64,000 bases of DNA, taken from Rubripirellula tenax (GTDB taxonomy: Bacteria > Planctomycetota > Planctomycetia > Pirellulales > Pirellulaceae). Within the stretch, counting starts at the first letter, position 1. Each line of letters opens with the position of its first letter. The DNA is taken from NCBI RefSeq assembly GCF_007860125.1, contig NZ_SJPW01000002.1, positions 746,363-810,362 of the forward strand. The letters run 5' to 3'. Below, piece by piece: positions 1 to 64,000 of this stretch. Both the position numbers and the translations under genes were made by a program. The notes under the pieces were generated by a model. It worked only from the letters and a program-made list of their open reading frames with translations. It was not told where the DNA came from and did no database searches.

Positions 1-24
1 TCGTCACAAGAAGGTTTTTTAAAA

Positions 25-132
25 TCTGGCAATATCTACTTTCGCACTGGTAGGCACTATCATCGACTCACAAAGCTTGACTACTGTGTTCGGGATGGGA
101 ACAGGTATAACCTTTGCGATATGGTCGCCAGA
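25..132 (-). rRNA. rrf: 5S ribosomal RNA
   Basis: The minus strand reads as a 5S rRNA. The ends TCTGGC and GCCAGA form the closing helix, and the conserved core CCCATCCCGAACACAG is present. About 108 nt. It lies downstream of the 23S gene in the same orientation and outside the helix that encloses the 23S. No clear intrinsic terminator is visible in the 24 bases left before the window edge. Confidence 0.93.
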
Positions 133-170
133 AAGCCATCCATACGGATGTTTCACCGTATGAATGACAA

Positions 171-185
171 GTTGTTTGGTAGTTG
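171..185 (-). repeat. 3' arm of the 23S processing helix
   Basis: GTTGTTTGGTAGTTG on the plus strand is the exact inverted partner of positions 3510-3524. The next bases 165-170 (tgacaa) also match 3529-3534 after a 4-nt bulge. In the precursor RNA the two arms would pair and loop out the 23S, as in RNase III processing stems of other bacteria. Confidence 0.75.
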
Positions 186-333
186 TCAGATCCCGAAGGA
201 TCCGTCTATTTAATTAGCGGTTCCATTCTCTTTGAAGCTGACCTGAACTTCTTCATCTTCACTTCGTTTCAGTTCAGACCACGAATTCCAACAGTACCTC
301 GACTTGCGTCAAGGGTGAGTGCGGGATATCGAT

Positions 334-3243
<2,910 letters not shown>

Positions 3244-3509
3244 ATCGAAATCCCGAACTCAGCTTTCGCTGATCCGCAATCTCGTTAGTAACCTACATTA
3301 ACGATATCACATGTGCTTGATGCTTCCCTTAGAGACACGCCCGTGAAGACGAATCAATGATGGGCACCAAGCTCGCACAGAATCCTGTTAGAATTCAATT
3401 GGCCAGCAATCTCTTGCCAGCCGCGCTTCTCAAAGAACTATTTGCTTGCCTTGAATCACAGACCGGAGTCCGTCACCCAAAGCGTCGCAGTTGCTTCTTA
3501 TTTAGATGC

Positions 3510-3524
3510 CAACTACCAAACAAC
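3510..3524 (-). repeat. 5' arm of the 23S processing helix
   Basis: CAACTACCAAACAAC on the plus strand is the exact inverted copy of 171-185. It is extended by TTGTCA (3529-3534) pairing with 165-170 across a 4-nt bulge (3525-3528), giving 21 bp in all. The arms enclose only the 23S, not the tRNAs or 5S. Confidence 0.75.
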
Positions 3525-3596
3525 CAAATTGTCAAATATCAGTTTTCCGCTATCGGCTTGTGACCGAATCGCGGAAGACGCTGTTCGTGAAAACAG

Positions 3597-3630
3597 CCGG
3601 CAAGCATCAACTTTGAGCGATGCTTGCCGG
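3597..3630. repeat. Perfect 12-bp hairpin in the rRNA spacer
   Basis: CCGGCAAGCATC and GATGCTTGCCGG pair perfectly around the 10-nt loop AACTTTGAGC. It lies within the presumed rRNA transcript between tRNA-Ala and 23S, so a processing signal is more likely than a terminator. In minus-strand orientation it is not followed by a clear U run. Confidence 0.6.
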
Positions 3631-3916
3631 TCGTTTTCTTAGCGAGGGGCGAAGAGTACCGTGGCCACTTGGCCGCGTCAACCGAGTCTTTGCAAGAAAT
3701 TCAGAATCTTTTCTTGCGGTCGTCTCGGACACGCTTGGTTTCCTTCGAGGCGGGGTTTTCGCAAATTCGGCTCGCGGACGCAAGGACCATCGAGCCATAA
3801 TTCTTGAAAAAACTTGCCTTTGTGACTCGAATCGGTTCGCTTGTTGCACAGGCGGCCGATCGAGTCAATTTTTGGTTGGATCCGAGTCCGGAAAACCGAA
3901 CCTGAAACCAACCGAG

Positions 3917-3989
3917 TGGAGGTAGACGGACTTGAACCGACGACCCTCTGCTTGCAAAGCAGATGCTCTCCCAACTGAGCTATACCCCC
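3917..3989 (-). tRNA. tRNA-Ala (UGC)
   Basis: A minus-strand cloverleaf of 73 nt. The acceptor strand GGGGGTA pairs with TACCTCC, the discriminator base is A, the D-arm is TAGCTCAGTTGGGAGAGCA, the anticodon loop TTTGCAA reads UGC, and the T-arm contains GGTTCAAGTCC. CCA is not encoded. It sits between tRNA-Ile and 23S, the classical rRNA spacer order. Confidence 0.97.
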
Positions 3990-4008
3990 GGGAATCAGGA
4001 GACAGGAT

Positions 4009-4053
4009 ACAGGTTTTAGGCAACAGGAAAAGCCCCTGTGACCTAAAACCTGT
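4009..4053. repeat. Hairpin with CCTAAAACCTGT arms between two tRNAs
   Basis: ACAGGTTTTAGG (4009-4020) and CCTAAAACCTGT (4042-4053) form a perfect 12-bp stem, with an inner ACAGG/CCTGT pairing. The right arm uses the same CCTRAAA-like heptad wording found in the ribosomal protein operon spacers of this window. It may help separate the two tRNAs during processing. Confidence 0.6.
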
Positions 4054-4072
4054 CCCCTGTTTCCTTCTTTTA

Positions 4073-4146
4073 TGGGCGTACCAGAACTCGAATCTGGGAC
4101 CTCGTCGTTATCAGCGACGCGCTCTAACCAACTGAGCTATACGCCC
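4073..4146 (-). tRNA. tRNA-Ile (GAU)
   Basis: A 74-nt minus-strand cloverleaf. Acceptor GGGCGTA pairs with TACGCCC, the discriminator is A, the anticodon stem-loop GTCGCTGATAACGAC reads GAU, and the T-arm has GATTCGAGTTC. CCA is not encoded. It is the first gene of the rRNA unit, about 50 nt downstream of the predicted transcription start. Confidence 0.97.
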
Positions 4147-4204
4147 GAACCGTTTCTTTCCCATTCGCGAGCGATTCGTGAAGGAGACGTGATCGGAGCG
4201 GCAA

Positions 4205-4232
4205 AGTGTACGGAAACTCGTTTCGCTGTAAA
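4205..4232 (-). promoter_or_regulatory. Predicted sigma-70-type promoter of the tRNA-23S-5S unit
   Basis: On the minus strand TTTACA (4232-4227) and TACACT (4210-4205) are separated by 16 nt. They differ from the consensus hexamers by one and two bases. Transcription would start near 4197 and leave a leader of about 50 nt before tRNA-Ile. The position explains how this unit is expressed without a 16S gene upstream. Confidence 0.55.
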
Positions 4233-4501
4233 GGGAAGTTGACTCGATATTTCGATCTTCGTGATCAGATATCTGCCGAGGAGGCCTCAGAACCGACGTT
4301 TTCGCATCGTTTTTGAGAATTGCCCTTCACGGGGAATTCGACACGCGAGCGACGAAACGGGTTCAGCGGGGTGAACTTTCGCCGCGAGTTATCGTCATCG
4401 GCCGCCTAAACTCAAGAATCGACATTTTCTTTCGAGCCAAGGTTCGGCACAATGGACGCCTTGCCGAATTCCCCCTTTCAAGATGATGGATAGTTTTGCT
4501 G
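4233..4501. other. Divergent intergenic region
   Basis: About 270 bp between the rRNA promoter (leftward) and the thioredoxin-like gene (rightward). No 16S rRNA sequence, further tRNA or credible gene is visible here. Confidence 0.6.
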
Positions 4502-6454
4502 ATGAGCCCCAACCGGATGATGGATCATTTGTCGTTGCCTGTCGTAATGGTTCGACGTTTTCGACTGTTTACTGCCGCCGCGGGTGTTTGCCTGGGGTCC
4601 GCGATCGGCGGAAACGCCGTGGCCGCGACGCCCAGCGCGGCTTCTGCGCTGGGACTGAAACCGGTCCAGGACGGGGTCGACTTTGATGTCGTTTCCGCTG
4701 ATGTTGCCGATCGATGCACGGTCACGGACATCGATCGCAAGGGATGGTCGGGATGGGAAGTGGTATCGCCCGATGGCATGATGCTGCGTCGTTTCGCGGA
4801 CACCAACGGCGACAAAAAGGTCGATCTGTGGAGCTATTACAAGTTCGGCGTCGAGATCTACCGCGACATCGATGACGACTTCAACGGCAAGGCGGACCAA
4901 TACCGATGGCTGGGAACAGGCGGAACCCGCTGGGGATTCGATGACGACGAAGACGGCAAGATCGACCGTTGGCAACAGATCTCGGCCGAAGAAGTCTCTG
5001 CCGAACTGGTCGCCGCGGTGCGTGACGCCGACCCCGCCCGCTTTGCTCGCTTGCTGATCGGCGAACGAGAGCTGAAGTCGCTCGGATTGGGCCCGGCCAA
5101 GACCGAGCAATTGATGGCAAAAGCTGACCGAGCGGCCCGAGATTTCGCCGCTTTGGCGAAACGCCAAACTTCCGTCGGCCCCGACGCGCGTTGGGTCCAG
5201 TTCGCGGCTTCGCCCCCCGGCGTGGTCCCCGAGGGCACCGACGGGTCGACCAAGGACGTGACGGTCTATGAAAACGCCGTTGCAATGTACGAACAGGATA
5301 AACAGGGCGGCCAAATGATGGTCGGGACGCTGATCCAATCGGGCGACGCATGGCGATTGGTCGAGTTGCCGTCGGTCGGCAACGAAGGCGAGCCGATCGC
5401 GCAAACGACTGGCAACTTCTTCACGCCCGGCGGTTCGGGTGCAGCCAACATGGCGGCATCAGGCGGCATCGGCGAAATGACCCAAAAATTGGTCACGGCT
5501 CTGGAAGCGGTGGACGGAAAATTGTCCACGGCGACCAAACCGAACGAAATTGCGGACCTCCACGCACAACGTGCCGATGTGATCGAGGAGCTGATCGCCA
5601 ACGCGGACTCGGACGCCATTCGCGATTCCTGGGTACGCCAGTTGGTCGACACGATCGGACTGGCGGTTCAAAACGGTTCGTATCCTGATGGAATGGAACG
5701 GCTTCGCAAGGTTGCTCCGCGATTCGCGATGAAAGAGGAATCCCTCGCCTCGTATGCCGACTACACCGCGATCAGCACCGAATACGTTGTTCGCCAGACA
5801 CCCGAGGCAGACTTTGCAGAAGTACAAAAGTGGTACCTCGAATCGCTGACCGGATTCGTCGATCGCTATCCGCAAACGGCGGAAACGGCTGCGGCTTACT
5901 TGCAGTTGGCGCTCAGCAAGGAATTCGAGGACAAGGAAGACGAGGCGCTGGAGTACTACAAGAAGGTCGCCGTTGCGTTCCCGGGTACTGATGCCGGCGA
6001 GAAGGCTGCGGGTGCCGCACGGCGTCTCGATTCCGTCGGTCGCCGGATCGAACTGGAAGGCCAAACCATCCAAGGCAAGCCGTTCAGCCTGGCGTCGCTG
6101 CGTGGTAAACCCGTCGTGGTTCATTACTGGGCGACGTGGTGCGAACCGTGCAAACAGGACATGAAATTGCTGCGTCGTTTGCAAGCGAGTTACCAACGGG
6201 CGGGATTGCAATTGGTCGGCGTCAACGTCGATGCAACGGCCGATTCGGCCGCCGCTTTCTTGAACGAAACGCCGCTTCCGTGGGTGCAATTGTTCGAACC
6301 GGGCGGGCTGGAATCCAGCCGTTTGGCCAAAACGTTGGGCGTGCAAACGCTGCCGACGATGATGTTGATCGATCCCGACGGCAAGGTGGTGCGACACAAC
6401 GTGCGTGCGGCCGAACTGGACGAAGAATTGACGGCGATGCTGAAGCGGAAGTAG
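4502..6454 (+). CDS. Secreted thioredoxin-fold (TlpA/redoxin-like) protein with calcium-loop-like repeats
   Basis: A protein of about 650 residues. The N-terminus has a basic patch and a hydrophobic stretch ending in AVA, a likely signal peptide. Residues about 95-160 hold three acidic segments (DTNGDKKVD, DDDFNGKAD, DDDEDGKID) resembling EF-hand or dockerin-type calcium loops, each followed by aromatic residues. A helical middle region includes a tetratricopeptide-like stretch near residues 460-510. The last 140 residues are a TlpA-type thioredoxin domain with the redox motif WCEPC and the cis-proline segment TLPTMM. It probably acts outside the cytoplasm as a thiol oxidoreductase. TTG 4496, ATG 4502 and ATG 4547 are possible starts; 4547 begins right at the signal peptide. 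The substrate is unknown. Confidence 0.85.
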   Translation: MSPNRMMDHLSLPVVMVRRFRLFTAAAGVCLGSAIGGNAVAATPSAASALGLKPVQDGVDFDVVSADVADRCTVTDIDRKGWSGWEVVSPDGMMLRRFADTNGDKKVDLWSYYKFGVEIYRDIDDDFNGKADQYRWLGTGGTRWGFDDDEDGKIDRWQQISAEEVSAELVAAVRDADPARFARLLIGERELKSLGLGPAKTEQLMAKADRAARDFAALAKRQTSVGPDARWVQFAASPPGVVPEGTDGSTKDVTVYENAVAMYEQDKQGGQMMVGTLIQSGDAWRLVELPSVGNEGEPIAQTTGNFFTPGGSGAANMAASGGIGEMTQKLVTALEAVDGKLSTATKPNEIADLHAQRADVIEELIANADSDAIRDSWVRQLVDTIGLAVQNGSYPDGMERLRKVAPRFAMKEESLASYADYTAISTEYVVRQTPEADFAEVQKWYLESLTGFVDRYPQTAETAAAYLQLALSKEFEDKEDEALEYYKKVAVAFPGTDAGEKAAGAARRLDSVGRRIELEGQTIQGKPFSLASLRGKPVVVHYWATWCEPCKQDMKLLRRLQASYQRAGLQLVGVNVDATADSAAAFLNETPLPWVQLFEPGGLESSRLAKTLGVQTLPTMMLIDPDGKVVRHNVRAAELDEELTAMLKRK

Positions 6455-6535
6455 GTCGCCGGGCGGTGTAAGATAGAAGCGGGTCGCGAGCTGGCGGCCC
6501 GCTTCCCGTACCCTTTTTGCATCCCAGCGATACCC

Positions 6536-7087
6536 ATGAGCACGTCGCTTCGCTTGACACCCCATCAGTACGACCAAATGATCGCGAAGGGCGCTTTCGT
6601 TGGGTTCGAAAAGAGGATCGAGCTGATCCACGGGGAGCTTCGAGAAATGAATCCAGCCGGTCCAGCCCATTGCGACTACATCAATTTTCTGGCTCGCTGG
6701 TCCTTTGAATCGACACGCGACACGTCCATCGTGGTCAGCATCCAAAACATCATTGACGCAGATGACAGTCGACCGGAACCAGATATCACCTGGCTCAAGC
6801 CCGGTCGATACGCCCATCGTCATCCGACCGGCAATGATGTGCTGCTGGTGATCGAGGTGGCGGATTCAAGCCTTCGATTCGACCGAGGCGAGAAGCTGGC
6901 AATCTACGCGTCGCAGAACATCCCCGAGTATTGGATCGTCGACATTGCCGATCGTTGTATCGAGGTGTTCACGGGGCCCGAGCTGGATGACTATTCGAAC
7001 CGGCGGCGAGTCGAGGTGGATGGCGCGGTGCGGCCGACGTGCTGTCCAGCCGCTGAGCTGAAATTGGCGGATCTGTTCATCCTCTAG
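6536..7087 (+). CDS. Uma2-family (DUF820) restriction-endonuclease-fold protein
   Basis: A protein of 183 residues with the Uma2/DUF820 layout: RIELIHGELREM near residue 27, PEPDITWL at 80-87 and LLVIEVADSSLRFD at 103-116, followed by K120. D83, E107 and K120 fit the PD-(D/E)xK nuclease core. Uma2 genes are abundant in cyanobacteria and planctomycetes, but their biological role is unsettled. Its stop codon overlaps the stop of the convergent gene by four bases (CTAG). No toxin, antitoxin or restriction partner is adjacent. Confidence 0.88.
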   Translation: MSTSLRLTPHQYDQMIAKGAFVGFEKRIELIHGELREMNPAGPAHCDYINFLARWSFESTRDTSIVVSIQNIIDADDSRPEPDITWLKPGRYAHRHPTGNDVLLVIEVADSSLRFDRGEKLAIYASQNIPEYWIVDIADRCIEVFTGPELDDYSNRRRVEVDGAVRPTCCPAAELKLADLFIL

Positions 7088-8496
7088 CGGCGGCGACGCC
7101 GTAGCGTGAAAACCGCTGCGACGACAGCAACCATCGCCAGCGACGTGGGCTCGGGGACGGCGACCGCCAGGCGGCGAATGACATTGTCTCGCTTGTTCAA
7201 GATGAACACCTCGCCGTCGATTCCGTAACTGAAACGCAGGTCGGCTCGGTTCGCAGTCGTGTTACCCGGTGTGCCACGGATCAAATCGATCAGACGCACC
7301 GTTTGACCGTTTTCGTCGACCAGAATCAGTTCACTCAGCCCGGCCGATCCGCCACCGAGCGGATCGTTGTCGACGTCCAGCGTATAGATGATTCCGTTGG
7401 GAAAGTCGCCCAACAACAGCTTCCCGTTCAAGTCGAAGATCTCGCTGCCACGGACGACATCGCCGACCGTGATCGCCACCGAACCGGTGATCGGATTGGC
7501 CAGAAAACCGTCGTGCGCATACTCCGCCGCCGGATCGATCGCGCCGGCGAGCGTGCCGCCTTGGCTGCCTTCGCGGATGTCCCAACCGAAGTTTCCGCCG
7601 TTGACGCCGACATTGATTTCCTCGAACGAGTTCTGTCCGATGTCGGCGATGTACATGTCGCCGGCCAAATCGTCCCATCCAAAACGCTGGGGATTGCGAA
7701 GCCCGTATGCGAACACTTCGCCGATCGTTGTCGCATCCCCGTCGGACGCAAACACATTGTCGGCAACCAATCCGTATTGGCCGTTGTCCGAATTGTTCCC
7801 CAACGGATCGATCCTTAGCACCGCGCCGTAGGGGTTACCCGGATTTTGGCCGTTGTCTTGAGGATCGTTGCCGCTGCCGCCGTCACCCATCCCGATGTAA
7901 AGGTTGTTTCGATCGGGATCGCCGGGGCCCACCGATGTGTTGAACGCCAATTGACCGGCGTTATGGTTGAAATACGGCTGCTTAAAACGAGCGACTTCGC
8001 GAAACGGTGTTCCGACCGAGGCGGGTTGAAAGGTTGCGGCGGTGGGATTGCTGGTGTTCCATTCCAGCAAAACGGTGTGGAACGCGGTGCTGTCGCCCGG
8101 ATCAAAATCGGGCGTCACGCTGGTGTTGGTGGAACTGTGAATCGTGTACAGCTTTCCAAACCCGGCGGCCGCCGGATTGTAAAAATCGGGATGGAACGCA
8201 AACGACTGGAAACCGCGTTCGCCGCTGCTGGTCAAACCGATTTGCGGATACTGGGTGCTGTCGGCCAGATTCAAATAAGTCGACACGTTGCGAGTCGCCC
8301 GGTCGACGGTGAACAGACCGCCATTTTGTTCGTTGACGAACAGTCGACCGGCCGGGTCGGACGTCATCGTGTTCATCCGCGCGTTGCCGCCGGGGATCGT
8401 TGCGTACGTTTCGATCCGAGCGGTCACCGCCGCCGTCGCGAATGAACTGGCCCAAAAGCATGACATCGCCGAAGCGATCAAAAAACGGATCGACAT
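7084..8496 (-). CDS. PQQ-type glucose/sorbosone dehydrogenase-like beta-propeller with PEP-CTERM anchor
   Basis: A protein of 470 residues starting at ATG 8496 behind GGAAGG. It has a signal peptide, then a six-bladed soluble glucose dehydrogenase-like propeller (GERGFQSFAFHPDF, YIGMGDGGSGNDPQDN, AYGLRNPQRFGWD and DIGQNSFEEIN are family signatures). The C-terminus VPEPTSLAMV, hydrophobic stretch and RRRRR tail form a PEP-CTERM sorting signal, so it is exported and processed at the envelope. The family oxidises sugars or related polyols; the substrate here is not known. Reading the frame upstream to 8862 would run into a palindromic repeat region, so the shorter start is preferred. Confidence 0.9.
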   Translation of the reverse strand: MSIRFLIASAMSCFWASSFATAAVTARIETYATIPGGNARMNTMTSDPAGRLFVNEQNGGLFTVDRATRNVSTYLNLADSTQYPQIGLTSSGERGFQSFAFHPDFYNPAAAGFGKLYTIHSSTNTSVTPDFDPGDSTAFHTVLLEWNTSNPTAATFQPASVGTPFREVARFKQPYFNHNAGQLAFNTSVGPGDPDRNNLYIGMGDGGSGNDPQDNGQNPGNPYGAVLRIDPLGNNSDNGQYGLVADNVFASDGDATTIGEVFAYGLRNPQRFGWDDLAGDMYIADIGQNSFEEINVGVNGGNFGWDIREGSQGGTLAGAIDPAAEYAHDGFLANPITGSVAITVGDVVRGSEIFDLNGKLLLGDFPNGIIYTLDVDNDPLGGGSAGLSELILVDENGQTVRLIDLIRGTPGNTTANRADLRFSYGIDGEVFILNKRDNVIRRLAVAVPEPTSLAMVAVVAAVFTLRRRRR

Positions 8497-8950
8497 TTCG
8501 GAAACCTTCCAGATGAGAGAGAAGAGGTTTTGGCGAACGTCCCTGCGTCCGGCGGACGCGGCCGTCGATTGTAACGTTCGACGTCGATTCCCCAAGCAAA
8601 AAGTGGCTATATTGGCTTCATTGCCGCCGGACGAGAGACCCTTTCGGGCTGGTCCGGGCCACCCTTTGTGGACCCGCGACTCCGCTCGCGGGCCGTGAAC
8701 TGCAAAGCAGTTCACGGTGGCTGGGTCAGCACCCTGCGAGCGGAGTCGCAGGGCCACGAAGGGTTGCCCGAAATGGCGAAACACCCACTCCCTAGAGCGG
8801 GTGCCGGCCAATTTGGGAAAGAAAGATGACCGAGACGGCACTATTGTGCTGGAAACTTGCACAATCGTTAAGGTTTGCCCCAGGGTTCCAGACTATTATC
8901 AACCCCTTGCGTGATTAGTTTGTTATTCTGACACTCCCTGGAATGAACAT
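8497..8950. other. Intergenic region holding palindromic repeats
   Basis: A 450-bp region between divergent PEP-CTERM genes. 8655-8770 is filled with three consecutive hairpins of a dispersed repeat family (listed separately). The rest should contain the promoters of both genes, but no hexamer pair stands out. Confidence 0.6.
8655..8770. repeat. Cluster of palindromic extragenic repeats, family A
   Basis: Three hairpins in a row: CCCGCGA/TCGCGGG (8673-8692), GTGAACTGC/GCAGTTCAC (8695-8715) and CCCTGCGA/TCGCAGGG (8732-8753). The first and third copies are in opposite orientation, each ending in a GGGTGGCCCG or GGGTTGCCCG tail. The same unit recurs at 20361-20523, so this is a dispersed intergenic family. 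The hairpin loop (GCGGAG or its complement) varies between copies, while some stems stay self-complementary. Confidence 0.8.
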
Positions 8951-9604
8951 ATGCACTCCCACCTCAAGCGTTTGGCGATTTTTGCGGCGCTAGTTTGTTT
9001 GTCACCTTCATTTGCGTCTGCGGATTTGATTGCCAATTTTGAGTTCAGTGGCGGAAGCACTGAGGGTTGGTCGGTAAACACGAATAACCAAATCAGCGGC
9101 CTTATGGCCAATTCGGGCTCCTTGGTAGGAACGGCAACGGGCAACGACCCGCAACTCGTGCTGAATCCGGCAGGCTTGACGAGAATCGGTACGAGTTGGT
9201 CCGAAGTTACTTTCCGGGTCCGTGAGACTGATGATGTCACTGACGGATTTATCGGCGCAACCGGTGAACCTGCCTTCAATACCACGGGATTGATTGTTCA
9301 GGTGAATGGGACGATCGTTAACTCAGGTTTTAGCTTCGCAGCATCTGGAGACAATTTTTTCACCGTAACTGCCGACATCAGTAGCTTGGGCGACGCGACG
9401 ATCAGCAATTTTCGGATCGATCCGATCGGAGGCGCGTTTTCAAACTCGGCATCGGAGACCTCAGGCAACTTTTTTGAGATCGATTTCATTCGTGTGACAG
9501 ATAACGCAGTAGCCGTCCCCGAAGTATCCTCCCTCGCCATGATGGGCATTGCCGCGGTTGGTGGGGCTGGGATGGTTTGGCGTCGTCGTAAGCAACGCGT
9601 TTAG
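8951..9604 (+). CDS. Secreted PEP-CTERM protein of unknown function
   Basis: A protein of 217 residues with a clear signal peptide (about residues 1-24, ending SFASA), a beta-rich middle without recognisable catalytic motifs and a PEP-CTERM-like end (VPEVSSLAMMG, hydrophobic helix, WRRRKQRV). The motif reads VPEVS rather than the usual VPEPS. The layout resembles planctomycete surface proteins with lectin- or concanavalin-like folds, but that is a guess. ATG 8951 is preceded by TGGA at a suitable distance. Confidence 0.85.
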   Translation: MHSHLKRLAIFAALVCLSPSFASADLIANFEFSGGSTEGWSVNTNNQISGLMANSGSLVGTATGNDPQLVLNPAGLTRIGTSWSEVTFRVRETDDVTDGFIGATGEPAFNTTGLIVQVNGTIVNSGFSFAASGDNFFTVTADISSLGDATISNFRIDPIGGAFSNSASETSGNFFEIDFIRVTDNAVAVPEVSSLAMMGIAAVGGAGMVWRRRKQRV

Positions 9605-9678
9605 TCGCGGACTTCTGGTTGCCCGTTACTGGTTTGGTGATGGGCGCCTAGGCCTGATCGGATAGGCCTTCGCAATCG

Positions 9679-9700
9679 AGACGATCGTTACAGATCGTCT
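9679..9700 (+). terminator. Hairpin after the PEP-CTERM gene, possible terminator
   Basis: AGACGATC and GATCGTCT form a perfect 8-bp stem with a 6-nt loop (GTTACA), 75 bp after the stop of the preceding gene. It is followed by a mixed T-rich stretch rather than a clean T run, so terminator function is uncertain. Confidence 0.35.
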
Positions 9701-9778
9701 ATCTTCAATCTTGCTGGTTTCTGGACTCATGGTTTGTCGATGGGATGGAGTGAACACACTCCCCCCAGGAACCACTCG

Positions 9779-11065
9779 ATGTCGACCGAAAACCATGCCG
9801 ACGTTTCGCAGGCCGAACCTGCGTTTCAGTTCGATTACTCGGACTCTTCTTCTTCCGATTTGATCCAGGGCTTTCGCAAAGCCAAAGCGGCCGGCAAGGG
9901 CATGCTGGGCATGTTCCTTGAGATGACCAAGCTTCGTCGCGGCATCGGCAAAATCAGCGCCGACGAATACTTTTTGTACGGCCTGTATGACGACCGTCGC
10001 TACTCGCCGGAAATCAAAAAGTCGTTCCTGGGCGGCAGCGGCCGGATGGTCGACAGCCCTTGGACCATTCTGGCCAACGACAAACCGCTGATGACGGCGA
10101 TGCTGAAAGGACTCGGTTTGCCGGTCCCCGAAACTCAAGCGATGGTCCACGCCCACCGAACGGCCGCTGGCGTCATCTCACTTCGCAATCGCGCCGATAT
10201 CGGTCGCTTTCTTCGCAACGATGCCCAATATCCGATCTTCGGCAAACCGTTCGATGCCGGGTGCAGCTTGGGGACGGCGAAAATCACCGGCTACGATTCT
10301 GCCAACGATGTTGTGGTCGTGGGTGATGAACGAATTGCCGTCGACACGTTCTCGGGCATGATCAGCAAGTTGGGACGCAACTACTTATTCCAAACGTTGC
10401 TGCTGCCCCACGAAGAAATTTCAGCTCGCATCGGTCCGTGCGTCAGCTCGGTTCGCATGTTCGTGATCAACGATTCACGTGGCTGCACGTTGCACCGGGC
10501 GGCTTGGAAAATCCCCGCTTCGGCCAACGTAGCCGACAATTTTTGGCGAGCGGGCAACATGTTGGCGGGCATCGACGCCGAATCAGGCCGTGTCATCAAG
10601 ACGATGCTGCGCAGCGAAAACGGCATCGCCCCCGTCGATGCACACCCGGGCACCGGCGTCAGTTTCACCGACATGGTATTCCCCCAGTGGGATCAAATGC
10701 GGAAGACCGTGCTGGCAGCCGCCACACAATTGACGCGTTGTCCGTTCCAAGGCTGGGACGTCGCGCTGACCGATCAGGGACCGATCTTGGTCGAATTGGA
10801 AGCCGACGGTGGCAACCCGATCATGGAACAACTCTGCTTCGAAAGTGGCTTGTTGGACGCGAGATATCTAAACGCCGTCGCCGAACACAAAGCGTGGGAG
10901 AAGGACGGACGCAAACCGGTCTCGGTCGTTAATCTTGATGATGGGGTCCACATCGAAGATGACGCGTCCGCCGCAAACGCGGCACCCCAGCAGGCGAATC
11001 CGGCTTCGCCCGTGATCGCGCCGATCACCGTCACACCCGTCGTCTCAAACCATTCGGTCGTGTAG
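9779..11065 (+). CDS. ATP-grasp ligase of the sugar-transfer/glutamate-ligase-like type
   Basis: A protein of 428 residues; ATG 9779 follows AGGA at 8 nt. The ATP-grasp core is visible: IFGKPFDAGCSLG (about residues 138-150, lysine for ATP), LFQTLLLPHEEI, CVSSVRMFVI and GWDVALTDQGPILVELEADG near residues 310-330, which supplies acidic metal ligands. The VSSVRMF, HPGTG and GWD pattern resembles the sugar-transfer-associated ATP-grasp family (PF14397). Such enzymes join a carboxylate to an amine using ATP. The last base of its TAG is the first base of the GTG of the next gene, so the two are translationally coupled. The substrate is unknown. Confidence 0.8.
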   Translation: MSTENHADVSQAEPAFQFDYSDSSSSDLIQGFRKAKAAGKGMLGMFLEMTKLRRGIGKISADEYFLYGLYDDRRYSPEIKKSFLGGSGRMVDSPWTILANDKPLMTAMLKGLGLPVPETQAMVHAHRTAAGVISLRNRADIGRFLRNDAQYPIFGKPFDAGCSLGTAKITGYDSANDVVVVGDERIAVDTFSGMISKLGRNYLFQTLLLPHEEISARIGPCVSSVRMFVINDSRGCTLHRAAWKIPASANVADNFWRAGNMLAGIDAESGRVIKTMLRSENGIAPVDAHPGTGVSFTDMVFPQWDQMRKTVLAAATQLTRCPFQGWDVALTDQGPILVELEADGGNPIMEQLCFESGLLDARYLNAVAEHKAWEKDGRKPVSVVNLDDGVHIEDDASAANAAPQQANPASPVIAPITVTPVVSNHSVV

Positions 11066-12582
11066 TGACGCGATTCGCCCCATCGTCGATGCTGCGTGGT
11101 GACACCACGTGGCACGGCGAATCCTATGAAACGTTGGCCACCACGGGCAGCGATCGACGGCTGATTCCCGGCCCCGACGGATCCAACCCGTACGGCGCCG
11201 GTGTCGTGCCCGATGGCGCCATGCCGTTGGGGTCCTGTACTTGTTCGTCACCTTCGTGGCGAGCGGTCAAGGCATCACGACGCACGCTCGAAAAATTGAA
11301 GCAATCGGCCGACCCGAAGCAAACCGGATCCCAGATTTTGTCGGACGTACGAGCGACGTTGCGGCGATGTTTGCAGTTGTCACCATCCACCGACATCGCA
11401 TTAACGCCCTCCGGCACAGACGTCGAACTATTGCCGTTGGCGGTGATGGCGTCGAACAGCGATTGCCGGATCACCAACATTATCGTCGGCGCCGGCGAAG
11501 TCGGCAGCGGCACATCGATGGCAGCATCGGGATGCCACGCGGACACGTTGCTGCCCGACGGAAGCGTCGCGGTTCGCGGCGCGGCGGTGAACCGCTTGTT
11601 GGCTGGCCGAGTCGATGTGCGATCGATTCCGATCCGCGATCCCTCGGGCGAACCGTTGTCGATGATCGAGATCGACGACCGGGTGACTGCCAACGTGATT
11701 GAAGCCGCATCGCATGGCCATCGCGTGTTGGTTCACTTGGTCGCGCACAGCAAAACCGGCATCCACGCACCGTCGGTGTCGCTGATCGATCGCTTGAAGC
11801 GGACCCTGGGCGACCAAGTGATGTTGGTCGTCGATGCTGCGCAGGGACGGCTGGCGGCCGATGCGTATCAAGACGCACTCGATCGCGGGTGTTGGGTGTC
11901 CGTCACGGGATCGAAGTTTTTTGGCGGCGCGCCGTTTGCCGGAGCACTCCTGGCACCGTCCGGCGTCGACGCGTCGGCGATTCGCACTTGTCCGGCAGAA
12001 TTGGCAAGTTACTTTTGTCGCGGCAGTTTGCCCGAGCGATGGGACGTGAACTTCGGAGCCAACGACGATTGGATGAACGTCGGCTTGTTGATTCGATGGG
12101 CAGGCGCAGCGGCTGAAATCGAGTCTTTTTTCAACATCCCGCCGACGACTCGCCAGAGGATTGCGGACCGGTTCCGTGTTGCTGTCCGCGAAAATTTCTA
12201 CGGCTCGAATTCCGTTGGGCTGTTGGAGCCGTTTGTGGACATCGACGTTTTGCCCGGCATTGTGGACGGTCCGACCGTGTTTTCGTTGGAATTTCCGGGC
12301 GAGAACAGCGATTCGCTCAAGTCGTTGCACCGGAGCCTTGTGCGGGATGGCTGGTATCTGGGCCAGCCCGTCGCAATCGGCGGAGGCCGCAACGTGCTTC
12401 GGGTCGCACTGGGTGCCCCCTTGATGATTGACGTGGCCAACGGCGACGATGGGGATTCAGGCCTAACGTCGCGGCTTGCCATAATGGCCGAACGGATTGA
12501 CGCCTTGGGCGATTCGGTCCGTTGCCACCGATCGAGCCGATTGGCTGCTCGTTCGCGATCCAAGGTGTCATCCAACCCATGA
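11065..12582 (+). CDS. PLP-dependent aminotransferase-like protein (class V type)
   Basis: A protein of 505 residues in the fold-type I PLP family. TPSGTDVELLPL (114-125) fits the phosphate-binding turn, VVDAAQGR (255-262) contains the aspartate that contacts the pyridine nitrogen, and VSVTGSKFFGGAP (278-290) has the Schiff-base lysine K284. The order resembles class V aminotransferases, cysteine desulfurases and related lyases; the exact reaction cannot be told. It starts with GTG inside the stop of the ATP-grasp gene (TAGTG) and is followed 8 nt later by a decarboxylase-like gene, so the three very probably serve one pathway. An extended N-terminus of about 100 residues lacks a family match that I recognise. 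Confidence 0.75.
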   Translation: MTRFAPSSMLRGDTTWHGESYETLATTGSDRRLIPGPDGSNPYGAGVVPDGAMPLGSCTCSSPSWRAVKASRRTLEKLKQSADPKQTGSQILSDVRATLRRCLQLSPSTDIALTPSGTDVELLPLAVMASNSDCRITNIIVGAGEVGSGTSMAASGCHADTLLPDGSVAVRGAAVNRLLAGRVDVRSIPIRDPSGEPLSMIEIDDRVTANVIEAASHGHRVLVHLVAHSKTGIHAPSVSLIDRLKRTLGDQVMLVVDAAQGRLAADAYQDALDRGCWVSVTGSKFFGGAPFAGALLAPSGVDASAIRTCPAELASYFCRGSLPERWDVNFGANDDWMNVGLLIRWAGAAAEIESFFNIPPTTRQRIADRFRVAVRENFYGSNSVGLLEPFVDIDVLPGIVDGPTVFSLEFPGENSDSLKSLHRSLVRDGWYLGQPVAIGGGRNVLRVALGAPLMIDVANGDDGDSGLTSRLAIMAERIDALGDSVRCHRSSRLAARSRSKVSSNP

Positions 12583-12590
12583 CTTAGACG

Positions 12591-13913
12591 ATGAGTGCAT
12601 TTCATCAACGAATTTCACCGCCACAGATCGAATCGATCTTCGCGAAATTGGCGTCGGAGGGCTTTCTGGGTGACGATGTCAAGTCTGTCATCGTGCATGA
12701 CGTTGCTCGGATGCAGCAGCGAATCGCGATGTTGCAGGACGCTTTTCCGGATGGCACGCTGCACGCGATTGCGATCAAGGCGAACCCCGTCGTCGAAATT
12801 TTGCGTGCGGCCGTGGACGCGGGCGCGGGCTTGGAAGCCGCCAGCATCGAAGAGGTGACGTTGGCATTGGCGGCGGGGTGTCCGCCCGATCGAATCATCT
12901 TTGATTCGCCAGCCAAGACGGTTGCCGAAATCCGCCAGACGCTCGAGCGGGGCATTCACGTGAACGTCGACAACTTCGACGAACTTGACCGTGTGGCTCT
13001 GATTTTGAAGGCATCGCCTTCGGATGCAAAGCCGACGTCAACCATCGGTCTGCGCGTCACGCCCGAGGTCGGCGCGGGCTCGATCTCGCACACCAGCGTG
13101 GGCAATCGCGGGTCAAAGTTTGGCGTGTCAATCTCGCGCGATCGAGAACAAATTTTGGCCGCGTTCGCGCGGCACGCGTGGCTTGTGGGGCTGCACATCC
13201 ACGTCGGTTCGCAAGGTTGCCCGATGGAACAGTTGTGCGACGCGGCCGAGAAAATCGAATCACTTCGACAAGAAATTCAATCGCACACCGGCCGCGCCGT
13301 CCCGGTCGTCGACATCGGTGGCGGATTGCCCGCCCCTTACGACGACGATCATCAACCGGCGTCGCCCGATGCCTACGCCGCCGAACTGGGTCGCCGAGTC
13401 CCGACGCTTTTCGACGGCAACGTTCGCTTGGTCACCGAATTCGGCCGCAGTGTCCAGGCCGGGTGCGGGCTGGCGCTCAGCCGCGTCGAATATGTGCGGG
13501 ATTTACCAGCCGGCGACGCGGGGGAAGCCACGTGCATGGCCGTGATTCACTTGGGCGCCGATTTCTTGGTCCGTCCGGTGTACCGGCCACAGGACTGGTC
13601 GCACGAATACGCAGTGCTGGATGCGTCGGGACGCCTGCGTGATGAACCCGACGATCGCATCAGCATCGGTGGCCCGTTGTGTTTCGGCGGCGACATTCCG
13701 GCTCGCAACGTTGCGATGCCTCGCCCCCGAGTGGGCGACTGGATCGCGATCCGCGATTGCGGCGCGTACACGCTTAGCATGTGGTCGCGCCATTGCAGCC
13801 GCGGGATCCCCGACGTGATCGGGTACGACGGCGAAGCAAGGTCGACCCGATTGTTGCGAGCGGCGGAAAGCCCTGGCGGCATCGCCCGGTTTTGGTCGGC
13901 GGGCGAAATTTAG
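12591..13913 (+). CDS. Type III PLP decarboxylase, diaminopimelate decarboxylase-like
   Basis: A protein of 440 residues with the alanine-racemase/decarboxylase fold. AIKANP (61-66) holds the PLP lysine K63, HIHVGSQG (202-209), the glycine loop DIGGGLPAPY (241-250), EFGRS (283-287), GPLCFGGD (361-368) and CGAYT (390-394) follow the LysA order. Two motifs differ from standard LysA: EFGR in place of E-P-G-R, and CFGGD in place of the usual CESGD. This suggests a substrate other than meso-diaminopimelate. It closes the cassette begun at 9779, so it is unlikely to be the housekeeping lysine gene. No symbol is given for that reason. Confidence 0.83.
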   Translation: MSAFHQRISPPQIESIFAKLASEGFLGDDVKSVIVHDVARMQQRIAMLQDAFPDGTLHAIAIKANPVVEILRAAVDAGAGLEAASIEEVTLALAAGCPPDRIIFDSPAKTVAEIRQTLERGIHVNVDNFDELDRVALILKASPSDAKPTSTIGLRVTPEVGAGSISHTSVGNRGSKFGVSISRDREQILAAFARHAWLVGLHIHVGSQGCPMEQLCDAAEKIESLRQEIQSHTGRAVPVVDIGGGLPAPYDDDHQPASPDAYAAELGRRVPTLFDGNVRLVTEFGRSVQAGCGLALSRVEYVRDLPAGDAGEATCMAVIHLGADFLVRPVYRPQDWSHEYAVLDASGRLRDEPDDRISIGGPLCFGGDIPARNVAMPRPRVGDWIAIRDCGAYTLSMWSRHCSRGIPDVIGYDGEARSTRLLRAAESPGGIARFWSAGEI

Positions 13914-14051
13914 CCTCTTTCGAGGCCGTTTCGTGATCTGCACGTGATTTTCTTGTTGGCGCGCCTCGATTACGTCACAGTGGTGCCCTCTGGTTACCGA
14001 GCGGCCGAGCATCTTCGGCCGAACGCTTCCTACTCCATCGATGGTGCCCCC

Positions 14052-15041
14052 ATGACTGACACAAATTCTTTCGCACCGACGGCCGATCGTCCGACGGTCT
14101 TGGTTCATCCCGAAAAGTTGATTCGACCGATGGCGGGTTGGGGCCCGTTGTTCGGCATTTTGGGCCTGGTTTTGTTGGGCATCCTGATGTTCATCATAGG
14201 CGTCGCCATGGGTGGAGGGATCGGCGGATTCATGATTTTGTTGGCGATCGCTTGCGCTCCGGTGGCGTTCATCAGTCTGTTTGGGTTGATGGCAATTGCC
14301 CCGAATGATTCTCGCGTGCTGCTGCTGTTCGGCGAATACAAAGGGACGGTCAAAGAGTCCGGTTTCTTTTGGGTCAACCCTTTCTATTCCAAACGTAAGG
14401 TCAGCCTGCGGATTCGCAACTTTGAAACGGGTTCATCATCGACACCCGAGCAAAAGAACCAATCGGGTACAGTGATTCAGTCAAAATCTCGAACAGCTAG
14501 CCGGCCTTCGAAGGTGAACGATCGTGACGGTAACCCGATCGAAATTTCGGCCGTTGTGGTTTGGAAAGTCACCGACACGGCCGAAGCCCTGTTCGAAGTC
14601 GATGACTACGAACACTTTGTCGAAGTGCAAAGCGAAGCGGCGCTGCGCAGCCTGGCAACGCGATACCCCTACGACAGCGAAGATCACGAGGAATCGCTGC
14701 GAGGGAACACCGAAGCGATCTGTGGCCGGTTGCGGGAAGACATTCAAGAGCGGCTTGAAAAAGCAGGCGTCACGGTGTTGGAAGCTCGCATCAGCCACCT
14801 TGCCTACGCGTCCGAAATCGCGGCGGCAATGTTGCAACGCCAACAGGCCGGCGCGGTCGTGGCGGCCCGCACGAAGATCGTCGACGGTGCCGTTGGGATG
14901 GTGGAAATGGCTTTGGACCATCTCAAACGAGACGGGATTGTCGAATTGGATCCGCAACAACGGGCGGCGCTGGTATCGAATCTGCTTGTCGTGCTTTGCA
15001 GTGACCGACACACCCAACCGGTCATTCAAGCGGGCGCTTGA
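14052..15041 (+). CDS. SPFH/Band 7 domain membrane protein
   Basis: A protein of 329 residues from ATG 14052. Two hydrophobic segments lie near residues 30-90, then an SPFH domain: NDSRVLLLFGEYKGTVKESGFFWVNPF is the family entry motif, followed by the NPIEISAVVVWKV strand and the helical region with VLEARISHLAYASEIAAAMLQRQQA. A low-complexity Ser/Thr/Gln insert (about 125-155) interrupts the domain. Such proteins scaffold membrane microdomains and proteases. GTG 13944 is a longer possible start, but the added residues look non-coding. It lies 140 bp after the ATP-grasp cassette and may be separate from it. Confidence 0.88.
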   Translation: MTDTNSFAPTADRPTVLVHPEKLIRPMAGWGPLFGILGLVLLGILMFIIGVAMGGGIGGFMILLAIACAPVAFISLFGLMAIAPNDSRVLLLFGEYKGTVKESGFFWVNPFYSKRKVSLRIRNFETGSSSTPEQKNQSGTVIQSKSRTASRPSKVNDRDGNPIEISAVVVWKVTDTAEALFEVDDYEHFVEVQSEAALRSLATRYPYDSEDHEESLRGNTEAICGRLREDIQERLEKAGVTVLEARISHLAYASEIAAAMLQRQQAGAVVAARTKIVDGAVGMVEMALDHLKRDGIVELDPQQRAALVSNLLVVLCSDRHTQPVIQAGA

Positions 15042-15050
15042 TTCGACACG

Positions 15051-15266
15051 TCAGGCTTCATAGTCGATGTGAATGCCTGAGAGCTGTTGCTGAAGTTGTA
15101 TGGCCCGGCTTACCAGTTCGATGGCCGCATTCTTTGCTTTGACAGGCTCAGGCGGTCGCCCGGAGGGAAGGTTCTCTTCGGGGACTTTGACTTCTTTGGC
15201 CGACGTTGGCGACGCCTTCCGCGGACTCACCCACGGACGGACGGGAGTACCGATGGATTCGATCAT
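15051..15266 (-). CDS. Small hypothetical protein
   Basis: A 71-residue frame on the minus strand, convergent with the SPFH gene. The N-terminal half is rich in Pro, Ser and Lys, and the C-terminal half could form an amphipathic helix (AAIELVSRAIQLQQQL). No strong SD is seen before ATG 15266. I recognise no family; it may be a chance frame. Confidence 0.35.
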   Translation of the reverse strand: MIESIGTPVRPWVSPRKASPTSAKEVKVPEENLPSGRPPEPVKAKNAAIELVSRAIQLQQQLSGIHIDYEA

Positions 15267-15661
15267 GAGACGGAGTCTCGACTGGCAAAGGGTTTCGCCG
15301 TCATGCTAGGACTCCGATCGATTCGGACGTCCCTTGCACGAACGGTTTGGAAATTGAAACAGTTCCCCCGTTTCAACTTTTCCGACCTTGGAACCCCCGG
15401 CACGCGAAATCACTCGCATCTGAACCCTAGGTCACAAAGCAGAACCGTGACGGCGAGATCCGAAATCTTCAAAGAAAAAGAAGAATTCAGGAATTTGCCC
15501 TGCACGGAAGGGCGGTCTCTGTTTACCGTTTACGCTTCTTAATGGTGTCCGGTACTCCGCTATCCAAAGCCAACGGCGTCCCGACTGACCTGGTGTAATC
15601 TCGCTCCACGTAGCGGATTGCGCGACTTTGCCCGCCGCTGAAGGAAAAAACGAGCCAAGTG
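15267..15661. other. Intergenic region without recognised content
   Basis: About 395 bp between two small putative genes. It contains short open frames in several phases, none with a convincing start signal or composition. I see no RNA gene or clear repeat. Confidence 0.45.
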
Positions 15662-16087
15662 ATGTCGAAAAATGATGATTTGAAGCGACGACTCAAGGCA
15701 GCCGACCGACGTCGGGCTCGGCGACCGCTGGCCTCGGCAAGTACCGCCAATTCGGCGGTAGCCTATGGAGACGAGGACTCGTCATCGACCAACCGAGTCG
15801 ACGTGACAGGCTTGTGCATCGTCGAAATTTTGAAGTTGGACGACAAAAGGACTTTCCGGGACTCGGAAGTCCTCACCGCTATGCGATCGTGCTTGACTGG
15901 TGGAACCCCCAGCTCGGCGGAAGCCCAATTGCTGAGTCAGCGGTTTGAAGCGATCAGCCAACGTGAAGACGTTTCCGAACGCGAGTATCGCGATGCCTTG
16001 CAAGGCTTGGTTCGAAACGCGTTGAATCATCGAAATCAAGATGACGATTCGGCGTTCATCCAGTTCCTAAGCGTCTTGGCCAGCTAG
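15662..16087 (+). CDS. Hypothetical protein, helical
   Basis: A protein of 141 residues. The first 25 residues are very basic (KRRLKAADRRRARRP), then a Ser/Ala linker, then an apparently helical domain (about 50-140) with charged residues. There is no signal peptide or membrane segment. ATG 15662 is preceded at some distance by AAGGAA. I recognise no family. The predicted helices and soluble character favour a real gene over chance, but the function is unknown. Confidence 0.6.
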   Translation: MSKNDDLKRRLKAADRRRARRPLASASTANSAVAYGDEDSSSTNRVDVTGLCIVEILKLDDKRTFRDSEVLTAMRSCLTGGTPSSAEAQLLSQRFEAISQREDVSEREYRDALQGLVRNALNHRNQDDDSAFIQFLSVLAS

Positions 16088-16157
16088 AACGGCCGGCCCG
16101 ATTCCACCCGTCCGATTGCGTTCGGGCCAACCCCATTTTCGGTCGGATCAATCCATG

Positions 16158-19100
16158 TCACCCAATGATCTGACCATCTCTTAGGGTCACGGCGACGCGC
16201 TGCGTGTTGTTGGTTTCGTCCGTTTCCTGGATGTTGTTCTCTGGATCGGTCGTGATTTGCAACCAGTATTGGCCGTTGGCAACATTCGTCACATCGATCC
16301 ACTGGTCATCCAGGGATGCCGAGTACACGTCGGAGTAGCCTGTACTGATCCCTTGCACATTGCCGCAAGAGTTGCCGCCGCGACCGTGAACGAGTCCTGC
16401 GTCGGCTGTCACTGTGGGAAGCGGTTGGCGAATATTGATCAGACAAAAACTGGTCTTACCGCCGCTGGCGACAATGTTGCCACTGGCATCGGTCAACACC
16501 AAGTCGTAGGTAGCGAAACCTTCGAAATGGATGTGTCCGTGACTTGGGTGATAGACGAACTCACCGGCCAATTGATCGCGATAGCCACCATCGGCTTGAT
16601 AGATGCGTTGGAACACCTGTTGTGAGTTGCCCGATGTCGATCCGCCCCAAATTTCTAAAGGTCCGTCACCCGCGTTGGCAACTTCCGTCGAAAAGCGAAG
16701 CAACGTCCGACCGGGAATCTCATTGCGGTCGATGCTCAAGTTTTCCAACAACGTCGATGCGATCGGCGTCAAATCGGGTAAGTAATCTGGTGTCGTGCTG
16801 TCGTTATCAGCGATCGTGATCACGGCGGTATTGTCGCTGCCGATCACGGCACCCCCGGTCGCATTGGAAAGCACCAACGAAAACGATTCGAGCGATTCGA
16901 CGATCGAATCGTTGATGATCGGAATCGTGACGATTTGTTCCGATTGTCCGTCGGCGAACGTCAACGTTCCAGCGACCGGCGTGAAGTCGGCGGTGTCGGC
17001 GGTGCCCACGTTTGTGGCGTAGTCGACCGTGACCGTTCCGACGCGGCCATTGTTTCGCTGGACGACGACGGTCGCGGTACCGGCGGCTTCGTCCAAGTTC
17101 ACGCCGGTCGTGGCGATGGTGATCGTACCCGGCAACACGGGCAAGACTTCGACCACCACATCGTCCACGGCCGCTTCAATCAGGCTGGCGCCCAACGCGT
17201 CGGCGGCAGCGAACTGAAGTTGAATCGTTTGGCCGGCCCATGCCGAAAGATCCAGCATAACATCGGTCCAAGCGGCTGATTGATTCGCGCCGTGCGCGTG
17301 ATCGGCGTAGACTTCGGTTTCGACGCCGCCGGCGATCACTGACGCGTGGAAATAGTCATCGCTTGTGGCGTTATTCAAGTAAGCCAAGTAATAGCCGAAC
17401 GAAAGCTGAACTTCGGCGCCCGTCGGCAATGCGATGTCCGGCGAGACAACCGTCGTCACGCCCGAATCGACGTCATAGGATCCGACACTGCTGCCGGCGG
17501 CCAGTCCCGTCACCAGCGCCCGAGAACCCGTCCGTCCTTGACCCAATTGCAACGTTGTCGTTCCGCTGGACGTTGCTTGTGCGGCGCCGGCGGCCCATTG
17601 CCCGGTGGTGGCGGTGTCGGTGCCATCAGGGTCGGTGGTCCAGTTGGACGAACCCTCGAAGCTGTCTTCGAAGAGGATCCCCGCAAAGACTTCATCGTTG
17701 TCGGTGATCGTCACCACTTGCGTCACGATGCTGCCAAGCGTCGCGCCGCCGGTGGGATTGCTAAGGGTCAGCGAAAACGATTCATCGGACTCGACCGCAT
17801 CGTCATCCGCGATCTGCAATGAGATTTGTTGGCCGGTGACTCCATCTGCAAACGTCAAAGTTCCCGAAACGGATTGAAAGTCGTTGCCGTCGGCGGTGCC
17901 CACGTTGGTGGCGTAGTTCACCGACACCGCGCCGTCGGCGCCGCCTTCGCGGAAGACGACAAAGTTCAACGTGCCCAACCCTTCGTCAACCGTCAAGGAA
18001 TCGAGCGTCAAACTGATCGCCCCGGGGTTGTCGGGATCGACGGGGGTGGCGGCGTATTGGAAGTAGCCATTGGTATGCAGCGTTTCGCTTTGCCGGAAAC
18101 CGGCGACGATGCCGTCGGCTGGCAACCATGTACCGGTCGAGTAAACGTTGGCCGCTTCGGTTTGGAACGATGCGCCGTCGATGTTGATCGAGTCGACGGT
18201 CAAGTTTCGATCGATGCCGTTGTCGGGATCATACAAATCGTTGGTAAATGAAACTCGCACACGGTCGGCGGTGACGGTTTCAGCGGCTTGGTAGGAAAGG
18301 TTCGTCGCAGCCGTTCCAATGTTGTCCCATGATTGGACGACGACGCCATCGATTTCCAATTGAACGCTCTCTTCACCCGTCGACCCCGCGGCGCGAATTT
18401 GGATCAACGATCCGTCGCCGCCGGTGGACGGGGCGAATTGGAAGTAGCCGTCGGTATGCAAGAACTCACTCTGGCGAAAACCAGCAACGACACCGTCGGC
18501 GGGCAACCACGTGCCGGTGGAAAATACGGTCGGTGATTCGGTCTGGAACGTGGTTCCATCGATCGTGATGCTGTCGATTCGCAGGTTGCGGTCAATGCCC
18601 GCGACGTCGTCGTACAAGTCGTTCGTGAACGCGATGCGAACGTCACCTGCGCTAACGCCGTCAACGTCGTAGGTATAGGTTTGAAACTGTCCTGCGTACG
18701 CGTCGCCGCCGACGTTGCTGAACGTCGCGACCGTTGCACCGCCAACTTGCAGCACCATCGTTTCTTCGTTCGTGACTCCGGCAGCGCGAATCGTGATCGC
18801 GAGTGTCGCTTGATAGTCTTGCCGCCCCACTTCGGTGATCGCCAACGATGACTCAATCGAGCCCACAACGCGTTCCAATTCCCAGTCCCCGCTTTTTGCT
18901 GCGGCGCCGGTCGCATCGATCGACGCGGCGACGTCAGCGCCTGTCAATTGGGCCAGTCGATTGACGAAGCGTGTCCCCGCTTCGCCTTGGCCGACGTGGC
19001 AACCGTACAGCATCAGATCGGCGCCGACCGCCATCGAACGCGACCACTCTCGCACGAGTTGTTGGTGCTGGACGAGAGTCGATTCGGTCACGATCGAGTT

Positions 19101-19520
19101 GCCAATCTGCAACGAACCGGACGCACCGTGTGCCAGAATGTGAACGCTTTGCAAATCCTTGCGACCGGCGAGCGCTCGCGTGATCTGTTCAACGCCCGGC
19201 GCGTCGGGGGTCAGCAACACCAACTCGCTTGCCGGATCGACGCCCGCCAACAGCGTTTCCAAGTTGGGTACGCTTGGGTCGACAAAAACCAAAGACCGTG
19301 TCGACGAATTTGTGACGATCGTCCCGTCATCGCTTGTCATCGAATCCGTGGCATCGGACCCCGCATCATCCGCTACTGAGTCTCCCACGACAGGCGCCGC
19401 AACGGCGTGCCCGGCGTCGCCGGCCAACATCAACCGCTGTTCCAACAACTGAAGTGACCATCGACGACTGCGGCGAAGAAAGGACTTTCCGGGAGCGGCT
19501 TTTCGGTTGCTTCGAATCAC
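16158..19520 (-). CDS. Large surface protein: DUF4347, xylan-binding-like, Calx-beta and lysyl oxidase-like domains
   Basis: A protein of 1120 residues from GTG 19520, which has GGAG 8 nt upstream; an ATG at 19607 would leave no promoter space to the divergent gene. The order is: arginine-rich N-terminus with LLEQRLMLAGD, the planctomycete surface-protein signature; a DUF4347 domain (VHILAHGASGSLQIG, DLMLYGCHVGQGEAG); two copies of a CBM60-like module with RVSFTNDLYDPDNGIDRNL and RIAFTNDLYDDVAGIDRNL; two Calx-beta-like modules (NYATNVGTAD, SFSLTLSNPTGGATLGS) around a beta-sandwich segment; and a C-terminal lysyl oxidase-like domain with HPSHGHIHFEGFATYDL, whose histidines are the usual copper ligands, and GNSCGNVQGISTGYSDVY. 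It is likely exported and bound to the cell surface, where it could oxidise amines and bind polysaccharide. Confidence 0.85.
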   Translation of the reverse strand: MIRSNRKAAPGKSFLRRSRRWSLQLLEQRLMLAGDAGHAVAAPVVGDSVADDAGSDATDSMTSDDGTIVTNSSTRSLVFVDPSVPNLETLLAGVDPASELVLLTPDAPGVEQITRALAGRKDLQSVHILAHGASGSLQIGNSIVTESTLVQHQQLVREWSRSMAVGADLMLYGCHVGQGEAGTRFVNRLAQLTGADVAASIDATGAAAKSGDWELERVVGSIESSLAITEVGRQDYQATLAITIRAAGVTNEETMVLQVGGATVATFSNVGGDAYAGQFQTYTYDVDGVSAGDVRIAFTNDLYDDVAGIDRNLRIDSITIDGTTFQTESPTVFSTGTWLPADGVVAGFRQSEFLHTDGYFQFAPSTGGDGSLIQIRAAGSTGEESVQLEIDGVVVQSWDNIGTAATNLSYQAAETVTADRVRVSFTNDLYDPDNGIDRNLTVDSINIDGASFQTEAANVYSTGTWLPADGIVAGFRQSETLHTNGYFQYAATPVDPDNPGAISLTLDSLTVDEGLGTLNFVVFREGGADGAVSVNYATNVGTADGNDFQSVSGTLTFADGVTGQQISLQIADDDAVESDESFSLTLSNPTGGATLGSIVTQVVTITDNDEVFAGILFEDSFEGSSNWTTDPDGTDTATTGQWAAGAAQATSSGTTTLQLGQGRTGSRALVTGLAAGSSVGSYDVDSGVTTVVSPDIALPTGAEVQLSFGYYLAYLNNATSDDYFHASVIAGGVETEVYADHAHGANQSAAWTDVMLDLSAWAGQTIQLQFAAADALGASLIEAAVDDVVVEVLPVLPGTITIATTGVNLDEAAGTATVVVQRNNGRVGTVTVDYATNVGTADTADFTPVAGTLTFADGQSEQIVTIPIINDSIVESLESFSLVLSNATGGAVIGSDNTAVITIADNDSTTPDYLPDLTPIASTLLENLSIDRNEIPGRTLLRFSTEVANAGDGPLEIWGGSTSGNSQQVFQRIYQADGGYRDQLAGEFVYHPSHGHIHFEGFATYDLVLTDASGNIVASGGKTSFCLINIRQPLPTVTADAGLVHGRGGNSCGNVQGISTGYSDVYSASLDDQWIDVTNVANGQYWLQITTDPENNIQETDETNNTQRVAVTLRDGQIIG

Positions 19521-19611
19521 GATGTGGGCTCCATTGGGGTCGACTTCGGCCTCGGCCGAACAGAAACAAACCGCCCATCTTACCCAATCTCGCGTTAGGC
19601 GTATCACTTCG

Positions 19612-20310
19612 ATGAAGAAAACCGAAGTCTTGGCGTTGCTGAAGAAAAACAGCGACCAGCGAGGAATCGATCACTGGAACAAGAAGCCTCGCGGGCTGAC
19701 CAGTTTCGGCATCGGCCTGACGAAGGTTCGCAAGTTGGCCAAGGAGATCGGCCGGGATCGCAAATTGGCCGGCCAACTCTGGGCGACGGATAACTACGAG
19801 GCTCGGATCATCGGTCTATTGATCGACGACCCCAAGGAAATGACGGCCGAGCAGGCAGAGCAGCAGGTGGACGAACTTCACCACGGGATGTTGTCGCACG
19901 TTTTTTCCTCATGCGATGCGACGCTATCGAAAACGAAGTTCGCTTTTGAGTTGGCGGACCAATGGACCCATAGCTCCGATCCCGTCCGTCGACGATGCGG
20001 ATACGGATTGATTTATGAACTGTCCAAGAAAAACCCGAAGGGGATGGACGATGCCTATCTGATTGCCCTGGTGAATCGAATTCGTAAAACGATCGCCGGC
20101 GAAGAGATGTGGGTGCAGGAAGCGATGACGACGGCGCTGCTAGGCATTGGCAAGCGGAATCAGAAACTCAACAAAGCCGCCATTGCCGCCGCGAAAGCGA
20201 TCGGGCATATCGAGATCGATTATGGCGACGATAACCAATGCGAGTCGATGGATCTGATGAAGCATCTGACCAGCGACCATTTGAAGAAGAAGTTTGCAGA
20301 CCCGAAGTGA
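19612..20310 (+). CDS. AlkD-type DNA alkylation repair protein
   Basis: A protein of 232 residues made of helical HEAT-like repeats. The N-terminus reads KTEVLALLKKNSDQRGIDHW. Segments such as LTSFGIGLTKVRKLAKEIG, LWATDNYEARIIGLLIDDP and WVQEAMTTALLGIGKRN match the DNA alkylation repair family, which removes N3/N7-alkylpurines from DNA. ATG 19612 is chosen because it starts the conserved part; it lies about 90 bp from the divergent surface-protein gene. I place it in the AlkD/AlkC-like superfamily without choosing the subfamily. Confidence 0.85.
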   Translation: MKKTEVLALLKKNSDQRGIDHWNKKPRGLTSFGIGLTKVRKLAKEIGRDRKLAGQLWATDNYEARIIGLLIDDPKEMTAEQAEQQVDELHHGMLSHVFSSCDATLSKTKFAFELADQWTHSSDPVRRRCGYGLIYELSKKNPKGMDDAYLIALVNRIRKTIAGEEMWVQEAMTTALLGIGKRNQKLNKAAIAAAKAIGHIEIDYGDDNQCESMDLMKHLTSDHLKKKFADPK

Positions 20311-20314
20311 CAAC

Positions 20315-20523
20315 GTGCCCCCGGGCACGCCGTGACAGGGAACCGAACTCCTTTTGCAGTTCACGTCCCGCGAGCGGCGTCGCGGGTCCACGTAGGGTTA
20401 CCCGTTTTGAATCACCCTGCGTGGCCCTGTGAATCCGTTCGCAGGGTGTACTTTGTGTCTTCGTCGGCTGCTTTGCAGCCAACGTCCCGCGAGCACCGTC
20501 GCGGGTCCACGCAGGGTTACCCG
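20315..20523. repeat. Cluster of palindromic extragenic repeats, family A
   Basis: It fills the gap between two convergent genes. Two near-identical 41-bp units (about 20363-20403 and 20482-20523) share CGTCCCGCGAGC, a variable dinucleotide, CGTCGCGGGTCCACG and AGGGTTACCCG. Each is preceded by its own small hairpin (GGCTGC/GCAGCC at 20466-20480 before the second). A diverged inverted copy lies at about 20413-20452. Copies at 8655-8770 show the family is dispersed. Confidence 0.8.
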
Positions 20524-20525
20524 AA

Positions 20526-22007
20526 CTAGGCTTTCGGTTCTTTTCGCAATTGGATCCACTCGGTGTGGAACGTGCCGTCTTTGTCGGTGCGTTGGTACGT
20601 GTGGGCACCGAAGTAGTCGCGTTGGGCTTGCAGCAGGTTGGCAGGCAATCGCTCCATGCGATATCCGTCGTAGTAGCACAACGCGGTGCTAAACGCCGGA
20701 ACCGGAACGCCCATGATGGATGCCACGGCAACGACTTTGCGCCACTTCTCTTGCGAGTCCTCGACCGCTTTTTCGAAGAAGTCCGTCATCAACAGGTTCT
20801 CCAGATTGGCGTCCGCGTCGAACGCTTCTTTGATTCGGTCCAGGAATTTGGCCCGGATGATGCAACCGCCACGCCACAACAGGGCCGCCGCACCGTAATC
20901 GAGTCCCCAACCGTGCTCGGCCGAAGCCGCTTGCAACTGCACAAAGCCTTGAGCGTACGAAACGATCTTCGACGCGTACAACGCCTGACGAACCGCTTCG
21001 ACAAACTCTGCACGATCGCCGACCAACGACTTGGCGATCGCCTGCATTTCAGGATTCGATTTTGCCGACGGTCCGTTGAGTCGCTTCGATGCGCGAACAC
21101 GAGCGTCTTTTTGAGCCGATAAACCGCGCGCGAACACAGCGGTGGTGACCAGCGTGCTGGGTACGCCTAGGTCGAGCGCGAGTTGGCTCATCCATTTGCC
21201 GGTTCCCTTCGCGCCGGCGACGTCCATGATCTTGTCGACCAAGTGATCGCTGCCGCCCTGGTCGTCTTTCACGCTGAAGATGTCTCGGGTGATTTCGATC
21301 AAGTAGCTTTGCAGATCGCCACGGTTCCAGTCGTCGAACACGTCATAAAGTTCGTCGTTGGTCAGCCCGCCCAGTTCGTGCAGCAACTGATAGGCTTCGC
21401 AGATCAACTGCATGTCGCCGTATTCGATGCCGTTGTGAACCATTTTGACGTAGTTCCCTGCACCACCGCTGCCCAACCATTCGCAACATGGAATGTCGTT
21501 GTTGGGACCGACTTTTGCGGCGATCGCTTGGAACATTTCTTTGACATGGGGCCACGCCGCGGCGCTACCGCCGGGCATCAGGCTGGGCCCCTTCAACGCG
21601 CCTTCTTCGCCGCCCGAGACTCCGCAACCGACGTACAGCAGACCGGCCGCTTCGACTTGCTTCGTGCGACGTTCGGTGTTTTGGTATTGCTCGTTCCCGC
21701 CGTCGATGATGATGTCGCCCGGATCGCAATGCGGCAGCAATTGTTCGATCAGCGCGTCCACGGCAGGACCGGCTTTGACCAGCATCATCAGTTTGCGGGG
21801 GCGGGCGACCGCTTTGACGAATTCTTCGATCGTGTGGGTACCGACGAAGTTCTTCCCCTTGGCCCGACCGGCCATCAAAGCATCGACTTTTTCCGTCGTG
21901 CGATTGTAAACGGCGACCTTGTAGCCGCGACTTTCGACGTTCAAAGCTAGGTTTTCACCCATGACCGCCAAACCAATCAGACCAAAATCACAGTCGCCGC
22001 TCATCAT
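20526..22007 (-). CDS. gnd: 6-phosphogluconate dehydrogenase, decarboxylating
   Basis: A protein of 493 residues, the usual family length. GLIGLAVMGENLALN near residue 9 is the NADP-binding glycine motif. GGNEQYQNTERR, GVSGGEEGALKGPSLMPGG, GAGNYVKMVHNGIEYGDMQL (with the catalytic lysine) and GTGKWMSQLALDLGVPS follow in order, and the C-terminus has SALCYYDGYR-like and QRDYFGAHTYQR motifs. It converts 6-phosphogluconate to ribulose 5-phosphate with NADPH formation in the pentose phosphate pathway. ATG 22007 is the first of two adjacent Met codons and starts the family domain. It is convergent with the alkylation repair gene. Confidence 0.97.
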   Translation of the reverse strand: MMSGDCDFGLIGLAVMGENLALNVESRGYKVAVYNRTTEKVDALMAGRAKGKNFVGTHTIEEFVKAVARPRKLMMLVKAGPAVDALIEQLLPHCDPGDIIIDGGNEQYQNTERRTKQVEAAGLLYVGCGVSGGEEGALKGPSLMPGGSAAAWPHVKEMFQAIAAKVGPNNDIPCCEWLGSGGAGNYVKMVHNGIEYGDMQLICEAYQLLHELGGLTNDELYDVFDDWNRGDLQSYLIEITRDIFSVKDDQGGSDHLVDKIMDVAGAKGTGKWMSQLALDLGVPSTLVTTAVFARGLSAQKDARVRASKRLNGPSAKSNPEMQAIAKSLVGDRAEFVEAVRQALYASKIVSYAQGFVQLQAASAEHGWGLDYGAAALLWRGGCIIRAKFLDRIKEAFDADANLENLLMTDFFEKAVEDSQEKWRKVVAVASIMGVPVPAFSTALCYYDGYRMERLPANLLQAQRDYFGAHTYQRTDKDGTFHTEWIQLRKEPKA

Positions 22008-22297
22008 ATTTTCCAAGGTTGGGGGAAAGACAGTTAGGATTTCCGCGAATTTTAGGCTCTGGCAGGCCATGCGAACAGCATGCACCCCGCGTCGGTTCGG
22101 GGCGGGCAAAGAATCATCAAATCCGGCACCACCAGAAATTCCCGGGCAAAGTCGCCTTGTTTGCCTAATCGGCCCGCTTGTTTTGTTGCTCAATGGCCGG
22201 CGGCGGATTATCGTCAATGGGAAAGCTCGCGGGATTGCTGCGCGAGCCCCCTATTTCCGGTTCGATTTCCGGCGTTCCCTTTGATGAACATGATTCG

Positions 22298-23707
22298 ATG
22301 AACATGATCCAACGCATCTTCGCTTTGACCGCTGTGGCCGCTCTTTCCGTGGCAACATCGCCGTATCTGCATGCCCAGGCCGGCGGTGGCAATAACAATC
22401 AGACCACATCCTTGATTGGCCAACCAATCGCAGGGATTGATGTCGACGCAACGGGTGTTCTGCGAGTGAAGCAGTTTGACCCCCGCGTCGCCGTCCAGCG
22501 TTTCGAAGCCGCCAAGGCCCAACGAGGTGCCGGCGAAGCGAACGTGATGCAGCCGAGCAAACTGCGAAAAATTTCGCTCAATCGCTTGGAAGCCGCTATC
22601 GCTGATCGAATGGCGGCCGGGCAAAGCATCGAAGACGAGATGAAAGCGCTGGCCGGTTTGACGGCCGTCGAATACGTCTTCTACTACCCCGAAACTCAAG
22701 ACATTGTGATTGCTGGTCCGGCCGAAGGCTTCTTTGCCGACCCGACCGACCGCTTGATCGGCATGGAAACCGGTCGCCCGGTCGTGCTGCTCGAGGACAT
22801 GGTCACGGCGATGCGTGCTTATGCACCTGGTCAGAAAGCCACGTCTGTCATCAGCGTCTCGATCGATCCGACTACCGAAGGCCTGCAAGCGATGCAGAAC
22901 TTCCTGTCATCGGTACGCGGCCGAGTCCAACCCAGCGACGCCAACCGCTTGGCGATGGGATTGAAGAACAACCTCGGACTGCAAACGGTTACTTTTCAGG
23001 GCATTCCGACCGACACCCACTTTGCCCGCGTTTTGGTCGAAGCCGACTATCGCATGAAACTGGTCGGCATCGGCTTGGAAAAACTTCCCGTCCGCTTGCA
23101 AAGCTATGTCGATCGGGCCAGTCCCGCCAGCGTCGCTGCCAACGCAATGGAACGTTGGTACTTCCAACCCAACTATGACGGTGTCGCCGTCAGCGAAGAC
23201 GGGCTGGCAATGAAGATCAAAGAGCGCGGCGTCCAATTGGTCGGTGCCAACGAGCGAGTCGCCGCCGGCGGCCAGCGAGTCAAAGGCGGACGCGTCAACG
23301 CGGCCAGCCAAGCGTTTTGCCGTGACTTCACCGAAAACTTCAACCTGATCGCGTCGCGAGTCCGCATTTACGGCGAACTTCGCCAATTGATCGACGTCGC
23401 GATCGCCGCCGCGTACATCCAAGAACAAGACTTCTATGGTCAAGCTTCCTGGGACGCCAGCGTTCTGATGGACGAATCCAAGGTATCGGTCGAAACCTAC
23501 ACGTCACCCGAACAAGTCGAAACCGCCGTCAATGCCATTTGGAAGGGCAACACCCTGATGACGCCACTGGGCGGCGGAGTGCAAATGCAACCACGGATCG
23601 CCCTGTCGAAGGAAAATTTGAAGATCGACGCGAACGGCGAAAACGTACAAGCCAAGCAATCGGCCGGCCCAGCCGATCTAGCAAACGGCCAATGGTGGTG
23701 GGACTGA
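22298..23707 (+). CDS. Secreted DUF1598 protein (first paralogue)
   Basis: A protein of 469 residues. Signal peptide MNMIQRIFALTAVAALSVAT..LHAQA, then a domain I recognise as DUF1598, found mainly in planctomycetes: YVFYYPETQDIVIAGPAEGF, SIDPTTEGLQAMQNF, NNLGLQTVTFQGIPTDTHFA and ending in NGQWWWD. No catalytic motif is known. A paralogue with the same landmarks and WWWD end lies at 24704-26230, with bpt between. A good intrinsic terminator follows at 23738. The role is unknown; the export signal points to the periplasm or cell surface. Confidence 0.85.
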   Translation: MNMIQRIFALTAVAALSVATSPYLHAQAGGGNNNQTTSLIGQPIAGIDVDATGVLRVKQFDPRVAVQRFEAAKAQRGAGEANVMQPSKLRKISLNRLEAAIADRMAAGQSIEDEMKALAGLTAVEYVFYYPETQDIVIAGPAEGFFADPTDRLIGMETGRPVVLLEDMVTAMRAYAPGQKATSVISVSIDPTTEGLQAMQNFLSSVRGRVQPSDANRLAMGLKNNLGLQTVTFQGIPTDTHFARVLVEADYRMKLVGIGLEKLPVRLQSYVDRASPASVAANAMERWYFQPNYDGVAVSEDGLAMKIKERGVQLVGANERVAAGGQRVKGGRVNAASQAFCRDFTENFNLIASRVRIYGELRQLIDVAIAAAYIQEQDFYGQASWDASVLMDESKVSVETYTSPEQVETAVNAIWKGNTLMTPLGGGVQMQPRIALSKENLKIDANGENVQAKQSAGPADLANGQWWWD

Positions 23708-23737
23708 GTTCCGTCAACATCACCGTTTGAGAATACC

Positions 23738-23780
23738 AAAGCGGGTGAGTCAGTAGTTCTGATTCGCCCGCTTTCCTTTT
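23738..23780 (+). terminator. Intrinsic terminator after the first DUF1598 gene
   Basis: AAAGCGGGTGAGTCA (23738-23752) pairs with TGATTCGCCCGCTTT (23760-23774), 15 bp with two G-U wobbles and a 7-nt loop, followed by CCTTTT. This is the clearest Rho-independent terminator in the window. It separates the DUF1598 gene from bpt. Confidence 0.75.
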
Positions 23781-23933
23781 GCGCGGCCCGAAAAATTGTT
23801 TGGCAATCGGATTGCCACATCGGATACGATGAAAGGATGTTGGCCGGGACTTTGTCGCACAGTAGACCCACTTTCTAAGATCAGCCCCGGTCTTCACCTC
23901 GTCTTGTCGAAATCATTTCGCAGAGCCTAGCCG

Positions 23934-24674
23934 GTGAGCCATCCCGAGAGTCCGATCCGTTCGACGCAAACGGCTTGCCGATTGGTCGTCGTGCAAGACC
24001 AATTGCAGCCATGTCCGTACTTGGACAAAACGGTTGCTCGGATGCCGCTACGTTTGCCGATCGGCAAAGTCACGCCTCGCGTCACCGACGAATGGCTAGC
24101 ACTTGGCTATCGTCGCAGCGGCGATTTTTTGTACCGCGCCGAATGTCCCGAATGCAGTGAATGCAAACCGACCCGCGTCGACGTCGGTACTTTCCAGATG
24201 ACCTCATCGATGCGACGGGTGGTCAATCGAGGCGACCGCGAATTGGAATGCTATTGGGGCATGCCCAGTGTTGATGCAAATCGCATCAAGCTATTCAACA
24301 TGCATCGCCAGACTCGGCACTTGGCTTCCGACGGCGAACAAGTCACCAACGAAACCTATCGCGCATTTCTGGCCGATACGTGTTGCGAGACTCGCGAGCT
24401 TGCCATCTATCACGGCGGACAACTGGTCGCGATCGCCATTGTCGACATCGGGCACGACAGTATCTCGGCGGTCTACACACACTTTGATCCCGCCGCGAGT
24501 CGGTACAGTTTGGGTACCTATGCGATCATGAAACAGTTTCAGTGGGCCAAAGAGTACGGCCGTCGCTACGTCTATTTGGGCATGTATGTCGCGGACAACG
24601 CCCACCTTAATTACAAAGCTCGTTTCGCGCCCCAACAACGATTGGTGGGCGATCAGTGGATCGAATTTTCATGA
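23934..24674 (+). CDS. bpt: Aminoacyl-tRNA-protein transferase (Leu/Arg transferase, Bpt/ATE family)
   Basis: A protein of 246 residues with a GTG start. Family landmarks are CPYLDKTVARMPLRLP near residue 27, LGYRRSGDFLYRAECPECSECKPTRV with its cysteine cluster, LFNMHRQTRH, ISAVYTHFDP, SLGTYAIMKQFQWAKE and YVYLGMYVADNAHLNYKA. Such enzymes attach leucine or arginine from aminoacyl-tRNA to N-terminal Asp/Glu (or Arg/Lys) residues, marking proteins for ClpAP-type degradation. Bpt is the bacterial type that uses leucine on Asp/Glu. Its end overlaps a possible ATG of the next gene by four bases (ATGA), though I prefer a start 30 nt further on. Confidence 0.93.
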   Translation: MSHPESPIRSTQTACRLVVVQDQLQPCPYLDKTVARMPLRLPIGKVTPRVTDEWLALGYRRSGDFLYRAECPECSECKPTRVDVGTFQMTSSMRRVVNRGDRELECYWGMPSVDANRIKLFNMHRQTRHLASDGEQVTNETYRAFLADTCCETRELAIYHGGQLVAIAIVDIGHDSISAVYTHFDPAASRYSLGTYAIMKQFQWAKEYGRRYVYLGMYVADNAHLNYKARFAPQQRLVGDQWIEFS

Positions 24675-24703
24675 TAACGACTCCTATTCCAAGAGAATTG
24701 CCG

Positions 24704-26230
24704 ATGCGATTTCGATCGATGTTATGGGTCTGTTTGGCTGTGGCTTGCTTTAGCCCCATCGCCGCGCAAGACGAGTCCCGCAATCGAGATGCGACGCCGG
24801 GCGACGCCGCGCAAACCGATTCCATACTCGCCCCCGGCGGCGCTTCGTTTGCGAACTTCGATTCGTTGATCGAACTGATCCAAACGACCGTCGTTCCCGA
24901 CACGTGGGATCTGCTGGGCGGACCCAGCACGATGCGCGAGTACTCCCAAGGGATTTATGTCGACGCCGCCGGCACCGTGCGAGTTTGCGAGACTGCCGCC
25001 GGTGACGATCAAGCCGCCAATTTGAAAGCCATGTTGCTTTCGGGCCGCGAAGCGACAATCGCCGTCGACGATCCGTGGATGGCACCATCAACGCTTCGAT
25101 GTGTGTCCTTAAAGCGCTTGGCTCTCGAGAACCAACGCCGTCGGGCATCGGGAACCCCGGCAAGTCCGTCGATGCAATACATGGCCGGTCTTTCCGAAGT
25201 GAAGTACATCTTCTTGGACGCCGAAAACAACGACATCGTGATTGCCGGTCCCGTCGGTGGTATCGAAACCGTCGCTGGCATCCCTCGCGATCGCGCGTCG
25301 ATGCGAGGCACGTTGCGATTCGATTTTTTGGCGTCGTGTCTATCGTCAACAATCTCGGGCGTTCCGTTCGGATGCACGATCGATCCGACGACCGAAGGCC
25401 TGCAGCGATCGGCCGCCGTGGCCGTAGCAGTTCAAAGCGACAAACTGCCGATCGGCAAAGCAGCCGAGGCGCTGACCACAGCTTTAGGCATGCAGCGCGT
25501 CGAAGTCTTCGGGACACCCGGGGACACGTCGCTGGGTTACCTGATGGTCGAAGCCGACCGACACATGAAAGAACTGGCACTTGGCATTCATCCGATGCCG
25601 CGTGGCGCGATGAATTATTTGGACGCGACCGAAGCAACGATCGATCGCGGCGCGCCCGATGGATTGTTGCTGCGATTGTGGTTCACCGCTTCACCTCGCG
25701 TCGCCCGAGCCGATCGCGATCAAACGGTCTTCGAGATCGCGGGCACCCCGATCCGTCTGTCCGGCGAAAACGAGCGTGCGATGGCCGACGGCGCGCGTGG
25801 GAACCTGACAACCGACTTCCGCACCGAAATGTTTGTCGCCGATTTCAACAAGAACTTTCACAACATCCGCAGCACCTATCCGGTGTACGGATCGCTGGAA
25901 GCCGTATTCCAAACCGCGTCGGTGGCCGAGCTGCTGCGTCGATTCGCAAAAACCGACGAATATCAAGCACTGATGGGCGACTTAGCAGACTCGGCCTCGT
26001 CGGGCGAAACGTGGATGCGGACACCGACGCAAGTCGAATCGATCGCCGTGCTGCACAAGATCCGTCACGGCCGCACGATGCACCATGTGCTGATTGCCAG
26101 CGGTGGTGTTGCGGTCAACGGCAGAGCAACTCTGGCGTCCTCGGTCGCGGACTATCCCAGTCTGCAATCGATGTCAAATGTGCCGTCATCCCGCCCCCGA
26201 ATCATCCAAAACTGGTGGTGGGACCGGTAG
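24704..26230 (+). CDS. Secreted DUF1598 protein (second paralogue)
   Basis: A protein of 508 residues. MRFRSMLWVCLAVACFSPIAA is a signal peptide, followed by a Gly/Ala linker and a domain parallel to that of the first paralogue: KYIFLDAENNDIVIAGPVGG, CTIDPTTEGLQRSAAV, LGMQRVEVFGTPGDTSLGYLMVEADRHMK and a terminal NWWWDR. ATG 24704 has AAGAGA at 8 nt; ATG 24671 would overlap the bpt stop. The sequences have diverged strongly between the shared blocks, so the duplication is old. Coupling to bpt suggests co-expression, but I have no functional link. Confidence 0.85.
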   Translation: MRFRSMLWVCLAVACFSPIAAQDESRNRDATPGDAAQTDSILAPGGASFANFDSLIELIQTTVVPDTWDLLGGPSTMREYSQGIYVDAAGTVRVCETAAGDDQAANLKAMLLSGREATIAVDDPWMAPSTLRCVSLKRLALENQRRRASGTPASPSMQYMAGLSEVKYIFLDAENNDIVIAGPVGGIETVAGIPRDRASMRGTLRFDFLASCLSSTISGVPFGCTIDPTTEGLQRSAAVAVAVQSDKLPIGKAAEALTTALGMQRVEVFGTPGDTSLGYLMVEADRHMKELALGIHPMPRGAMNYLDATEATIDRGAPDGLLLRLWFTASPRVARADRDQTVFEIAGTPIRLSGENERAMADGARGNLTTDFRTEMFVADFNKNFHNIRSTYPVYGSLEAVFQTASVAELLRRFAKTDEYQALMGDLADSASSGETWMRTPTQVESIAVLHKIRHGRTMHHVLIASGGVAVNGRATLASSVADYPSLQSMSNVPSSRPRIIQNWWWDR

Positions 26231-26359
26231 CAGCCGGTTGAAAGAGGGATAAAGGGACCGAAAACCCAAAAATCCCCACCTAAACCGCGCCCCCGACACG
26301 AGCTGATCGAGCCTCGCTATTAAGCTGATAGGCTCCCCTCTTCGAGGCTACTCGTCATC

Positions 26360-27073
26360 GTGTCTGAATCCATCCTTCAATTCGCCGGAAACATGTTCGT
26401 CGGTCCAATCTGGCCGGCGTCCCTGCTCGTTTGCCTGTTGGCGATCTACACGGTGTTTGCGCTGATCGGACTAGTCGATCTGGATGTCGACATGCCTGAT
26501 TTGGACATGCCCGATCTGGATGTCCCCGATTTAGATGTGCCGGATTTCGACGTACCCGATGTCGATGCACACGTGGGTGATCTGGGATTGGACGTGGTCC
26601 AAGGGATCGGCGCCGCAACCATCCGCTGGACCAATTTCGGCCGCGTCCCCATCGTGATCTGGGGCGGCGTGTTCACGCTTGGTTTCTGGATCATCTCCTA
26701 CATGCTTTGGCACATATTCGACGTTCGCCGCTACGAACCGACTGTCGTGGTATCGACACTGTTGACGATCCGCAACGCCGTGCTGGCGACGGGAATTGCC
26801 AAGGTGGTCACTCAACCTTTGATCAAGCACTTCGTGGCAACGCCTGAGTACGACCAAACACGATTGATCGGATCGACGTGCGAAATCATCAGCCCCGAAG
26901 CAACGCCCACATCCGGCCAAGCCAAATTTCGTACCGACGCAGCCCCGCTGCTGTTGAACGTACGTACCGATGGCGCCCACATCGATAAAGGCATCGAAGT
27001 ACGCATCATCGGATTTGATCCGCAGCAGCGAGTCTACCAAGTCACCTCAATTTTAACGGAGCAAACCTCGTGA
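26360..27073 (+). CDS. YqiJ/NfeD-like membrane protein with DxPD repeats
   Basis: A protein of 237 residues with a GTG start. Hydrophobic segments lie at about 13-40 and 95-125. Between them is a run of five-residue units of the DxPDx type (MPDLD, MPDLD, VPDLD, VPDLD, VPDFD, VPDVD) at about 44-73. The C-terminal part (LIGSTCEIISPEATPTSGQAKF, EVRIIGFD) looks like the OB-fold of NfeD/YqiJ proteins, which work with SPFH proteins. Its end overlaps the flotillin start by four bases (GTGA), so the pair is translated together. The acidic repeat is expected outside or as a flexible linker; its ligand is unknown. Confidence 0.82.
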   Translation: MSESILQFAGNMFVGPIWPASLLVCLLAIYTVFALIGLVDLDVDMPDLDMPDLDVPDLDVPDFDVPDVDAHVGDLGLDVVQGIGAATIRWTNFGRVPIVIWGGVFTLGFWIISYMLWHIFDVRRYEPTVVVSTLLTIRNAVLATGIAKVVTQPLIKHFVATPEYDQTRLIGSTCEIISPEATPTSGQAKFRTDAAPLLLNVRTDGAHIDKGIEVRIIGFDPQQRVYQVTSILTEQTS

Positions 27074-29094
27074 ACCCACAAGTATTGACCGGCATAGCTG
27101 TCGCCCTGGTCATCATGACGTTAGTTATCTTCGCGATCGTGATCACGATCAAAAAATGCTACATCGTCGTCGGACCAGACAAAGCCATTGTTCGCACCGG
27201 GGGACCGACGATGAAAGTCGCCTCGGCCCAGGGCATGTTCGTGATCCCGCTCTACCATCGCTTCGAGTTCATGGACTTGTCGCTGAAGAGCTTCGAGATC
27301 GGACGCCAGGGCCATGAGGGATTGATCTGTAAAGACAACATCCGAGCCGACATCAAGGTCGCTTTCTTTGTCCGCGTTAACAATAGCCCCGAAGAGATGG
27401 GCGAAGTCGCGCAGGCCATTGGCGCCCGACGCTGTAGCGAAATGGAAACGCTGCGAGAACTTTTCGACGCGAAGTTCAGCGAAGCGCTCAAGACCGTTGG
27501 CAAGCAATTCGACTTCATCGACTTGTACGATCAACGCGACAAGTTCAAGGGCGAGATTCTAAAAGTCATCGGCACCGACTTGAACGGTTACGTGCTCGAC
27601 GACGCGGCGATTGACTACCTGGAACAAACGCCGCTGGAAATGCTTTCGCCGACCAACATTTTGGACGCCGAAGGGATCAAAAAGATCACCGAACTGACGT
27701 CGAACGAAAAGGTCAAGGAAAACCAGTTCACCCGTGACAAAGAAAAGACGCTGAAGAAACAGGACGTCGAAGCGGAAGAAACCATCCTGGCGCTCGAGCG
27801 ACAACGCGTCGAAGCGGTGGAAAAACAAAAACGAGAAATCGCTGAGATCACCTCGCGTGAACATGCCGCCGCAGCGAAAGTTCAAGAAGAACAACGACTC
27901 GAAGCAGAACGCGCACGGATCCAAACCGAAGAAGAACTCGGTGTGGCCGAAGAGAACAAACTGCGTCAAGTCTTGGTTGCCCAACGCAACAAAGAGAAAA
28001 CCGATGCAGTCGAATTGGAACGTGTCAATCGCGACCGCGACTTGGAAATGACCGAACGGCTTCGTTTGGTTGGTGTCGCGGAAATCGAGAAAGAGAAAGC
28101 GATCGAAGTTGAAAAGCGGAATATCCAAGAAGTCATTCGCGAACGGGTCGCAATCGAACGAACCGTTGTCGAAGAAAAAGAACGCATCAAAGACACGGAA
28201 GACATCGCCAAGGCCGACCGTTTGAAGAAGGTTCAAGTCACGGCAGCCGAGATGAAGGCCGAAGAAGAATTGATTCGCGTGACCAAGGCGGCCCAAGCCG
28301 AAAAGGACTCGGCGACGTTGTTGGCCGAAAAAATTCGCATCGATGCCGAAGCGCGTCGTGATGCGGCCGAAAAAGACACCGAAGGTGCCAAGATGTTGGC
28401 CGACGGAACCATGGCAACCCAAGCCGCCAGCGGACTGGCCGAAGCCAAGGTCATCGAAGCAAAGGCATCGGCCAGCGAGAAACAAGGCCTCGCCGAAGCC
28501 AATGTCGAACTGGAAAAGTATCGCAGCGAAGCAATCGGTATCACCGAGAAGGCCGAAGCGATGAAACAACTCGACAGCGTCGGCAAGGACCACGAAGAAT
28601 TCAAGTTGCGGCTTGAGAAAGAAAAATCAGTCGAGATCGCAGCCATCGATGCCCAACGCGGTATCGCGGAAAGCCAAGCCGGCGTGGTCGGCGACGCTCT
28701 GCGAAGTGCCCGCATCGACATTGTCGGCGGTGACGGCGAGTTCTTTGAACAGATCACTTCGGCCGTCAAGGGCGGAAAAGCGATCGACCGCTTTGTCTAC
28801 AACAGCAAGGTGGCCACAGACATCAAAGACACGTTCTTCGACGGCAACGCGGAATACTTCCGCGACCAACTCGGATCGTTGGTCAAGCAATTCAACTTGG
28901 ATACCGACGGCGTGAAAGATCTATCGATCGCGGCGCTAATCGCCAAGATGATGGGCTTGAGCAAGACCGATGATGTCCGAAGTCAGCTGACCAGCCTATT
29001 AAGCATGGCCGGCACAGCCAACGTGGCGGACCAGAAGGCGGGACGGTTGCTGGCTCAGGCGGCAAAGCCGAAGAGCAATGGCAAAACGTCGTAA
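27070..29094 (+). CDS. Flotillin-family (YqiK-like) SPFH protein
   Basis: A protein of 674 residues. One N-terminal membrane helix (about 4-27), an SPFH domain (about 30-200, with KAIVRTGGPTMKVASAQGMF and NIRADIKVAFFVRVN) and a very long Glu/Lys/Ala/Arg-rich coiled coil (about 210-560), then a C-terminal oligomerisation region (VVGDALRSARIDIVGGDGEFF). This is the flotillin layout. Flotillins build membrane microdomains. It overlaps the upstream NfeD-like gene by four bases and is followed by the RAYT gene on the other strand, which separates it from the ATPase gene. Confidence 0.93.
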   Translation: MNPQVLTGIAVALVIMTLVIFAIVITIKKCYIVVGPDKAIVRTGGPTMKVASAQGMFVIPLYHRFEFMDLSLKSFEIGRQGHEGLICKDNIRADIKVAFFVRVNNSPEEMGEVAQAIGARRCSEMETLRELFDAKFSEALKTVGKQFDFIDLYDQRDKFKGEILKVIGTDLNGYVLDDAAIDYLEQTPLEMLSPTNILDAEGIKKITELTSNEKVKENQFTRDKEKTLKKQDVEAEETILALERQRVEAVEKQKREIAEITSREHAAAAKVQEEQRLEAERARIQTEEELGVAEENKLRQVLVAQRNKEKTDAVELERVNRDRDLEMTERLRLVGVAEIEKEKAIEVEKRNIQEVIRERVAIERTVVEEKERIKDTEDIAKADRLKKVQVTAAEMKAEEELIRVTKAAQAEKDSATLLAEKIRIDAEARRDAAEKDTEGAKMLADGTMATQAASGLAEAKVIEAKASASEKQGLAEANVELEKYRSEAIGITEKAEAMKQLDSVGKDHEEFKLRLEKEKSVEIAAIDAQRGIAESQAGVVGDALRSARIDIVGGDGEFFEQITSAVKGGKAIDRFVYNSKVATDIKDTFFDGNAEYFRDQLGSLVKQFNLDTDGVKDLSIAALIAKMMGLSKTDDVRSQLTSLLSMAGTANVADQKAGRLLAQAAKPKSNGKTS

Positions 29095-29118
29095 TTGATT
29101 CCCTCTCGCGGAATCAAT
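29094..29118. terminator. Bidirectional hairpin between flotillin and RAYT genes
   Basis: ATTGATTCC and GGAATCAAT form a perfect 9-bp stem around CTCTCGC, spanning both stop codons of the convergent genes. It lacks a T run but is well placed to terminate from both sides. Confidence 0.4.
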
Positions 29119-29566
29119 CCAGCAGATATTCTTCGTCGAATTCAATGCCATGACGTTTGAGCAACAACCGCAGTTCGTCCTCAAACGTCAACCTTGCATG
29201 GTGTTCGACTTGATTGGCAACATAAGCTCTTACCACACCGACTTGCGAATGACTGACCGAAAAGATCGAGTAGCCGCGTTGCCACGCAAACCGGTGCAAA
29301 CTGGCGTTTTGCTCATTCAACCACTTGGACGAATTGGTTTTCACGGTTCGAACGAGGTCACTGAGTCGATGCACGGGTTTGAAACCAATCAACAAATGAA
29401 CATGGTCGAGATAGCCTCCGACGCAAAGCGGTGCAACGCCCTCATCACGCAATGCTCCTCCCAGGTAGGCATGCAACCGAGGGGCGATCGTTTCCGTAAT
29501 AAATTGTCGACGACCTTGTGTGCTAAAGACCAAGTGTGCTCGCAATTGGTAAAAGGTGTTCGCCAT
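29114..29566 (-). CDS. REP-associated tyrosine transposase (RAYT), IS200/IS605 TnpA-like
   Basis: A protein of 150 residues from ATG 29566. The HUH motif is HVHLLI (H55, H57). RFAWQRGYSIFSVS (92-105) is a hallmark of the family, and Y115 in VRAYVANQVEHH is the expected nucleophile. Such proteins nick and join single-stranded DNA at hairpins. The 5' flank holds an inverted pair of hairpins each headed by GTAG (29610-29633 and 29736-29759), the arrangement known for RAYT-REP systems. The frame continues upstream to 29689 through repeat sequence, which I take as non-coding. The gene interrupts what seems to be a flotillin-ATPase operon. Confidence 0.88.
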   Translation of the reverse strand: MANTFYQLRAHLVFSTQGRRQFITETIAPRLHAYLGGALRDEGVAPLCVGGYLDHVHLLIGFKPVHRLSDLVRTVKTNSSKWLNEQNASLHRFAWQRGYSIFSVSHSQVGVVRAYVANQVEHHARLTFEDELRLLLKRHGIEFDEEYLLD

Positions 29567-29588
29567 GCTGATCGCTCTGAAACAAAAT

Positions 29589-29780
29589 GCCGCGTAGCGG
29601 CAACGGAAGGTAGCCTGGGGCGAAAGCCCCAGGAAAATAAAATACTCGCGAATTTTAGCTGCGTAGCAGCGGCGGATGGTATCCAGCATCCAATCCGTCG
29701 CCCCTACGGGGCTTTCGATCGGCGCGATTCAGGCACCAAGGGCTTGCGCCCCTGGCTACCATCCACTGTCGCTACGCGAC
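29589..29780. repeat. REP cluster beside the RAYT gene (family B)
   Basis: Six hairpins in 190 bp. Two form an inverted pair: GTAG followed by CCTGGGGC-GAAA-GCCCCAGG at 29610-29633 (plus strand) and GTAG followed by CCAGGGGC-GCAA-GCCCTTGG at 29759-29736 (minus strand). Small palindromes of the type GCCGC-GTA-GCGGC lie at 29589-29601, 29658-29670, 29700-29712 and 29768-29780. The GTAG head plus imperfect hairpin is the known signature of REP elements moved by RAYT proteins. Confidence 0.85.
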
Positions 29781-29849
29781 TAAATTCCCTTGCCGCTACA
29801 CGTCTGTTCACACGTGTCCTTATTCGACCAATGGGCCGAGGTGGGCGCA

Positions 29850-32800
29850 ATGACTGAAACCCAACTTGCAGCTGGCACCTACGAAGTCCTGCGCAATCGA
29901 CTTCGTGAAGCGTCCACCGAACTTCGCAAGCGATTGTCACAGCTTAATGCTGATCGCGCCGAAGTGTTCGGCAACATCGAAACGGCACTGATTGCCACCG
30001 AACGCGTGACGACCGAACACAACTGTGTCCCTCGAGACATCGTTTCGATCGGCGAACAGTTTCTATTCGGATACAACGTTCAATTCGGATTGAAAACCGC
30101 GATCGAATTGACCGACGTATTTTCGGTTTATGAACTTCGCGAAAATCAGTTCCACGAAGCCAACCTAGACGTCATCGGCGACGATCGATTCAACAACGAC
30201 TTCCACGAACTGTACCGATTTTATAAAGACACCCGATTCGCTCGGTTCTTTCGCGTCGGGCCCATGTTGCACATGGTTTTCCAAGTCGGCAAGACCGAGC
30301 GAGACATCAAGTCGTTCAAATGGCGGGTCACACCGGACACGATCGAGTACATCGACAATCGCAGCGACCACGAAGTCAAAGATCCGCCGCAACATGAATT
30401 CCGATGGACCCGCACGACTCGTGACCAACACCACTACGGCGCCCACCCCCATATTTCAATCGACAATCGTGTGTTCGTTGAAACGGTCGGCGGTGACTTA
30501 ACCGTCAAGGTCGAAAACAACACCAATTCGGGTCAAGGAATCTACGCCGAACCCGTCGACCATGCTGACCAAACACTGGACGACGCCGAGATCTACTATG
30601 CGATCGTCGGCAACTTAGTACTGCTGAAGATCAAACCCTACCAAGAGGAACTCTTTCGCTATCTCGTCTTCAACGGCAAGCTCAGCCGGGCGATGCGATT
30701 GGACGAAATTTCAAGCTGCTGTGTGATGTTGCCCGGCGATCACGGGATCATTTTCCCCGGCGGGTACTACCTGCAAACCGGCGAATTCAAGCAGTTCGAC
30801 CACGGCTTGTCCGACATGCGGTATCAACGCACGATCGCGGCACCCAACGGCGAAGACTACCTCTATCTGTTTTACAACCCACAATCGGGCACCTACGTTC
30901 AGCTGCGATACAACTTGATTCGCCAGAGCGTTGAAACGCCGATGGTATCCAGCGGCCAAACGTTTTTCCATCGTGGCGAAATGGTCGTCTTTCGCAATCA
31001 AGACGAGCCAACGAAACATCATGCGATTCAGATTTGGCAAACACCGTTCACCGACACTAGCTATGTGCCGGAGAACCAAACCGATTCGATGCTGTTCAAA
31101 ATTGGCAACAAGGATATCGTTCGCGGAATGGCCGAGTGCCATGAACTGTTGCAGTTGATCGAAAAAGACGATTCCTACGAAGGCCTGTACGTCGACCTGG
31201 GCAAGAAATCCTCGGACGTTCTAGACAGTTATTTCTGGATCGACAAAGACGAAACAGCAAAACTGTCCGAGCCGCTACAAAAAATCCGGCAGGCAGCCGG
31301 CGCGGCCGTTGAAGAATTCGAAAAAGTGGTTCGAGTTCGCCGGGACACCACCGCGAGAACGAACGAAGTTCAAACCGCAGTCGAAGCGCTCATAAAATCG
31401 ATCGAGCGAGGACGCTTCGAGTCGATCGACGATTTCGTTGGATCGCTTGCGGCGCTGCGCGAACAACGCGGGCACGCGCTGGGGTTGAAAGAACTTCGCT
31501 ACGTCGACGAATCTGTCATCGAAGCGTTAGAAAAGGAAACCGCCGAGCGATCCGATCGCCTCAGCCGCCGCTGTGTCGACTTCCTATTAACCCCCGGTTC
31601 GCTCGATCCCTACATCGAACGAGTGGCGACAGCGGGCGAAAAGGTCGGCGAAGTCAAAACGGTTGCCGACGCCAAGAAGCTTGGCGAAGAAATCGACGAA
31701 GCCAGTTCACAGCTTGAATTGTTGACCGAGACGGTCAGCAACCTAAAGATCGACGACACCACGAAGCGGACCGAGATCATCGACTCGATCGGCAACGTTT
31801 TCGCATCGTTGAACCGCGTTCGCAGTTCGCTGAAGGCCCGGGTTAGCGAACTGACCAGCGTCGAAGGTAAGGCCGAGTTTGCGTCGCAACTGAAGCTGCT
31901 TGAACAAACCGTGTCGGGATACCTAGACGTCAGCGACTCGCCGACCAAGTGCGACGAGTATCTGACCAAGGTGATGGTTCAATTGGAAGAACTCGAAGGA
32001 CGGTTCGCCGAGTTCGATGACTTCATTGTCCAACTGGCCCAGCGACGCGACGACGTCTACGCAGCATTCGAATCGCGCAAGGTTCAACTGGTCGAGAAAC
32101 GCAACCGCCGTGCCGAATCGCTGGCTTCCGCGGCCGGGCGAATCCTGAAGGGCATCGACTCTCGCGTCGGAAAGATGGAATCGACGGACGAGATCGCCGC
32201 CTACTTCGCCGGCGATTTGATGGTCGAAAAAGTTCGCGACATCATCGCTCAACTGGGCGATCTCGACGACGCCATCCGTGTCGAAGACTTGCAAAGTCGG
32301 ATGAAGACGATTCGCGAGGACGCGACGCGTCAATTGAAAGATCGGCAAGATCTCTACGAAGACGGCGGAGACATCATCCGACTGGGTAGGCAGCGATTCG
32401 CCGTCAACACCCAACCGCTCGACCTGACGACGGTGCTGCGCGGCGGCGAAATGTGTCTGCACCTCACCGGAACCCAGTTCTTTGAACCGCTGCATAGTGA
32501 AGACTTGGCGGCATCCAAGGATTTGTGGAACCAGGAACTGATCAGCGAAAACGCCGACGTTTACCGCGCCGAATACTTGGCGGTGGACCTATTCGAAAGC
32601 GGCGAAACCTCAATCGGCCAAGCGATGTCGGGCCGATATGACGAAGGATATGCCAAAGGAGTTCACGATTCCGACGCGTCGGCGATTCTATCAGCCTTGG
32701 TGGACATGGATCGCGAGATCGGATTGCTGCGACATTCCCCGTCCGTTCGTGCGGCGGCCCAACTGTGGTTCACAAAATTGGTTGCGGCCAAGGATCGCAC

Positions 32801-35018
32801 CGCGATGGTCGATTGGATCGGCGGATTCGCAAAGCTTGCCATCGCGTACCCCAATGCAAAGCCGGCGGCCGAGTTTCGCGGACGTTTGATGGACATGGCC
32901 GAAGCGGACCAACCGATCTGGGGGCCGTTGTTCGGACCGCAAGTGACACCGCTGCGAATCGCCGAATACCTGTTTGACGAACTGACCCATGCGCCGAAGA
33001 AACCCGTGGCCAGCAAGCGAGCGGCGACCCTGTTCAAAACATTCACCGAAAAGTCACCTGCGACGATCGAAAAAGTCGCTGATCCTGCGCGTTCGTTTGT
33101 GTTGGCACGCAACTGGGCCGATGCGTTCTTGGAATCACACACCGACGACGACACGGCCGACCCGGCGATCGGTTATCGCGACGAATTGGCGTGGATCCTC
33201 GTTTCGGGTGGTGTTACCGCGATGAAGGTCGCCGATGCAACCGTTGCGACGACACTGGATGGTTTGGCCGGCAGCCATCGTCGGATCGCTTCCACCAAGA
33301 TGTCCGTTCACTTTCACGAACTTCTGGACCGAGTACGAGGCTATCGCGCCGACGTGGTTCCCCGGTACCGTCGCCTGCATGAAACCAAGAATCGATTGGT
33401 CGATGCGGCTCGGCGCGACATGCGACTGGAAGAGTTCAAGCCGCGCGTCTTGACGTCGTTCGTTCGCAACCGATTGCTTGATGAAGTCTATCTGCCGCTG
33501 ATCGGCGACAACCTGGCCAAACAGATGGGCGCCGCCGGTGAAGATAAACGAACCGACCGAATGGGATTGCTGCTGCTGATTTCGCCACCCGGTTACGGGA
33601 AAACGACGTTGATGGAATACGTCGCTAATCGATTGGGCATCGTGTTCATGAAGATCAATGGTCCCGCGATCGGCCACGGCGTTACGTCGCTGGATCCGGC
33701 CGAAGCACCCAACGCGGCTGCGCGCGAAGAGATCGAACGATTGAACTTGGCGCTCGAAATGGGCGACAACGTGATGCTGTACCTGGACGACATCCAGCAC
33801 ACACACCCCGAATTGCTGCAAAAGTTCATTTCGCTTTGCGATGCGACTCGAAAGATCGAGGGCGTTCGAAATGGAAAGACGCGAACATTCGATTTGCGTG
33901 GCCGGCGTGTCGCGGTCGTCATGGCGGGGAACCCGTACACCGAATCGGGCGACCGTTTCCAGGTTCCTGACATGCTGTCCAACCGGGCCGACGTCTACAA
34001 CTTGGGCGAGATCATCGGCGAGTCGGCGGAAGCGTTCGAAATGAGCTATCTAGAAAACTGTTTGACCAGCAACACCGTTTTGGCACCGCTATCGACGGCC
34101 GCACCCGAGGACGCCCGAGCCATCATCGCAGCAGCGGGCCGAGACTCTCTCGAGGGCGTCGAACTGCAAAGCAACTTGTCGATGGATCAAGTCCGCGAAA
34201 TGTTCGAGGTGATGCGCAAGCTACTACGCATCCGCGACGTCGTGCTGAAGGTCAATCGGGCCTACATTCGGTCTGCGGCGCAGGCTGATTCCTATCGCAC
34301 CGAGCCACCGTTCAAGTTGCAGGGTAGTTACCGGAACATGAACCGTATGGCTGAGAACGTGGCCAGCGTGATGAACGATCGCGAACTGCAATCGTTGATC
34401 GTCAGTGCCTATGAACAAGACGCGCAAACGCTGACCACGGACAATGAAGCCAACGTCTTGAAGTTTAAAGAACTGATGGGCATCCTGACCGTCGACGAGA
34501 AGGAGCGATGGGATGCAATCAAGTATGCCTTCGTCGAAAGCGTCCGCATGCAGGGCATGGACAGCGAAGATCAGGCAGGCCAATTGATGCGTCAACTCGC
34601 GTCGATGCGAGACGGATTGGAATCGATTCGCCAGGTCCTTTCCAAAGCCATTGCCGCGCGAGACAACAGCTCTGAAGATCGCATGGACGCCAGAATCGAT
34701 TCCGTTCGCCAGAGCCTGTCCAACACCGGGACCCAGCTTGCCCAAACGCTAGCGGTCACCGGCAAACAACTGGAAAAAATCAGTGAACAACAGGCCCTCG
34801 CGCCACCCGAGCAAAAGGTATTGGTTCAATACAAAGTGCCGCGTGAGATGGCGGAACTGATCAAGGGCCAATTCCACCTGATGCAGGAATGGCTGCGGCC
34901 GATGCTATCGGAATCCATCGACAATGGCCGCGACTTGGATCGATTGGCGAAGCAATTGGAATCCATGATCGCGACTTACGCGAAAGTCGAAGAGACGTTT
35001 GAGGGCGACAAGTCCTGA
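29850..35018 (+). CDS. Giant AAA+ ATPase (DUF3686 / 'DNA repair ATPase' type)
   Basis: A protein of 1722 residues from ATG 29850, without signal peptide. The N-terminal about 450 residues match my memory of the DUF3686 proteins annotated as DNA repair ATPases. A long coiled-coil and helical middle (about 470-840) follows. An AAA+ domain lies at about 1215-1420 with Walker A PPGYGKTT (1246-1253) and Walker B VMLYLDDIQH (about 1308-1317). The C-terminus again contains coiled coil (about 1600-1720). It follows flotillin on the same strand and, apart from the inserted RAYT, would be its operon partner. Similar NfeD-flotillin-giant ATPase clusters occur in other bacteria, but their role is poorly known. 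A DNA repair role is only a label. Confidence 0.85.
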   Translation: MTETQLAAGTYEVLRNRLREASTELRKRLSQLNADRAEVFGNIETALIATERVTTEHNCVPRDIVSIGEQFLFGYNVQFGLKTAIELTDVFSVYELRENQFHEANLDVIGDDRFNNDFHELYRFYKDTRFARFFRVGPMLHMVFQVGKTERDIKSFKWRVTPDTIEYIDNRSDHEVKDPPQHEFRWTRTTRDQHHYGAHPHISIDNRVFVETVGGDLTVKVENNTNSGQGIYAEPVDHADQTLDDAEIYYAIVGNLVLLKIKPYQEELFRYLVFNGKLSRAMRLDEISSCCVMLPGDHGIIFPGGYYLQTGEFKQFDHGLSDMRYQRTIAAPNGEDYLYLFYNPQSGTYVQLRYNLIRQSVETPMVSSGQTFFHRGEMVVFRNQDEPTKHHAIQIWQTPFTDTSYVPENQTDSMLFKIGNKDIVRGMAECHELLQLIEKDDSYEGLYVDLGKKSSDVLDSYFWIDKDETAKLSEPLQKIRQAAGAAVEEFEKVVRVRRDTTARTNEVQTAVEALIKSIERGRFESIDDFVGSLAALREQRGHALGLKELRYVDESVIEALEKETAERSDRLSRRCVDFLLTPGSLDPYIERVATAGEKVGEVKTVADAKKLGEEIDEASSQLELLTETVSNLKIDDTTKRTEIIDSIGNVFASLNRVRSSLKARVSELTSVEGKAEFASQLKLLEQTVSGYLDVSDSPTKCDEYLTKVMVQLEELEGRFAEFDDFIVQLAQRRDDVYAAFESRKVQLVEKRNRRAESLASAAGRILKGIDSRVGKMESTDEIAAYFAGDLMVEKVRDIIAQLGDLDDAIRVEDLQSRMKTIREDATRQLKDRQDLYEDGGDIIRLGRQRFAVNTQPLDLTTVLRGGEMCLHLTGTQFFEPLHSEDLAASKDLWNQELISENADVYRAEYLAVDLFESGETSIGQAMSGRYDEGYAKGVHDSDASAILSALVDMDREIGLLRHSPSVRAAAQLWFTKLVAAKDRTAMVDWIGGFAKLAIAYPNAKPAAEFRGRLMDMAEADQPIWGPLFGPQVTPLRIAEYLFDELTHAPKKPVASKRAATLFKTFTEKSPATIEKVADPARSFVLARNWADAFLESHTDDDTADPAIGYRDELAWILVSGGVTAMKVADATVATTLDGLAGSHRRIASTKMSVHFHELLDRVRGYRADVVPRYRRLHETKNRLVDAARRDMRLEEFKPRVLTSFVRNRLLDEVYLPLIGDNLAKQMGAAGEDKRTDRMGLLLLISPPGYGKTTLMEYVANRLGIVFMKINGPAIGHGVTSLDPAEAPNAAAREEIERLNLALEMGDNVMLYLDDIQHTHPELLQKFISLCDATRKIEGVRNGKTRTFDLRGRRVAVVMAGNPYTESGDRFQVPDMLSNRADVYNLGEIIGESAEAFEMSYLENCLTSNTVLAPLSTAAPEDARAIIAAAGRDSLEGVELQSNLSMDQVREMFEVMRKLLRIRDVVLKVNRAYIRSAAQADSYRTEPPFKLQGSYRNMNRMAENVASVMNDRELQSLIVSAYEQDAQTLTTDNEANVLKFKELMGILTVDEKERWDAIKYAFVESVRMQGMDSEDQAGQLMRQLASMRDGLESIRQVLSKAIAARDNSSEDRMDARIDSVRQSLSNTGTQLAQTLAVTGKQLEKISEQQALAPPEQKVLVQYKVPREMAELIKGQFHLMQEWLRPMLSESIDNGRDLDRLAKQLESMIATYAKVEETFEGDKS

Positions 35019-35076
35019 GCAGGCGGAATCGGCACTTGTGAATGGCAGAACGCGCCCTGATAGAAACGGGCGTCGA

Positions 35077-35502
35077 CTAGGCGAACATGCGGCGCCGGAC
35101 CATCCCCAAGGTGCTCGATTGCTTTTTGTCGAAGGTCATGCGTTTCTTGGCCTTTTCGACGGTTTCATCCAGATGATTCGCGCTGAGAAACATGATCGCG
35201 GGATGCTCGATTGCGGCGGATTCCGCGATCGCTTCAAGCAACTCACGCGACTTGCCCTTGATCCGATGAACACGGCACAATTCGTGCAACATACCCAGTG
35301 GCGTGTTGACGATCGCCGGCGGTCGATCGGCGAATTGGTAGATCAAGCCCGCGACGATCGTGATCGCGATAGGGATCAGCGCATACCAGAACATCGAGAT
35401 ACCGTCCGGTACGACTTCCTCGCGATAGTTCAGGCTGACGTCGGACATTGTCGTTTCGGCCAACAGTGTCGACGAGATCAGCGTTAGGAATGAAGTTGGC
35501 AT
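35077..35502 (-). CDS. Small membrane protein, partner of HEAT protein
   Basis: A protein of 141 residues (ATG 35502; a second start at 35448 is possible). An N-terminal signal-like stretch (MPTSFLTLISSTLLAE) precedes one strong membrane helix (ISMFWYALIPIAITIVAGLIY, about 57-77). The cytosolic C-terminal half is basic and helical and ends in MVRRRMFA. The C-terminal half contains LLEAIAESAAIEHPAIMFLS. I do not recognise the family. It lies 22 bp after the HEAT-repeat gene on the same strand, so the two probably form an operon. Confidence 0.75.
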   Translation of the reverse strand: MPTSFLTLISSTLLAETTMSDVSLNYREEVVPDGISMFWYALIPIAITIVAGLIYQFADRPPAIVNTPLGMLHELCRVHRIKGKSRELLEAIAESAAIEHPAIMFLSANHLDETVEKAKKRMTFDKKQSSTLGMVRRRMFA

Positions 35503-35524
35503 GATGGCAGTGGTTTGTTGGCAG

Positions 35525-37063
35525 TTAGGCTTTGGCTCGTTGTCGTCGCTCAAGTGCTGCGACGGCGGTGTCACGAACGGCGCTGGCGGGCATACTGATC
35601 ATTTGTTCAAGCAGCCGAAGCGTTTCATCACCTTCGGCATCCGCCATCACCTGAGCTGCTTTCATGCGTGCTTCTTGGTGATCTTCCCGCGAGATGTGCG
35701 TGAACGAATCCGACAACAAATCGACGATCGCCAGCGCATCGGCCATCGCGATTGCTTCCAAACGGTTGGCCAGTACGGGGTGCCGCAACGCATCGCGAAC
35801 GCGTTGTACCGCGCCGGTATCAATCATCATCACGACACGACCGAGACGACGACGGCTGCGCGGACGCAGATTGTGAAATTTGTGCAGCATGGCGTCGGCG
35901 TGCAGCGGTGCCAGGACTCGCTGGACACCACGCACGAGCGCAGGTTCGTTGTGCTCTAGCAGTTCGATCAAATCGCTAAGCAGCTTGGCGTTCTCATCTT
36001 TAGCGATTGCTTCGCGGTCGTCATCGGCAACTGGAACCGCCGCACGCATCAACAAATCGATGGATGGAACTTCGCATCTTGCCAGTCCGATCGCTGCAGC
36101 TGCCACGCATCCGGGACCGCCTTGACGAACCACCGATGTGATCAAGTGCAACGTTTCCAAGTGGTCTCGGTTGGCGATGATGTACAAATGGACCAGAGCA
36201 GCACGCCGCTCGGCGGCAAGTTGAACGACCAAGTCTTCGCCGCCGTGACAGCACTTTGGCATTCCCATGTCACCCAAATTTCGAATGACGTTGCCCGACG
36301 GATCGGTTCCAACGCAACCCAACAGCGCGTCACGGAAGACCGCGTCGGTTCGCGTTTGCATCCGTTCTAAGACACGGGGATGGATACTCTTGCGACGAAT
36401 GAAACCGGCCAACAGGTCAATGACGCCTTGGTTTTCGGTTTTGGCGAATCGATCGCAAATCAAATTCAACGCGGGACCATCTTCTGCGATCATCGCTCGA
36501 AGGTCGCCATCGCCCCAAGTCGACACCAACAGAAAGGCTTCGACCAAGGTAGCGTTGCGGTGCATCGAAAAGCGTCGCACCGAATCACTCAGTCGTGCCA
36601 AAATAGGTTTACGCACCGTCGCCGGTGATCGGTCTTCGCGAGCGTCGCGTCCCAGCGGAGCGACCAACGAAAGCACGGCCGCCCCGGCCTTGGTTTGAAC
36701 TTCGCGTGAAGCACTCGATTCGGCCAGCAAGACCAATTCGTCGATGGCTTCCAAGACATTCAGTTTCCGAGCCGCCTCGATCGATGTCTGGACCGACTCG
36801 CCACCGGCCTTTAGGCCTGCGACGATCGTCTGATTCATCAAATTTTTGTGTCGACGAATCTGGTCGATGTCATCGGGCAGCAGTTTCCGCCAATTCTGTA
36901 GCAGAACTTCCGACGCACGACTTCCTTGGCGCATCGCCAGCGCCTGGATGGTTTGTCGGCGCAGATGCTTGTCGGCGTCATCCAAAACGGCAATCAACAC
37001 ATCGATCGCAGCTTCGTTTCGCGTTGTCGCGAGCGTCTCGAATGTGGTTGAAAGGCTTTGCAT
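35525..37063 (-). CDS. HEAT-repeat protein
   Basis: A protein of 512 residues, all helical, with repeated alpha-alpha units (for example AAIDVLIAVLDDADKHLRRQTIQALAMR near residue 18, and MKAAQVMADAEGDETLRLLEQMI near 470). No signal peptide or membrane helix is evident. HEAT arrays are protein-binding scaffolds; the partner is unknown. The gene is convergent with the giant ATPase and is followed by the small membrane protein. It begins at ATG 37063, 270 bp from the divergent small gene at 37334. Confidence 0.83.
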   Translation of the reverse strand: MQSLSTTFETLATTRNEAAIDVLIAVLDDADKHLRRQTIQALAMRQGSRASEVLLQNWRKLLPDDIDQIRRHKNLMNQTIVAGLKAGGESVQTSIEAARKLNVLEAIDELVLLAESSASREVQTKAGAAVLSLVAPLGRDAREDRSPATVRKPILARLSDSVRRFSMHRNATLVEAFLLVSTWGDGDLRAMIAEDGPALNLICDRFAKTENQGVIDLLAGFIRRKSIHPRVLERMQTRTDAVFRDALLGCVGTDPSGNVIRNLGDMGMPKCCHGGEDLVVQLAAERRAALVHLYIIANRDHLETLHLITSVVRQGGPGCVAAAAIGLARCEVPSIDLLMRAAVPVADDDREAIAKDENAKLLSDLIELLEHNEPALVRGVQRVLAPLHADAMLHKFHNLRPRSRRRLGRVVMMIDTGAVQRVRDALRHPVLANRLEAIAMADALAIVDLLSDSFTHISREDHQEARMKAAQVMADAEGDETLRLLEQMISMPASAVRDTAVAALERRQRAKA

Positions 37064-37333
37064 CGTTCCGGTATGTCATAATGAGGGCCTGCCGACGGAC
37101 ATGCAGCGAATCGCTCGTCGACACGAAACCCTAGGTTGAAAGGCTGCCGCGTACCGCCTCCGTTACCATGGAAAGCAGCTTGATCATCGCGACAAGGCGG
37201 ACCAATCGTCCCAAATGGCACGACCGAATCTATTCCCCCCTCGATCCGACCGGCCGCGTTTCTTAGGAGCATGTTATGCGGCTATAATCAGGCTCCCTGG
37301 TCCTGCTTCTGTCCCACGCAACCGAATTCAAAG

Positions 37334-37597
37334 ATGCCCCGCACCGCTGACCAAATCCTGGAAGAGTCATTCTTGGACGTACGCGCAAAACTGCTGGCCG
37401 TTGCGGCGACGCTGGACCGAATTGACCGCGCCGCGGAACAAACCGGTGGTCTCTCGGAAGCCCAAGTGAACCGACGCGCCCAAGTCGACGCGGCGATCGA
37501 GATCTGCGTGGGCGACGGTCCCGACCGAGCCGAAAAGTTGCAGCGGCTTTTTTCTCGGACCTATCAACCCGAATGGCGAACGACGATGCACCTTTAA
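37334..37597 (+). CDS. Conserved-looking small protein
   Basis: A protein of 87 residues, helical and acidic, starting MPRTADQILEESFLDVRAKL and ending in EWRTTMHL. It has no signal peptide. It precedes the TatD-like gene by about 60 bp in the same direction and may be transcribed with it. I recognise no family. Confidence 0.65.
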   Translation: MPRTADQILEESFLDVRAKLLAVAATLDRIDRAAEQTGGLSEAQVNRRAQVDAAIEICVGDGPDRAEKLQRLFSRTYQPEWRTTMHL

Positions 37598-37659
37598 CGG
37601 GCGGTCACGCTTCCTAATCCATCATCTTTACCTTCCCCCTTCGCCTGCAATTTCTTCTC

Positions 37660-38496
37660 ATGGACTACATCGATCCGCACATCCACATGGTTTCTCGGAT
37701 CACCGACGACTACGCGACGCTGGCCCGCATGGGATGTGTGGCGATGAGCGAGCCGGCGTTTTGGGCTGGGTTTGATCGTGGCAGCGTTGATGGATTCCGC
37801 GACTACTTCCACCAGTTGACCGATGTCGAACCGCGTCGGGCGGCCCAGTACGGCATCCAACACTTCACTTGGCTGTGCATCAACGCGAAAGAAGCCGAAA
37901 ACGTTTCGTTGTCGCGTGACGTGATTGCCATGATTCCCGAATTTTTAGACAAGCCCAACGTCCTGGGAATCGGTGAAATCGGGCTGAACAAAAACACCAA
38001 GAACGAAGCCACCATCTTCTTGGAACACCTCGACTTGGCCGTCGAATACAACCAGCTGATCCTGATTCACACACCGCACTTGGAAGACAAGTACCAAGGC
38101 ACGCGGATGATCCTGGACATGTTGTGCAGCGATTCGCGGATTGATCCGTCGCGTGTCCTGGTCGATCACGTCGAAGAACACACCATTGGCGAAGTCCTGG
38201 ACCGAGGCTTTTGGGCCGGCATGACGCTTTATCCCGTCACCAAATGCACGCCCGAGCGTTCGGCCGACATGATCGAACGATTCGGCGGCGAACGATTGCT
38301 GGCGAACTCTGCCGGCGACTGGGGACCGAGCAAACCGACGGCGGTGCCGGATCTGATCTTCGAAATGCGACGCCGGGGTCTGTCCGAGTCCTTGATCCGC
38401 AAGGTCGTCTACGGCAATCCGATCGAGTTCTTTTCAAAGAGCGAGAATTTTCGGTTCGTCGAGCGTGACTCCGGCGAGGCCGGTTCGCTTTCGTGA
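37660..38496 (+). CDS. TatD-family metal-dependent hydrolase (EboB-like)
   Basis: A protein of 278 residues. The metal motif is DPHIHM (H7, H9 after D5), followed by EIGLNKNTKNEA, LILIHTPHLE, VLVDHVEEHT and SAGDWGPS, which fit the TIM-barrel amidohydrolase metal ligands. The opening VSRITDDYATLARMGCVAMSEPAFWAGFDR resembles the TatD-like proteins of the ebo gene cluster, whose job is not biochemically clear. The stop overlaps the next start by four bases (GTGA), so it is coupled to pabB. No other ebo genes are seen nearby. Confidence 0.88.
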   Translation: MDYIDPHIHMVSRITDDYATLARMGCVAMSEPAFWAGFDRGSVDGFRDYFHQLTDVEPRRAAQYGIQHFTWLCINAKEAENVSLSRDVIAMIPEFLDKPNVLGIGEIGLNKNTKNEATIFLEHLDLAVEYNQLILIHTPHLEDKYQGTRMILDMLCSDSRIDPSRVLVDHVEEHTIGEVLDRGFWAGMTLYPVTKCTPERSADMIERFGGERLLANSAGDWGPSKPTAVPDLIFEMRRRGLSESLIRKVVYGNPIEFFSKSENFRFVERDSGEAGSLS

Positions 38497-39941
38497 GCAA
38501 AGACACGTTCCCGTTGTCCGAAGCCTTGCCGGACGATTTTTCACTGATCGATGCGTTCGAGCGACTTTGCCGCCGACCCGGATGTCTATGGCTGGATTCG
38601 GCATCGACCGGCCCCGTCGATGGTGACGGCGAACCGCTGGGGCGATATTCGTTTCTGACATGCGACCCCATCGCACAACTGGTTGCGTCAGAGAACGATA
38701 CCGACCCGTGGCCGACGCTGGAACGGTGGTGCCGAGACTTGCCGAGTGATTTCCGAGCCGATTTGCCGCCGTTTCAAGGCGGCATCGCAGGACTGATCGG
38801 ATACGAGGCTGCCGCGTGGCTGGAACCGGTCGGGCGGGCGGCGAAGAACGACCTGCCGACACCGTCGATCTCTGTTGGATTCTATGACTGGACCATCGCC
38901 GTAGACCATGTTACCGGCCAGGCGTGGATCGTCGCACAAGGGTTTCCATCACCCGGCGTACCATCGCCCGAAACATCGGCACGGTTGGAATGTGCGCGAA
39001 AGAAGATTGCCGACGTCAAGACGCTGCTTAGCCAACCGCTATCGCCCTCGGTGGCCAAGGCGACGGAAGCCCAAGTCGCCCCAGAAGCAACCATCAATGA
39101 CCAGTTTGCAACCGATCGCGCAGGCGTCACCAGCAACTTTTCGCGTGATGGGTTCTGTGACGCAGTCGCCGAGATCGTACGACGAATCTGCGACGGGGAT
39201 TCGTTTCAAGTCAACTTGGCCCAGCGTCTGCTGCGCCGAGCCGACCGGCCGTCACCGGATCTGTACTTGCGACTGAGACGGTCCAACCCGGCACCCCTGG
39301 GTGCCTATTACGACGGCGGTGACTTTCAAGTGCTGAGCAGTTCACCCGAAGGCTTCTTGAAAGTGCGGCAGCGTCGTGTGCAAACTCGCCCGATCAAGGG
39401 CACCGTTCGACGCACCGGGCACGACGACGTCAATTTAAAATTGGCCCAGAAGCTACTTGCCAGCGAAAAGGACCGCGCCGAAAACGTGATGATTGTCGAC
39501 CTGATGCGAAACGATCTTTCGCGAGTCTGCGAAGACGATTCGGTCGTCGTCAGCCAACTCTGCCAAGTCGAACGGTACGAGTTTGTGCAGCATCTGGTGT
39601 CCGTGGTCGAAGGCAGATTGTCCGCTGAGCGATCGATCGTGGATTTGCTGCGAGCATGCTTTCCCGGCGGCAGCGTGACCGGTGCTCCCAAAATCGAAGC
39701 GATGCGAACGATCGCCGAATTGGAAAAGCATCCGCGAGGTGCCTACTGTGGTTCGATCGGTTACATCGGTGCGGGTGACCAAGCGGACTTCAATATCTTG
39801 ATCCGCACGATCACGGCGGCGCATGGGTACTGGCAAATCCCCGTCGGCGGCGGCATCACCGCACGCAGCGTTCCGGATACCGAAGAATACGAGACGTGGT
39901 CCAAGGCCGAAGGGATGATGCGAGCGATCGAGAGTAGCTAA
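38493..39941 (+). CDS. pabB: Aminodeoxychorismate synthase component I (PabB-like)
   Basis: A protein of 482 residues of the chorismate-binding enzyme family. GDSFQVNLAQRL (near 230), SSSPEGFLKV, RPIKGTVRRTG (near 300), ENVMIVDLMRNDLSRV, FPGGSVTGAPKIEAM and GYIGAGDQADFNILIRT follow in order. The PIKGT motif with lysine marks 4-amino-4-deoxychorismate synthase; anthranilate synthase normally has PIAGT. It makes the precursor of p-aminobenzoate for folate. The GTG start overlaps the TatD-like gene. Its glutaminase partner PabA is not in the window. Confidence 0.92.
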   Translation: MSKDTFPLSEALPDDFSLIDAFERLCRRPGCLWLDSASTGPVDGDGEPLGRYSFLTCDPIAQLVASENDTDPWPTLERWCRDLPSDFRADLPPFQGGIAGLIGYEAAAWLEPVGRAAKNDLPTPSISVGFYDWTIAVDHVTGQAWIVAQGFPSPGVPSPETSARLECARKKIADVKTLLSQPLSPSVAKATEAQVAPEATINDQFATDRAGVTSNFSRDGFCDAVAEIVRRICDGDSFQVNLAQRLLRRADRPSPDLYLRLRRSNPAPLGAYYDGGDFQVLSSSPEGFLKVRQRRVQTRPIKGTVRRTGHDDVNLKLAQKLLASEKDRAENVMIVDLMRNDLSRVCEDDSVVVSQLCQVERYEFVQHLVSVVEGRLSAERSIVDLLRACFPGGSVTGAPKIEAMRTIAELEKHPRGAYCGSIGYIGAGDQADFNILIRTITAAHGYWQIPVGGGITARSVPDTEEYETWSKAEGMMRAIESS

Positions 39942-39975
39942 AGGGTTTCAAACAACCAATTCCAGGAGACAACCG

Positions 39976-40950
39976 ATGATTTCGACGAGACTTGTTACGC
40001 CATTCGTTTTGGGAATGTTGGGGATGACAATGACAATGACGTCGCTCATCGCGTTGGCCGACGAACTGGCATCCCAACCGATCCAATTCGGTCCCTACCT
40101 GTACGAATCGAAACCCGACGACGAGGCATTCGACGAATTCAATCCGATGAAGGCACCCACGCCGGGTCCGATGGTGCTGCGCAAGGGTGATCGCCTTGCA
40201 ATATTGGGTGATTCGATCACCGAGCAAAAACGTTACTCGCGTATGATCGAAACGTATTTGACGGTCTGCTATCCACAACTTGAAATCACCACTCGCCAGT
40301 ACGGATGGAGTGGCGAAAAGACGGACGGCATGCTACGCCGACTTGAACAAGATGTGCTGCGATTTTCGCCGACCGTCGCCACATTGTCGTACGGAATGAA
40401 CGATGCCCGCTATCGACCGTTCGATTGGGTCAACGGCCGTTGGTACCGAGATCACTACACTGCGATCGTTCGAAAATTGAAAGCGTCCGGCGCCGAAGTG
40501 GTGGTCGGTTCGCCGGGTTGCGCGGGCAAGATCGCGTCGTGGGTAGATGCGAAGAACGGGACCCTAGAAGAACACAACTTGCATCTTTGCACGCTCAGAG
40601 ACATCTGCGTCGACATCGCGAACACGGAAAATGTTCGATTCGCAGATGTGTTTTGGCCCATGTACAAAGCGCAGGTGCTAGCGGGCAAGCAATACGATCA
40701 ACCCGATAACCCTTTCGAAGTCGCCGGCAGCGATGGCATCCATCCCGGTTGGGCTGGTCATGTGATCATGGCGCACGCGTATTTACGAGCTATGGGAGTG
40801 GACGGAAAAATCGGCACATTCCACGTCAACTTCAGCGATGACACGGTGTCCGCTTCGGAGGGGCATGTTGCAACATTGACGAACCCCGGAACCATCGAAG
40901 TCACTAGCTCGCGTTATCCGTTCGTTGCCGTCGGATCGCTGGACGACTAG
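39976..40950 (+). CDS. SGNH/GDSL hydrolase, interrupted by in-frame TAG
   Basis: A 324-residue frame starting at ATG 39976 with GGAG upstream. Signal peptide about 1-29, then LAILGDSITEQ (catalytic Ser80), GMNDARYRPFDW (Asn block) and SDGIHPGWAGH (Asp/His of the triad). This is an exported esterase or deacetylase of the SGNH family. The reading frame stops at TAG 40948-40950, but the same frame continues without stops to 41364 with equally good coding character, so the normal protein was probably about 462 residues. The core catalytic domain is complete in this part. Confidence 0.88.
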   Translation: MISTRLVTPFVLGMLGMTMTMTSLIALADELASQPIQFGPYLYESKPDDEAFDEFNPMKAPTPGPMVLRKGDRLAILGDSITEQKRYSRMIETYLTVCYPQLEITTRQYGWSGEKTDGMLRRLEQDVLRFSPTVATLSYGMNDARYRPFDWVNGRWYRDHYTAIVRKLKASGAEVVVGSPGCAGKIASWVDAKNGTLEEHNLHLCTLRDICVDIANTENVRFADVFWPMYKAQVLAGKQYDQPDNPFEVAGSDGIHPGWAGHVIMAHAYLRAMGVDGKIGTFHVNFSDDTVSASEGHVATLTNPGTIEVTSSRYPFVAVGSLDD

Positions 40951-41364
40951 AACACGATCCGCTCCGGAACCAAGCTGGTTCCGTTTTTCGAGGAACTCAA
41001 CCAGTTCGTCTTCTCCGTCAGCGGCTTGGAAACCGCATCGGCGGACGTCCAATGGGGCGACCAAACGAAGACCTTCACGCGAGCAGAATTGGCCGCCGGA
41101 ATCAATTTGGCTGACGTGTTCCCGACCAACCCATTCACGAAACCGTTCGCGAAAGTCGACGGTGCGGTTGCGGCGAAACAGGCTTATGAAACCGAACAGA
41201 TCAAACGAGTTTTCCACGGCAAAGAAGGACGCGAAGACATCGAAGCGGCGGTTCTACGGACCGAAGCGATCCGACAACCTCTCGCTGACGCCATCGTGGC
41301 GGCAATGCAACCGGTGACGCACACCATCACGGTGATACCGAAGTCCGAGCCGAAACACAAATAG
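40951..41364 (+). pseudogene. Detached C-terminal part of the SGNH hydrolase
   Basis: Starting directly after the TAG, in the same frame, 137 codons are open: NTIRSGTKLVPFFEELNQFV, then SADVQWGDQTKTFTRAEL, LADVFPTNPFTKPFAKVD and a helical end. The charged, family-like composition and codon use match the first part. It has no start signal of its own near its 5' end. It would be made only if the amber codon is read through or is a sequence error. Otherwise it is a truncation remnant. Confidence 0.65.
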
Positions 41365-41375
41365 CGACGGTCGCG

Positions 41376-41744
41376 CTAGCCGAAGGTGACGATCCCGCGA
41401 TCGCGGGTCCGAAATTCGAACATGCGTTCCAATCGCGTCAGCGCGAACACATCGAGGACGGATTCCTGCACGTTGCTTAGAATCAAGCGAACGCCATGGC
41501 TGCGTGCTTTTGAATTGATACCGATCAGCCCGTTCAAACCTGCGGATCCGATGCGGTCGATCTCGCGAAAATCCAATACGACGCTATCGAGCGGGCAGTC
41601 GTCGTACTGCGTGCCTTCGATCCAGTCGCCAAAATCGGAAGAGATTTGACGTGCCGTATCTGTCCGGTTGATGTCGTCCGGAGAAAACGTCACCGTGGTC
41701 TCTGCACCATGAACGCGGACACGAATGAGTTCGTTGCTGTTCAT
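41376..41744 (-). CDS. STAS-domain protein (anti-sigma factor antagonist-like)
   Basis: A protein of about 122 residues from ATG 41744, with AAAGG upstream. VVLDFREIDRIGSAGLNGLIGI is the STAS core with the serine (S in IGSAG) that a kinase would phosphorylate. VRLILSNVQESVLDVFALTRLERMF completes the fold. STAS proteins free sigma factors from anti-sigma factors or act in stress signalling. No kinase or sigma factor is adjacent. A longer start (MADSK, 41789) is possible. Confidence 0.85.
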   Translation of the reverse strand: MNSNELIRVRVHGAETTVTFSPDDINRTDTARQISSDFGDWIEGTQYDDCPLDSVVLDFREIDRIGSAGLNGLIGINSKARSHGVRLILSNVQESVLDVFALTRLERMFEFRTRDRGIVTFG

Positions 41745-41791
41745 GATGACCTTTGGAGAAAAGAATGAATCAATCTTTGAGTCAGCCAAGG

Positions 41792-41820
41792 AATCTAACT
41801 TAGATACGAGTTTTTCGCAA
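41792..41820 (-). promoter_or_regulatory. Predicted promoter of the STAS gene
   Basis: On the minus strand TTGCGA (41820-41815) and TAGATT (41797-41792) are 17 nt apart, upstream of the STAS start. The -35 overlaps a perfect palindrome TTCGCA-A-TGCGAA (41814-41826), which might be an operator. Confidence 0.45.
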
Positions 41821-41826
41821 TGCGAA

Positions 41827-42141
41827 GTTCACGCCCGACGTGGACCGGGCGAAGCGTCTAATCGAAGCAAGCGAACTTTTTTGCGGTGCGGGGCGACCAT
41901 CCGAAATCACAATGCGTTCGCCGACGGATTCGCTCTCCTATCCTGAATCCAAGGCATCGAATTGCAACGCGCGTCGATCGTTTGGCCGACGAAGGGGCGA
42001 AACCCGCCCCCAAGACGCGATCAACGCGAATGGAGTTGCCGGACCTCATGGCGACATTGAAGACGTCCAATGCTGGCGAGCCGGGCGACGATTGCGACGC
42101 CCAACTTTCAATGCTGTCGAAGCACTGATGGGAACTGGAAC
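41827..42141. other. Intergenic region between STAS gene and secreted protein gene
   Basis: About 315 bp. Short open frames occur in both orientations without convincing starts or protein-like composition. I see no RNA gene or repeat. Confidence 0.45.
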
Positions 42142-42888
42142 CTAGTTCGAATTGGAGCGTTGGGCTGTTCGTACCGAGAGACGATTCTCGCCGAAAAATT
42201 CGGTGACTTCGCCCGATAGGATCCATCGATCGTCGGACGCGTCATCTCGGATCGCTTCGACGATGCGTTGCAGACTAAGATTTTCGACCAGTACGAATTG
42301 CGACGGATTTAGGGGCACGAAGCCCCCCGCCGTTTCGGAAGTGGCGTCGACACCATCGTCTCGCATTGCCGCGAACGTGATCGTGCCGAACATTTGACGA
42401 GGCGTTTCGCTTACCGTGGATGCACCGCCGCGTTGCCAATCTCGTTGCCCGGCAGAAGAAGAAGAAGAAGAAGACGAATTCGACGCGGGCAAATTTCGGA
42501 CGTTCGGTGATTCGACGTTCGGTCGCGTTTTCAGCTTTGCGAAAGACCGACCGTACGAACCACTCCGCGTCGAACGCATGCCTTGGGCGACGTCCTGATC
42601 GCTCGCGACGTCACCGTCTTGGGCGCGGTCGGGAACAAATGCCCAGCGACGACCGAGCATGACGACACGGCCTTGAGTTGCCGGAATCATCGTGCCCTCG
42701 CGAATCACGACGGCGTTGCTATCACTTTTGCGCCCTGCTTGCTCCGACGTTAGGGCACGAGCTGCATCGCCTTCGGCGCCTCGCCCTGTTCGATCATCTG
42801 CGATCGAACGGTGAGACACCGTCATCGCGATCGCGACCATGATGACGGCACTGATGAAGCGTTTGTATCGACCGACTGCGAATCTCAT
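42142..42888 (-). CDS. Secreted protein of unknown function with a serine run
   Basis: A protein of 248 residues from ATG 42888. MRFAVGRYKRFISAVIMVAIAMTVS is a signal peptide. The middle is polar and disordered with a run of seven serines, encoded by a repeated triplet. The C-terminal part (GTITFAAMRDDGVDATS, VLVENLSLQRIVEAIRDDASDDRWILSGEVTEFFGENRL) looks folded and repeats the sense of regulatory or envelope proteins seen in planctomycetes. I do not recognise the family. The frame upstream of 42888 is open, but the sequence there looks untranslated. Confidence 0.75.
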   Translation of the reverse strand: MRFAVGRYKRFISAVIMVAIAMTVSHRSIADDRTGRGAEGDAARALTSEQAGRKSDSNAVVIREGTMIPATQGRVVMLGRRWAFVPDRAQDGDVASDQDVAQGMRSTRSGSYGRSFAKLKTRPNVESPNVRNLPASNSSSSSSSSAGQRDWQRGGASTVSETPRQMFGTITFAAMRDDGVDATSETAGGFVPLNPSQFVLVENLSLQRIVEAIRDDASDDRWILSGEVTEFFGENRLSVRTAQRSNSN

Positions 42889-43055
42889 CGGCTCTTTTGC
42901 CCACCAGAGGATCACGGGTAACAAAAACATAAATTGGCGAAGGGGGTACGGAGGCGGAATCGGGAAGGGACGCAGATTCCGATCCAGCGCAATGACGAAG
43001 GATCGAACTTTTTCGCCTTTTCGCGTTCCTTCGCGGCGACGGGGATGACGATCGC

Positions 43056-43349
43056 CTATCCGTGATGCCGGGGAATGGCCACCGCATGACAACTGATGAC
43101 CGCGCCGACGGCAATCATCGCCAAACCCAACCATCGCGGCGGTGTCACTCGCTTCATCGGCTTGGGATGGACCTGCATCAAAAACATGGACATATTCGAG
43201 TTGTCCGCCACAGGCGTGCTCTTGGTGACGCGAGCCAGTGCGCGAGTGGTCGACTCGTTCAACAAAAAGCTGTCAACCATCCGAAATTGGACACCGAGCA
43301 GAATCAACAGGATGCCGGCTAGAAAATAACGATTGCGATACATCGACAT
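43056..43349 (-). CDS. Small protein with two membrane helices
   Basis: A protein of 97 residues. Membrane helices are predicted at about 8-22 (FLAGILLILLGVQF) and 73-90 (WLGLAMIAVGAVISC). The loop between is polar. AAGGA lies upstream of the start. Unknown family. It is upstream of the secreted Ser-run protein in the same direction. Confidence 0.65.
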   Translation of the reverse strand: MSMYRNRYFLAGILLILLGVQFRMVDSFLLNESTTRALARVTKSTPVADNSNMSMFLMQVHPKPMKRVTPPRWLGLAMIAVGAVISCHAVAIPRHHG

Positions 43350-43613
43350 GAGACATCAGTTCCTTCAAAGGCCGCTGGGAGGGGCGCTTGAGTGAGGTTG
43401 GGGGGATTCGGCATGACTTGGCCGACCAGGGCGAGGCGAATTTCGCGATTGATGATCGCGACAACCTCAGTGTCCGGCGACGTGTTTGGCCTAAAGAATT
43501 GAATCGACACCGCCGGCAAGATTCTCGATGCGTTTAGAATCTAGACCGATCGCAAGGACCGCGATGGTCATGCTGCGTTTATCGATTGGAAGAACGAAGA
43601 ACCCCGGCGATAA

Positions 43614-43907
43614 CTACCGATCGCCGAACAGGCCGTCGACCAAACCGGACAGCGAATTTCGAAAATTGCCCAGTGATGAATCTTCTAGCAATTGCGTTTG
43701 ATTGCTTTTCATGATCGCTGCGGCAAGCGGCTTGTGCTGTTGCCAATCTGTCAACGTGAATTGGCGCGTATCGACGTAGACGTCGGACAAATTGTTGCTG
43801 ATCTTGGTGACCAAGAAAACGCCATCTTTTCCGCGAACGACGTGATAGTGCATCGCCACAAACAGCAACGAAGCACCGACAATCATTCCGAAAAAGAAAC
43901 GCGACAT
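43614..43907 (-). CDS. Small exported or membrane-anchored protein
   Basis: A protein of 97 residues from ATG 43907 with AGGTGA upstream. One N-terminal hydrophobic helix (FFFGMIVGASLLFVAM) is followed by a beta-rich soluble part (HVVRGKDGVFLVTKISNN, VYVDTRQFTLTDW). It resembles short uncharacterised proteins of planctomycetes. Function unknown. Confidence 0.75.
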   Translation of the reverse strand: MSRFFFGMIVGASLLFVAMHYHVVRGKDGVFLVTKISNNLSDVYVDTRQFTLTDWQQHKPLAAAIMKSNQTQLLEDSSLGNFRNSLSGLVDGLFGDR

Positions 43908-44060
43908 CAAAAGCTCACCTGCGTTAAGACTCAAAGACTAGGTCTTCTATAGTTTGCCCCCCCACACAAAATCAAGGCAGAAAAGATTTGCGTCGGCCAC
44001 CGCGATTCGTAATAACAAGGGTCTCTTCTAGGCGATCACTCGAATTCGGGAAGCCACACG

Positions 44061-45770
44061 ATGCGACGCATGAACCTTGGGAAGTGCTCGTTTCGAGCAT
44101 TTTTTACGCTCACGACTCTAACGCTGGTTACCACGCCGACTTGGGCCGCTGAGCCGACGCCGCAGAAAAAAAACATCGAACGCGGGCGTGAAATATTCGA
44201 GCGGGAATGGACCTCTCGTGACCCTGCGCCGATTCCACGGCGCGGCGACGAACAAGACATCGAATATGCACGGAAGCTGGTCTCGTTGCCCGGCGACGGA
44301 CTCGGCCCTATGCACAATGCAACCTCGTGTGCGGCGTGCCATGTCGGTGGCGGGGCCGCGGGCGTCGAACACAACGTAACCCTGCTGACACTGGATCCAC
44401 GCAGCGATTTCATCACCAAATCCGCAGCGTTTCGCCTGCGAAACCGGCAAACGGATGATGTGGAAACAGACCCGGACCTAAAGGAGCTAACCGCCAAACA
44501 GCTTCAAACGCTTCACCCGTCGCTGGTATCACCCTCGGGCGCGGTGGCGATGGACGTTGTCGTTCACGATCACAGCAGCCGACCTTTTTACGATCGGATA
44601 CGAAGCGACATCGCCCAGCACGTCCCCGGCGGCATCGATGACGAATGGTTCAACGGCGACCAACGCACGTCCGCGACGATCGGCGATCGACCGGTCATCG
44701 CGGGAAGATTCGGCGGCATCGACTTCTATTTGAGTCAGCGAAATTCACCGCCGCTTTTCGGACTGTCGCTGATCGACCGCGTCAGCATCGCGAAACTGCG
44801 GGGCGTCGCACTCTCGCAAGCCCGCCGCAGCGGTGGCAAAGTGACCGGCCGTGTCGGCGCAGGAAAATTCGGCTGGCGAGGCCAAACGACGACCTTGGCG
44901 GCCTTTGTCGAAGGCGCGTGCGCCGGCGAATTGGGACTGCAAGTTCCTTCGTTCGATCAGCCGGCGGATGCCGCAGACGAAACCTATGTCAGCATCGGCT
45001 ACGACCTGAACGAACACCAACTTCGATCGCTTCACGACTACGTTGCCTCGATCCCTCCGCCACCGGTACCGCGGTCGACTCCCGAATCGCATACGGGCCG
45101 CCGTGTGTTCAACCGCATCGGCTGTAACGTATGTCATGTTGCAAACATGATGCCCGCATCGGGCATCTACAGTGACCTGCTTTTGCACGACATGGGCGTC
45201 TACCTGCAAGCTCCGTCGCCGGCCGCACTGGGATCGCCGGGAAAAGAATTCACGGCGCCGGTCATGCAATTACCACGCTTCGCGTCCCGCCCCACCAATG
45301 ACGTCATCGCCCAATTGAGCGACCCGACCTTGCAGCTTTTCCGAACGACCCGTGGATCCTTTGCTCGGCTGGGCTCATCGGTTTCCGGGTACTACGGCAG
45401 CGGCGGCACACCGACGCCATATCCGTTTAAACGACCAGAAAAACCGATGTTTCCGCGAGGCGATTTGCCGAAACAGGTTGCCCAAGGGAACCAACTTTAC
45501 TGGGACGTTTTGCAACGCGAATGGCGAACACCTCCGCTGTGGGGCGTTGCCGACACCGGGCCGTACCTGCATGACGGCCGAGCCGAAACATTGGACGCGG
45601 CCATTCGTTGGCACGATGGCGAGGGCGAAGCATCCGCAACGCTGTATCGATCACTTAGCGAGGCTGACCGAACATCGCTGATCCAGTTTCTGGAGTCGTT
45701 GAAGGCGCCCATCGAAACCCCAGCCGAAGATTCCGTTGACATGCTGTCGCTACTGGGAAGCTCGAACTGA
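44061..45770 (+). CDS. Secreted di-heme oxidoreductase (DHOR / DUF1111-type cytochrome c)
   Basis: A protein of 569 residues with a signal peptide (about 1-30). Two haem-binding motifs CAACH (90-94) and CNVCH (355-359) are present. GKFGWRGQTTTLAAFVEGAC, RTPPLWGVADTGPYLHDGRAETLDAAIRWHDGEG and FLESLKAP near the end are typical of the putative di-heme peroxidases of the DHOR family. It is predicted to be periplasmic and to oxidise an unknown donor. It stands alone, convergent with a lipoprotein gene. A closer start at ATG 44070 is possible. Confidence 0.9.
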   Translation: MRRMNLGKCSFRAFFTLTTLTLVTTPTWAAEPTPQKKNIERGREIFEREWTSRDPAPIPRRGDEQDIEYARKLVSLPGDGLGPMHNATSCAACHVGGGAAGVEHNVTLLTLDPRSDFITKSAAFRLRNRQTDDVETDPDLKELTAKQLQTLHPSLVSPSGAVAMDVVVHDHSSRPFYDRIRSDIAQHVPGGIDDEWFNGDQRTSATIGDRPVIAGRFGGIDFYLSQRNSPPLFGLSLIDRVSIAKLRGVALSQARRSGGKVTGRVGAGKFGWRGQTTTLAAFVEGACAGELGLQVPSFDQPADAADETYVSIGYDLNEHQLRSLHDYVASIPPPPVPRSTPESHTGRRVFNRIGCNVCHVANMMPASGIYSDLLLHDMGVYLQAPSPAALGSPGKEFTAPVMQLPRFASRPTNDVIAQLSDPTLQLFRTTRGSFARLGSSVSGYYGSGGTPTPYPFKRPEKPMFPRGDLPKQVAQGNQLYWDVLQREWRTPPLWGVADTGPYLHDGRAETLDAAIRWHDGEGEASATLYRSLSEADRTSLIQFLESLKAPIETPAEDSVDMLSLLGSSN

Positions 45771-45796
45771 ATCGAACGTCGATTGCTGATTTGCGG

Positions 45797-46483
45797 CTAC
45801 TGACTCGCGATCCTGCTGTCGATTGCAATCCGTTCGTTCATGTCATAGGGGTGGAACGAACGGCCGATCTCGTCGGCCAACATACTGAGATAGAGCTTTC
45901 GGAATCGCGTTTCCGTTGTTTCGCTGGTGTGTTGGCCCGTCGACGTCGGATACATGTATTCGTCGAGCGATTTCGAGTAAACGATGTTCCCCGTTTCGAC
46001 ATCAATCACCTGCATCGATACATCGGCGCGGCCGCGATACAGCGTTGCCCCGTCACGCAGACGAAGATCACGCAGGTCGATCGCCAACACGCGTTCCGCA
46101 TTGACGCCTTTTCCGATCGCAGCGTAGTCGACCGAGTCCCCACCGTTTTGGTCACGCCATTGCTCGACCAAGTCACCGCGAACTAATTTCGCCTTCTTGA
46201 CTCGATTGACCAAGACTTCGCCAACGCGCCGGCTCAACTCTCGAGCCGCCACATCGTTGGAATATTGGCTGCTGTCGGTCATCGTGATGACGGCTACCGA
46301 AGCGCCCTCAAAACCCTCGTACTCGGCGGGAATCATGTCCATTCCGACGGCGTGCATCAGATTCGATGCCAAACCCAGGCATCCCGACTGAAGCATTGCC
46401 AGGGAACCAGCCGAAACGAGCATCGCCGTTTGCAAAAAATGGCGTCGGCGAGTGCGGCTCACAGCAATTTTCGTGATCGACAT
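45797..46483 (-). CDS. Lipoprotein of unknown function
   Basis: A protein of 228 residues; AAGGA lies 10 nt upstream of the ATG. The N-terminus has SRTRRRHFLQTAM, which resembles a Tat motif, followed by LAMLQSGC, a lipobox. The mature part contains ASVAVITMTDSSQYSNDVAARELSRRVGEVLVNRVKK and AAIGKGVNAERVLAIDLRDL, reminiscent of outer-membrane lipoproteins with a CsgG- or GNA1162-like alpha/beta fold; I am not sure. It is probably anchored in the outer membrane. Confidence 0.75.
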   Translation of the reverse strand: MSITKIAVSRTRRRHFLQTAMLVSAGSLAMLQSGCLGLASNLMHAVGMDMIPAEYEGFEGASVAVITMTDSSQYSNDVAARELSRRVGEVLVNRVKKAKLVRGDLVEQWRDQNGGDSVDYAAIGKGVNAERVLAIDLRDLRLRDGATLYRGRADVSMQVIDVETGNIVYSKSLDEYMYPTSTGQHTSETTETRFRKLYLSMLADEIGRSFHPYDMNERIAIDSRIASQ

Positions 46484-46664
46484 GGTGACAGATTCCTTCG
46501 GATTTTGGCGCTAAGGTTGCGATGCAACGCGTGCGTCATACGAAGTTTTGACAACCAATGACCACACCAAGTTGTCAACTTTGCTGGCCAAATCCATGAT
46601 TTCGCCCAAACAGATCCGATACTTACCTAGCGCCTGACTCCACTAGCGTCTGATCCTCCGCCCA

Positions 46665-47126
46665 CTACTTCAATGTGACCAACACCAGCCACTGGGCGGT
46701 GGCGATCGCGCCGATCATCACCAGCGCCAACGTCGCAAGATTCTGGATCTTGCGGTCGGGCATTCGCCCCGTCCAAGCCGCGCGGACCGCGATCGGGGCG
46801 AAGGCGACGGCCAGGGCAGCAAGCAAGAAACCCGCGATATTGCTGGAAAAGCCGCTCGGCCATTGGCCACGGCCGAAGTGCGACCAAGCGGTCGTCATTC
46901 CGCATGCCGGACAACGAATTCCGAAAACAACGCGCATGGTGCATGGCGGCAACCCCAATTGCTGGTGAGTCCCCAAACCATCGACATCCGGCGTCAAATT
47001 GGCCGCGACACCGATCAGCGTCAACGGAACAATCGCTACCAAGCCCATCATCAACCGCAAAGGCCATCCCGAAATCGGTGCCGTCGCGGAACGAAAAGCA
47101 GGCTGAACCTCCCCATTTTCAAGCAT
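46665..47126 (-). CDS. DUF2752 membrane protein
   Basis: A protein of 153 residues from ATG 47126. The motif IRCPACGMTTAW near the middle, with the two cysteines and the basic-hydrophobic pattern around it, identifies the DUF2752 family. Three membrane segments are expected (LMMGLVAIVPLTLIGVAA, AGFLLAALAVAFAPIAV, ATLALVMIGAIATAQWLV). Function unknown. It is divergent from the ribosomal protein operon. Confidence 0.85.
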   Translation of the reverse strand: MLENGEVQPAFRSATAPISGWPLRLMMGLVAIVPLTLIGVAANLTPDVDGLGTHQQLGLPPCTMRVVFGIRCPACGMTTAWSHFGRGQWPSGFSSNIAGFLLAALAVAFAPIAVRAAWTGRMPDRKIQNLATLALVMIGAIATAQWLVLVTLK

Positions 47127-47192
47127 TTGCCTAAATGTCCCTTGGCATTTTCGTGGAAACAAAAACTTTTCTTCTCAAAAGCCGAACAGCCG

Positions 47193-47221
47193 TTGACGCA
47201 TTTGGCACGCGACCGTACATT
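47193..47221 (+). promoter_or_regulatory. Predicted sigma-70-type promoter of the ribosomal protein operon
   Basis: TTGACG (47193-47198) and TACATT (47216-47221) are spaced by exactly 17 nt, with one mismatch to the -35 consensus and two to the -10 consensus. Transcription would begin near 47228, leaving about 130 nt of leader before rpsJ. Confidence 0.65.
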
Positions 47222-47357
47222 TTCCGCTCTCTCGTGGCGAGATTGTCTTGCCCGAGCTGACGATTGAGCCCGGACGGTGGCCGAAAAGCCTCGCCCTCCG
47301 CATCTACGTCGTCAGCGGACCCAGTTTACAACACCTCATTTTACCGGTCATCCATCA

Positions 47358-47684
47358 GTGTCTGCTGGAGCAAGCGAAGTCATTCGGATTCGTATGGAAG
47401 CGTACGATCACGCCGTCCTGGATCAGAGTGCGCAAGAAATTGTCGACACGGTGAAGCGAACGCACAGCGAGGTACACGGACCGATTCCGTTGCCAACTCG
47501 CATCGAGCGTTACACGGTCTTGTCGGGTCCGTTTGTTAACAAGAAGTCTCGTCAACAGTACGAGATCCGAACGCACAAGCGTTTGATTGATATTGTCCAG
47601 GCAACTGCCAAGACGATCGAAGCATTGAACAAATTGAGCCTTCCGGCTGGCGTGGATATCAAAATCAAGGCATCAGCTCGGTAG
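47358..47684 (+). CDS. rpsJ: 30S ribosomal protein S10
   Basis: A protein of 108 residues with [35 protein letters not shown] and the closing [10 protein letters not shown]10 is part of the small subunit head and of transcription antitermination. I take GTG 47358 because it starts just before the conserved part; GTG 47277 would add an unusual extension. It opens the S10-spc operon in the usual position and is followed by a 278-bp gap before rplC. Confidence 0.95.
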
Positions 47685-47962
47685 TTTAGGCTGGAAGTTT
47701 TTTACAGGCTGGTTGGCGGTCCTCTGTGTCGCTGGCCAGCTAGCACCAACGCGAAGTTACTTCACGAGTGGTTTCCGGATGAACGGAAGCCTGGTCGATA
47801 ACTTCGGTTCGCGGGAAGGCCCCATTGCGATTCGCTTTGTGATCCATTGAAATCACTAAGCAGCAATCCAGGGGGCGCATCGCGATCGATAGTTCGGCAC
47901 AGGCAATCTTGGAATTCAACACGAACGACGGACGCTCCGCAACAACGGGGCGAAGAGAAGCT
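47685..47962 (+). other. Long spacer between rpsJ and rplC
   Basis: 278 bp inside an operon that is otherwise packed. It contains inverted motifs GCTGG and CCAGC (about 47709 and 47735) and other short complementary pieces, but no gene. Its length allows a leader RNA or an internal promoter; the sequence does not prove either. Confidence 0.4.
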
Positions 47963-48649
47963 ATGTCACCATCAATCCTCGGCCGCAAAGTCGGGATGAC
48001 TCAGATCTACTTGGAAGACGGCCGGGCAGTCCCCGTGACCGTGATTCAGGCCGGTCCCTGTCATGTGCTGCAAATCCGCAGCGAAGATCGCGATGGCTAT
48101 CAAGCCGTTCAGTTGGGTTTCGAAGATAAGCCACGTCGCTTGGCTAAGCGAGCCGAGCGTGGCCACGTCGCCAAGCTGGAAAGCAAGCGTTCGAAAAAGC
48201 GTTCGACTTCCGGTGTTGAGCTAGCACCTAAGGCCGACTGTGAACCGCAACGTTATGTTCGCGAGTTCCGCGGCGAGACCAGTCTTGAAGTGGGCGCCGT
48301 CGTTACGGTCGATCAATTCGCCGAAGTCAAGAAGGTTGACGTCACCGGCACCAGTAAGGGCCGCGGCTTCTCGGGCGTCATGAAACGGCACAATTTCGCG
48401 GGCCAGCGAGCTTCGCACGGTGTAAAGAAGTGCCACCGGCACGCTGGTGGTACCGGCATGAGTGCGTACCCTAGTCGCGTGTTCAAGGGTAAGCGAATGG
48501 CCGGCCAGTACGGCAATGCAAAAACGACATCACGAAACCTGGAACTGGTTCGCGTTGATACCGAGAACAATCTGATTCTCGTCCGCGGTGCAGTCCCAGG
48601 CCCCAACGGTGGATTCGTCACGATCCGCGAAACGAACAAGGTGGGCTAA
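47963..48649 (+). CDS. rplC: 50S ribosomal protein L3
   Basis: A protein of 228 residues. MSPSILGRKVGMTQIY is the conserved start, followed by GTSKGRGFSGVMKRH, RASHGVKKCHRHAGGTG and VRGAVPGPNGGFVTI. GAAGAGAAG precedes the ATG. L3 is an early assembly protein of the large subunit. The stop TAA is followed at once by a second TAG. Confidence 0.97.
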   Translation: MSPSILGRKVGMTQIYLEDGRAVPVTVIQAGPCHVLQIRSEDRDGYQAVQLGFEDKPRRLAKRAERGHVAKLESKRSKKRSTSGVELAPKADCEPQRYVREFRGETSLEVGAVVTVDQFAEVKKVDVTGTSKGRGFSGVMKRHNFAGQRASHGVKKCHRHAGGTGMSAYPSRVFKGKRMAGQYGNAKTTSRNLELVRVDTENNLILVRGAVPGPNGGFVTIRETNKVG

Positions 48650-48653
48650 TAGC

Positions 48654-49310
48654 ATGGCATCATTGACTGTCTTTAATGAATCCGGCAGCGAAGTCGGCAA
48701 ATACGAAATCGATACCGATCAAATCGCTGATCGCATCAACAAGCAATTGTTGCACGACGCGGTCGTGATGTATCAGGCCAACAAACGCCAGGGTTCGCAC
48801 AACACCCGCACCCGCGGTGAAGTGTCGGGAACGACGAAGAAGATGTACCGCCAGAAAGGCACCGGCAACGCCCGTGCCGGCAGCAGGCGATCGCCAGTCC
48901 GCGTTGGCGGTGGTGTCGCTCGAACGATCAAGCCGCGTGACTATAGCTATCGCCTGAACAAGAAGGCCCTGAAGCTTGCGACTCGCATGGCTATTCGCTC
49001 GAAGATCGATGATGGCGAATTGGTTGTCGTTGACAAGCTTAGCTTCGACGCTCCCGCCACCAAGAAAATGGCAGGCGTCTTGAAGGCCCTCGGCCTCGAG
49101 AACACCACCACGTTAGTCGCGACGGGCGATATGGATCCAATGGTCTATAAGAGCGGTCGCAACATCACGGGTGTCGCAATCCAACCGGTCCGCGAACTCA
49201 ACGCATTGTCGGTTTTGAAGCCGAAGCGAATGCTGATCACCCGCGAAGCGTTGGACAAGATCAAAGATGGCAGCTTCAGCACGAACGTCCATGCGACGGA
49301 CGCGAAGTAA
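48654..49310 (+). CDS. rplD: 50S ribosomal protein L4
   Basis: A protein of 218 residues. Conserved segments are RGEVSGTTKKMYRQKGTGNARAG with SRRSPVRVGGG and LNKKALKLATRMAI, and ITREALDKI near the end. The large-subunit exit-tunnel protein L4; the E. coli homologue also represses its operon. It starts 4 nt after the rplC stop. Confidence 0.96.
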   Translation: MASLTVFNESGSEVGKYEIDTDQIADRINKQLLHDAVVMYQANKRQGSHNTRTRGEVSGTTKKMYRQKGTGNARAGSRRSPVRVGGGVARTIKPRDYSYRLNKKALKLATRMAIRSKIDDGELVVVDKLSFDAPATKKMAGVLKALGLENTTTLVATGDMDPMVYKSGRNITGVAIQPVRELNALSVLKPKRMLITREALDKIKDGSFSTNVHATDAK

Positions 49311-49347
49311 CACCTGCCCCAACCATCCATAAGTGAAGTTGAAGAAA

Positions 49348-49677
49348 ATGGCCGAGAACAAAACCCCAGCTGAAACCGAAAGCCAATCGGGCATCCAGCT
49401 CGAAGCTCACCAGGTGTTGCTGCGTCCGCTGGTCACCGAAAAAGGTGTTCACCGAGCGTCACGAAACAACCAATATGCGTTCCAAATCCACCGCGACGCC
49501 ACGAAGTTGGACGTCAAAAGTGCGGTGGAGGAACTGTTCAGCGTCAAAGTCACGAAAGTTCGCACGCAAACCCGCAAGGGCAAGTTGCGTCGTTATAAAA
49601 CTCGCTACGGACGCACCAGCGACTGGAAGAAGGCGATCGTTCAACTGCACGAAGATCATCGAATCGATTTCTTCTAG
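49348..49677 (+). CDS. rplW: 50S ribosomal protein L23
   Basis: A protein of 109 residues from ATG 49348 with GAAG upstream. LRPLVTEKGVHRASRNNQYAF and FSVKVTKVRTQTRKGKLRR, then YGRTSDWKKAIVQL, are family hallmarks. It binds at the tunnel exit, where chaperones dock. A GTG at 49333 would add only a few residues. Confidence 0.96.
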   Translation: MAENKTPAETESQSGIQLEAHQVLLRPLVTEKGVHRASRNNQYAFQIHRDATKLDVKSAVEELFSVKVTKVRTQTRKGKLRRYKTRYGRTSDWKKAIVQLHEDHRIDFF

Positions 49678-49703
49678 TGCGATTGAGTCTGCCGCGTCGT
49701 TTA

Positions 49704-49731
49704 CCTAACGCCTAATACCTAAAACCTAATA
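49704..49731 (+). repeat. Heptad array before rplB
   Basis: Four 7-nt units CCTAACG, CCTAATA, CCTAAAA, CCTAATA end 11 nt before the rplB start codon. The pattern is shared with several other leaders of this operon. The bases right before the ATG are pyrimidine-rich and contain no SD. Confidence 0.75.
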
Positions 49732-49742
49732 GCTATCCCGCC

Positions 49743-50600
49743 ATGGGCATTCGAATCTACAAGCCAACCAGCGCCGGACGCAGAAATGCGTCGGTCAGCG
49801 ATTTCGCTGATTTGACCAAGGGCTACAAGCCCGAACGGTCGCTGCTCAAGAGGCAAAAGAAGACTGGTGGCCGCAATAACCAAGGCAAGATCACAGCCCG
49901 TCACCGCGGCGGTGGTCACAAGCAAATGTACCGCGTCGTCGACTTCCGTCGCGCCAAAGATGGCATGGTCGCGATCGTTGATTCGGTCCAGTACGACCCA
50001 AACCGATCGGCTCGCATCGCGTTGTTGAAGTATGCCGACGGCCAAAAGGTTTATGTGGTTTCTCCAGCGGGGTTGAAGGCAGGCGACAAAGTACAAAACG
50101 GCCCCGACGCTCCGCCGACTGTCGGCAACAGCCTGCCACTGAAGAACATTCCGCTTGGCACCACCGTTTGCTGCATCGAGCTTCGCGCCGGCCGCGGAGC
50201 GGTGATGTGTCGATCGGCAGGAACACAGGCGACCCTGATGGCTCGTGAATCCGATTGGGCTCAGTTGGCTTTGCCAAGTGGTGAAATCCGCCGAGTTCCA
50301 AGTGCCTGTCGAGCAACGATTGGCCAAGTCGGCAATACCGAACACATGAAGGTTCGCCTTGGGAAAGCCGGCCGAGCACGTTGGCTCGGTCGTCGTCCGC
50401 ACGTTCGCGGTACCACGATGAACCCGATCGACCACCCGCACGGTGGTGGTGAAGGTCGGACCAAGGGTGGACGTCACCCAGTTAGCCCGCAGGGCAAGAG
50501 CGCCAAGGGCGGCTCGACTCGTCAACGACGAAAGGCCAGCAACAGCTCGATCGTTCGTCGCCGCAAGAGTCGTCGCTATGGCCAGTTGAAACTTCATTGA
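49743..50600 (+). CDS. rplB: 50S ribosomal protein L2
   Basis: A protein of 285 residues, normal length. [39 protein letters not shown] with the conserved glycines and histidines, and [16 protein letters not shown] mark L2, essential for subunit joining and peptidyl transfer. The ATG follows a heptad array. Confidence 0.97.
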
Positions 50601-50624
50601 TCCTTAACCGGTCACTGTCGTTAA

Positions 50625-50653
50625 CCTGAATCCAGAAAACCTGAAACCTGAAA
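50625..50653 (+). repeat. Heptad array before rpsS
   Basis: Units CCTGAAT, CCAGAAAA, CCTGAAA, CCTGAAA precede the rpsS start by about 10 nt. No SD is seen before the ATG (CCGATCCCTC). Confidence 0.75.
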
Positions 50654-50663
50654 CCGATCCCTC

Positions 50664-50936
50664 ATGAGTCGCAGTCTTAAAAAAGGCCCGTACGTCGATC
50701 CGAAGCTGTTCTTCAAAGTGCAGAAGCAGGCGGAAACCGGCAAAAACGAACCGATCAAAACTTGGGCACGTGCTTGCACGATTGTCCCCGAGTTCATCAA
50801 CAAGACGTTCATGGTTCATGACGGTCGCAAACACGTGAAAGTGGCGGTGTCGGAAGACATGGTTGGCCACAAACTAGGTGAGTTTGCCCCGACTCGGACG
50901 TTCAAAGGTCACAGCGGCAAGGGAGGCAAGAAGTAA
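50664..50936 (+). CDS. rpsS: 30S ribosomal protein S19
   Basis: A protein of 90 residues. [34 protein letters not shown] and [18 protein letters not shown] are the conserved landmarks. It binds the 3' domain of 16S rRNA with S13. Located between rplB and rplV as usual. Confidence 0.97.
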
Positions 50937-50954
50937 TTCTTGCATCGAAGAGAA

Positions 50955-51314
50955 ATGGCAACTTACAAAGCATCCCATAAAGGCGCTCGAATGAGCGCCC
51001 AGAAAATCCGGTTGGTCGCGGACCTGGTCCGTGGCATGTACGCAGACGAAGCACTTGATACACTCAAGTATCAGCCGCAGCGTGGCGCCCGCATGCTTGA
51101 AAAAGTGATCCAAAGCGCTGTTGGTAACGCACAAGATCCTGATCAAAACAGCGGACGCAGCCACCGCATTGAAGAACTGGTGTTGACCGAAGTGTGCGTC
51201 GACGCCGGTCCGATGTTCAAGCGGATCCGTCCGCGAGCCCGCGGCACCGCGTTCATGATCAAAAAACGAAGCAGTCATATCCGCGTCGCGTTGACGCCGA
51301 TTGACGAAGTCTGA
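50955..51314 (+). CDS. rplV: 50S ribosomal protein L22
   Basis: A protein of 119 residues. SAQKIRLVADLVRGMYADEAL, VIQSAVGNA and the RPRARGTAFMIKKRSSHIRV hairpin match L22, which lines the exit tunnel. GAAGAGAA lies close to ATG 50955; a TTG at 50940 would add five residues. Confidence 0.96.
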   Translation: MATYKASHKGARMSAQKIRLVADLVRGMYADEALDTLKYQPQRGARMLEKVIQSAVGNAQDPDQNSGRSHRIEELVLTEVCVDAGPMFKRIRPRARGTAFMIKKRSSHIRVALTPIDEV

Positions 51315-51353
51315 ATCTAAGCACCCAACCCCTTCGAAGACAACGAGTCCCCC

Positions 51354-52419
<1,066 letters not shown>

Positions 52420-52494
52420 GTGCATAGGTAACAGGCGTCAGGGATCATATGGAAGGCCAAGCCGACCGATTCCCGCCGTACCTGTCATTTTTTT

Positions 52495-52529
52495 CCTGAA
52501 ACCTGATACCTGTAACCTGATACCTATCC
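52495..52529 (+). repeat. Heptad array before rpmC
   Basis: Four perfect-length units CCTGAAA, CCTGATA, CCTGTAA, CCTGATA followed by CCTATCC lie directly before the rpmC ATG at 52534. The spacer contains no SD. Confidence 0.8.
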
Positions 52530-52533
52530 TGCC

Positions 52534-52737
52534 ATGAGCAACATCAGTGAACTTCGCGAGATGAGCGACGAGCAGCTCGAGGCGACTTCGAAAGAAGCCG
52601 CCCAGACGTTGTTTCGCTTGCGATTCCAATCTCAGTCCGAGCGTCTCAACACGCCCAGCGAGATCATGAAGAATCGGCGCACGATCGCTCGGATCAAGAC
52701 GATCCAAACCCAACGCGTTGCCGCTTCCACGAAGTAG
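52534..52737 (+). CDS. rpmC: 50S ribosomal protein L29
   Basis: A protein of 67 residues. EMSDEQLEATSKEAAQTLF and LRFQSQSERLNTPSEIMKNRR followed by IARIKT fit the two-helix L29 at the tunnel exit next to L23. Preceded by a heptad array. Confidence 0.94.
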   Translation: MSNISELREMSDEQLEATSKEAAQTLFRLRFQSQSERLNTPSEIMKNRRTIARIKTIQTQRVAASTK

Positions 52738-52808
52738 CACGACGGTTGGCAAAGACAACCAAGTAATCAAATCAACCGTTAGATAAAGAAACCTCGGACT
52801 CAAGTTCC

Positions 52809-53138
52809 ATGCCTAAGCGTGTCGTCTCCGGAATCGTGACCAGCGACAAGATGAGCAAAACTCGTCGTGTCGAAATTGCCCGTTTGGTCAAACACCCGAA
52901 GTACAAAAAGTACGTTCGTCGCCGCACCGTGTGCCATGTACACGATGAGAACAACGAATCGGGTACTGGTGACCGCGTTGAAATCATCGAATCCGAGCCG
53001 CTGTCGAAGCTGAAGCGTTGGCGTTTGGTTCGTGTGCTCGAAAAGAGCACCGAAGTTGACGTTGCCGCTCTTCGTGCGGCTCGTAAACAGGCGGAACTGG
53101 AAGCTGTTGCAGCTGCTGGTGGCGAAGCGTCGGAGTAG
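52809..53138 (+). CDS. rpsQ: 30S ribosomal protein S17
   Basis: A protein of 109 residues. [56 protein letters not shown] match S17. The C-terminus has an extra alanine- and glutamate-rich helix of about 25 residues beyond the family core. Confidence 0.95.
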
Positions 53139-53201
53139 TCATCGTCGGCCAATGCCGATGCTTGCGTTCGAAACATCGAAGTTTAAACAAGACACACGAA
53201 A

Positions 53202-53570
53202 ATGATCCAACAAGAAACTCGTCTCGACGTTGCCGACAACACCGGTGCACGCCAAGTCATGTGCATCAAGGTGCTCGGTGGCAGTCGTCGCCGCGTTGCC
53301 GGACTGGGCGATATCATCGTCTGTAGCGTCAAAAGCGTGATTCCGGGCAGCGAAGTGAAGAAGAAGGCGATCGTTCGTGCGGTCATCGTACGAACCAAAC
53401 AGCCGACCCGTCGTCCCGACGGCAGCTACATTAAGTTTGACAGTAACGCAGTCGTTTTGATCGACAAAGACAAAGGCCCACGTGGGACGCGAATTTTCGG
53501 GGCGGTTGCCCGCGAACTGCGTGATCGAAGCTTTATGAAAATCGTTTCGCTCGCCAACGAAGTGGTCTGA
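53202..53570 (+). CDS. rplN: 50S ribosomal protein L14
   Basis: A protein of 122 residues. [25 protein letters not shown] start, [19 protein letters not shown]-like [19 protein letters not shown] and [14 protein letters not shown] are L14 landmarks. Full length. Confidence 0.97.
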
Positions 53571-53645
53571 GTGAAAAGGCGGCAGTGAACAGGTGGCAGA
53601 GAACATTTTTCTCTGGTCACTCTGGTCCTGTCTTCGCTCCCTCAA

Positions 53646-53686
53646 CTGATACCTGATACCTGTTACCTGAAACCTGTTACCTAATA
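53646..53686 (+). repeat. Heptad array before rplX
   Basis: Six units CTGATA, CCTGATA, CCTGTTA, CCTGAAA, CCTGTTA, CCTAATA run up to the rplX start at 53697. The upstream part of this 126-bp spacer also holds a small hairpin CAGAGAA/TTCTCTG at 53597-53615. Confidence 0.8.
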
Positions 53687-53696
53687 CACACCCGCT

Positions 53697-54047
53697 ATGA
53701 ATTTCCGAATTGATGACGAAGTCGAAGTGATCGCCGGTGCCGACAAAGGGCATCGTGGTAAGATCCTGAAGATCGACCGTAAAGCAAATAAGATCGTCGT
53801 CGAAGGTGCGGGTCGCGTTTGGAAACACGTGCGACGTAGCCAGAAGAATCCGCAAGGCGGACGATTGAATAAAGAAATGCCGATTGCGGCGAGCAACGTG
53901 ATGTTGGTCGACCCACAATCGGGCAAACCGACGCGAGTCGGTGTTCGTTTCCTTGCCGACGGCAGCAAAGAACGATTCGCAAAGAAGAGTGGCAACAGCC
54001 TCGGAAAAATCGCGCCGGCTCGAGCTCAACACGCCGCCAAGGCGTAG
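53697..54047 (+). CDS. rplX: 50S ribosomal protein L24
   Basis: A protein of 116 residues. A KOW motif (DEVEVIAGADKGHRGKILKI) near the N-terminus, then VWKHVRRSQKNPQGGRLNKE and SNVMLVDPQSGKPTRVGVR match L24, an early assembly protein. No SD lies before the ATG. Confidence 0.96.
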   Translation: MNFRIDDEVEVIAGADKGHRGKILKIDRKANKIVVEGAGRVWKHVRRSQKNPQGGRLNKEMPIAASNVMLVDPQSGKPTRVGVRFLADGSKERFAKKSGNSLGKIAPARAQHAAKA

Positions 54048-54071
54048 AGGCCGGACTTCACGGCAAAGCCA

Positions 54072-54120
54072 TCCGGTTTTACTGAACTCCGGTTTTACTG
54101 AACACTGAACACTGCTAACC
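54072..54120 (+). repeat. Tandem duplication and heptad array before rplE
   Basis: TCCGGTTTTACTGAAC occurs twice in tandem (54072-54087 and 54088-54103), followed by ACTGAAC and related heptads. It ends 15 nt before rplE and leaves no SD. Confidence 0.75.
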
Positions 54121-54134
54121 GAAAACTGTTTCTG

Positions 54135-54707
54135 ATGTCCGACAAACCCCGCATGCAAGTCCGTTACGAGGATGTCATTCGCCAAGCGATGACTGAGAAG
54201 TTCGGCTACAAAAATTCTCATCAAATTCCTCGGCTGGAAAAGGTCTCCCTAAACATGGGTGTCGGCCAAGCGATTGGTGACAAGAAGATTCTTGATCTTG
54301 CATTCGAAGCGATGACGGAAATCGCTGGTCAAAGACCAGTGATGACAGTCGCTCGCCAGTCGATTGCGAACTTTCGGCTTCGCGAAGGCATGCCGATCGG
54401 TTGCATGGTGACCATCCGTCGCCAACGAATGTATGAGTTCATGGACCGCTTGGTCTCGATCGTATTACCTCGGGTTCGTGACTTTCGCGGAATCAATCGC
54501 AAGGCCTTTGACGGTCGCGGCAACTACACACTCGGTCTGACCGAATTGTTGGTGTTCCCCGAATTGAACCCTGACAAATTCACGCGGCCTCAAGGCATGA
54601 ACATCACGGTCGTCACGTCGGCAAAGACGAACGACGAAGCTCGTGAACTGTTGGCGTTGTTCGGCATGCCGTTCAAGGCTGAGAAAAAGGCGACTGACGC
54701 CGCTTGA
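54135..54707 (+). CDS. rplE: 50S ribosomal protein L5
   Basis: A protein of 190 residues. [25 protein letters not shown]-like [21 protein letters not shown] and [19 protein letters not shown] are L5 landmarks. It binds 5S rRNA and contacts the P-site tRNA. Confidence 0.97.
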
Positions 54708-54750
54708 TCGAACTGCACATTGCAGATTGATTTTAACAATATTCTTTGGA

Positions 54751-54777
54751 CCTGTAACAAGAAACCTGAGTCACCCT
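54751..54777 (+). repeat. Degenerate heptads before rpsN
   Basis: CCTGTAA, CAAGAAA, CCTGAGT and CACCCT stand directly before the GTG start of rpsN. The pattern is weaker than in the other arrays. Confidence 0.5.
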
Positions 54778-54963
54778 GTGGCAAGTAAATCGAAAATCGC
54801 GAAGTCGAAGCGTCCCCCAAAGTTCAGTTCTCGTAAAGAGAACCGTTGCAAGTTTTGTGGGCGTCCTCGATCGGTTTACCGGAAGTTCGGGCTGTGTCGG
54901 ATTTGTTTCCGTGAGAACGCTAACATGGGATTGATCCCAGGCGTTCGTAAGGCCAGCTGGTAA
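54778..54963 (+). CDS. rpsN: 30S ribosomal protein S14, zinc-binding type
   Basis: A protein of 61 residues with GTG start. [21 protein letters not shown] carries the CxxC-CxxC zinc ribbon of the short S14 form; the end is GVRKASW, the usual finish. Chosen start gives the standard length. It sits between rplE and rpsH as in most bacteria. Confidence 0.95.
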
Positions 54964-54990
54964 AGGTCCAACAGGGGAGCTGACAATATT

Positions 54991-55389
54991 ATGATGACTG
55001 ATCCAATTGCCGACATGCTGACTCGAATCCGCAACGCCGTACGCGTCGAGAAGCCCTACGTGGACATCCCGACAAGTCGGTTCAAGAAGGGAATCGCCGA
55101 CGTTCTTAAACGCGAAGGTTTCATTTGGGACTGGAAAGAGATTGACGAAGAAAACCCGACGGCAACGCTTCGACTTGAATTGAAGTATGGCCCCAACGGT
55201 GAACGCGTCATCCAAACGATCAAACGGGTGAGTTCGCCCGGTCGTCGGCTTTACAGCCGCGGCAAAGAACTCAAGCCAGTTCTTGGTGGCCTCGGCATCC
55301 GGATCATCAGCACCAGCCGTGGTGTATTGAGCGACCGGGAAGCTCGACGTGACAACCTGGGCGGCGAAGTGCTTTGCGAAGTCGCTTAG
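54991..55389 (+). CDS. rpsH: 30S ribosomal protein S8
   Basis: A protein of 132 residues. TDPIADMLTRIRNAVRV, IADVLKREGFIWD, SSPGRRLYSRGKELKPV and STSRGVLSDREARRDNLGGE match S8. GGGGAG lies 12 nt before the ATG, an SD-type site that several neighbours lack. Confidence 0.96.
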   Translation: MMTDPIADMLTRIRNAVRVEKPYVDIPTSRFKKGIADVLKREGFIWDWKEIDEENPTATLRLELKYGPNGERVIQTIKRVSSPGRRLYSRGKELKPVLGGLGIRIISTSRGVLSDREARRDNLGGEVLCEVA

Positions 55390-55485
55390 TCGGCGAGTCG
55401 TTAGACGCATTGAAGTGATGCTTGCCGCACATCCGGCGAGCCGATTTGAAGACCATCAATACCTGATTGAAACAAAGCATTAGAC

Positions 55486-56031
55486 ATGAGTCGCGTTGGA
55501 AATAAGCCGGTGCCAGTAACGGATGGTGCGAAAGTATCGTTCTCCGGCAACACGATCGAAGTCGAAGGCGCCAAGGGCAAGCTGACTTTCGAACATCGCC
55601 CCGAAGTCTCCGTTGCGGTCAACGAAGATGACAACACGCTTGTCGTCACTCGTCAGAATGACGAACGAACATCACGCGAGCTGCACGGTTTGACCCGCGC
55701 AGTGATCGCCAACATGATCGAAGGCGTGACCAAGGGCTATGAAAAGAAGCTCGAGATTGTAGGCGTCGGCTATTTGGCTGCGATCTCAGGTGATACGATT
55801 CAACTTCGGGTCGGTTACGCAAACGAGTTGCATCGCAAAATCCCCAGCGACTTGAACGTGACCTGTCCCGATCAAACACACATCGTGATTCAGGGATGCG
55901 ACAAGCAATCGGTCGGCCAGTTCGCCGCTGAATTGCGTTCGCTCCGCAAACCCGAGCCTTACAAGGGCAAGGGTGTTCGCTATCAGGGCGAACAAGTCAA
56001 GATCAAGGCCGGTAAGTCGGCAACCAAGTAA
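55486..56031 (+). CDS. rplF: 50S ribosomal protein L6
   Basis: A protein of 181 residues. MSRVGNKPVPVTDGAKV, VEGAKGKLTF, YEKKLEIVGVGYLAA and RKPEPYKGKGVRYQGE are the L6 landmarks. Full length. Confidence 0.97.
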   Translation: MSRVGNKPVPVTDGAKVSFSGNTIEVEGAKGKLTFEHRPEVSVAVNEDDNTLVVTRQNDERTSRELHGLTRAVIANMIEGVTKGYEKKLEIVGVGYLAAISGDTIQLRVGYANELHRKIPSDLNVTCPDQTHIVIQGCDKQSVGQFAAELRSLRKPEPYKGKGVRYQGEQVKIKAGKSATK

Positions 56032-56138
56032 GCGTTCCACCGATTGCGGCGGAAAAAACACAATTCCGCGGCTCGCCAAGAAAACGAGTCGCCCCACGAA
56101 CCATTGCTTAGGCCGATCCACAATCGATCGGACACAAA

Positions 56139-56501
56139 ATGGACAAGAACCGAAAGATCCAAAAGAAACGACTCCGCCGACGAAACCACGTGCGCAACAA
56201 ACTGCGTGGCTCGGCCGACCATCCTCGCATGTGTATTCACCGATCGCTCAAACACTTCAGTGTTCAGTTGATCGATGACTTGGCCGGCAAGACCCTTGCC
56301 AGCGCCAGCACTCGCGACAAGGGTGCCTCGGTTTCCGTCGGCGGCAATTGCGATGGTGCGTCCGCGGTTGGTCGCATGATCGCTGAAAAAGCCAGTGCCG
56401 TCGGAATCACTGCTGTCCGGATGGACCGCGGTCACAACAAATACCACGGACGCGTCAAGGCGTTCGCCGAGGCTGCCCGCGAAAGCGGCTTGCAGTTTTA
56501 G
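56139..56501 (+). CDS. rplR: 50S ribosomal protein L18
   Basis: A protein of 120 residues. RRRNHVRNKLRGSADHPRMC, SLKHFSVQLIDDLAGKTLA and MDRGHNKYHGRVKAFAEAAR fit L18, which binds 5S rRNA. Confidence 0.96.
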   Translation: MDKNRKIQKKRLRRRNHVRNKLRGSADHPRMCIHRSLKHFSVQLIDDLAGKTLASASTRDKGASVSVGGNCDGASAVGRMIAEKASAVGITAVRMDRGHNKYHGRVKAFAEAARESGLQF

Positions 56502-56565
56502 CTCACCGAAGATTCACGCGTTCCCCATCAACGATCAAGAAAAGTCCTGAAAGAGGATAAATACC

Positions 56566-57123
56566 ATCAGTAATTCATCACAAAATCGCGGCGGTGGTGG
56601 CGGCGGCGGACGCGGAAAGCGTAAGCAAGAAGAATCTGCCGTTCCAGACGGCATGCTCGATCGCGTCGTCAAAATCAAGCGTTGTGCTGCGGTGGTCAAA
56701 GGTGGTCGTCGCTTCAGCTTCGCCGCTATGGTCGTCGTCGGTGACGGCAGCGGACGTGTGGGCTGGGGCTATGGCAAGGCCAACGAAGTTCCACCAAGTG
56801 TTCAAAAGGCACAGAAGCAAGCTAGCCGTAGCTTGATCGAAGTCCCTTTGGTCAAAGGCACGATTCCTCACCAAGTCACCGGCAAGTACGGTGCTGCACA
56901 AGTGTTGCTGGTGCCTGCGGGTGCAGGTACCGGTATCATCGCTGGTCAAGCGGTACGTGCGGTCTGCGAAGCTACCGGAATCCACGACATTCTGACTAAG
57001 TCGTACGGCACCAACAATCCTGTCACTTTGGTCAAAGCGACCGTCGACGCACTATCAAAACTGCGTACGGTCGACCAAGTCGCCGCACTTCGTGGTTTGA
57101 CCGTCGAAGAACTGACTTCTTAA
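56566..57123 (+). CDS. rpsE: 30S ribosomal protein S5, apparent AUC start
   Basis: The S5 core is clear: VVKGGRRFSFAAMVVVGDGSG, GRVGWGYGKANEVPPSVQKA, GAGTGIIAGQAVRAVCEATG and SYGTNNPVTLVKATVDAL. The first ATG is at 56653, which would begin close to the core and has no SD. Upstream the same frame stays open to a TGA at 56548 and encodes a plausible Gly-rich, basic tail (RGGGGGGGRGKRKQEE), as seen in planctomycete S5. The only strong SD (AAAGAGGA, 56550-56557) is followed by ATC at 56566 and no ATG, GTG or TTG. I therefore propose ATC 56566 (or ATA 56557) as start, giving about 185 residues. A conventional caller would use 56653 (156 residues). Confidence 0.9.
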   Translation: MSNSSQNRGGGGGGGRGKRKQEESAVPDGMLDRVVKIKRCAAVVKGGRRFSFAAMVVVGDGSGRVGWGYGKANEVPPSVQKAQKQASRSLIEVPLVKGTIPHQVTGKYGAAQVLLVPAGAGTGIIAGQAVRAVCEATGIHDILTKSYGTNNPVTLVKATVDALSKLRTVDQVAALRGLTVEELTS

Positions 57124-57211
57124 TCCACTGAGTCCGAAAAGAGGCGGTTAACATCTCGCCTCTGATGACTCGCCACTGAAATCACAGACAAACGTTTTAT
57201 CGGTTTTCGTC

Positions 57212-57709
57212 ATGCAACTTAACGATGTCCACCGCGGCATTCAAAAGAAACGCCCTCGCAAACGCATCGGTCGCGGTGTAGGCAGTGGTACCGGCAAGAC
57301 AGCCGGACGTGGTCACAACGGACACAAGAGCCGCAGCGGTTACAGCCGCAAGCCAACCTTCCAAGGTGGTGCGATGCCGATGATCCGTCGTGTTCCCAAG
57401 CGTGGTTTTAACAATCGCTGGGCCCAAGTCGTCTTCGCGGTGAACGTTGACCGTTTGAACGAAGCGTTCAACGACGGTGACAATGTCACCTTGGAAGCAC
57501 TCGCCGCCAAGGATCTTGCCAAAGGTACGTTTGACGAGGTGAAGATTCTCGGCGATGGTGAATTGACCAAGAGGCTCAACGTCACAGCTCACCGGTTCAG
57601 CAAGTCGGCCGAAGAAAAGATTCAAGCCGCTGGCGGAACGATCAACAAGCTGGTCGCCAAGCGAACACCGAAAGAACGCGTCGCGGACTTGAAAGCAGCA
57701 AAAGCTTAG
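57212..57709 (+). CDS. rplO: 50S ribosomal protein L15
   Basis: A protein of 165 residues. [40 protein letters not shown] and GFNN match L15. It follows rpsE directly; the L30 gene (rpmD) normally found between them is absent. Confidence 0.96.
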
Positions 57710-57735
57710 TCGCTGGTCGCATTTGTTAAACGATG

Positions 57736-57795
57736 CTTAACGCCCAGCCGTAGGCGCCGGCCTTCGAGTTCCGGTGCCCACGGGTGGGCGTTAAG
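57736..57795. repeat. Long hairpin between rplO and secY
   Basis: CTTAACGCCCA (57736-57746) and TGGGCGTTAAG (57785-57795) pair perfectly over 11 bp. The interior continues as an imperfect stem of about 13 bp (CCGTAGGCGCCGG against CCGGTGCCCACGG) to a small loop. No T run follows. A weaker inverted repeat ATGGTTGG/CCAACCAT (57798-57805, 57841-57848) comes next. Confidence 0.7.
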
Positions 57796-57918
57796 TCATG
57801 GTTGGTATCGCTTGAGACCGCATCGGTCGTTAAACTTCGACCAACCATCATCTCTCCTTAAGATCCCGATGCCGAACCCTGTTCGTGCATCCCAAGAATT
57901 CAAAGACGGACCTGACGC

Positions 57919-59313
57919 ATGTTTGAAAAGCTGCGCATCATTTTCTCGATTCCTGAGCTTCGCAAGAAGGTCATGCTGACAATTGGATTGTTGGCGATCT
58001 ATCGAATCGGCTTCCACATCCCCTTGCCGATGATCGCGACGAACATCGGTGATGCGGGCGGAACCGCTTCGGAGTTTTTCGAGAAGATCACCTTGTTCGC
58101 CGCGAGCGATCTTCGCGAAGCAACGATCTTCGGCCTCGGCATCATGCCGTACATCTCGGCGTCGATCATTTTTCAATTGCTGGGCAGCGTCTATAAGCCG
58201 CTCGAAGATTTGAAGAAAGAGGGCGAGGCTGGTCGAAAGAAGCTGAACGAATACACTCGTTATCTGACCGTGCTGATCTGCGTGGTTCAGTCTTACATGT
58301 ACCTGAAATTCATGCTGATGTCGGGCGGCCCGTCCGGCAACGGGGACATCAACCCGAACTTCATGGCCAGCGATGGTTCATTGTTTTGGGGCTGGCAGTT
58401 CGTTGCCGTGTTGGTGATGACCTGCGGAACGGTATTCCTGATGTGGTTGGGCGAACAAATCGACGAGCATGGTATCGGTAACGGTATCAGCTTGCTGATC
58501 ATGGCTGGCATTCTGGCTCAAATGCCAAAGGCACTGTACGAACTGGTTCGCAACATGAAGACCGAATTGACGGGGCTCAGCCGCGGCCAAATCGGGATTG
58601 AAACACTTGTGTTGCTGGTGGTGTTGTTCGTCGGCGTCGTGTTCGGTGTGGTGTTTATCACCCTGGGCCAACGCAAGATCCCGACTCAATCGGCCAAGTT
58701 CACTCGTGGACGCCGTGTTTACGGCGGTACGCGTCAACACCTGCCGCTTCGCATCAACCAGGCGGGCGTTATGCCGATCATTTTCGCGAGCAGCTTGCTG
58801 ATCATCCCCGGAATGTTGATGGGTGGAATGGCCAGTTTTGTGGGCAGTGAAAGTGCTTTGTTCAAACCCCTCAACCTGATCGGATTGACGTTGAACGACC
58901 AAGGTTCGTTCGTGTTCAATCTGTTCTATGTCGTTTTGATTTTCTTCTTCTGCTACTTCTGGACGGCGATCACGTTCAACCCGAAGGAGATGTCGGACAA
59001 TCTGCGTGACAGCGGCACGTTCATTCCCGGTTATCGGCCGGGCAAGCGAACGACGGATTATCTTGAGAAGGTAATGGTTCGAATCACTTACGTCGGTGCT
59101 GCTTTCCTTTCGATCGTCGCGATCGTGCCAACCATCGTTTACGGCTCGCTTGGCGTGCCCTATTCGATTGCCGGTTTCTATGGTGGCACTGGTCTGTTGA
59201 TCGCCGTCAGCGTGGCGTTCGACTTGGTTCAAAAGATCGACAGCCACTTGGTGATGCGAAACTATCGTGGACTACTCGAGGGCGCCGGCGGCGGTACCTC
59301 GCCCGTCGTCTAA
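57919..59313 (+). CDS. secY: Preprotein translocase subunit SecY
   Basis: A protein of 464 residues with ten membrane helices. ILLLIGYRIG-type IGLLAIYRIGFHIPLP near the N-terminus, GIMPYISASIIFQLLGS, QMPKALYEL-type region, and LPLRINQAGVMPIIFASSLL followed by GTFIPGYRPGKRT mark SecY. It forms the protein-conducting channel. Its separation from rplO by 209 bp and a hairpin could allow different expression levels. Confidence 0.97.
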   Translation: MFEKLRIIFSIPELRKKVMLTIGLLAIYRIGFHIPLPMIATNIGDAGGTASEFFEKITLFAASDLREATIFGLGIMPYISASIIFQLLGSVYKPLEDLKKEGEAGRKKLNEYTRYLTVLICVVQSYMYLKFMLMSGGPSGNGDINPNFMASDGSLFWGWQFVAVLVMTCGTVFLMWLGEQIDEHGIGNGISLLIMAGILAQMPKALYELVRNMKTELTGLSRGQIGIETLVLLVVLFVGVVFGVVFITLGQRKIPTQSAKFTRGRRVYGGTRQHLPLRINQAGVMPIIFASSLLIIPGMLMGGMASFVGSESALFKPLNLIGLTLNDQGSFVFNLFYVVLIFFFCYFWTAITFNPKEMSDNLRDSGTFIPGYRPGKRTTDYLEKVMVRITYVGAAFLSIVAIVPTIVYGSLGVPYSIAGFYGGTGLLIAVSVAFDLVQKIDSHLVMRNYRGLLEGAGGGTSPVV

Positions 59314-59359
59314 TCGAGTTCCAAAGTCACCCTTTTTCCGCAACGATGAAGGTGTTTCA

Positions 59360-59929
59360 ATGCGAATCATCTTCATCGGTCCGCCGGGTGTCGGTAAAGG
59401 CACCCAGTGCAAGCGGTTAACCGAGCGATTAAGAATCCCCCACCTCTCAACGGGGGAGATGTTGCGGGGTACTCGCAACGAGTCGGCTCTCGGTCGCGTG
59501 GTGGCAAGCTATATCGATGGCGGGCGTTTGGCCCCCGATTACTTGGTCATGCGGATCGTCACGAAGCGATTGCTGGCGGCGGACTGCGAAGACGGTTGCC
59601 TCTTCGACGGATTTCCGCGGACGGTCAACCAAGCTCGGATGCTGGATGAATACCTGCCGACGAAGAATCGAAAGATCGACGTCGTGCTGAATCTGGTCGC
59701 CGATCAAGAAGAGCTGATTTCACGCTTGCTAAAACGTTCGCTCGTTGAGAATCGAGCCGACGATAACGCAGAAACGATTTCAGCGCGGCTGAGAGTTTTT
59801 CATACCCAAACGGCACCGGTGTTGGACTACTACAGCGGCCGCGATTTGGTCCGCACCATCGACGGCATGCATCCTCCCGAGGACGTCTTCGCCGCGATTG
59901 AGAAACACCTCGTGCCAAAACCGTCTTAG
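59360..59929 (+). CDS. adk: Adenylate kinase
   Basis: A protein of 189 residues, the short form without a LID insertion. MRIIFIGPPGVGKGTQCKRL is the P-loop start; LSTGEMLR, GCLFDGFPRTVNQA and LLKRSLVENRADDN follow in order. It balances AMP, ADP and ATP. ATG 59360 has GGTG upstream. Located directly after secY, as in many bacteria. Confidence 0.96.
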   Translation: MRIIFIGPPGVGKGTQCKRLTERLRIPHLSTGEMLRGTRNESALGRVVASYIDGGRLAPDYLVMRIVTKRLLAADCEDGCLFDGFPRTVNQARMLDEYLPTKNRKIDVVLNLVADQEELISRLLKRSLVENRADDNAETISARLRVFHTQTAPVLDYYSGRDLVRTIDGMHPPEDVFAAIEKHLVPKPS

Positions 59930-60047
59930 ACGCATCGATTCGCTGGTATCCCAGCGTCCGTTCCGCCAACGTACTGGCGGACACTCTTCGCGTTGGCCTG
60001 TACAATGCAGACATTCTGGGCAGCTTCTTCAAGCATAGGTTTCCAAC

Positions 60048-63000
60048 GTGATCATTTCGAATTCGTCTTCTCAGGTTCGATCGCAATTTTGGGTTGCCGG
60101 GACGTTAGGAGTCATCGCCGTCATTGCGGGAATCTTGAGTCCGGCTTCCGCGTTGGCGCAAGGCTTTTTGCGTCCCATCACGGGCGCCCAATCAGGACGT
60201 TTTATTGAACCTCCGCGTGCGATCGAACAGCAGTTACGTGATGCTGACCGCGCATTGGGGGAAAAGCGTTACAGCGACGCCGTCGTGGCACTGGGTGACT
60301 TGCTCTCTCGTGACGCCGAACAGATGGACGAGTCCGACCTTACCGGGCAAGACTTTTTTCTTGGCGCAGACGAAGCCGTTGTTGGAACGCCGTTGCAAAT
60401 GAGTCTGTTTCGCGCGGCGCGTGAAATGATCGCTAGCCTTCCGTCGGCTGCGATGGAAACTTATGAACTGCGTTACGGGTCGATCGCAAAAAAATCACTG
60501 ATCGCGGCCAGCGAGAATCGTGACTGGGAACAAGTCCGTGAAGTCCGACGTCGTTTCTTTCACACGCGTGCCGGTTACGAGGCGTCGTGGTTGTTGGCGC
60601 AACGCGAGATTTATAGCGGACATCCATTGGCGGCTTCGGTCCTATTGGACGATGTTGTCACCCATCCCGGCGCTATCAAGCATTTGGGAAACGGCGTGAC
60701 CTTGCTGCATGCATCGGCGTGTCGTTTGGCGGATCGAAATGTTCCCGAACTGGGCGTCGGCGTCGTCACGCTGGCCGGCAAAGAAGAGACGATTCCGGCT
60801 ACGGACGATCAAGTGAATTGGCTTGCCAGGCATAGCGCACAACTGCCCAATTACGCGGCGGCAGAGACGTCGGATTACCCGATGTTTGGATCAACGCCCA
60901 GCCGTAACGGTGGCTCCGCCGGACAATTACCGTTGACGAATCTGCGCTGGATGTTGAACACCACAGCGAGCCCGCGCCAAGAGCGGACACTCCGAGACGT
61001 CGCGAACGAGTTGACGACCAGCGGGAAGTTGCCACCGCCGACATGGATGCCGATTCGAGTCGGCGAGCAGTTGCTGATGCGAACGACTGAGCGATTGGTG
61101 GGCGTCGACTATCGCACGGGAAAACGCCTGTGGACGTATCCCTGGCAAACCGCATTCGAAACCGCCGAAAGTGAAGATGTGGCGTTCGACGAATTGACTG
61201 GCGAAGACGATGCCAGCGATCTGCTGACCCAACGCGTGTGGAATGACGTGCCCTACGGTCAAGTCACCAGCGACGGCGAGCGAGTTTTCATGCTCAGTGA
61301 TCTCGGTGAAGTCGAGATGGCGTCGTTGAGTCCGATGATCAATTTGCGAGGTACGCGCCCGGCCGACACTAGCACCAACACGTTGGTGGCGCTCGAAATG
61401 GCAACGGAGGGCAAGTTGCTATGGCGGCTGGGTTCCGGGGCCGATGAGAATTCGCCGCTCTCCGACGCATTCTTTTTGGGTCCGCCGCTGCCCGTTGACG
61501 GCCGACTCTATGTGATGGCTGAGATCGCAGGTGACATTAACCTGTCGTGTTTGGACCCGGCGACCGGCAAGGAAATATGGCGACAACACTTGGTTGCCGT
61601 GGAATCGGGTGGGATCGATACGGATCCGATCCGACGGATCGCGGGCGCGATGCCGACGTACCACGAAGGCGTACTGGTCTGCCCCACCGGCGCCGGATCG
61701 ACGGTCGCAATCGACCTTGGCGATCGGATGCTGCGTTGGGGCATGATGTATGAACGAAATACAGAAATGGTCCGCGCGTTCAACGGTCGCGGCGCGGGGA
61801 TGGACGCCAGCCATTTGATGCAGCGTTGGGACAACGGAACTGCGATCGCAGAAGGTCAAACCGTTCTGGTCACGCCGATCGAAGCCGACCGCCTATTCGG
61901 TTTCGACTTGTTGTCCGGCAGACCCTTGTTCCCCGAAAAAAATCGCGTCGAAATGCGGTACTTGGCCGGTATCCGTGACGGACATTTTCTTGTCGTCGGC
62001 AGCAACCAAGTTCGTGCGTTCGCGATCGATGAAAACGGAACAAACACTTGGACGACTCGCGATCTGATGACCGCCGGTCAACAGACCGCAGGACGTGGCG
62101 TTTTTGGCGATGGCAACTACTTAGTGCCTACGACAACGAACCAATTGGTTTTGATTTCGCTCGACGATGGATCGGTCATCGAGCGGAGGAACACTCGGTA
62201 TCCACTGGGCAACTTGGTCGCAATCGATGGCGAAGTGATCGTGCAGAGCCCGACGGCTTTGTCGGTTGCGTTCGGCGAAGCAACGCTGGAACCGATCGTC
62301 AATCGAATGCTCTCAGAAAACCCGGATGACTTCGAAGCGTTAGTGCGAAAGTCAGAACTCTTGATCCAACGAAACCAACGCAGCGAAGCGTTGGAACTGC
62401 TCGAACGAGCACGACAGATGCAACCCGATAACGACGAAGTCCAAATGCTTAGCGTTTCCGCGATGCTTGGACTGTTGCGAGATGACGCCGAAGTTGATCC
62501 GGGATTGGTCGAAGCATTGGAAGCACTGATCGATCGCCCCGCTCAACGTGCCGAGCTGATGTCGCTTCGCATTCGCACATCACTTTCCAACGGATCCTAT
62601 GTCGAAGCGGCACAGCGATTGATCGACTTTTCGACGCTGGTGGTTTCTGAGCCCATGCTGGAATCGGTCTCGGACCAAGTCATCAATGACCCGTCGCGAC
62701 AATGCACCATGGACAGCTGGTTGGCGGCGAGGTCGGCTGAAATTGCGAATTCGGCATCGGCCGACGACTTAGCGAAGGTTAACCAACTCCTTTCCAAATT
62801 GATGGAATCGCGTCGCCAGTCATCAACGACTCTCGTCGACCGAATCTACCATCACTTTCGCCCTTTCGACGGCGTCAAGGGACTTCGCGACGAGCTGATC
62901 GATCGATATCAATCGACCGGCGAGTTTTTGAAATGGGAACGACTGATACTGGGTTCTCGCGTTGCATCCCCCCAATCGCTCGAGTCATGGTCCGCCGAAG

Positions 63001-64000
63001 ACAAAATCGGATTGGCACGACTCTACGCCGAGGCTCGGTTCGGACGGGACGCGGTCGCCATCCTTGATGCGACATCGAACGACGAATCCGAGTCTCCAGA
63101 AATTGCGTCACTACGAAAAGTGGCCCGTGCCAGCATTGGGGTTCCCCAATGGCCCAACAACGTTGACGTCTCCTGGGACTCGCGTCAAATACGAACGCGA
63201 TTCGGCAGCAACGCCCAACGGTTGTCAAAAACGCAAGTCTTGATGGGAGAACAATTCCAAGGTTGGCAATTGATCAGCGACGCCGCGACGCCGCTTGCCC
63301 TTCGCGACCCGTCGGGTGTACCGCGAATGATTCCCATTGAAACGATGCGGCAAGGTGACGACATCGACAAGGAAGCCATGATCAGCGGCGGCGCGATGTT
63401 GGTGTTGATGCCCAGTGGCTTGGTACTTGTCGATCTGAATCACGTGATCGCCGGCAGCGGCGAATCGTTGATGTGGCAACGCAACCTATCCGGTGACGGC
63501 AGCCCGATCGCTAACCGACGTGGGATCCAAACTCCGTTCGGCGATCAAGTGATTCACTATCACTTGAAATCGACGGCAGCGTCCAAAGTCATTCCCGAAT
63601 TTTCGCTCGGTCCGGTTATCGGCGATCGAGTGCTGATGCTGCAGGGCGGCGACTTGGTGGCGATTGATTTGATATCCAAGGAAACACTCTGGCGTAATTC
63701 GACGGCACCCAAAAGCGGTGTCGTTCTAAGCGATGGAACACGATGCGTTGTCGTCTCATCCGCAACTTCCGAAGTCGTTTCGTTCGACCTGCTCGATGGT
63801 CGACGATTGGATCGCCGTCCGTGGCCATACGGCGAAGTCTGGGAAGCGGCCGGCTCCCACGTGCTTGCATATCGACAACTCGACGATGAAGTTTCGCTTG
63901 AGTTGTCACTAGTCAATCCGCTGACGGATCAAGTCTTACTTAGCGAGACGACCTATTCCAGCAACGGCAGCGGACCCGATTCGACAGTGTCGTACGGACA
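60048..64000 (+). CDS. Secreted TPR and beta-propeller (PQQ-like) protein, incomplete at window end
   Basis: An open frame of more than 1317 codons from GTG 60048 (AGGT 9 nt upstream) that runs off the window. The start (SQFWVAGTLGVIAVIAGIL..ASALAQ) is a signal peptide. Residues about 60-280 are helical repeats; from about 300 come beta-propeller blades with motifs of the PQQ-binding type (LVGVDYRTGKRLWTYPW, LSCLDPATGKEIWRQH, LFGFDLLSGRPLF, LVAIDLISKETLWRNS). A helical TPR-like stretch (ALVRKSELLIQRNQRSEALELLERA) near 765-800 separates two propeller halves. No enzyme motif is seen; this kind of protein is common in planctomycetes and might gather or bind at the cell surface. Confidence 0.85.
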   Translation, partial: MIISNSSSQVRSQFWVAGTLGVIAVIAGILSPASALAQGFLRPITGAQSGRFIEPPRAIEQQLRDADRALGEKRYSDAVVALGDLLSRDAEQMDESDLTGQDFFLGADEAVVGTPLQMSLFRAAREMIASLPSAAMETYELRYGSIAKKSLIAASENRDWEQVREVRRRFFHTRAGYEASWLLAQREIYSGHPLAASVLLDDVVTHPGAIKHLGNGVTLLHASACRLADRNVPELGVGVVTLAGKEETIPATDDQVNWLARHSAQLPNYAAAETSDYPMFGSTPSRNGGSAGQLPLTNLRWMLNTTASPRQERTLRDVANELTTSGKLPPPTWMPIRVGEQLLMRTTERLVGVDYRTGKRLWTYPWQTAFETAESEDVAFDELTGEDDASDLLTQRVWNDVPYGQVTSDGERVFMLSDLGEVEMASLSPMINLRGTRPADTSTNTLVALEMATEGKLLWRLGSGADENSPLSDAFFLGPPLPVDGRLYVMAEIAGDINLSCLDPATGKEIWRQHLVAVESGGIDTDPIRRIAGAMPTYHEGVLVCPTGAGSTVAIDLGDRMLRWGMMYERNTEMVRAFNGRGAGMDASHLMQRWDNGTAIAEGQTVLVTPIEADRLFGFDLLSGRPLFPEKNRVEMRYLAGIRDGHFLVVGSNQVRAFAIDENGTNTWTTRDLMTAGQQTAGRGVFGDGNYLVPTTTNQLVLISLDDGSVIERRNTRYPLGNLVAIDGEVIVQSPTALSVAFGEATLEPIVNRMLSENPDDFEALVRKSELLIQRNQRSEALELLERARQMQPDNDEVQMLSVSAMLGLLRDDAEVDPGLVEALEALIDRPAQRAELMSLRIRTSLSNGSYVEAAQRLIDFSTLVVSEPMLESVSDQVINDPSRQCTMDSWLAARSAEIANSASADDLAKVNQLLSKLMESRRQSSTTLVDRIYHHFRPFDGVKGLRDELIDRYQSTGEFLKWERLILGSRVASPQSLESWSAEDKIGLARLYAEARFGRDAVAILDATSNDESESPEIASLRKVARASIGVPQWPNNVDVSWDSRQIRTRFGSNAQRLSKTQVLMGEQFQGWQLISDAATPLALRDPSGVPRMIPIETMRQGDDIDKEAMISGGAMLVLMPSGLVLVDLNHVIAGSGESLMWQRNLSGDGSPIANRRGIQTPFGDQVIHYHLKSTAASKVIPEFSLGPVIGDRVLMLQGGDLVAIDLISKETLWRNSTAPKSGVVLSDGTRCVVVSSATSEVVSFDLLDGRRLDRRPWPYGEVWEAAGSHVLAYRQLDDEVSLELSLVNPLTDQVLLSETTYSSNGSGPDSTVSYG

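Follow-up and report, generated by a model that had tools for sequence, protein, structure and literature searches.

A three-gene cassette in Rubripirellula tenax (GCF_007860125.1, NZ_SJPW01000002.1) encodes an ATP-grasp ligase, a class-V-like PLP enzyme and a type III PLP decarboxylase, and the genes for the last two proteins are inherited together in relatives. Our preferred, tentative reading is that this cassette, which lies in a 64,000-nt stretch of DNA (hereafter the window), produces an amine by way of an acidic amino acid and joins it to another molecule, taurine being the likeliest amine. Taurine, or a closely related sulfonate, is suggested by the genes that lie nearby in distant relatives. 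Here we infer the chemistry of every step, as well as the sulfonate and the acceptor. The PLP enzyme would convert a derivative of serine or cysteine into an aminoacrylate that stays bound to the enzyme, and the addition of sulfite at C-beta would give L-cysteate. The type III decarboxylase would strip the alpha-carboxyl group of cysteate to yield taurine, and the ATP-grasp ligase would then activate a carboxylate and form an amide with the new amine. Candidate acceptors for this final step are peptides, surface sugar acids and small metabolites.

All three genes reside on the forward strand. The ATP-grasp gene (9779..11065; ATG at 9779, TAG at 11063-11065; 428 aa) overlaps by 1 nt the PLP gene (11065..12582; GTG start at 11065; 505 aa), which is followed after an 8-nt gap by the decarboxylase gene (12591..13913; ATG start at 12591; 440 aa). 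These open reading frame positions agree with the tight coupling described in an earlier sequence-only reading of the window, which had proposed an undescribed three-enzyme unit that builds, modifies and joins an amino acid or amine. Judged from sequence comparisons, that proposal is supported by the clustering of the genes in relatives and by a better lysA match elsewhere in the genome. The gene order is conserved, and the unit itself is best redrawn around the PLP-decarboxylase pair as its core, with the ATP-grasp gene less constant outside Planctomycetota.

When GTDB contigs were scanned with a single sequence, no relative was confirmed, whereas a query built from a two-sequence alignment recovered 35 loci. 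Within the family, an ortholog of the decarboxylase is present in 7 of 241 genomes, including that of R. tenax, and the PLP gene is located directly upstream in all seven. Six of these also carry the ATP-grasp gene, and the seventh locus is cut by a contig edge. The PLP and decarboxylase genes are thus adjacent in relatives and not scattered; scattering was the outcome that the sequence-only reading had named as contrary to its proposal. All three genes stand in the same order in further planctomycete genera and in the two Pseudomonadota loci L030 and L032. Furthermore, PLP and decarboxylase distances are correlated across 18 loci (r = 0.82), a value reached by none of 2000 shuffles.

Members of the PLP family turn up sporadically across eight named bacterial phyla, and also in SAR324 and one archaeon. 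The family tree has two sides, and at 19 of 20 loci on one of them the type III decarboxylase is present. On the other side, some loci carry an unrelated group II decarboxylase, and 10 of 14 rows have no decarboxylase identified among neighbours that were scanned in part, which counts against the proposed pathway. The unit is rare wherever it was sought (query genomes counted): it was found in 2 of 99 relatives and 3 of 392 genomes of the phylum, in 2 of 396 genomes of the phylum of Phytoactinopolyspora, and in 1 of 221 and 5 of 22 genomes of the Ilumatobacter and Phytoactinopolyspora families, respectively. Statistics on gene neighbourhoods are therefore thin.

The ATP-grasp protein matches the Pfam family PF14397, 'sugar-transfer associated ATP-grasp' (E 2e-26; 93.2 bits versus a gathering cut-off of 31.4). 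This significant match above the curated cut-off is what the protein shares with the family, and no paper naming PF14397 was found in the open-licence literature. Its AlphaFold model has a pLDDT of 76.5, and its best PDB match in a profile search, cyanophycin synthase, is weak (E 0.043). The same ATP-grasp gene also precedes the PLP gene in L018, L019, L020, L040, L117 and L118. Relatives of the ligase are present at 9 of 19 type III loci; of the 13 such loci that are not from Planctomycetota, four are seen to have one (L024, L030, L031 and L032). Elsewhere, different ATP-grasp ligases, NRPS or transporters are found. Other ATP-grasp proteins are encoded in the L024, Jiangellaceae and L064 clusters, and these count, along with the nine loci, in favour of a ligase step.

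Searches of Pfam and NCBIfam up to E 0.1 gave no match for the PLP enzyme, nine of its relatives likewise have no Pfam match (PF00266 included), and no meaningful PDB match was obtained by sequence, with profile searches of the PDB returning weak matches that include a NifS-like protein at E 0.013. In the absence of a direct family match, the 'class-V aminotransferase-like' label given to the middle protein by the sequence-only reading needed profile and fold evidence, and both were obtained. Comparison by hhalign with 15 class V enzymes gave 94.95% (E 4.1e-8) with the PLP lysine and Asp aligned. The lysine that aligns with the class V Schiff-base lysine, Lys284 (11914..11916, forward strand), is invariant in 34 of 34 rows. 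The predicted structure (pLDDT 89.7, pTM 0.91) has as its best PDB folds the carbon-sulfoxide lyases 8iry and 8irk (E 2e-12), with a moderate match to the best of them (TM 0.50/0.65, 17% identity). Because the top 50 fold matches are enzymes that we take to belong to fold type I, the protein is, on its predicted structure, a fold type I enzyme. The lyases are followed closely in the ranking by aromatic amino acid decarboxylases and serine palmitoyltransferase. Despite such fold neighbours, a profile comparison of 0.5% led us to reject the grouping of the PLP enzyme with group II decarboxylases by sequence.

That carbon-sulfoxide lyases are the best folds counts for carbon-sulfur chemistry by the PLP enzyme, and the invariance of Arg191, Lys230, Arg262, Arg344 and Arg446 (34 of 34 aligned rows) counts for anionic ligands. 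The moderate quality of the fold match and the proximity of other enzymes in the ranking count against the preferred pathway. The same data are consistent with a lyase or desulfurase of the Egt2 or NifS kind that frees sulfur from a cysteine derivative, leaving the decarboxylase to convert the amino acid that is left, or a related one, into a thiol or plain amine. We regard this as quite improbable: Egt2, NifS and IscS are among the top 50 fold matches and the profile match to class V enzymes suits them, but a sulfite-making gene in the same operon, as described below for some relatives, would be odd for an enzyme that releases sulfur. The closest folds (8iry, 8irk, the Egt2 structures 5uts and 5v12, and the NifS/IscS desulfurases) are no more than 17% identical to the PLP enzyme, which is about 130 residues longer than 8iry, carries its own conserved N-terminal S-x-T-x-S stretch and falls outside all Pfam and NCBIfam models. 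In the preferred pathway, this protein may be a sulfite-using cysteate synthase.

The third protein has the alanine-racemase fold of type III decarboxylases (PF02784, E 2e-45; PF00278, E 1e-9). Its best PDB matches are LysA, and its best NCBIfam model is the LysA model TIGR01048. It is nevertheless highly improbable that the protein is the LysA of ordinary lysine biosynthesis. Its 214.0 bits are below the equivalog cut-off of 297.9, although the presumed lysA of this genome (C3:223916-225124) is itself just under that value, scoring 291.5 bits versus 213.4 for the cassette gene. The existence of this stronger match also removes the concern, raised in the earlier reading, that the cassette gene might be the only lysA of the genome. 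A LysA-like match of 25-36% identity also occurs in 10 of 12 ortholog-bearing genomes (G889 and G896 have none among the matches listed), and the ortholog is missing at E <= 1e-60 from 234 of the 241 family genomes. An exosortase-associated decarboxylase (TIGR03099) was rejected as well, at 147 bits versus a cut-off of 478.45.

Alignment of 18 orthologs including the window sequence (a fragment in L032 is a further ortholog) substantiates the two motif departures from LysA that had been noted from the sequence. EFGR (13437..13448, forward strand) is present in 18 of 18 orthologs where the two compared LysA proteins (3vab, 2p3e) have EPGR. Cys364-Phe365 (13680..13685, forward strand; within CFGGD, which starts at 13680) is Cys-Phe in 17 of 18 and Cys-Tyr in the remaining one, so that CF(G/S/A)GD, or CYNGD in L041, replaces the CETGD of those two LysA and the Glu is gone in 18 of 18. 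Arg328 (13572..13574, forward strand) is Arg in all 18 and aligns with the LIRP arginine of Brucella and Aquifex LysA by phmmer; in MAFFT alignment A5, the rows of planctomycete LysA proteins are out of register at this position. According to passages of one study, the LIRP arginine of LysA binds the distal carboxylate and the Glu following the catalytic Cys binds the distal amino group (PMC8277567). The cassette enzyme thus shares with LysA its domains, the PLP lysine, the Cys before the changed residue and the distal-carboxylate Arg, and appears to be LysA-related but not LysA, with a pocket predicted to have lost the distal amine site and kept the distal anion site.

An acidic substrate is probable and a sulfonate possible, neither of which had been put forward in the sequence-only reading. 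Arg328, the Glu-to-Phe change and the presence of SDF symporters all count for an acidic substrate. These symporters, of the glutamate/aspartate or C4-dicarboxylate type and under NCBIfam cut-offs, are encoded beside the PLP-decarboxylase pair in L022 and L025 and beside the PLP gene in L044. The enzyme may therefore be an acidic amino acid decarboxylase acting on cysteate. A further reservation is that LysA enzymes work on a D-centre. Cysteate is also not favoured by the DAPDC variant E315F, which in the passages concerned uses hydrophobic D-amino acids, including D-Phe and D-norleucine, with short acidic substrates being poor (PMC8277567).

This last activity would suit a unit whose product is a non-proteinogenic building block destined for peptide natural products, with a side chain that may be hydrophobic or D-configured. 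In L030, ATP-grasp, PLP and decarboxylase genes are followed by genes for a two-module NRPS and a phosphopantetheinyl transferase, and two divergent cases are a Pls/PosA NRPS beside the PLP gene in L042 and an AMP-binding enzyme in L045. However, NRPS-type genes were identified at just 3 of 35 loci, with neighbours scanned in part, and the five planctomycete loci compared have no common gene family beyond the cassette. We judge a role as a supplier of such a building block to be quite improbable.

The case for sulfite in the preferred taurine pathway is built on gene clusters from two actinobacterial lineages. In Phytoactinopolyspora (L036, L037 and L038), genes for a group II decarboxylase, the PLP enzyme and an APS/PAPS reductase occur in series with overlaps of 4-13 nt, and in Ilumatobacter (L024) a reductase gene lies within the same cluster as the PLP and type III decarboxylase genes. 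The reductases of L037 and L024 pass NF002537 (247.5 and 212.2 bits; cut-off 154), and each genome has another reductase-type PF01507 gene elsewhere. Two further kinds of protein are common to the L024 and Phytoactinopolyspora clusters: one with weak similarity to glycosyltransferases, shared at 42-43% identity, and enolase/ATP-grasp ligases, shared at about 30-40%. The PLP proteins of the two clusters nevertheless fall on opposite sides of a 97/98 branch, and their decarboxylases come from unrelated families. The reductase genes, taken with the other shared cluster genes, count for sulfite use.

Several observations count against a sulfonate. A single query (E <= 1e-5) linked an APS/PAPS reductase, the sulfite maker, to just 4 of 35 loci in two actinobacterial lineages and found none at planctomycete loci. 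Two of five Jiangellaceae loci (L034/L110 and L108) are without one, and both PF01507 genes of R. tenax are on other contigs. The L024 reductase gene, about 9 kb away, adjoins an epimerase-type gene, and so its sulfite could serve a sugar. This epimerase was rejected as a UDP-sulfoquinovose synthase, a model it matches weakly (35.2 bits, cut-off 575) and with a lower rank than dTDP-glucose dehydratase and others. The stand-in group II decarboxylases also speak against cysteate and taurine: the top-scoring model is tyrosine decarboxylase MfnA for that of L037 (236 bits, cut-off 299) and L-2,4-diaminobutyrate decarboxylase for that of L064 (192 bits, cut-off 900), and for neither is it a cysteate or cysteine sulfinate decarboxylase. 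Likewise, a gene near that of the L044 PLP enzyme encodes a binding protein whose top-scoring model is a lysine/arginine/ornithine binder.

These points bear on a somewhat unlikely alternative that involves no sulfonate, in which a PLP aminotransferase or lyase supplies another acidic amino acid with a carboxylate or phosphate side chain, the decarboxylase converts it to an omega-amino acid, the ATP-grasp ligase couples the product, and the actinobacterial reductases serve some other step. The class V similarity suits aminotransferases equally well, and the nearby SDF symporters, the failure to detect a reductase beside planctomycete loci and the retained arginine, whose carboxylate-binding role in LysA is given in passages of PMC8277567, all fit this arrangement. 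What it leaves unexplained is the extra reductase gene that overlaps the PLP gene in L036-L038 and appears again in L024.

Known taurine routes use a group II cysteine sulfinate or cysteate decarboxylase, and the archaeal cysteate synthase is a fold type II enzyme. One paper on a Yarrowia decarboxylase (PMC12585060) reportedly concerns such a route. The proposed pathway would have cysteate and taurine in common with them, whereas its class-V-like fold type I protein and type III decarboxylase belong to neither of the known families. A methylofuran-type cluster was considered and rejected as the identity of the cassette, and searches of the open-licence literature for taurine and cysteate routes and for this gene combination returned no description recognised as the cassette. 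A precedent for taurine on a bacterial surface glycopeptide is provided by Clostridioides difficile, whose flagellar glycan is described as capped by taurine in passages of PMC5207245.

More speculatively still, the cassette may represent a sulfite-dependent route, separate from those known, to taurine or a closely similar sulfonated amine. Such a route would combine a class-V-like fold type I cysteate synthase, interchangeable decarboxylases (type III here, group II elsewhere) and a ligase of the ATP-grasp kind by which metabolites or cell-surface polymers are capped with the amine, and the unit would have moved as a whole between phyla and into archaea. If this is true, bacteria including planctomycetes, actinobacteria and myxobacteria would have a dedicated route to a sulfonated amine, and two purified enzymes would allow a direct test of where bacterial taurine originates. 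The PLP family, unrecognised by Pfam and NCBIfam, is rare yet intact across the eight named bacterial phyla, SAR324 and the one archaeon. Should the product turn out to be something other than a sulfonate, the unit would still define an uncharacterised amine-building module that also resides beside NRPS, peptide-ligase and surface-sugar genes.

The three genes of the cassette lie on the forward strand of the window and encode an ATP-grasp protein (9779-11065, an ORF matching PF14397), a PLP-type protein (11065-12582, an ORF placed by class V profile and fold evidence) and a type III PLP decarboxylase (12591-13913, an ORF carrying ornithine/DAP/arginine decarboxylase family domains; DAP, diaminopimelate). 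The first two genes overlap by 1 nt, and an 8-nt gap precedes the third. The genome concerned is 8.0 Mb in size and 99.9% complete. Of the neighbours scanned, a glucose/sorbosone dehydrogenase-like protein and a PEP-CTERM-like protein, whose Pfam match falls short of the cut-off, lie upstream, and a Band 7 protein lies downstream; none is a pathway gene, in agreement with the sequence-only reading. Elsewhere in the window, 5S and 23S rRNA genes and two tRNA genes occupy the edge (24-4146, minus strand), and two Acido-Lenti-1 RNAs (RF01687; 29588-29633, minus strand, and 29736-29781, plus strand; 40.0 and 41.3 bits, gathering score 37) reside in opposite orientation, approximately 100 nt apart, immediately ahead of a 1742-aa ORF.

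The sequence-only reading had proposed an undescribed three-enzyme system, and its genes are not scattered among relatives. The decarboxylase occurs in 7 of 241 genomes of the window's family (E <= 1e-60), with the PLP gene directly upstream in all seven and the ATP-grasp gene ahead of the PLP gene in six; the seventh sequence, from a Mariniblastus genome (L119), stops about 200 nt past the PLP match. The PLP gene is absent from all 21 further genomes of the window's genus that were searched. Across GTDB contigs, a scan found 35 PLP loci, in Planctomycetota, Gemmatimonadota, Myxococcota, Actinomycetota, Pseudomonadota, Rhodothermota, Thermodesulfobacteriota, Acidobacteriota, SAR324 and one archaeon. 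In a tree of 34 PLP proteins (the window and 33 of these loci, with L037 and L038 omitted as near-copies), one branch (97/98) sets apart 20 rows, 19 of which have a cassette-type decarboxylase at the locus; we call this the type III side. At 17 of these 19 loci the decarboxylase gene comes immediately after the PLP gene and on its strand; in five of them, the archaeal pair (L041) included, the two overlap by 4 nt (ORFs as called). The exceptions are L023, where the genes diverge, and L026, where a 230-aa ORF intervenes. Pairwise distances of the two proteins, uncorrected for host kinship, correlate at r = 0.82 over 18 loci (0 of 2000 shuffles were as high), and at r = 0.78 over 17 loci when the archaeon is removed. 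That the three genes form one conserved biosynthetic unit is the strongest part of our analysis.

The ATP-grasp protein scores well above the PF14397 cut-off (93.2 against 31.4 bits), and relatives are present at 9 of the 19 type III loci (the window, L018, L019, L020, L040, L024, L030, L031 and L032). The relative at L024 is located about 4 kb away on the opposite strand and is 26% identical, and the L017 contig ends too early to show one. At L031, a metagenome-assembled contig, the gene is split over two frames (6953-8087, plus strand), reflecting either a broken gene or an assembly error. Residues 339-341 (window 10793-10801) read E-x-E in all five planctomycete rows and E-x-N in L030 and L032; we take E-x-N at this position to be the metal-binding motif of ATP-grasp enzymes. 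At L030 a single run (8673-19428, plus strand) comprises ATP-grasp, PLP and decarboxylase genes, a two-module NRPS with thioesterase and a phosphopantetheinyl transferase; a search of its genome (G891) shows one TAA within the decarboxylase match, and the ORF used here is open.

Searches at up to E 0.1 gave the PLP protein no Pfam or NCBIfam match, and nine relatives likewise have none in Pfam. A profile of 34 relatives nevertheless aligns with 15 class V enzymes (probability 95%, E 4e-8), with Lys284 and Asp257 falling on the Schiff-base lysine and the pyridine-binding aspartate, respectively. The middle protein is thus a PLP-type enzyme despite the absent family match. Its AlphaFold model is confident (pLDDT 89.7, pTM 0.91), and the top PDB matches are the carbon-sulfoxide lyases 8iry and 8irk (E 2e-12, TM 0.50/0.65, 17% identity). 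Aromatic amino acid decarboxylases and serine palmitoyltransferase follow closely, and Egt2, NifS and IscS rank within the top 50. These matches settle fold type I but not the reaction. Arg191, Lys230, Arg262, Lys284, Arg344 and Arg446 are invariant in all 34 rows.

The decarboxylase matches both Pfam domains of its family, and its best NCBIfam model is TIGR01048 (lysA, DAP decarboxylase; 214 bits, cut-off 297.9). Its identity as LysA was rejected on this score and on a better match elsewhere in the genome (C3:223916-225124; 291.5 bits, itself slightly under the cut-off); it is therefore not the sole lysA, an alternative that the sequence-only reading had raised against itself. The related genome G057 also holds a better match (283.1 bits). 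Among 21 genomes surveyed (13 with a PLP protein on the type III side, 8 on the other), orthologs of 39-62% identity were found in 12 of the 13, and in none of the eight, where matches reach 34% at most. The ortholog is missing from G886, whose locus (L021) is the sole type III-side row lacking this decarboxylase. Ten of the 12 ortholog-bearing genomes also have a LysA-like match (25-36%, by identity alone); the two that do not are G896 (a single match) and G889 (two ortholog copies). The second copy in G889, a member of Rhodothermales (L063:13833-15281, minus strand), lies about 20 kb from the first, and no PLP relative was detected with it within the stretch analysed.

In the DAP decarboxylase of Thermotoga, the distal carboxylate is reported to be bound by Arg249 and Arg285 and the distal amino group by Glu315, whose replacement moves activity to amino acids without a distal amino group (PMC8277567). 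In an alignment with Brucella and Aquifex LysA, Arg328 of the cassette enzyme coincides with the LIRP arginine and Phe365 with the distal-amine glutamate, positions that, in our reading of the motifs, probably equal Arg285 and Glu315. All 18 orthologs retain Arg328; position 365 holds Phe in 17 of them and Tyr in the other. A substrate that bears a distal anion but lacks a distal amine would fit such a pocket. Two further findings of the Thermotoga study speak against a short substrate such as cysteate: activity drops with shorter acids, and the E315F variant uses hydrophobic D-amino acids (PMC8277567). SDF symporters adjoin the PLP-decarboxylase pair in a single lineage (L022 and L025) and the PLP gene in L044; their best models, below cut-off, are GltP (L022) and DctA (L044), and L044 also carries a binding protein gene whose top-scoring model is one for binders of basic amino acids.

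On the other side of the tree, a group II decarboxylase takes the place of the type III enzyme at L034, L036, L037, L038 and L108 (Jiangellaceae), L039/L053 and L054/L064, with L045 counted by clustering alone; among the neighbours scanned, no decarboxylase was identified for 10 of the 14 rows on this side. The best NCBIfam models, both below cut-off, are tyrosine decarboxylase MfnA (L037) and L-2,4-diaminobutyrate decarboxylase (L064). An APS/PAPS reductase gene comes directly after the PLP gene, overlapping it by 4-13 nt, in L036, L037 and L038 (CC, CxxC and ECGIH signatures are present in L036 and L037) and is absent at L034/L110 and L108. The cluster of Ilumatobacter nonamiensis (L024), which holds the PLP and type III decarboxylase genes, likewise contains a reductase; it also encodes ATP-grasp proteins, fusions of enolase and ATP-grasp parts, an asparagine-synthase-like protein and a protein with weak likeness to glycosyltransferases. 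This glycosyltransferase-like protein has counterparts in L036-L038 (42-43% identity), and fusions occur in all five Jiangellaceae loci (about 30-40% identical to those of L024 where compared). The clusters look like one kind in which the decarboxylase has been exchanged. The large fused proteins (L036:13249-15801 and L038:16968-20306, minus strand; L024:12743-15382 and 16599-19445, plus strand) combine a cyanophycin-synthetase-like ATP-grasp part with an enolase-superfamily part that is only weakly matched in L036 and L038; several clusters hold more than one copy, and those of L036 and L038 end in an acylphosphatase.

The L037 and L024 reductases exceed the NCBIfam cut-off for phosphoadenylyl-sulfate reductase. 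Each of the two genomes also has another PF01507 gene of reductase type outside the cluster (on C21 in G485, where it shares 68% identity with the clustered gene, and on C370 in G888), so the clustered gene appears to be dedicated to supplying sulfite. G000, G057, G883, G887 and G890 each have two PF01507 genes, taken from match length as a probable CysD and CysH, and G889 has none.

A source of sulfite, a PLP enzyme that resembles C-S lyases and has several invariant basic residues, an acid-suited decarboxylase pocket and a ligase together suggest, tentatively and with somewhat less than even confidence, a cysteate synthase, a cysteate decarboxylase and a taurine ligase. The PLP enzyme would use sulfite to form cysteate, the type III enzyme would decarboxylate it, and the ATP-grasp protein would ligate the taurine; at loci without a reductase, housekeeping sulfite would need to serve. 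This product identity is the weakest part of our analysis, as it leans on linkage in two actinobacterial lineages. The superfamilies of the cassette enzymes are known, but the PLP family is without a model in two general libraries (Pfam and NCBIfam), and searches of open-licence papers turned up no instance of the combination. There is precedent for taurine attached to a bacterial surface glycan (PMC5207245), a likeness in product for which we claim no relatedness of genes. Hints of the acceptor come from the loci themselves: L024 and the Jiangellaceae clusters, with their cyanophycin-synthetase-like ATP-grasp part, point to peptide ligases, L030 points to an NRPS accompanied by a phosphopantetheinyl transferase of its own, and L031, L035 and L043 point to glycan loci.
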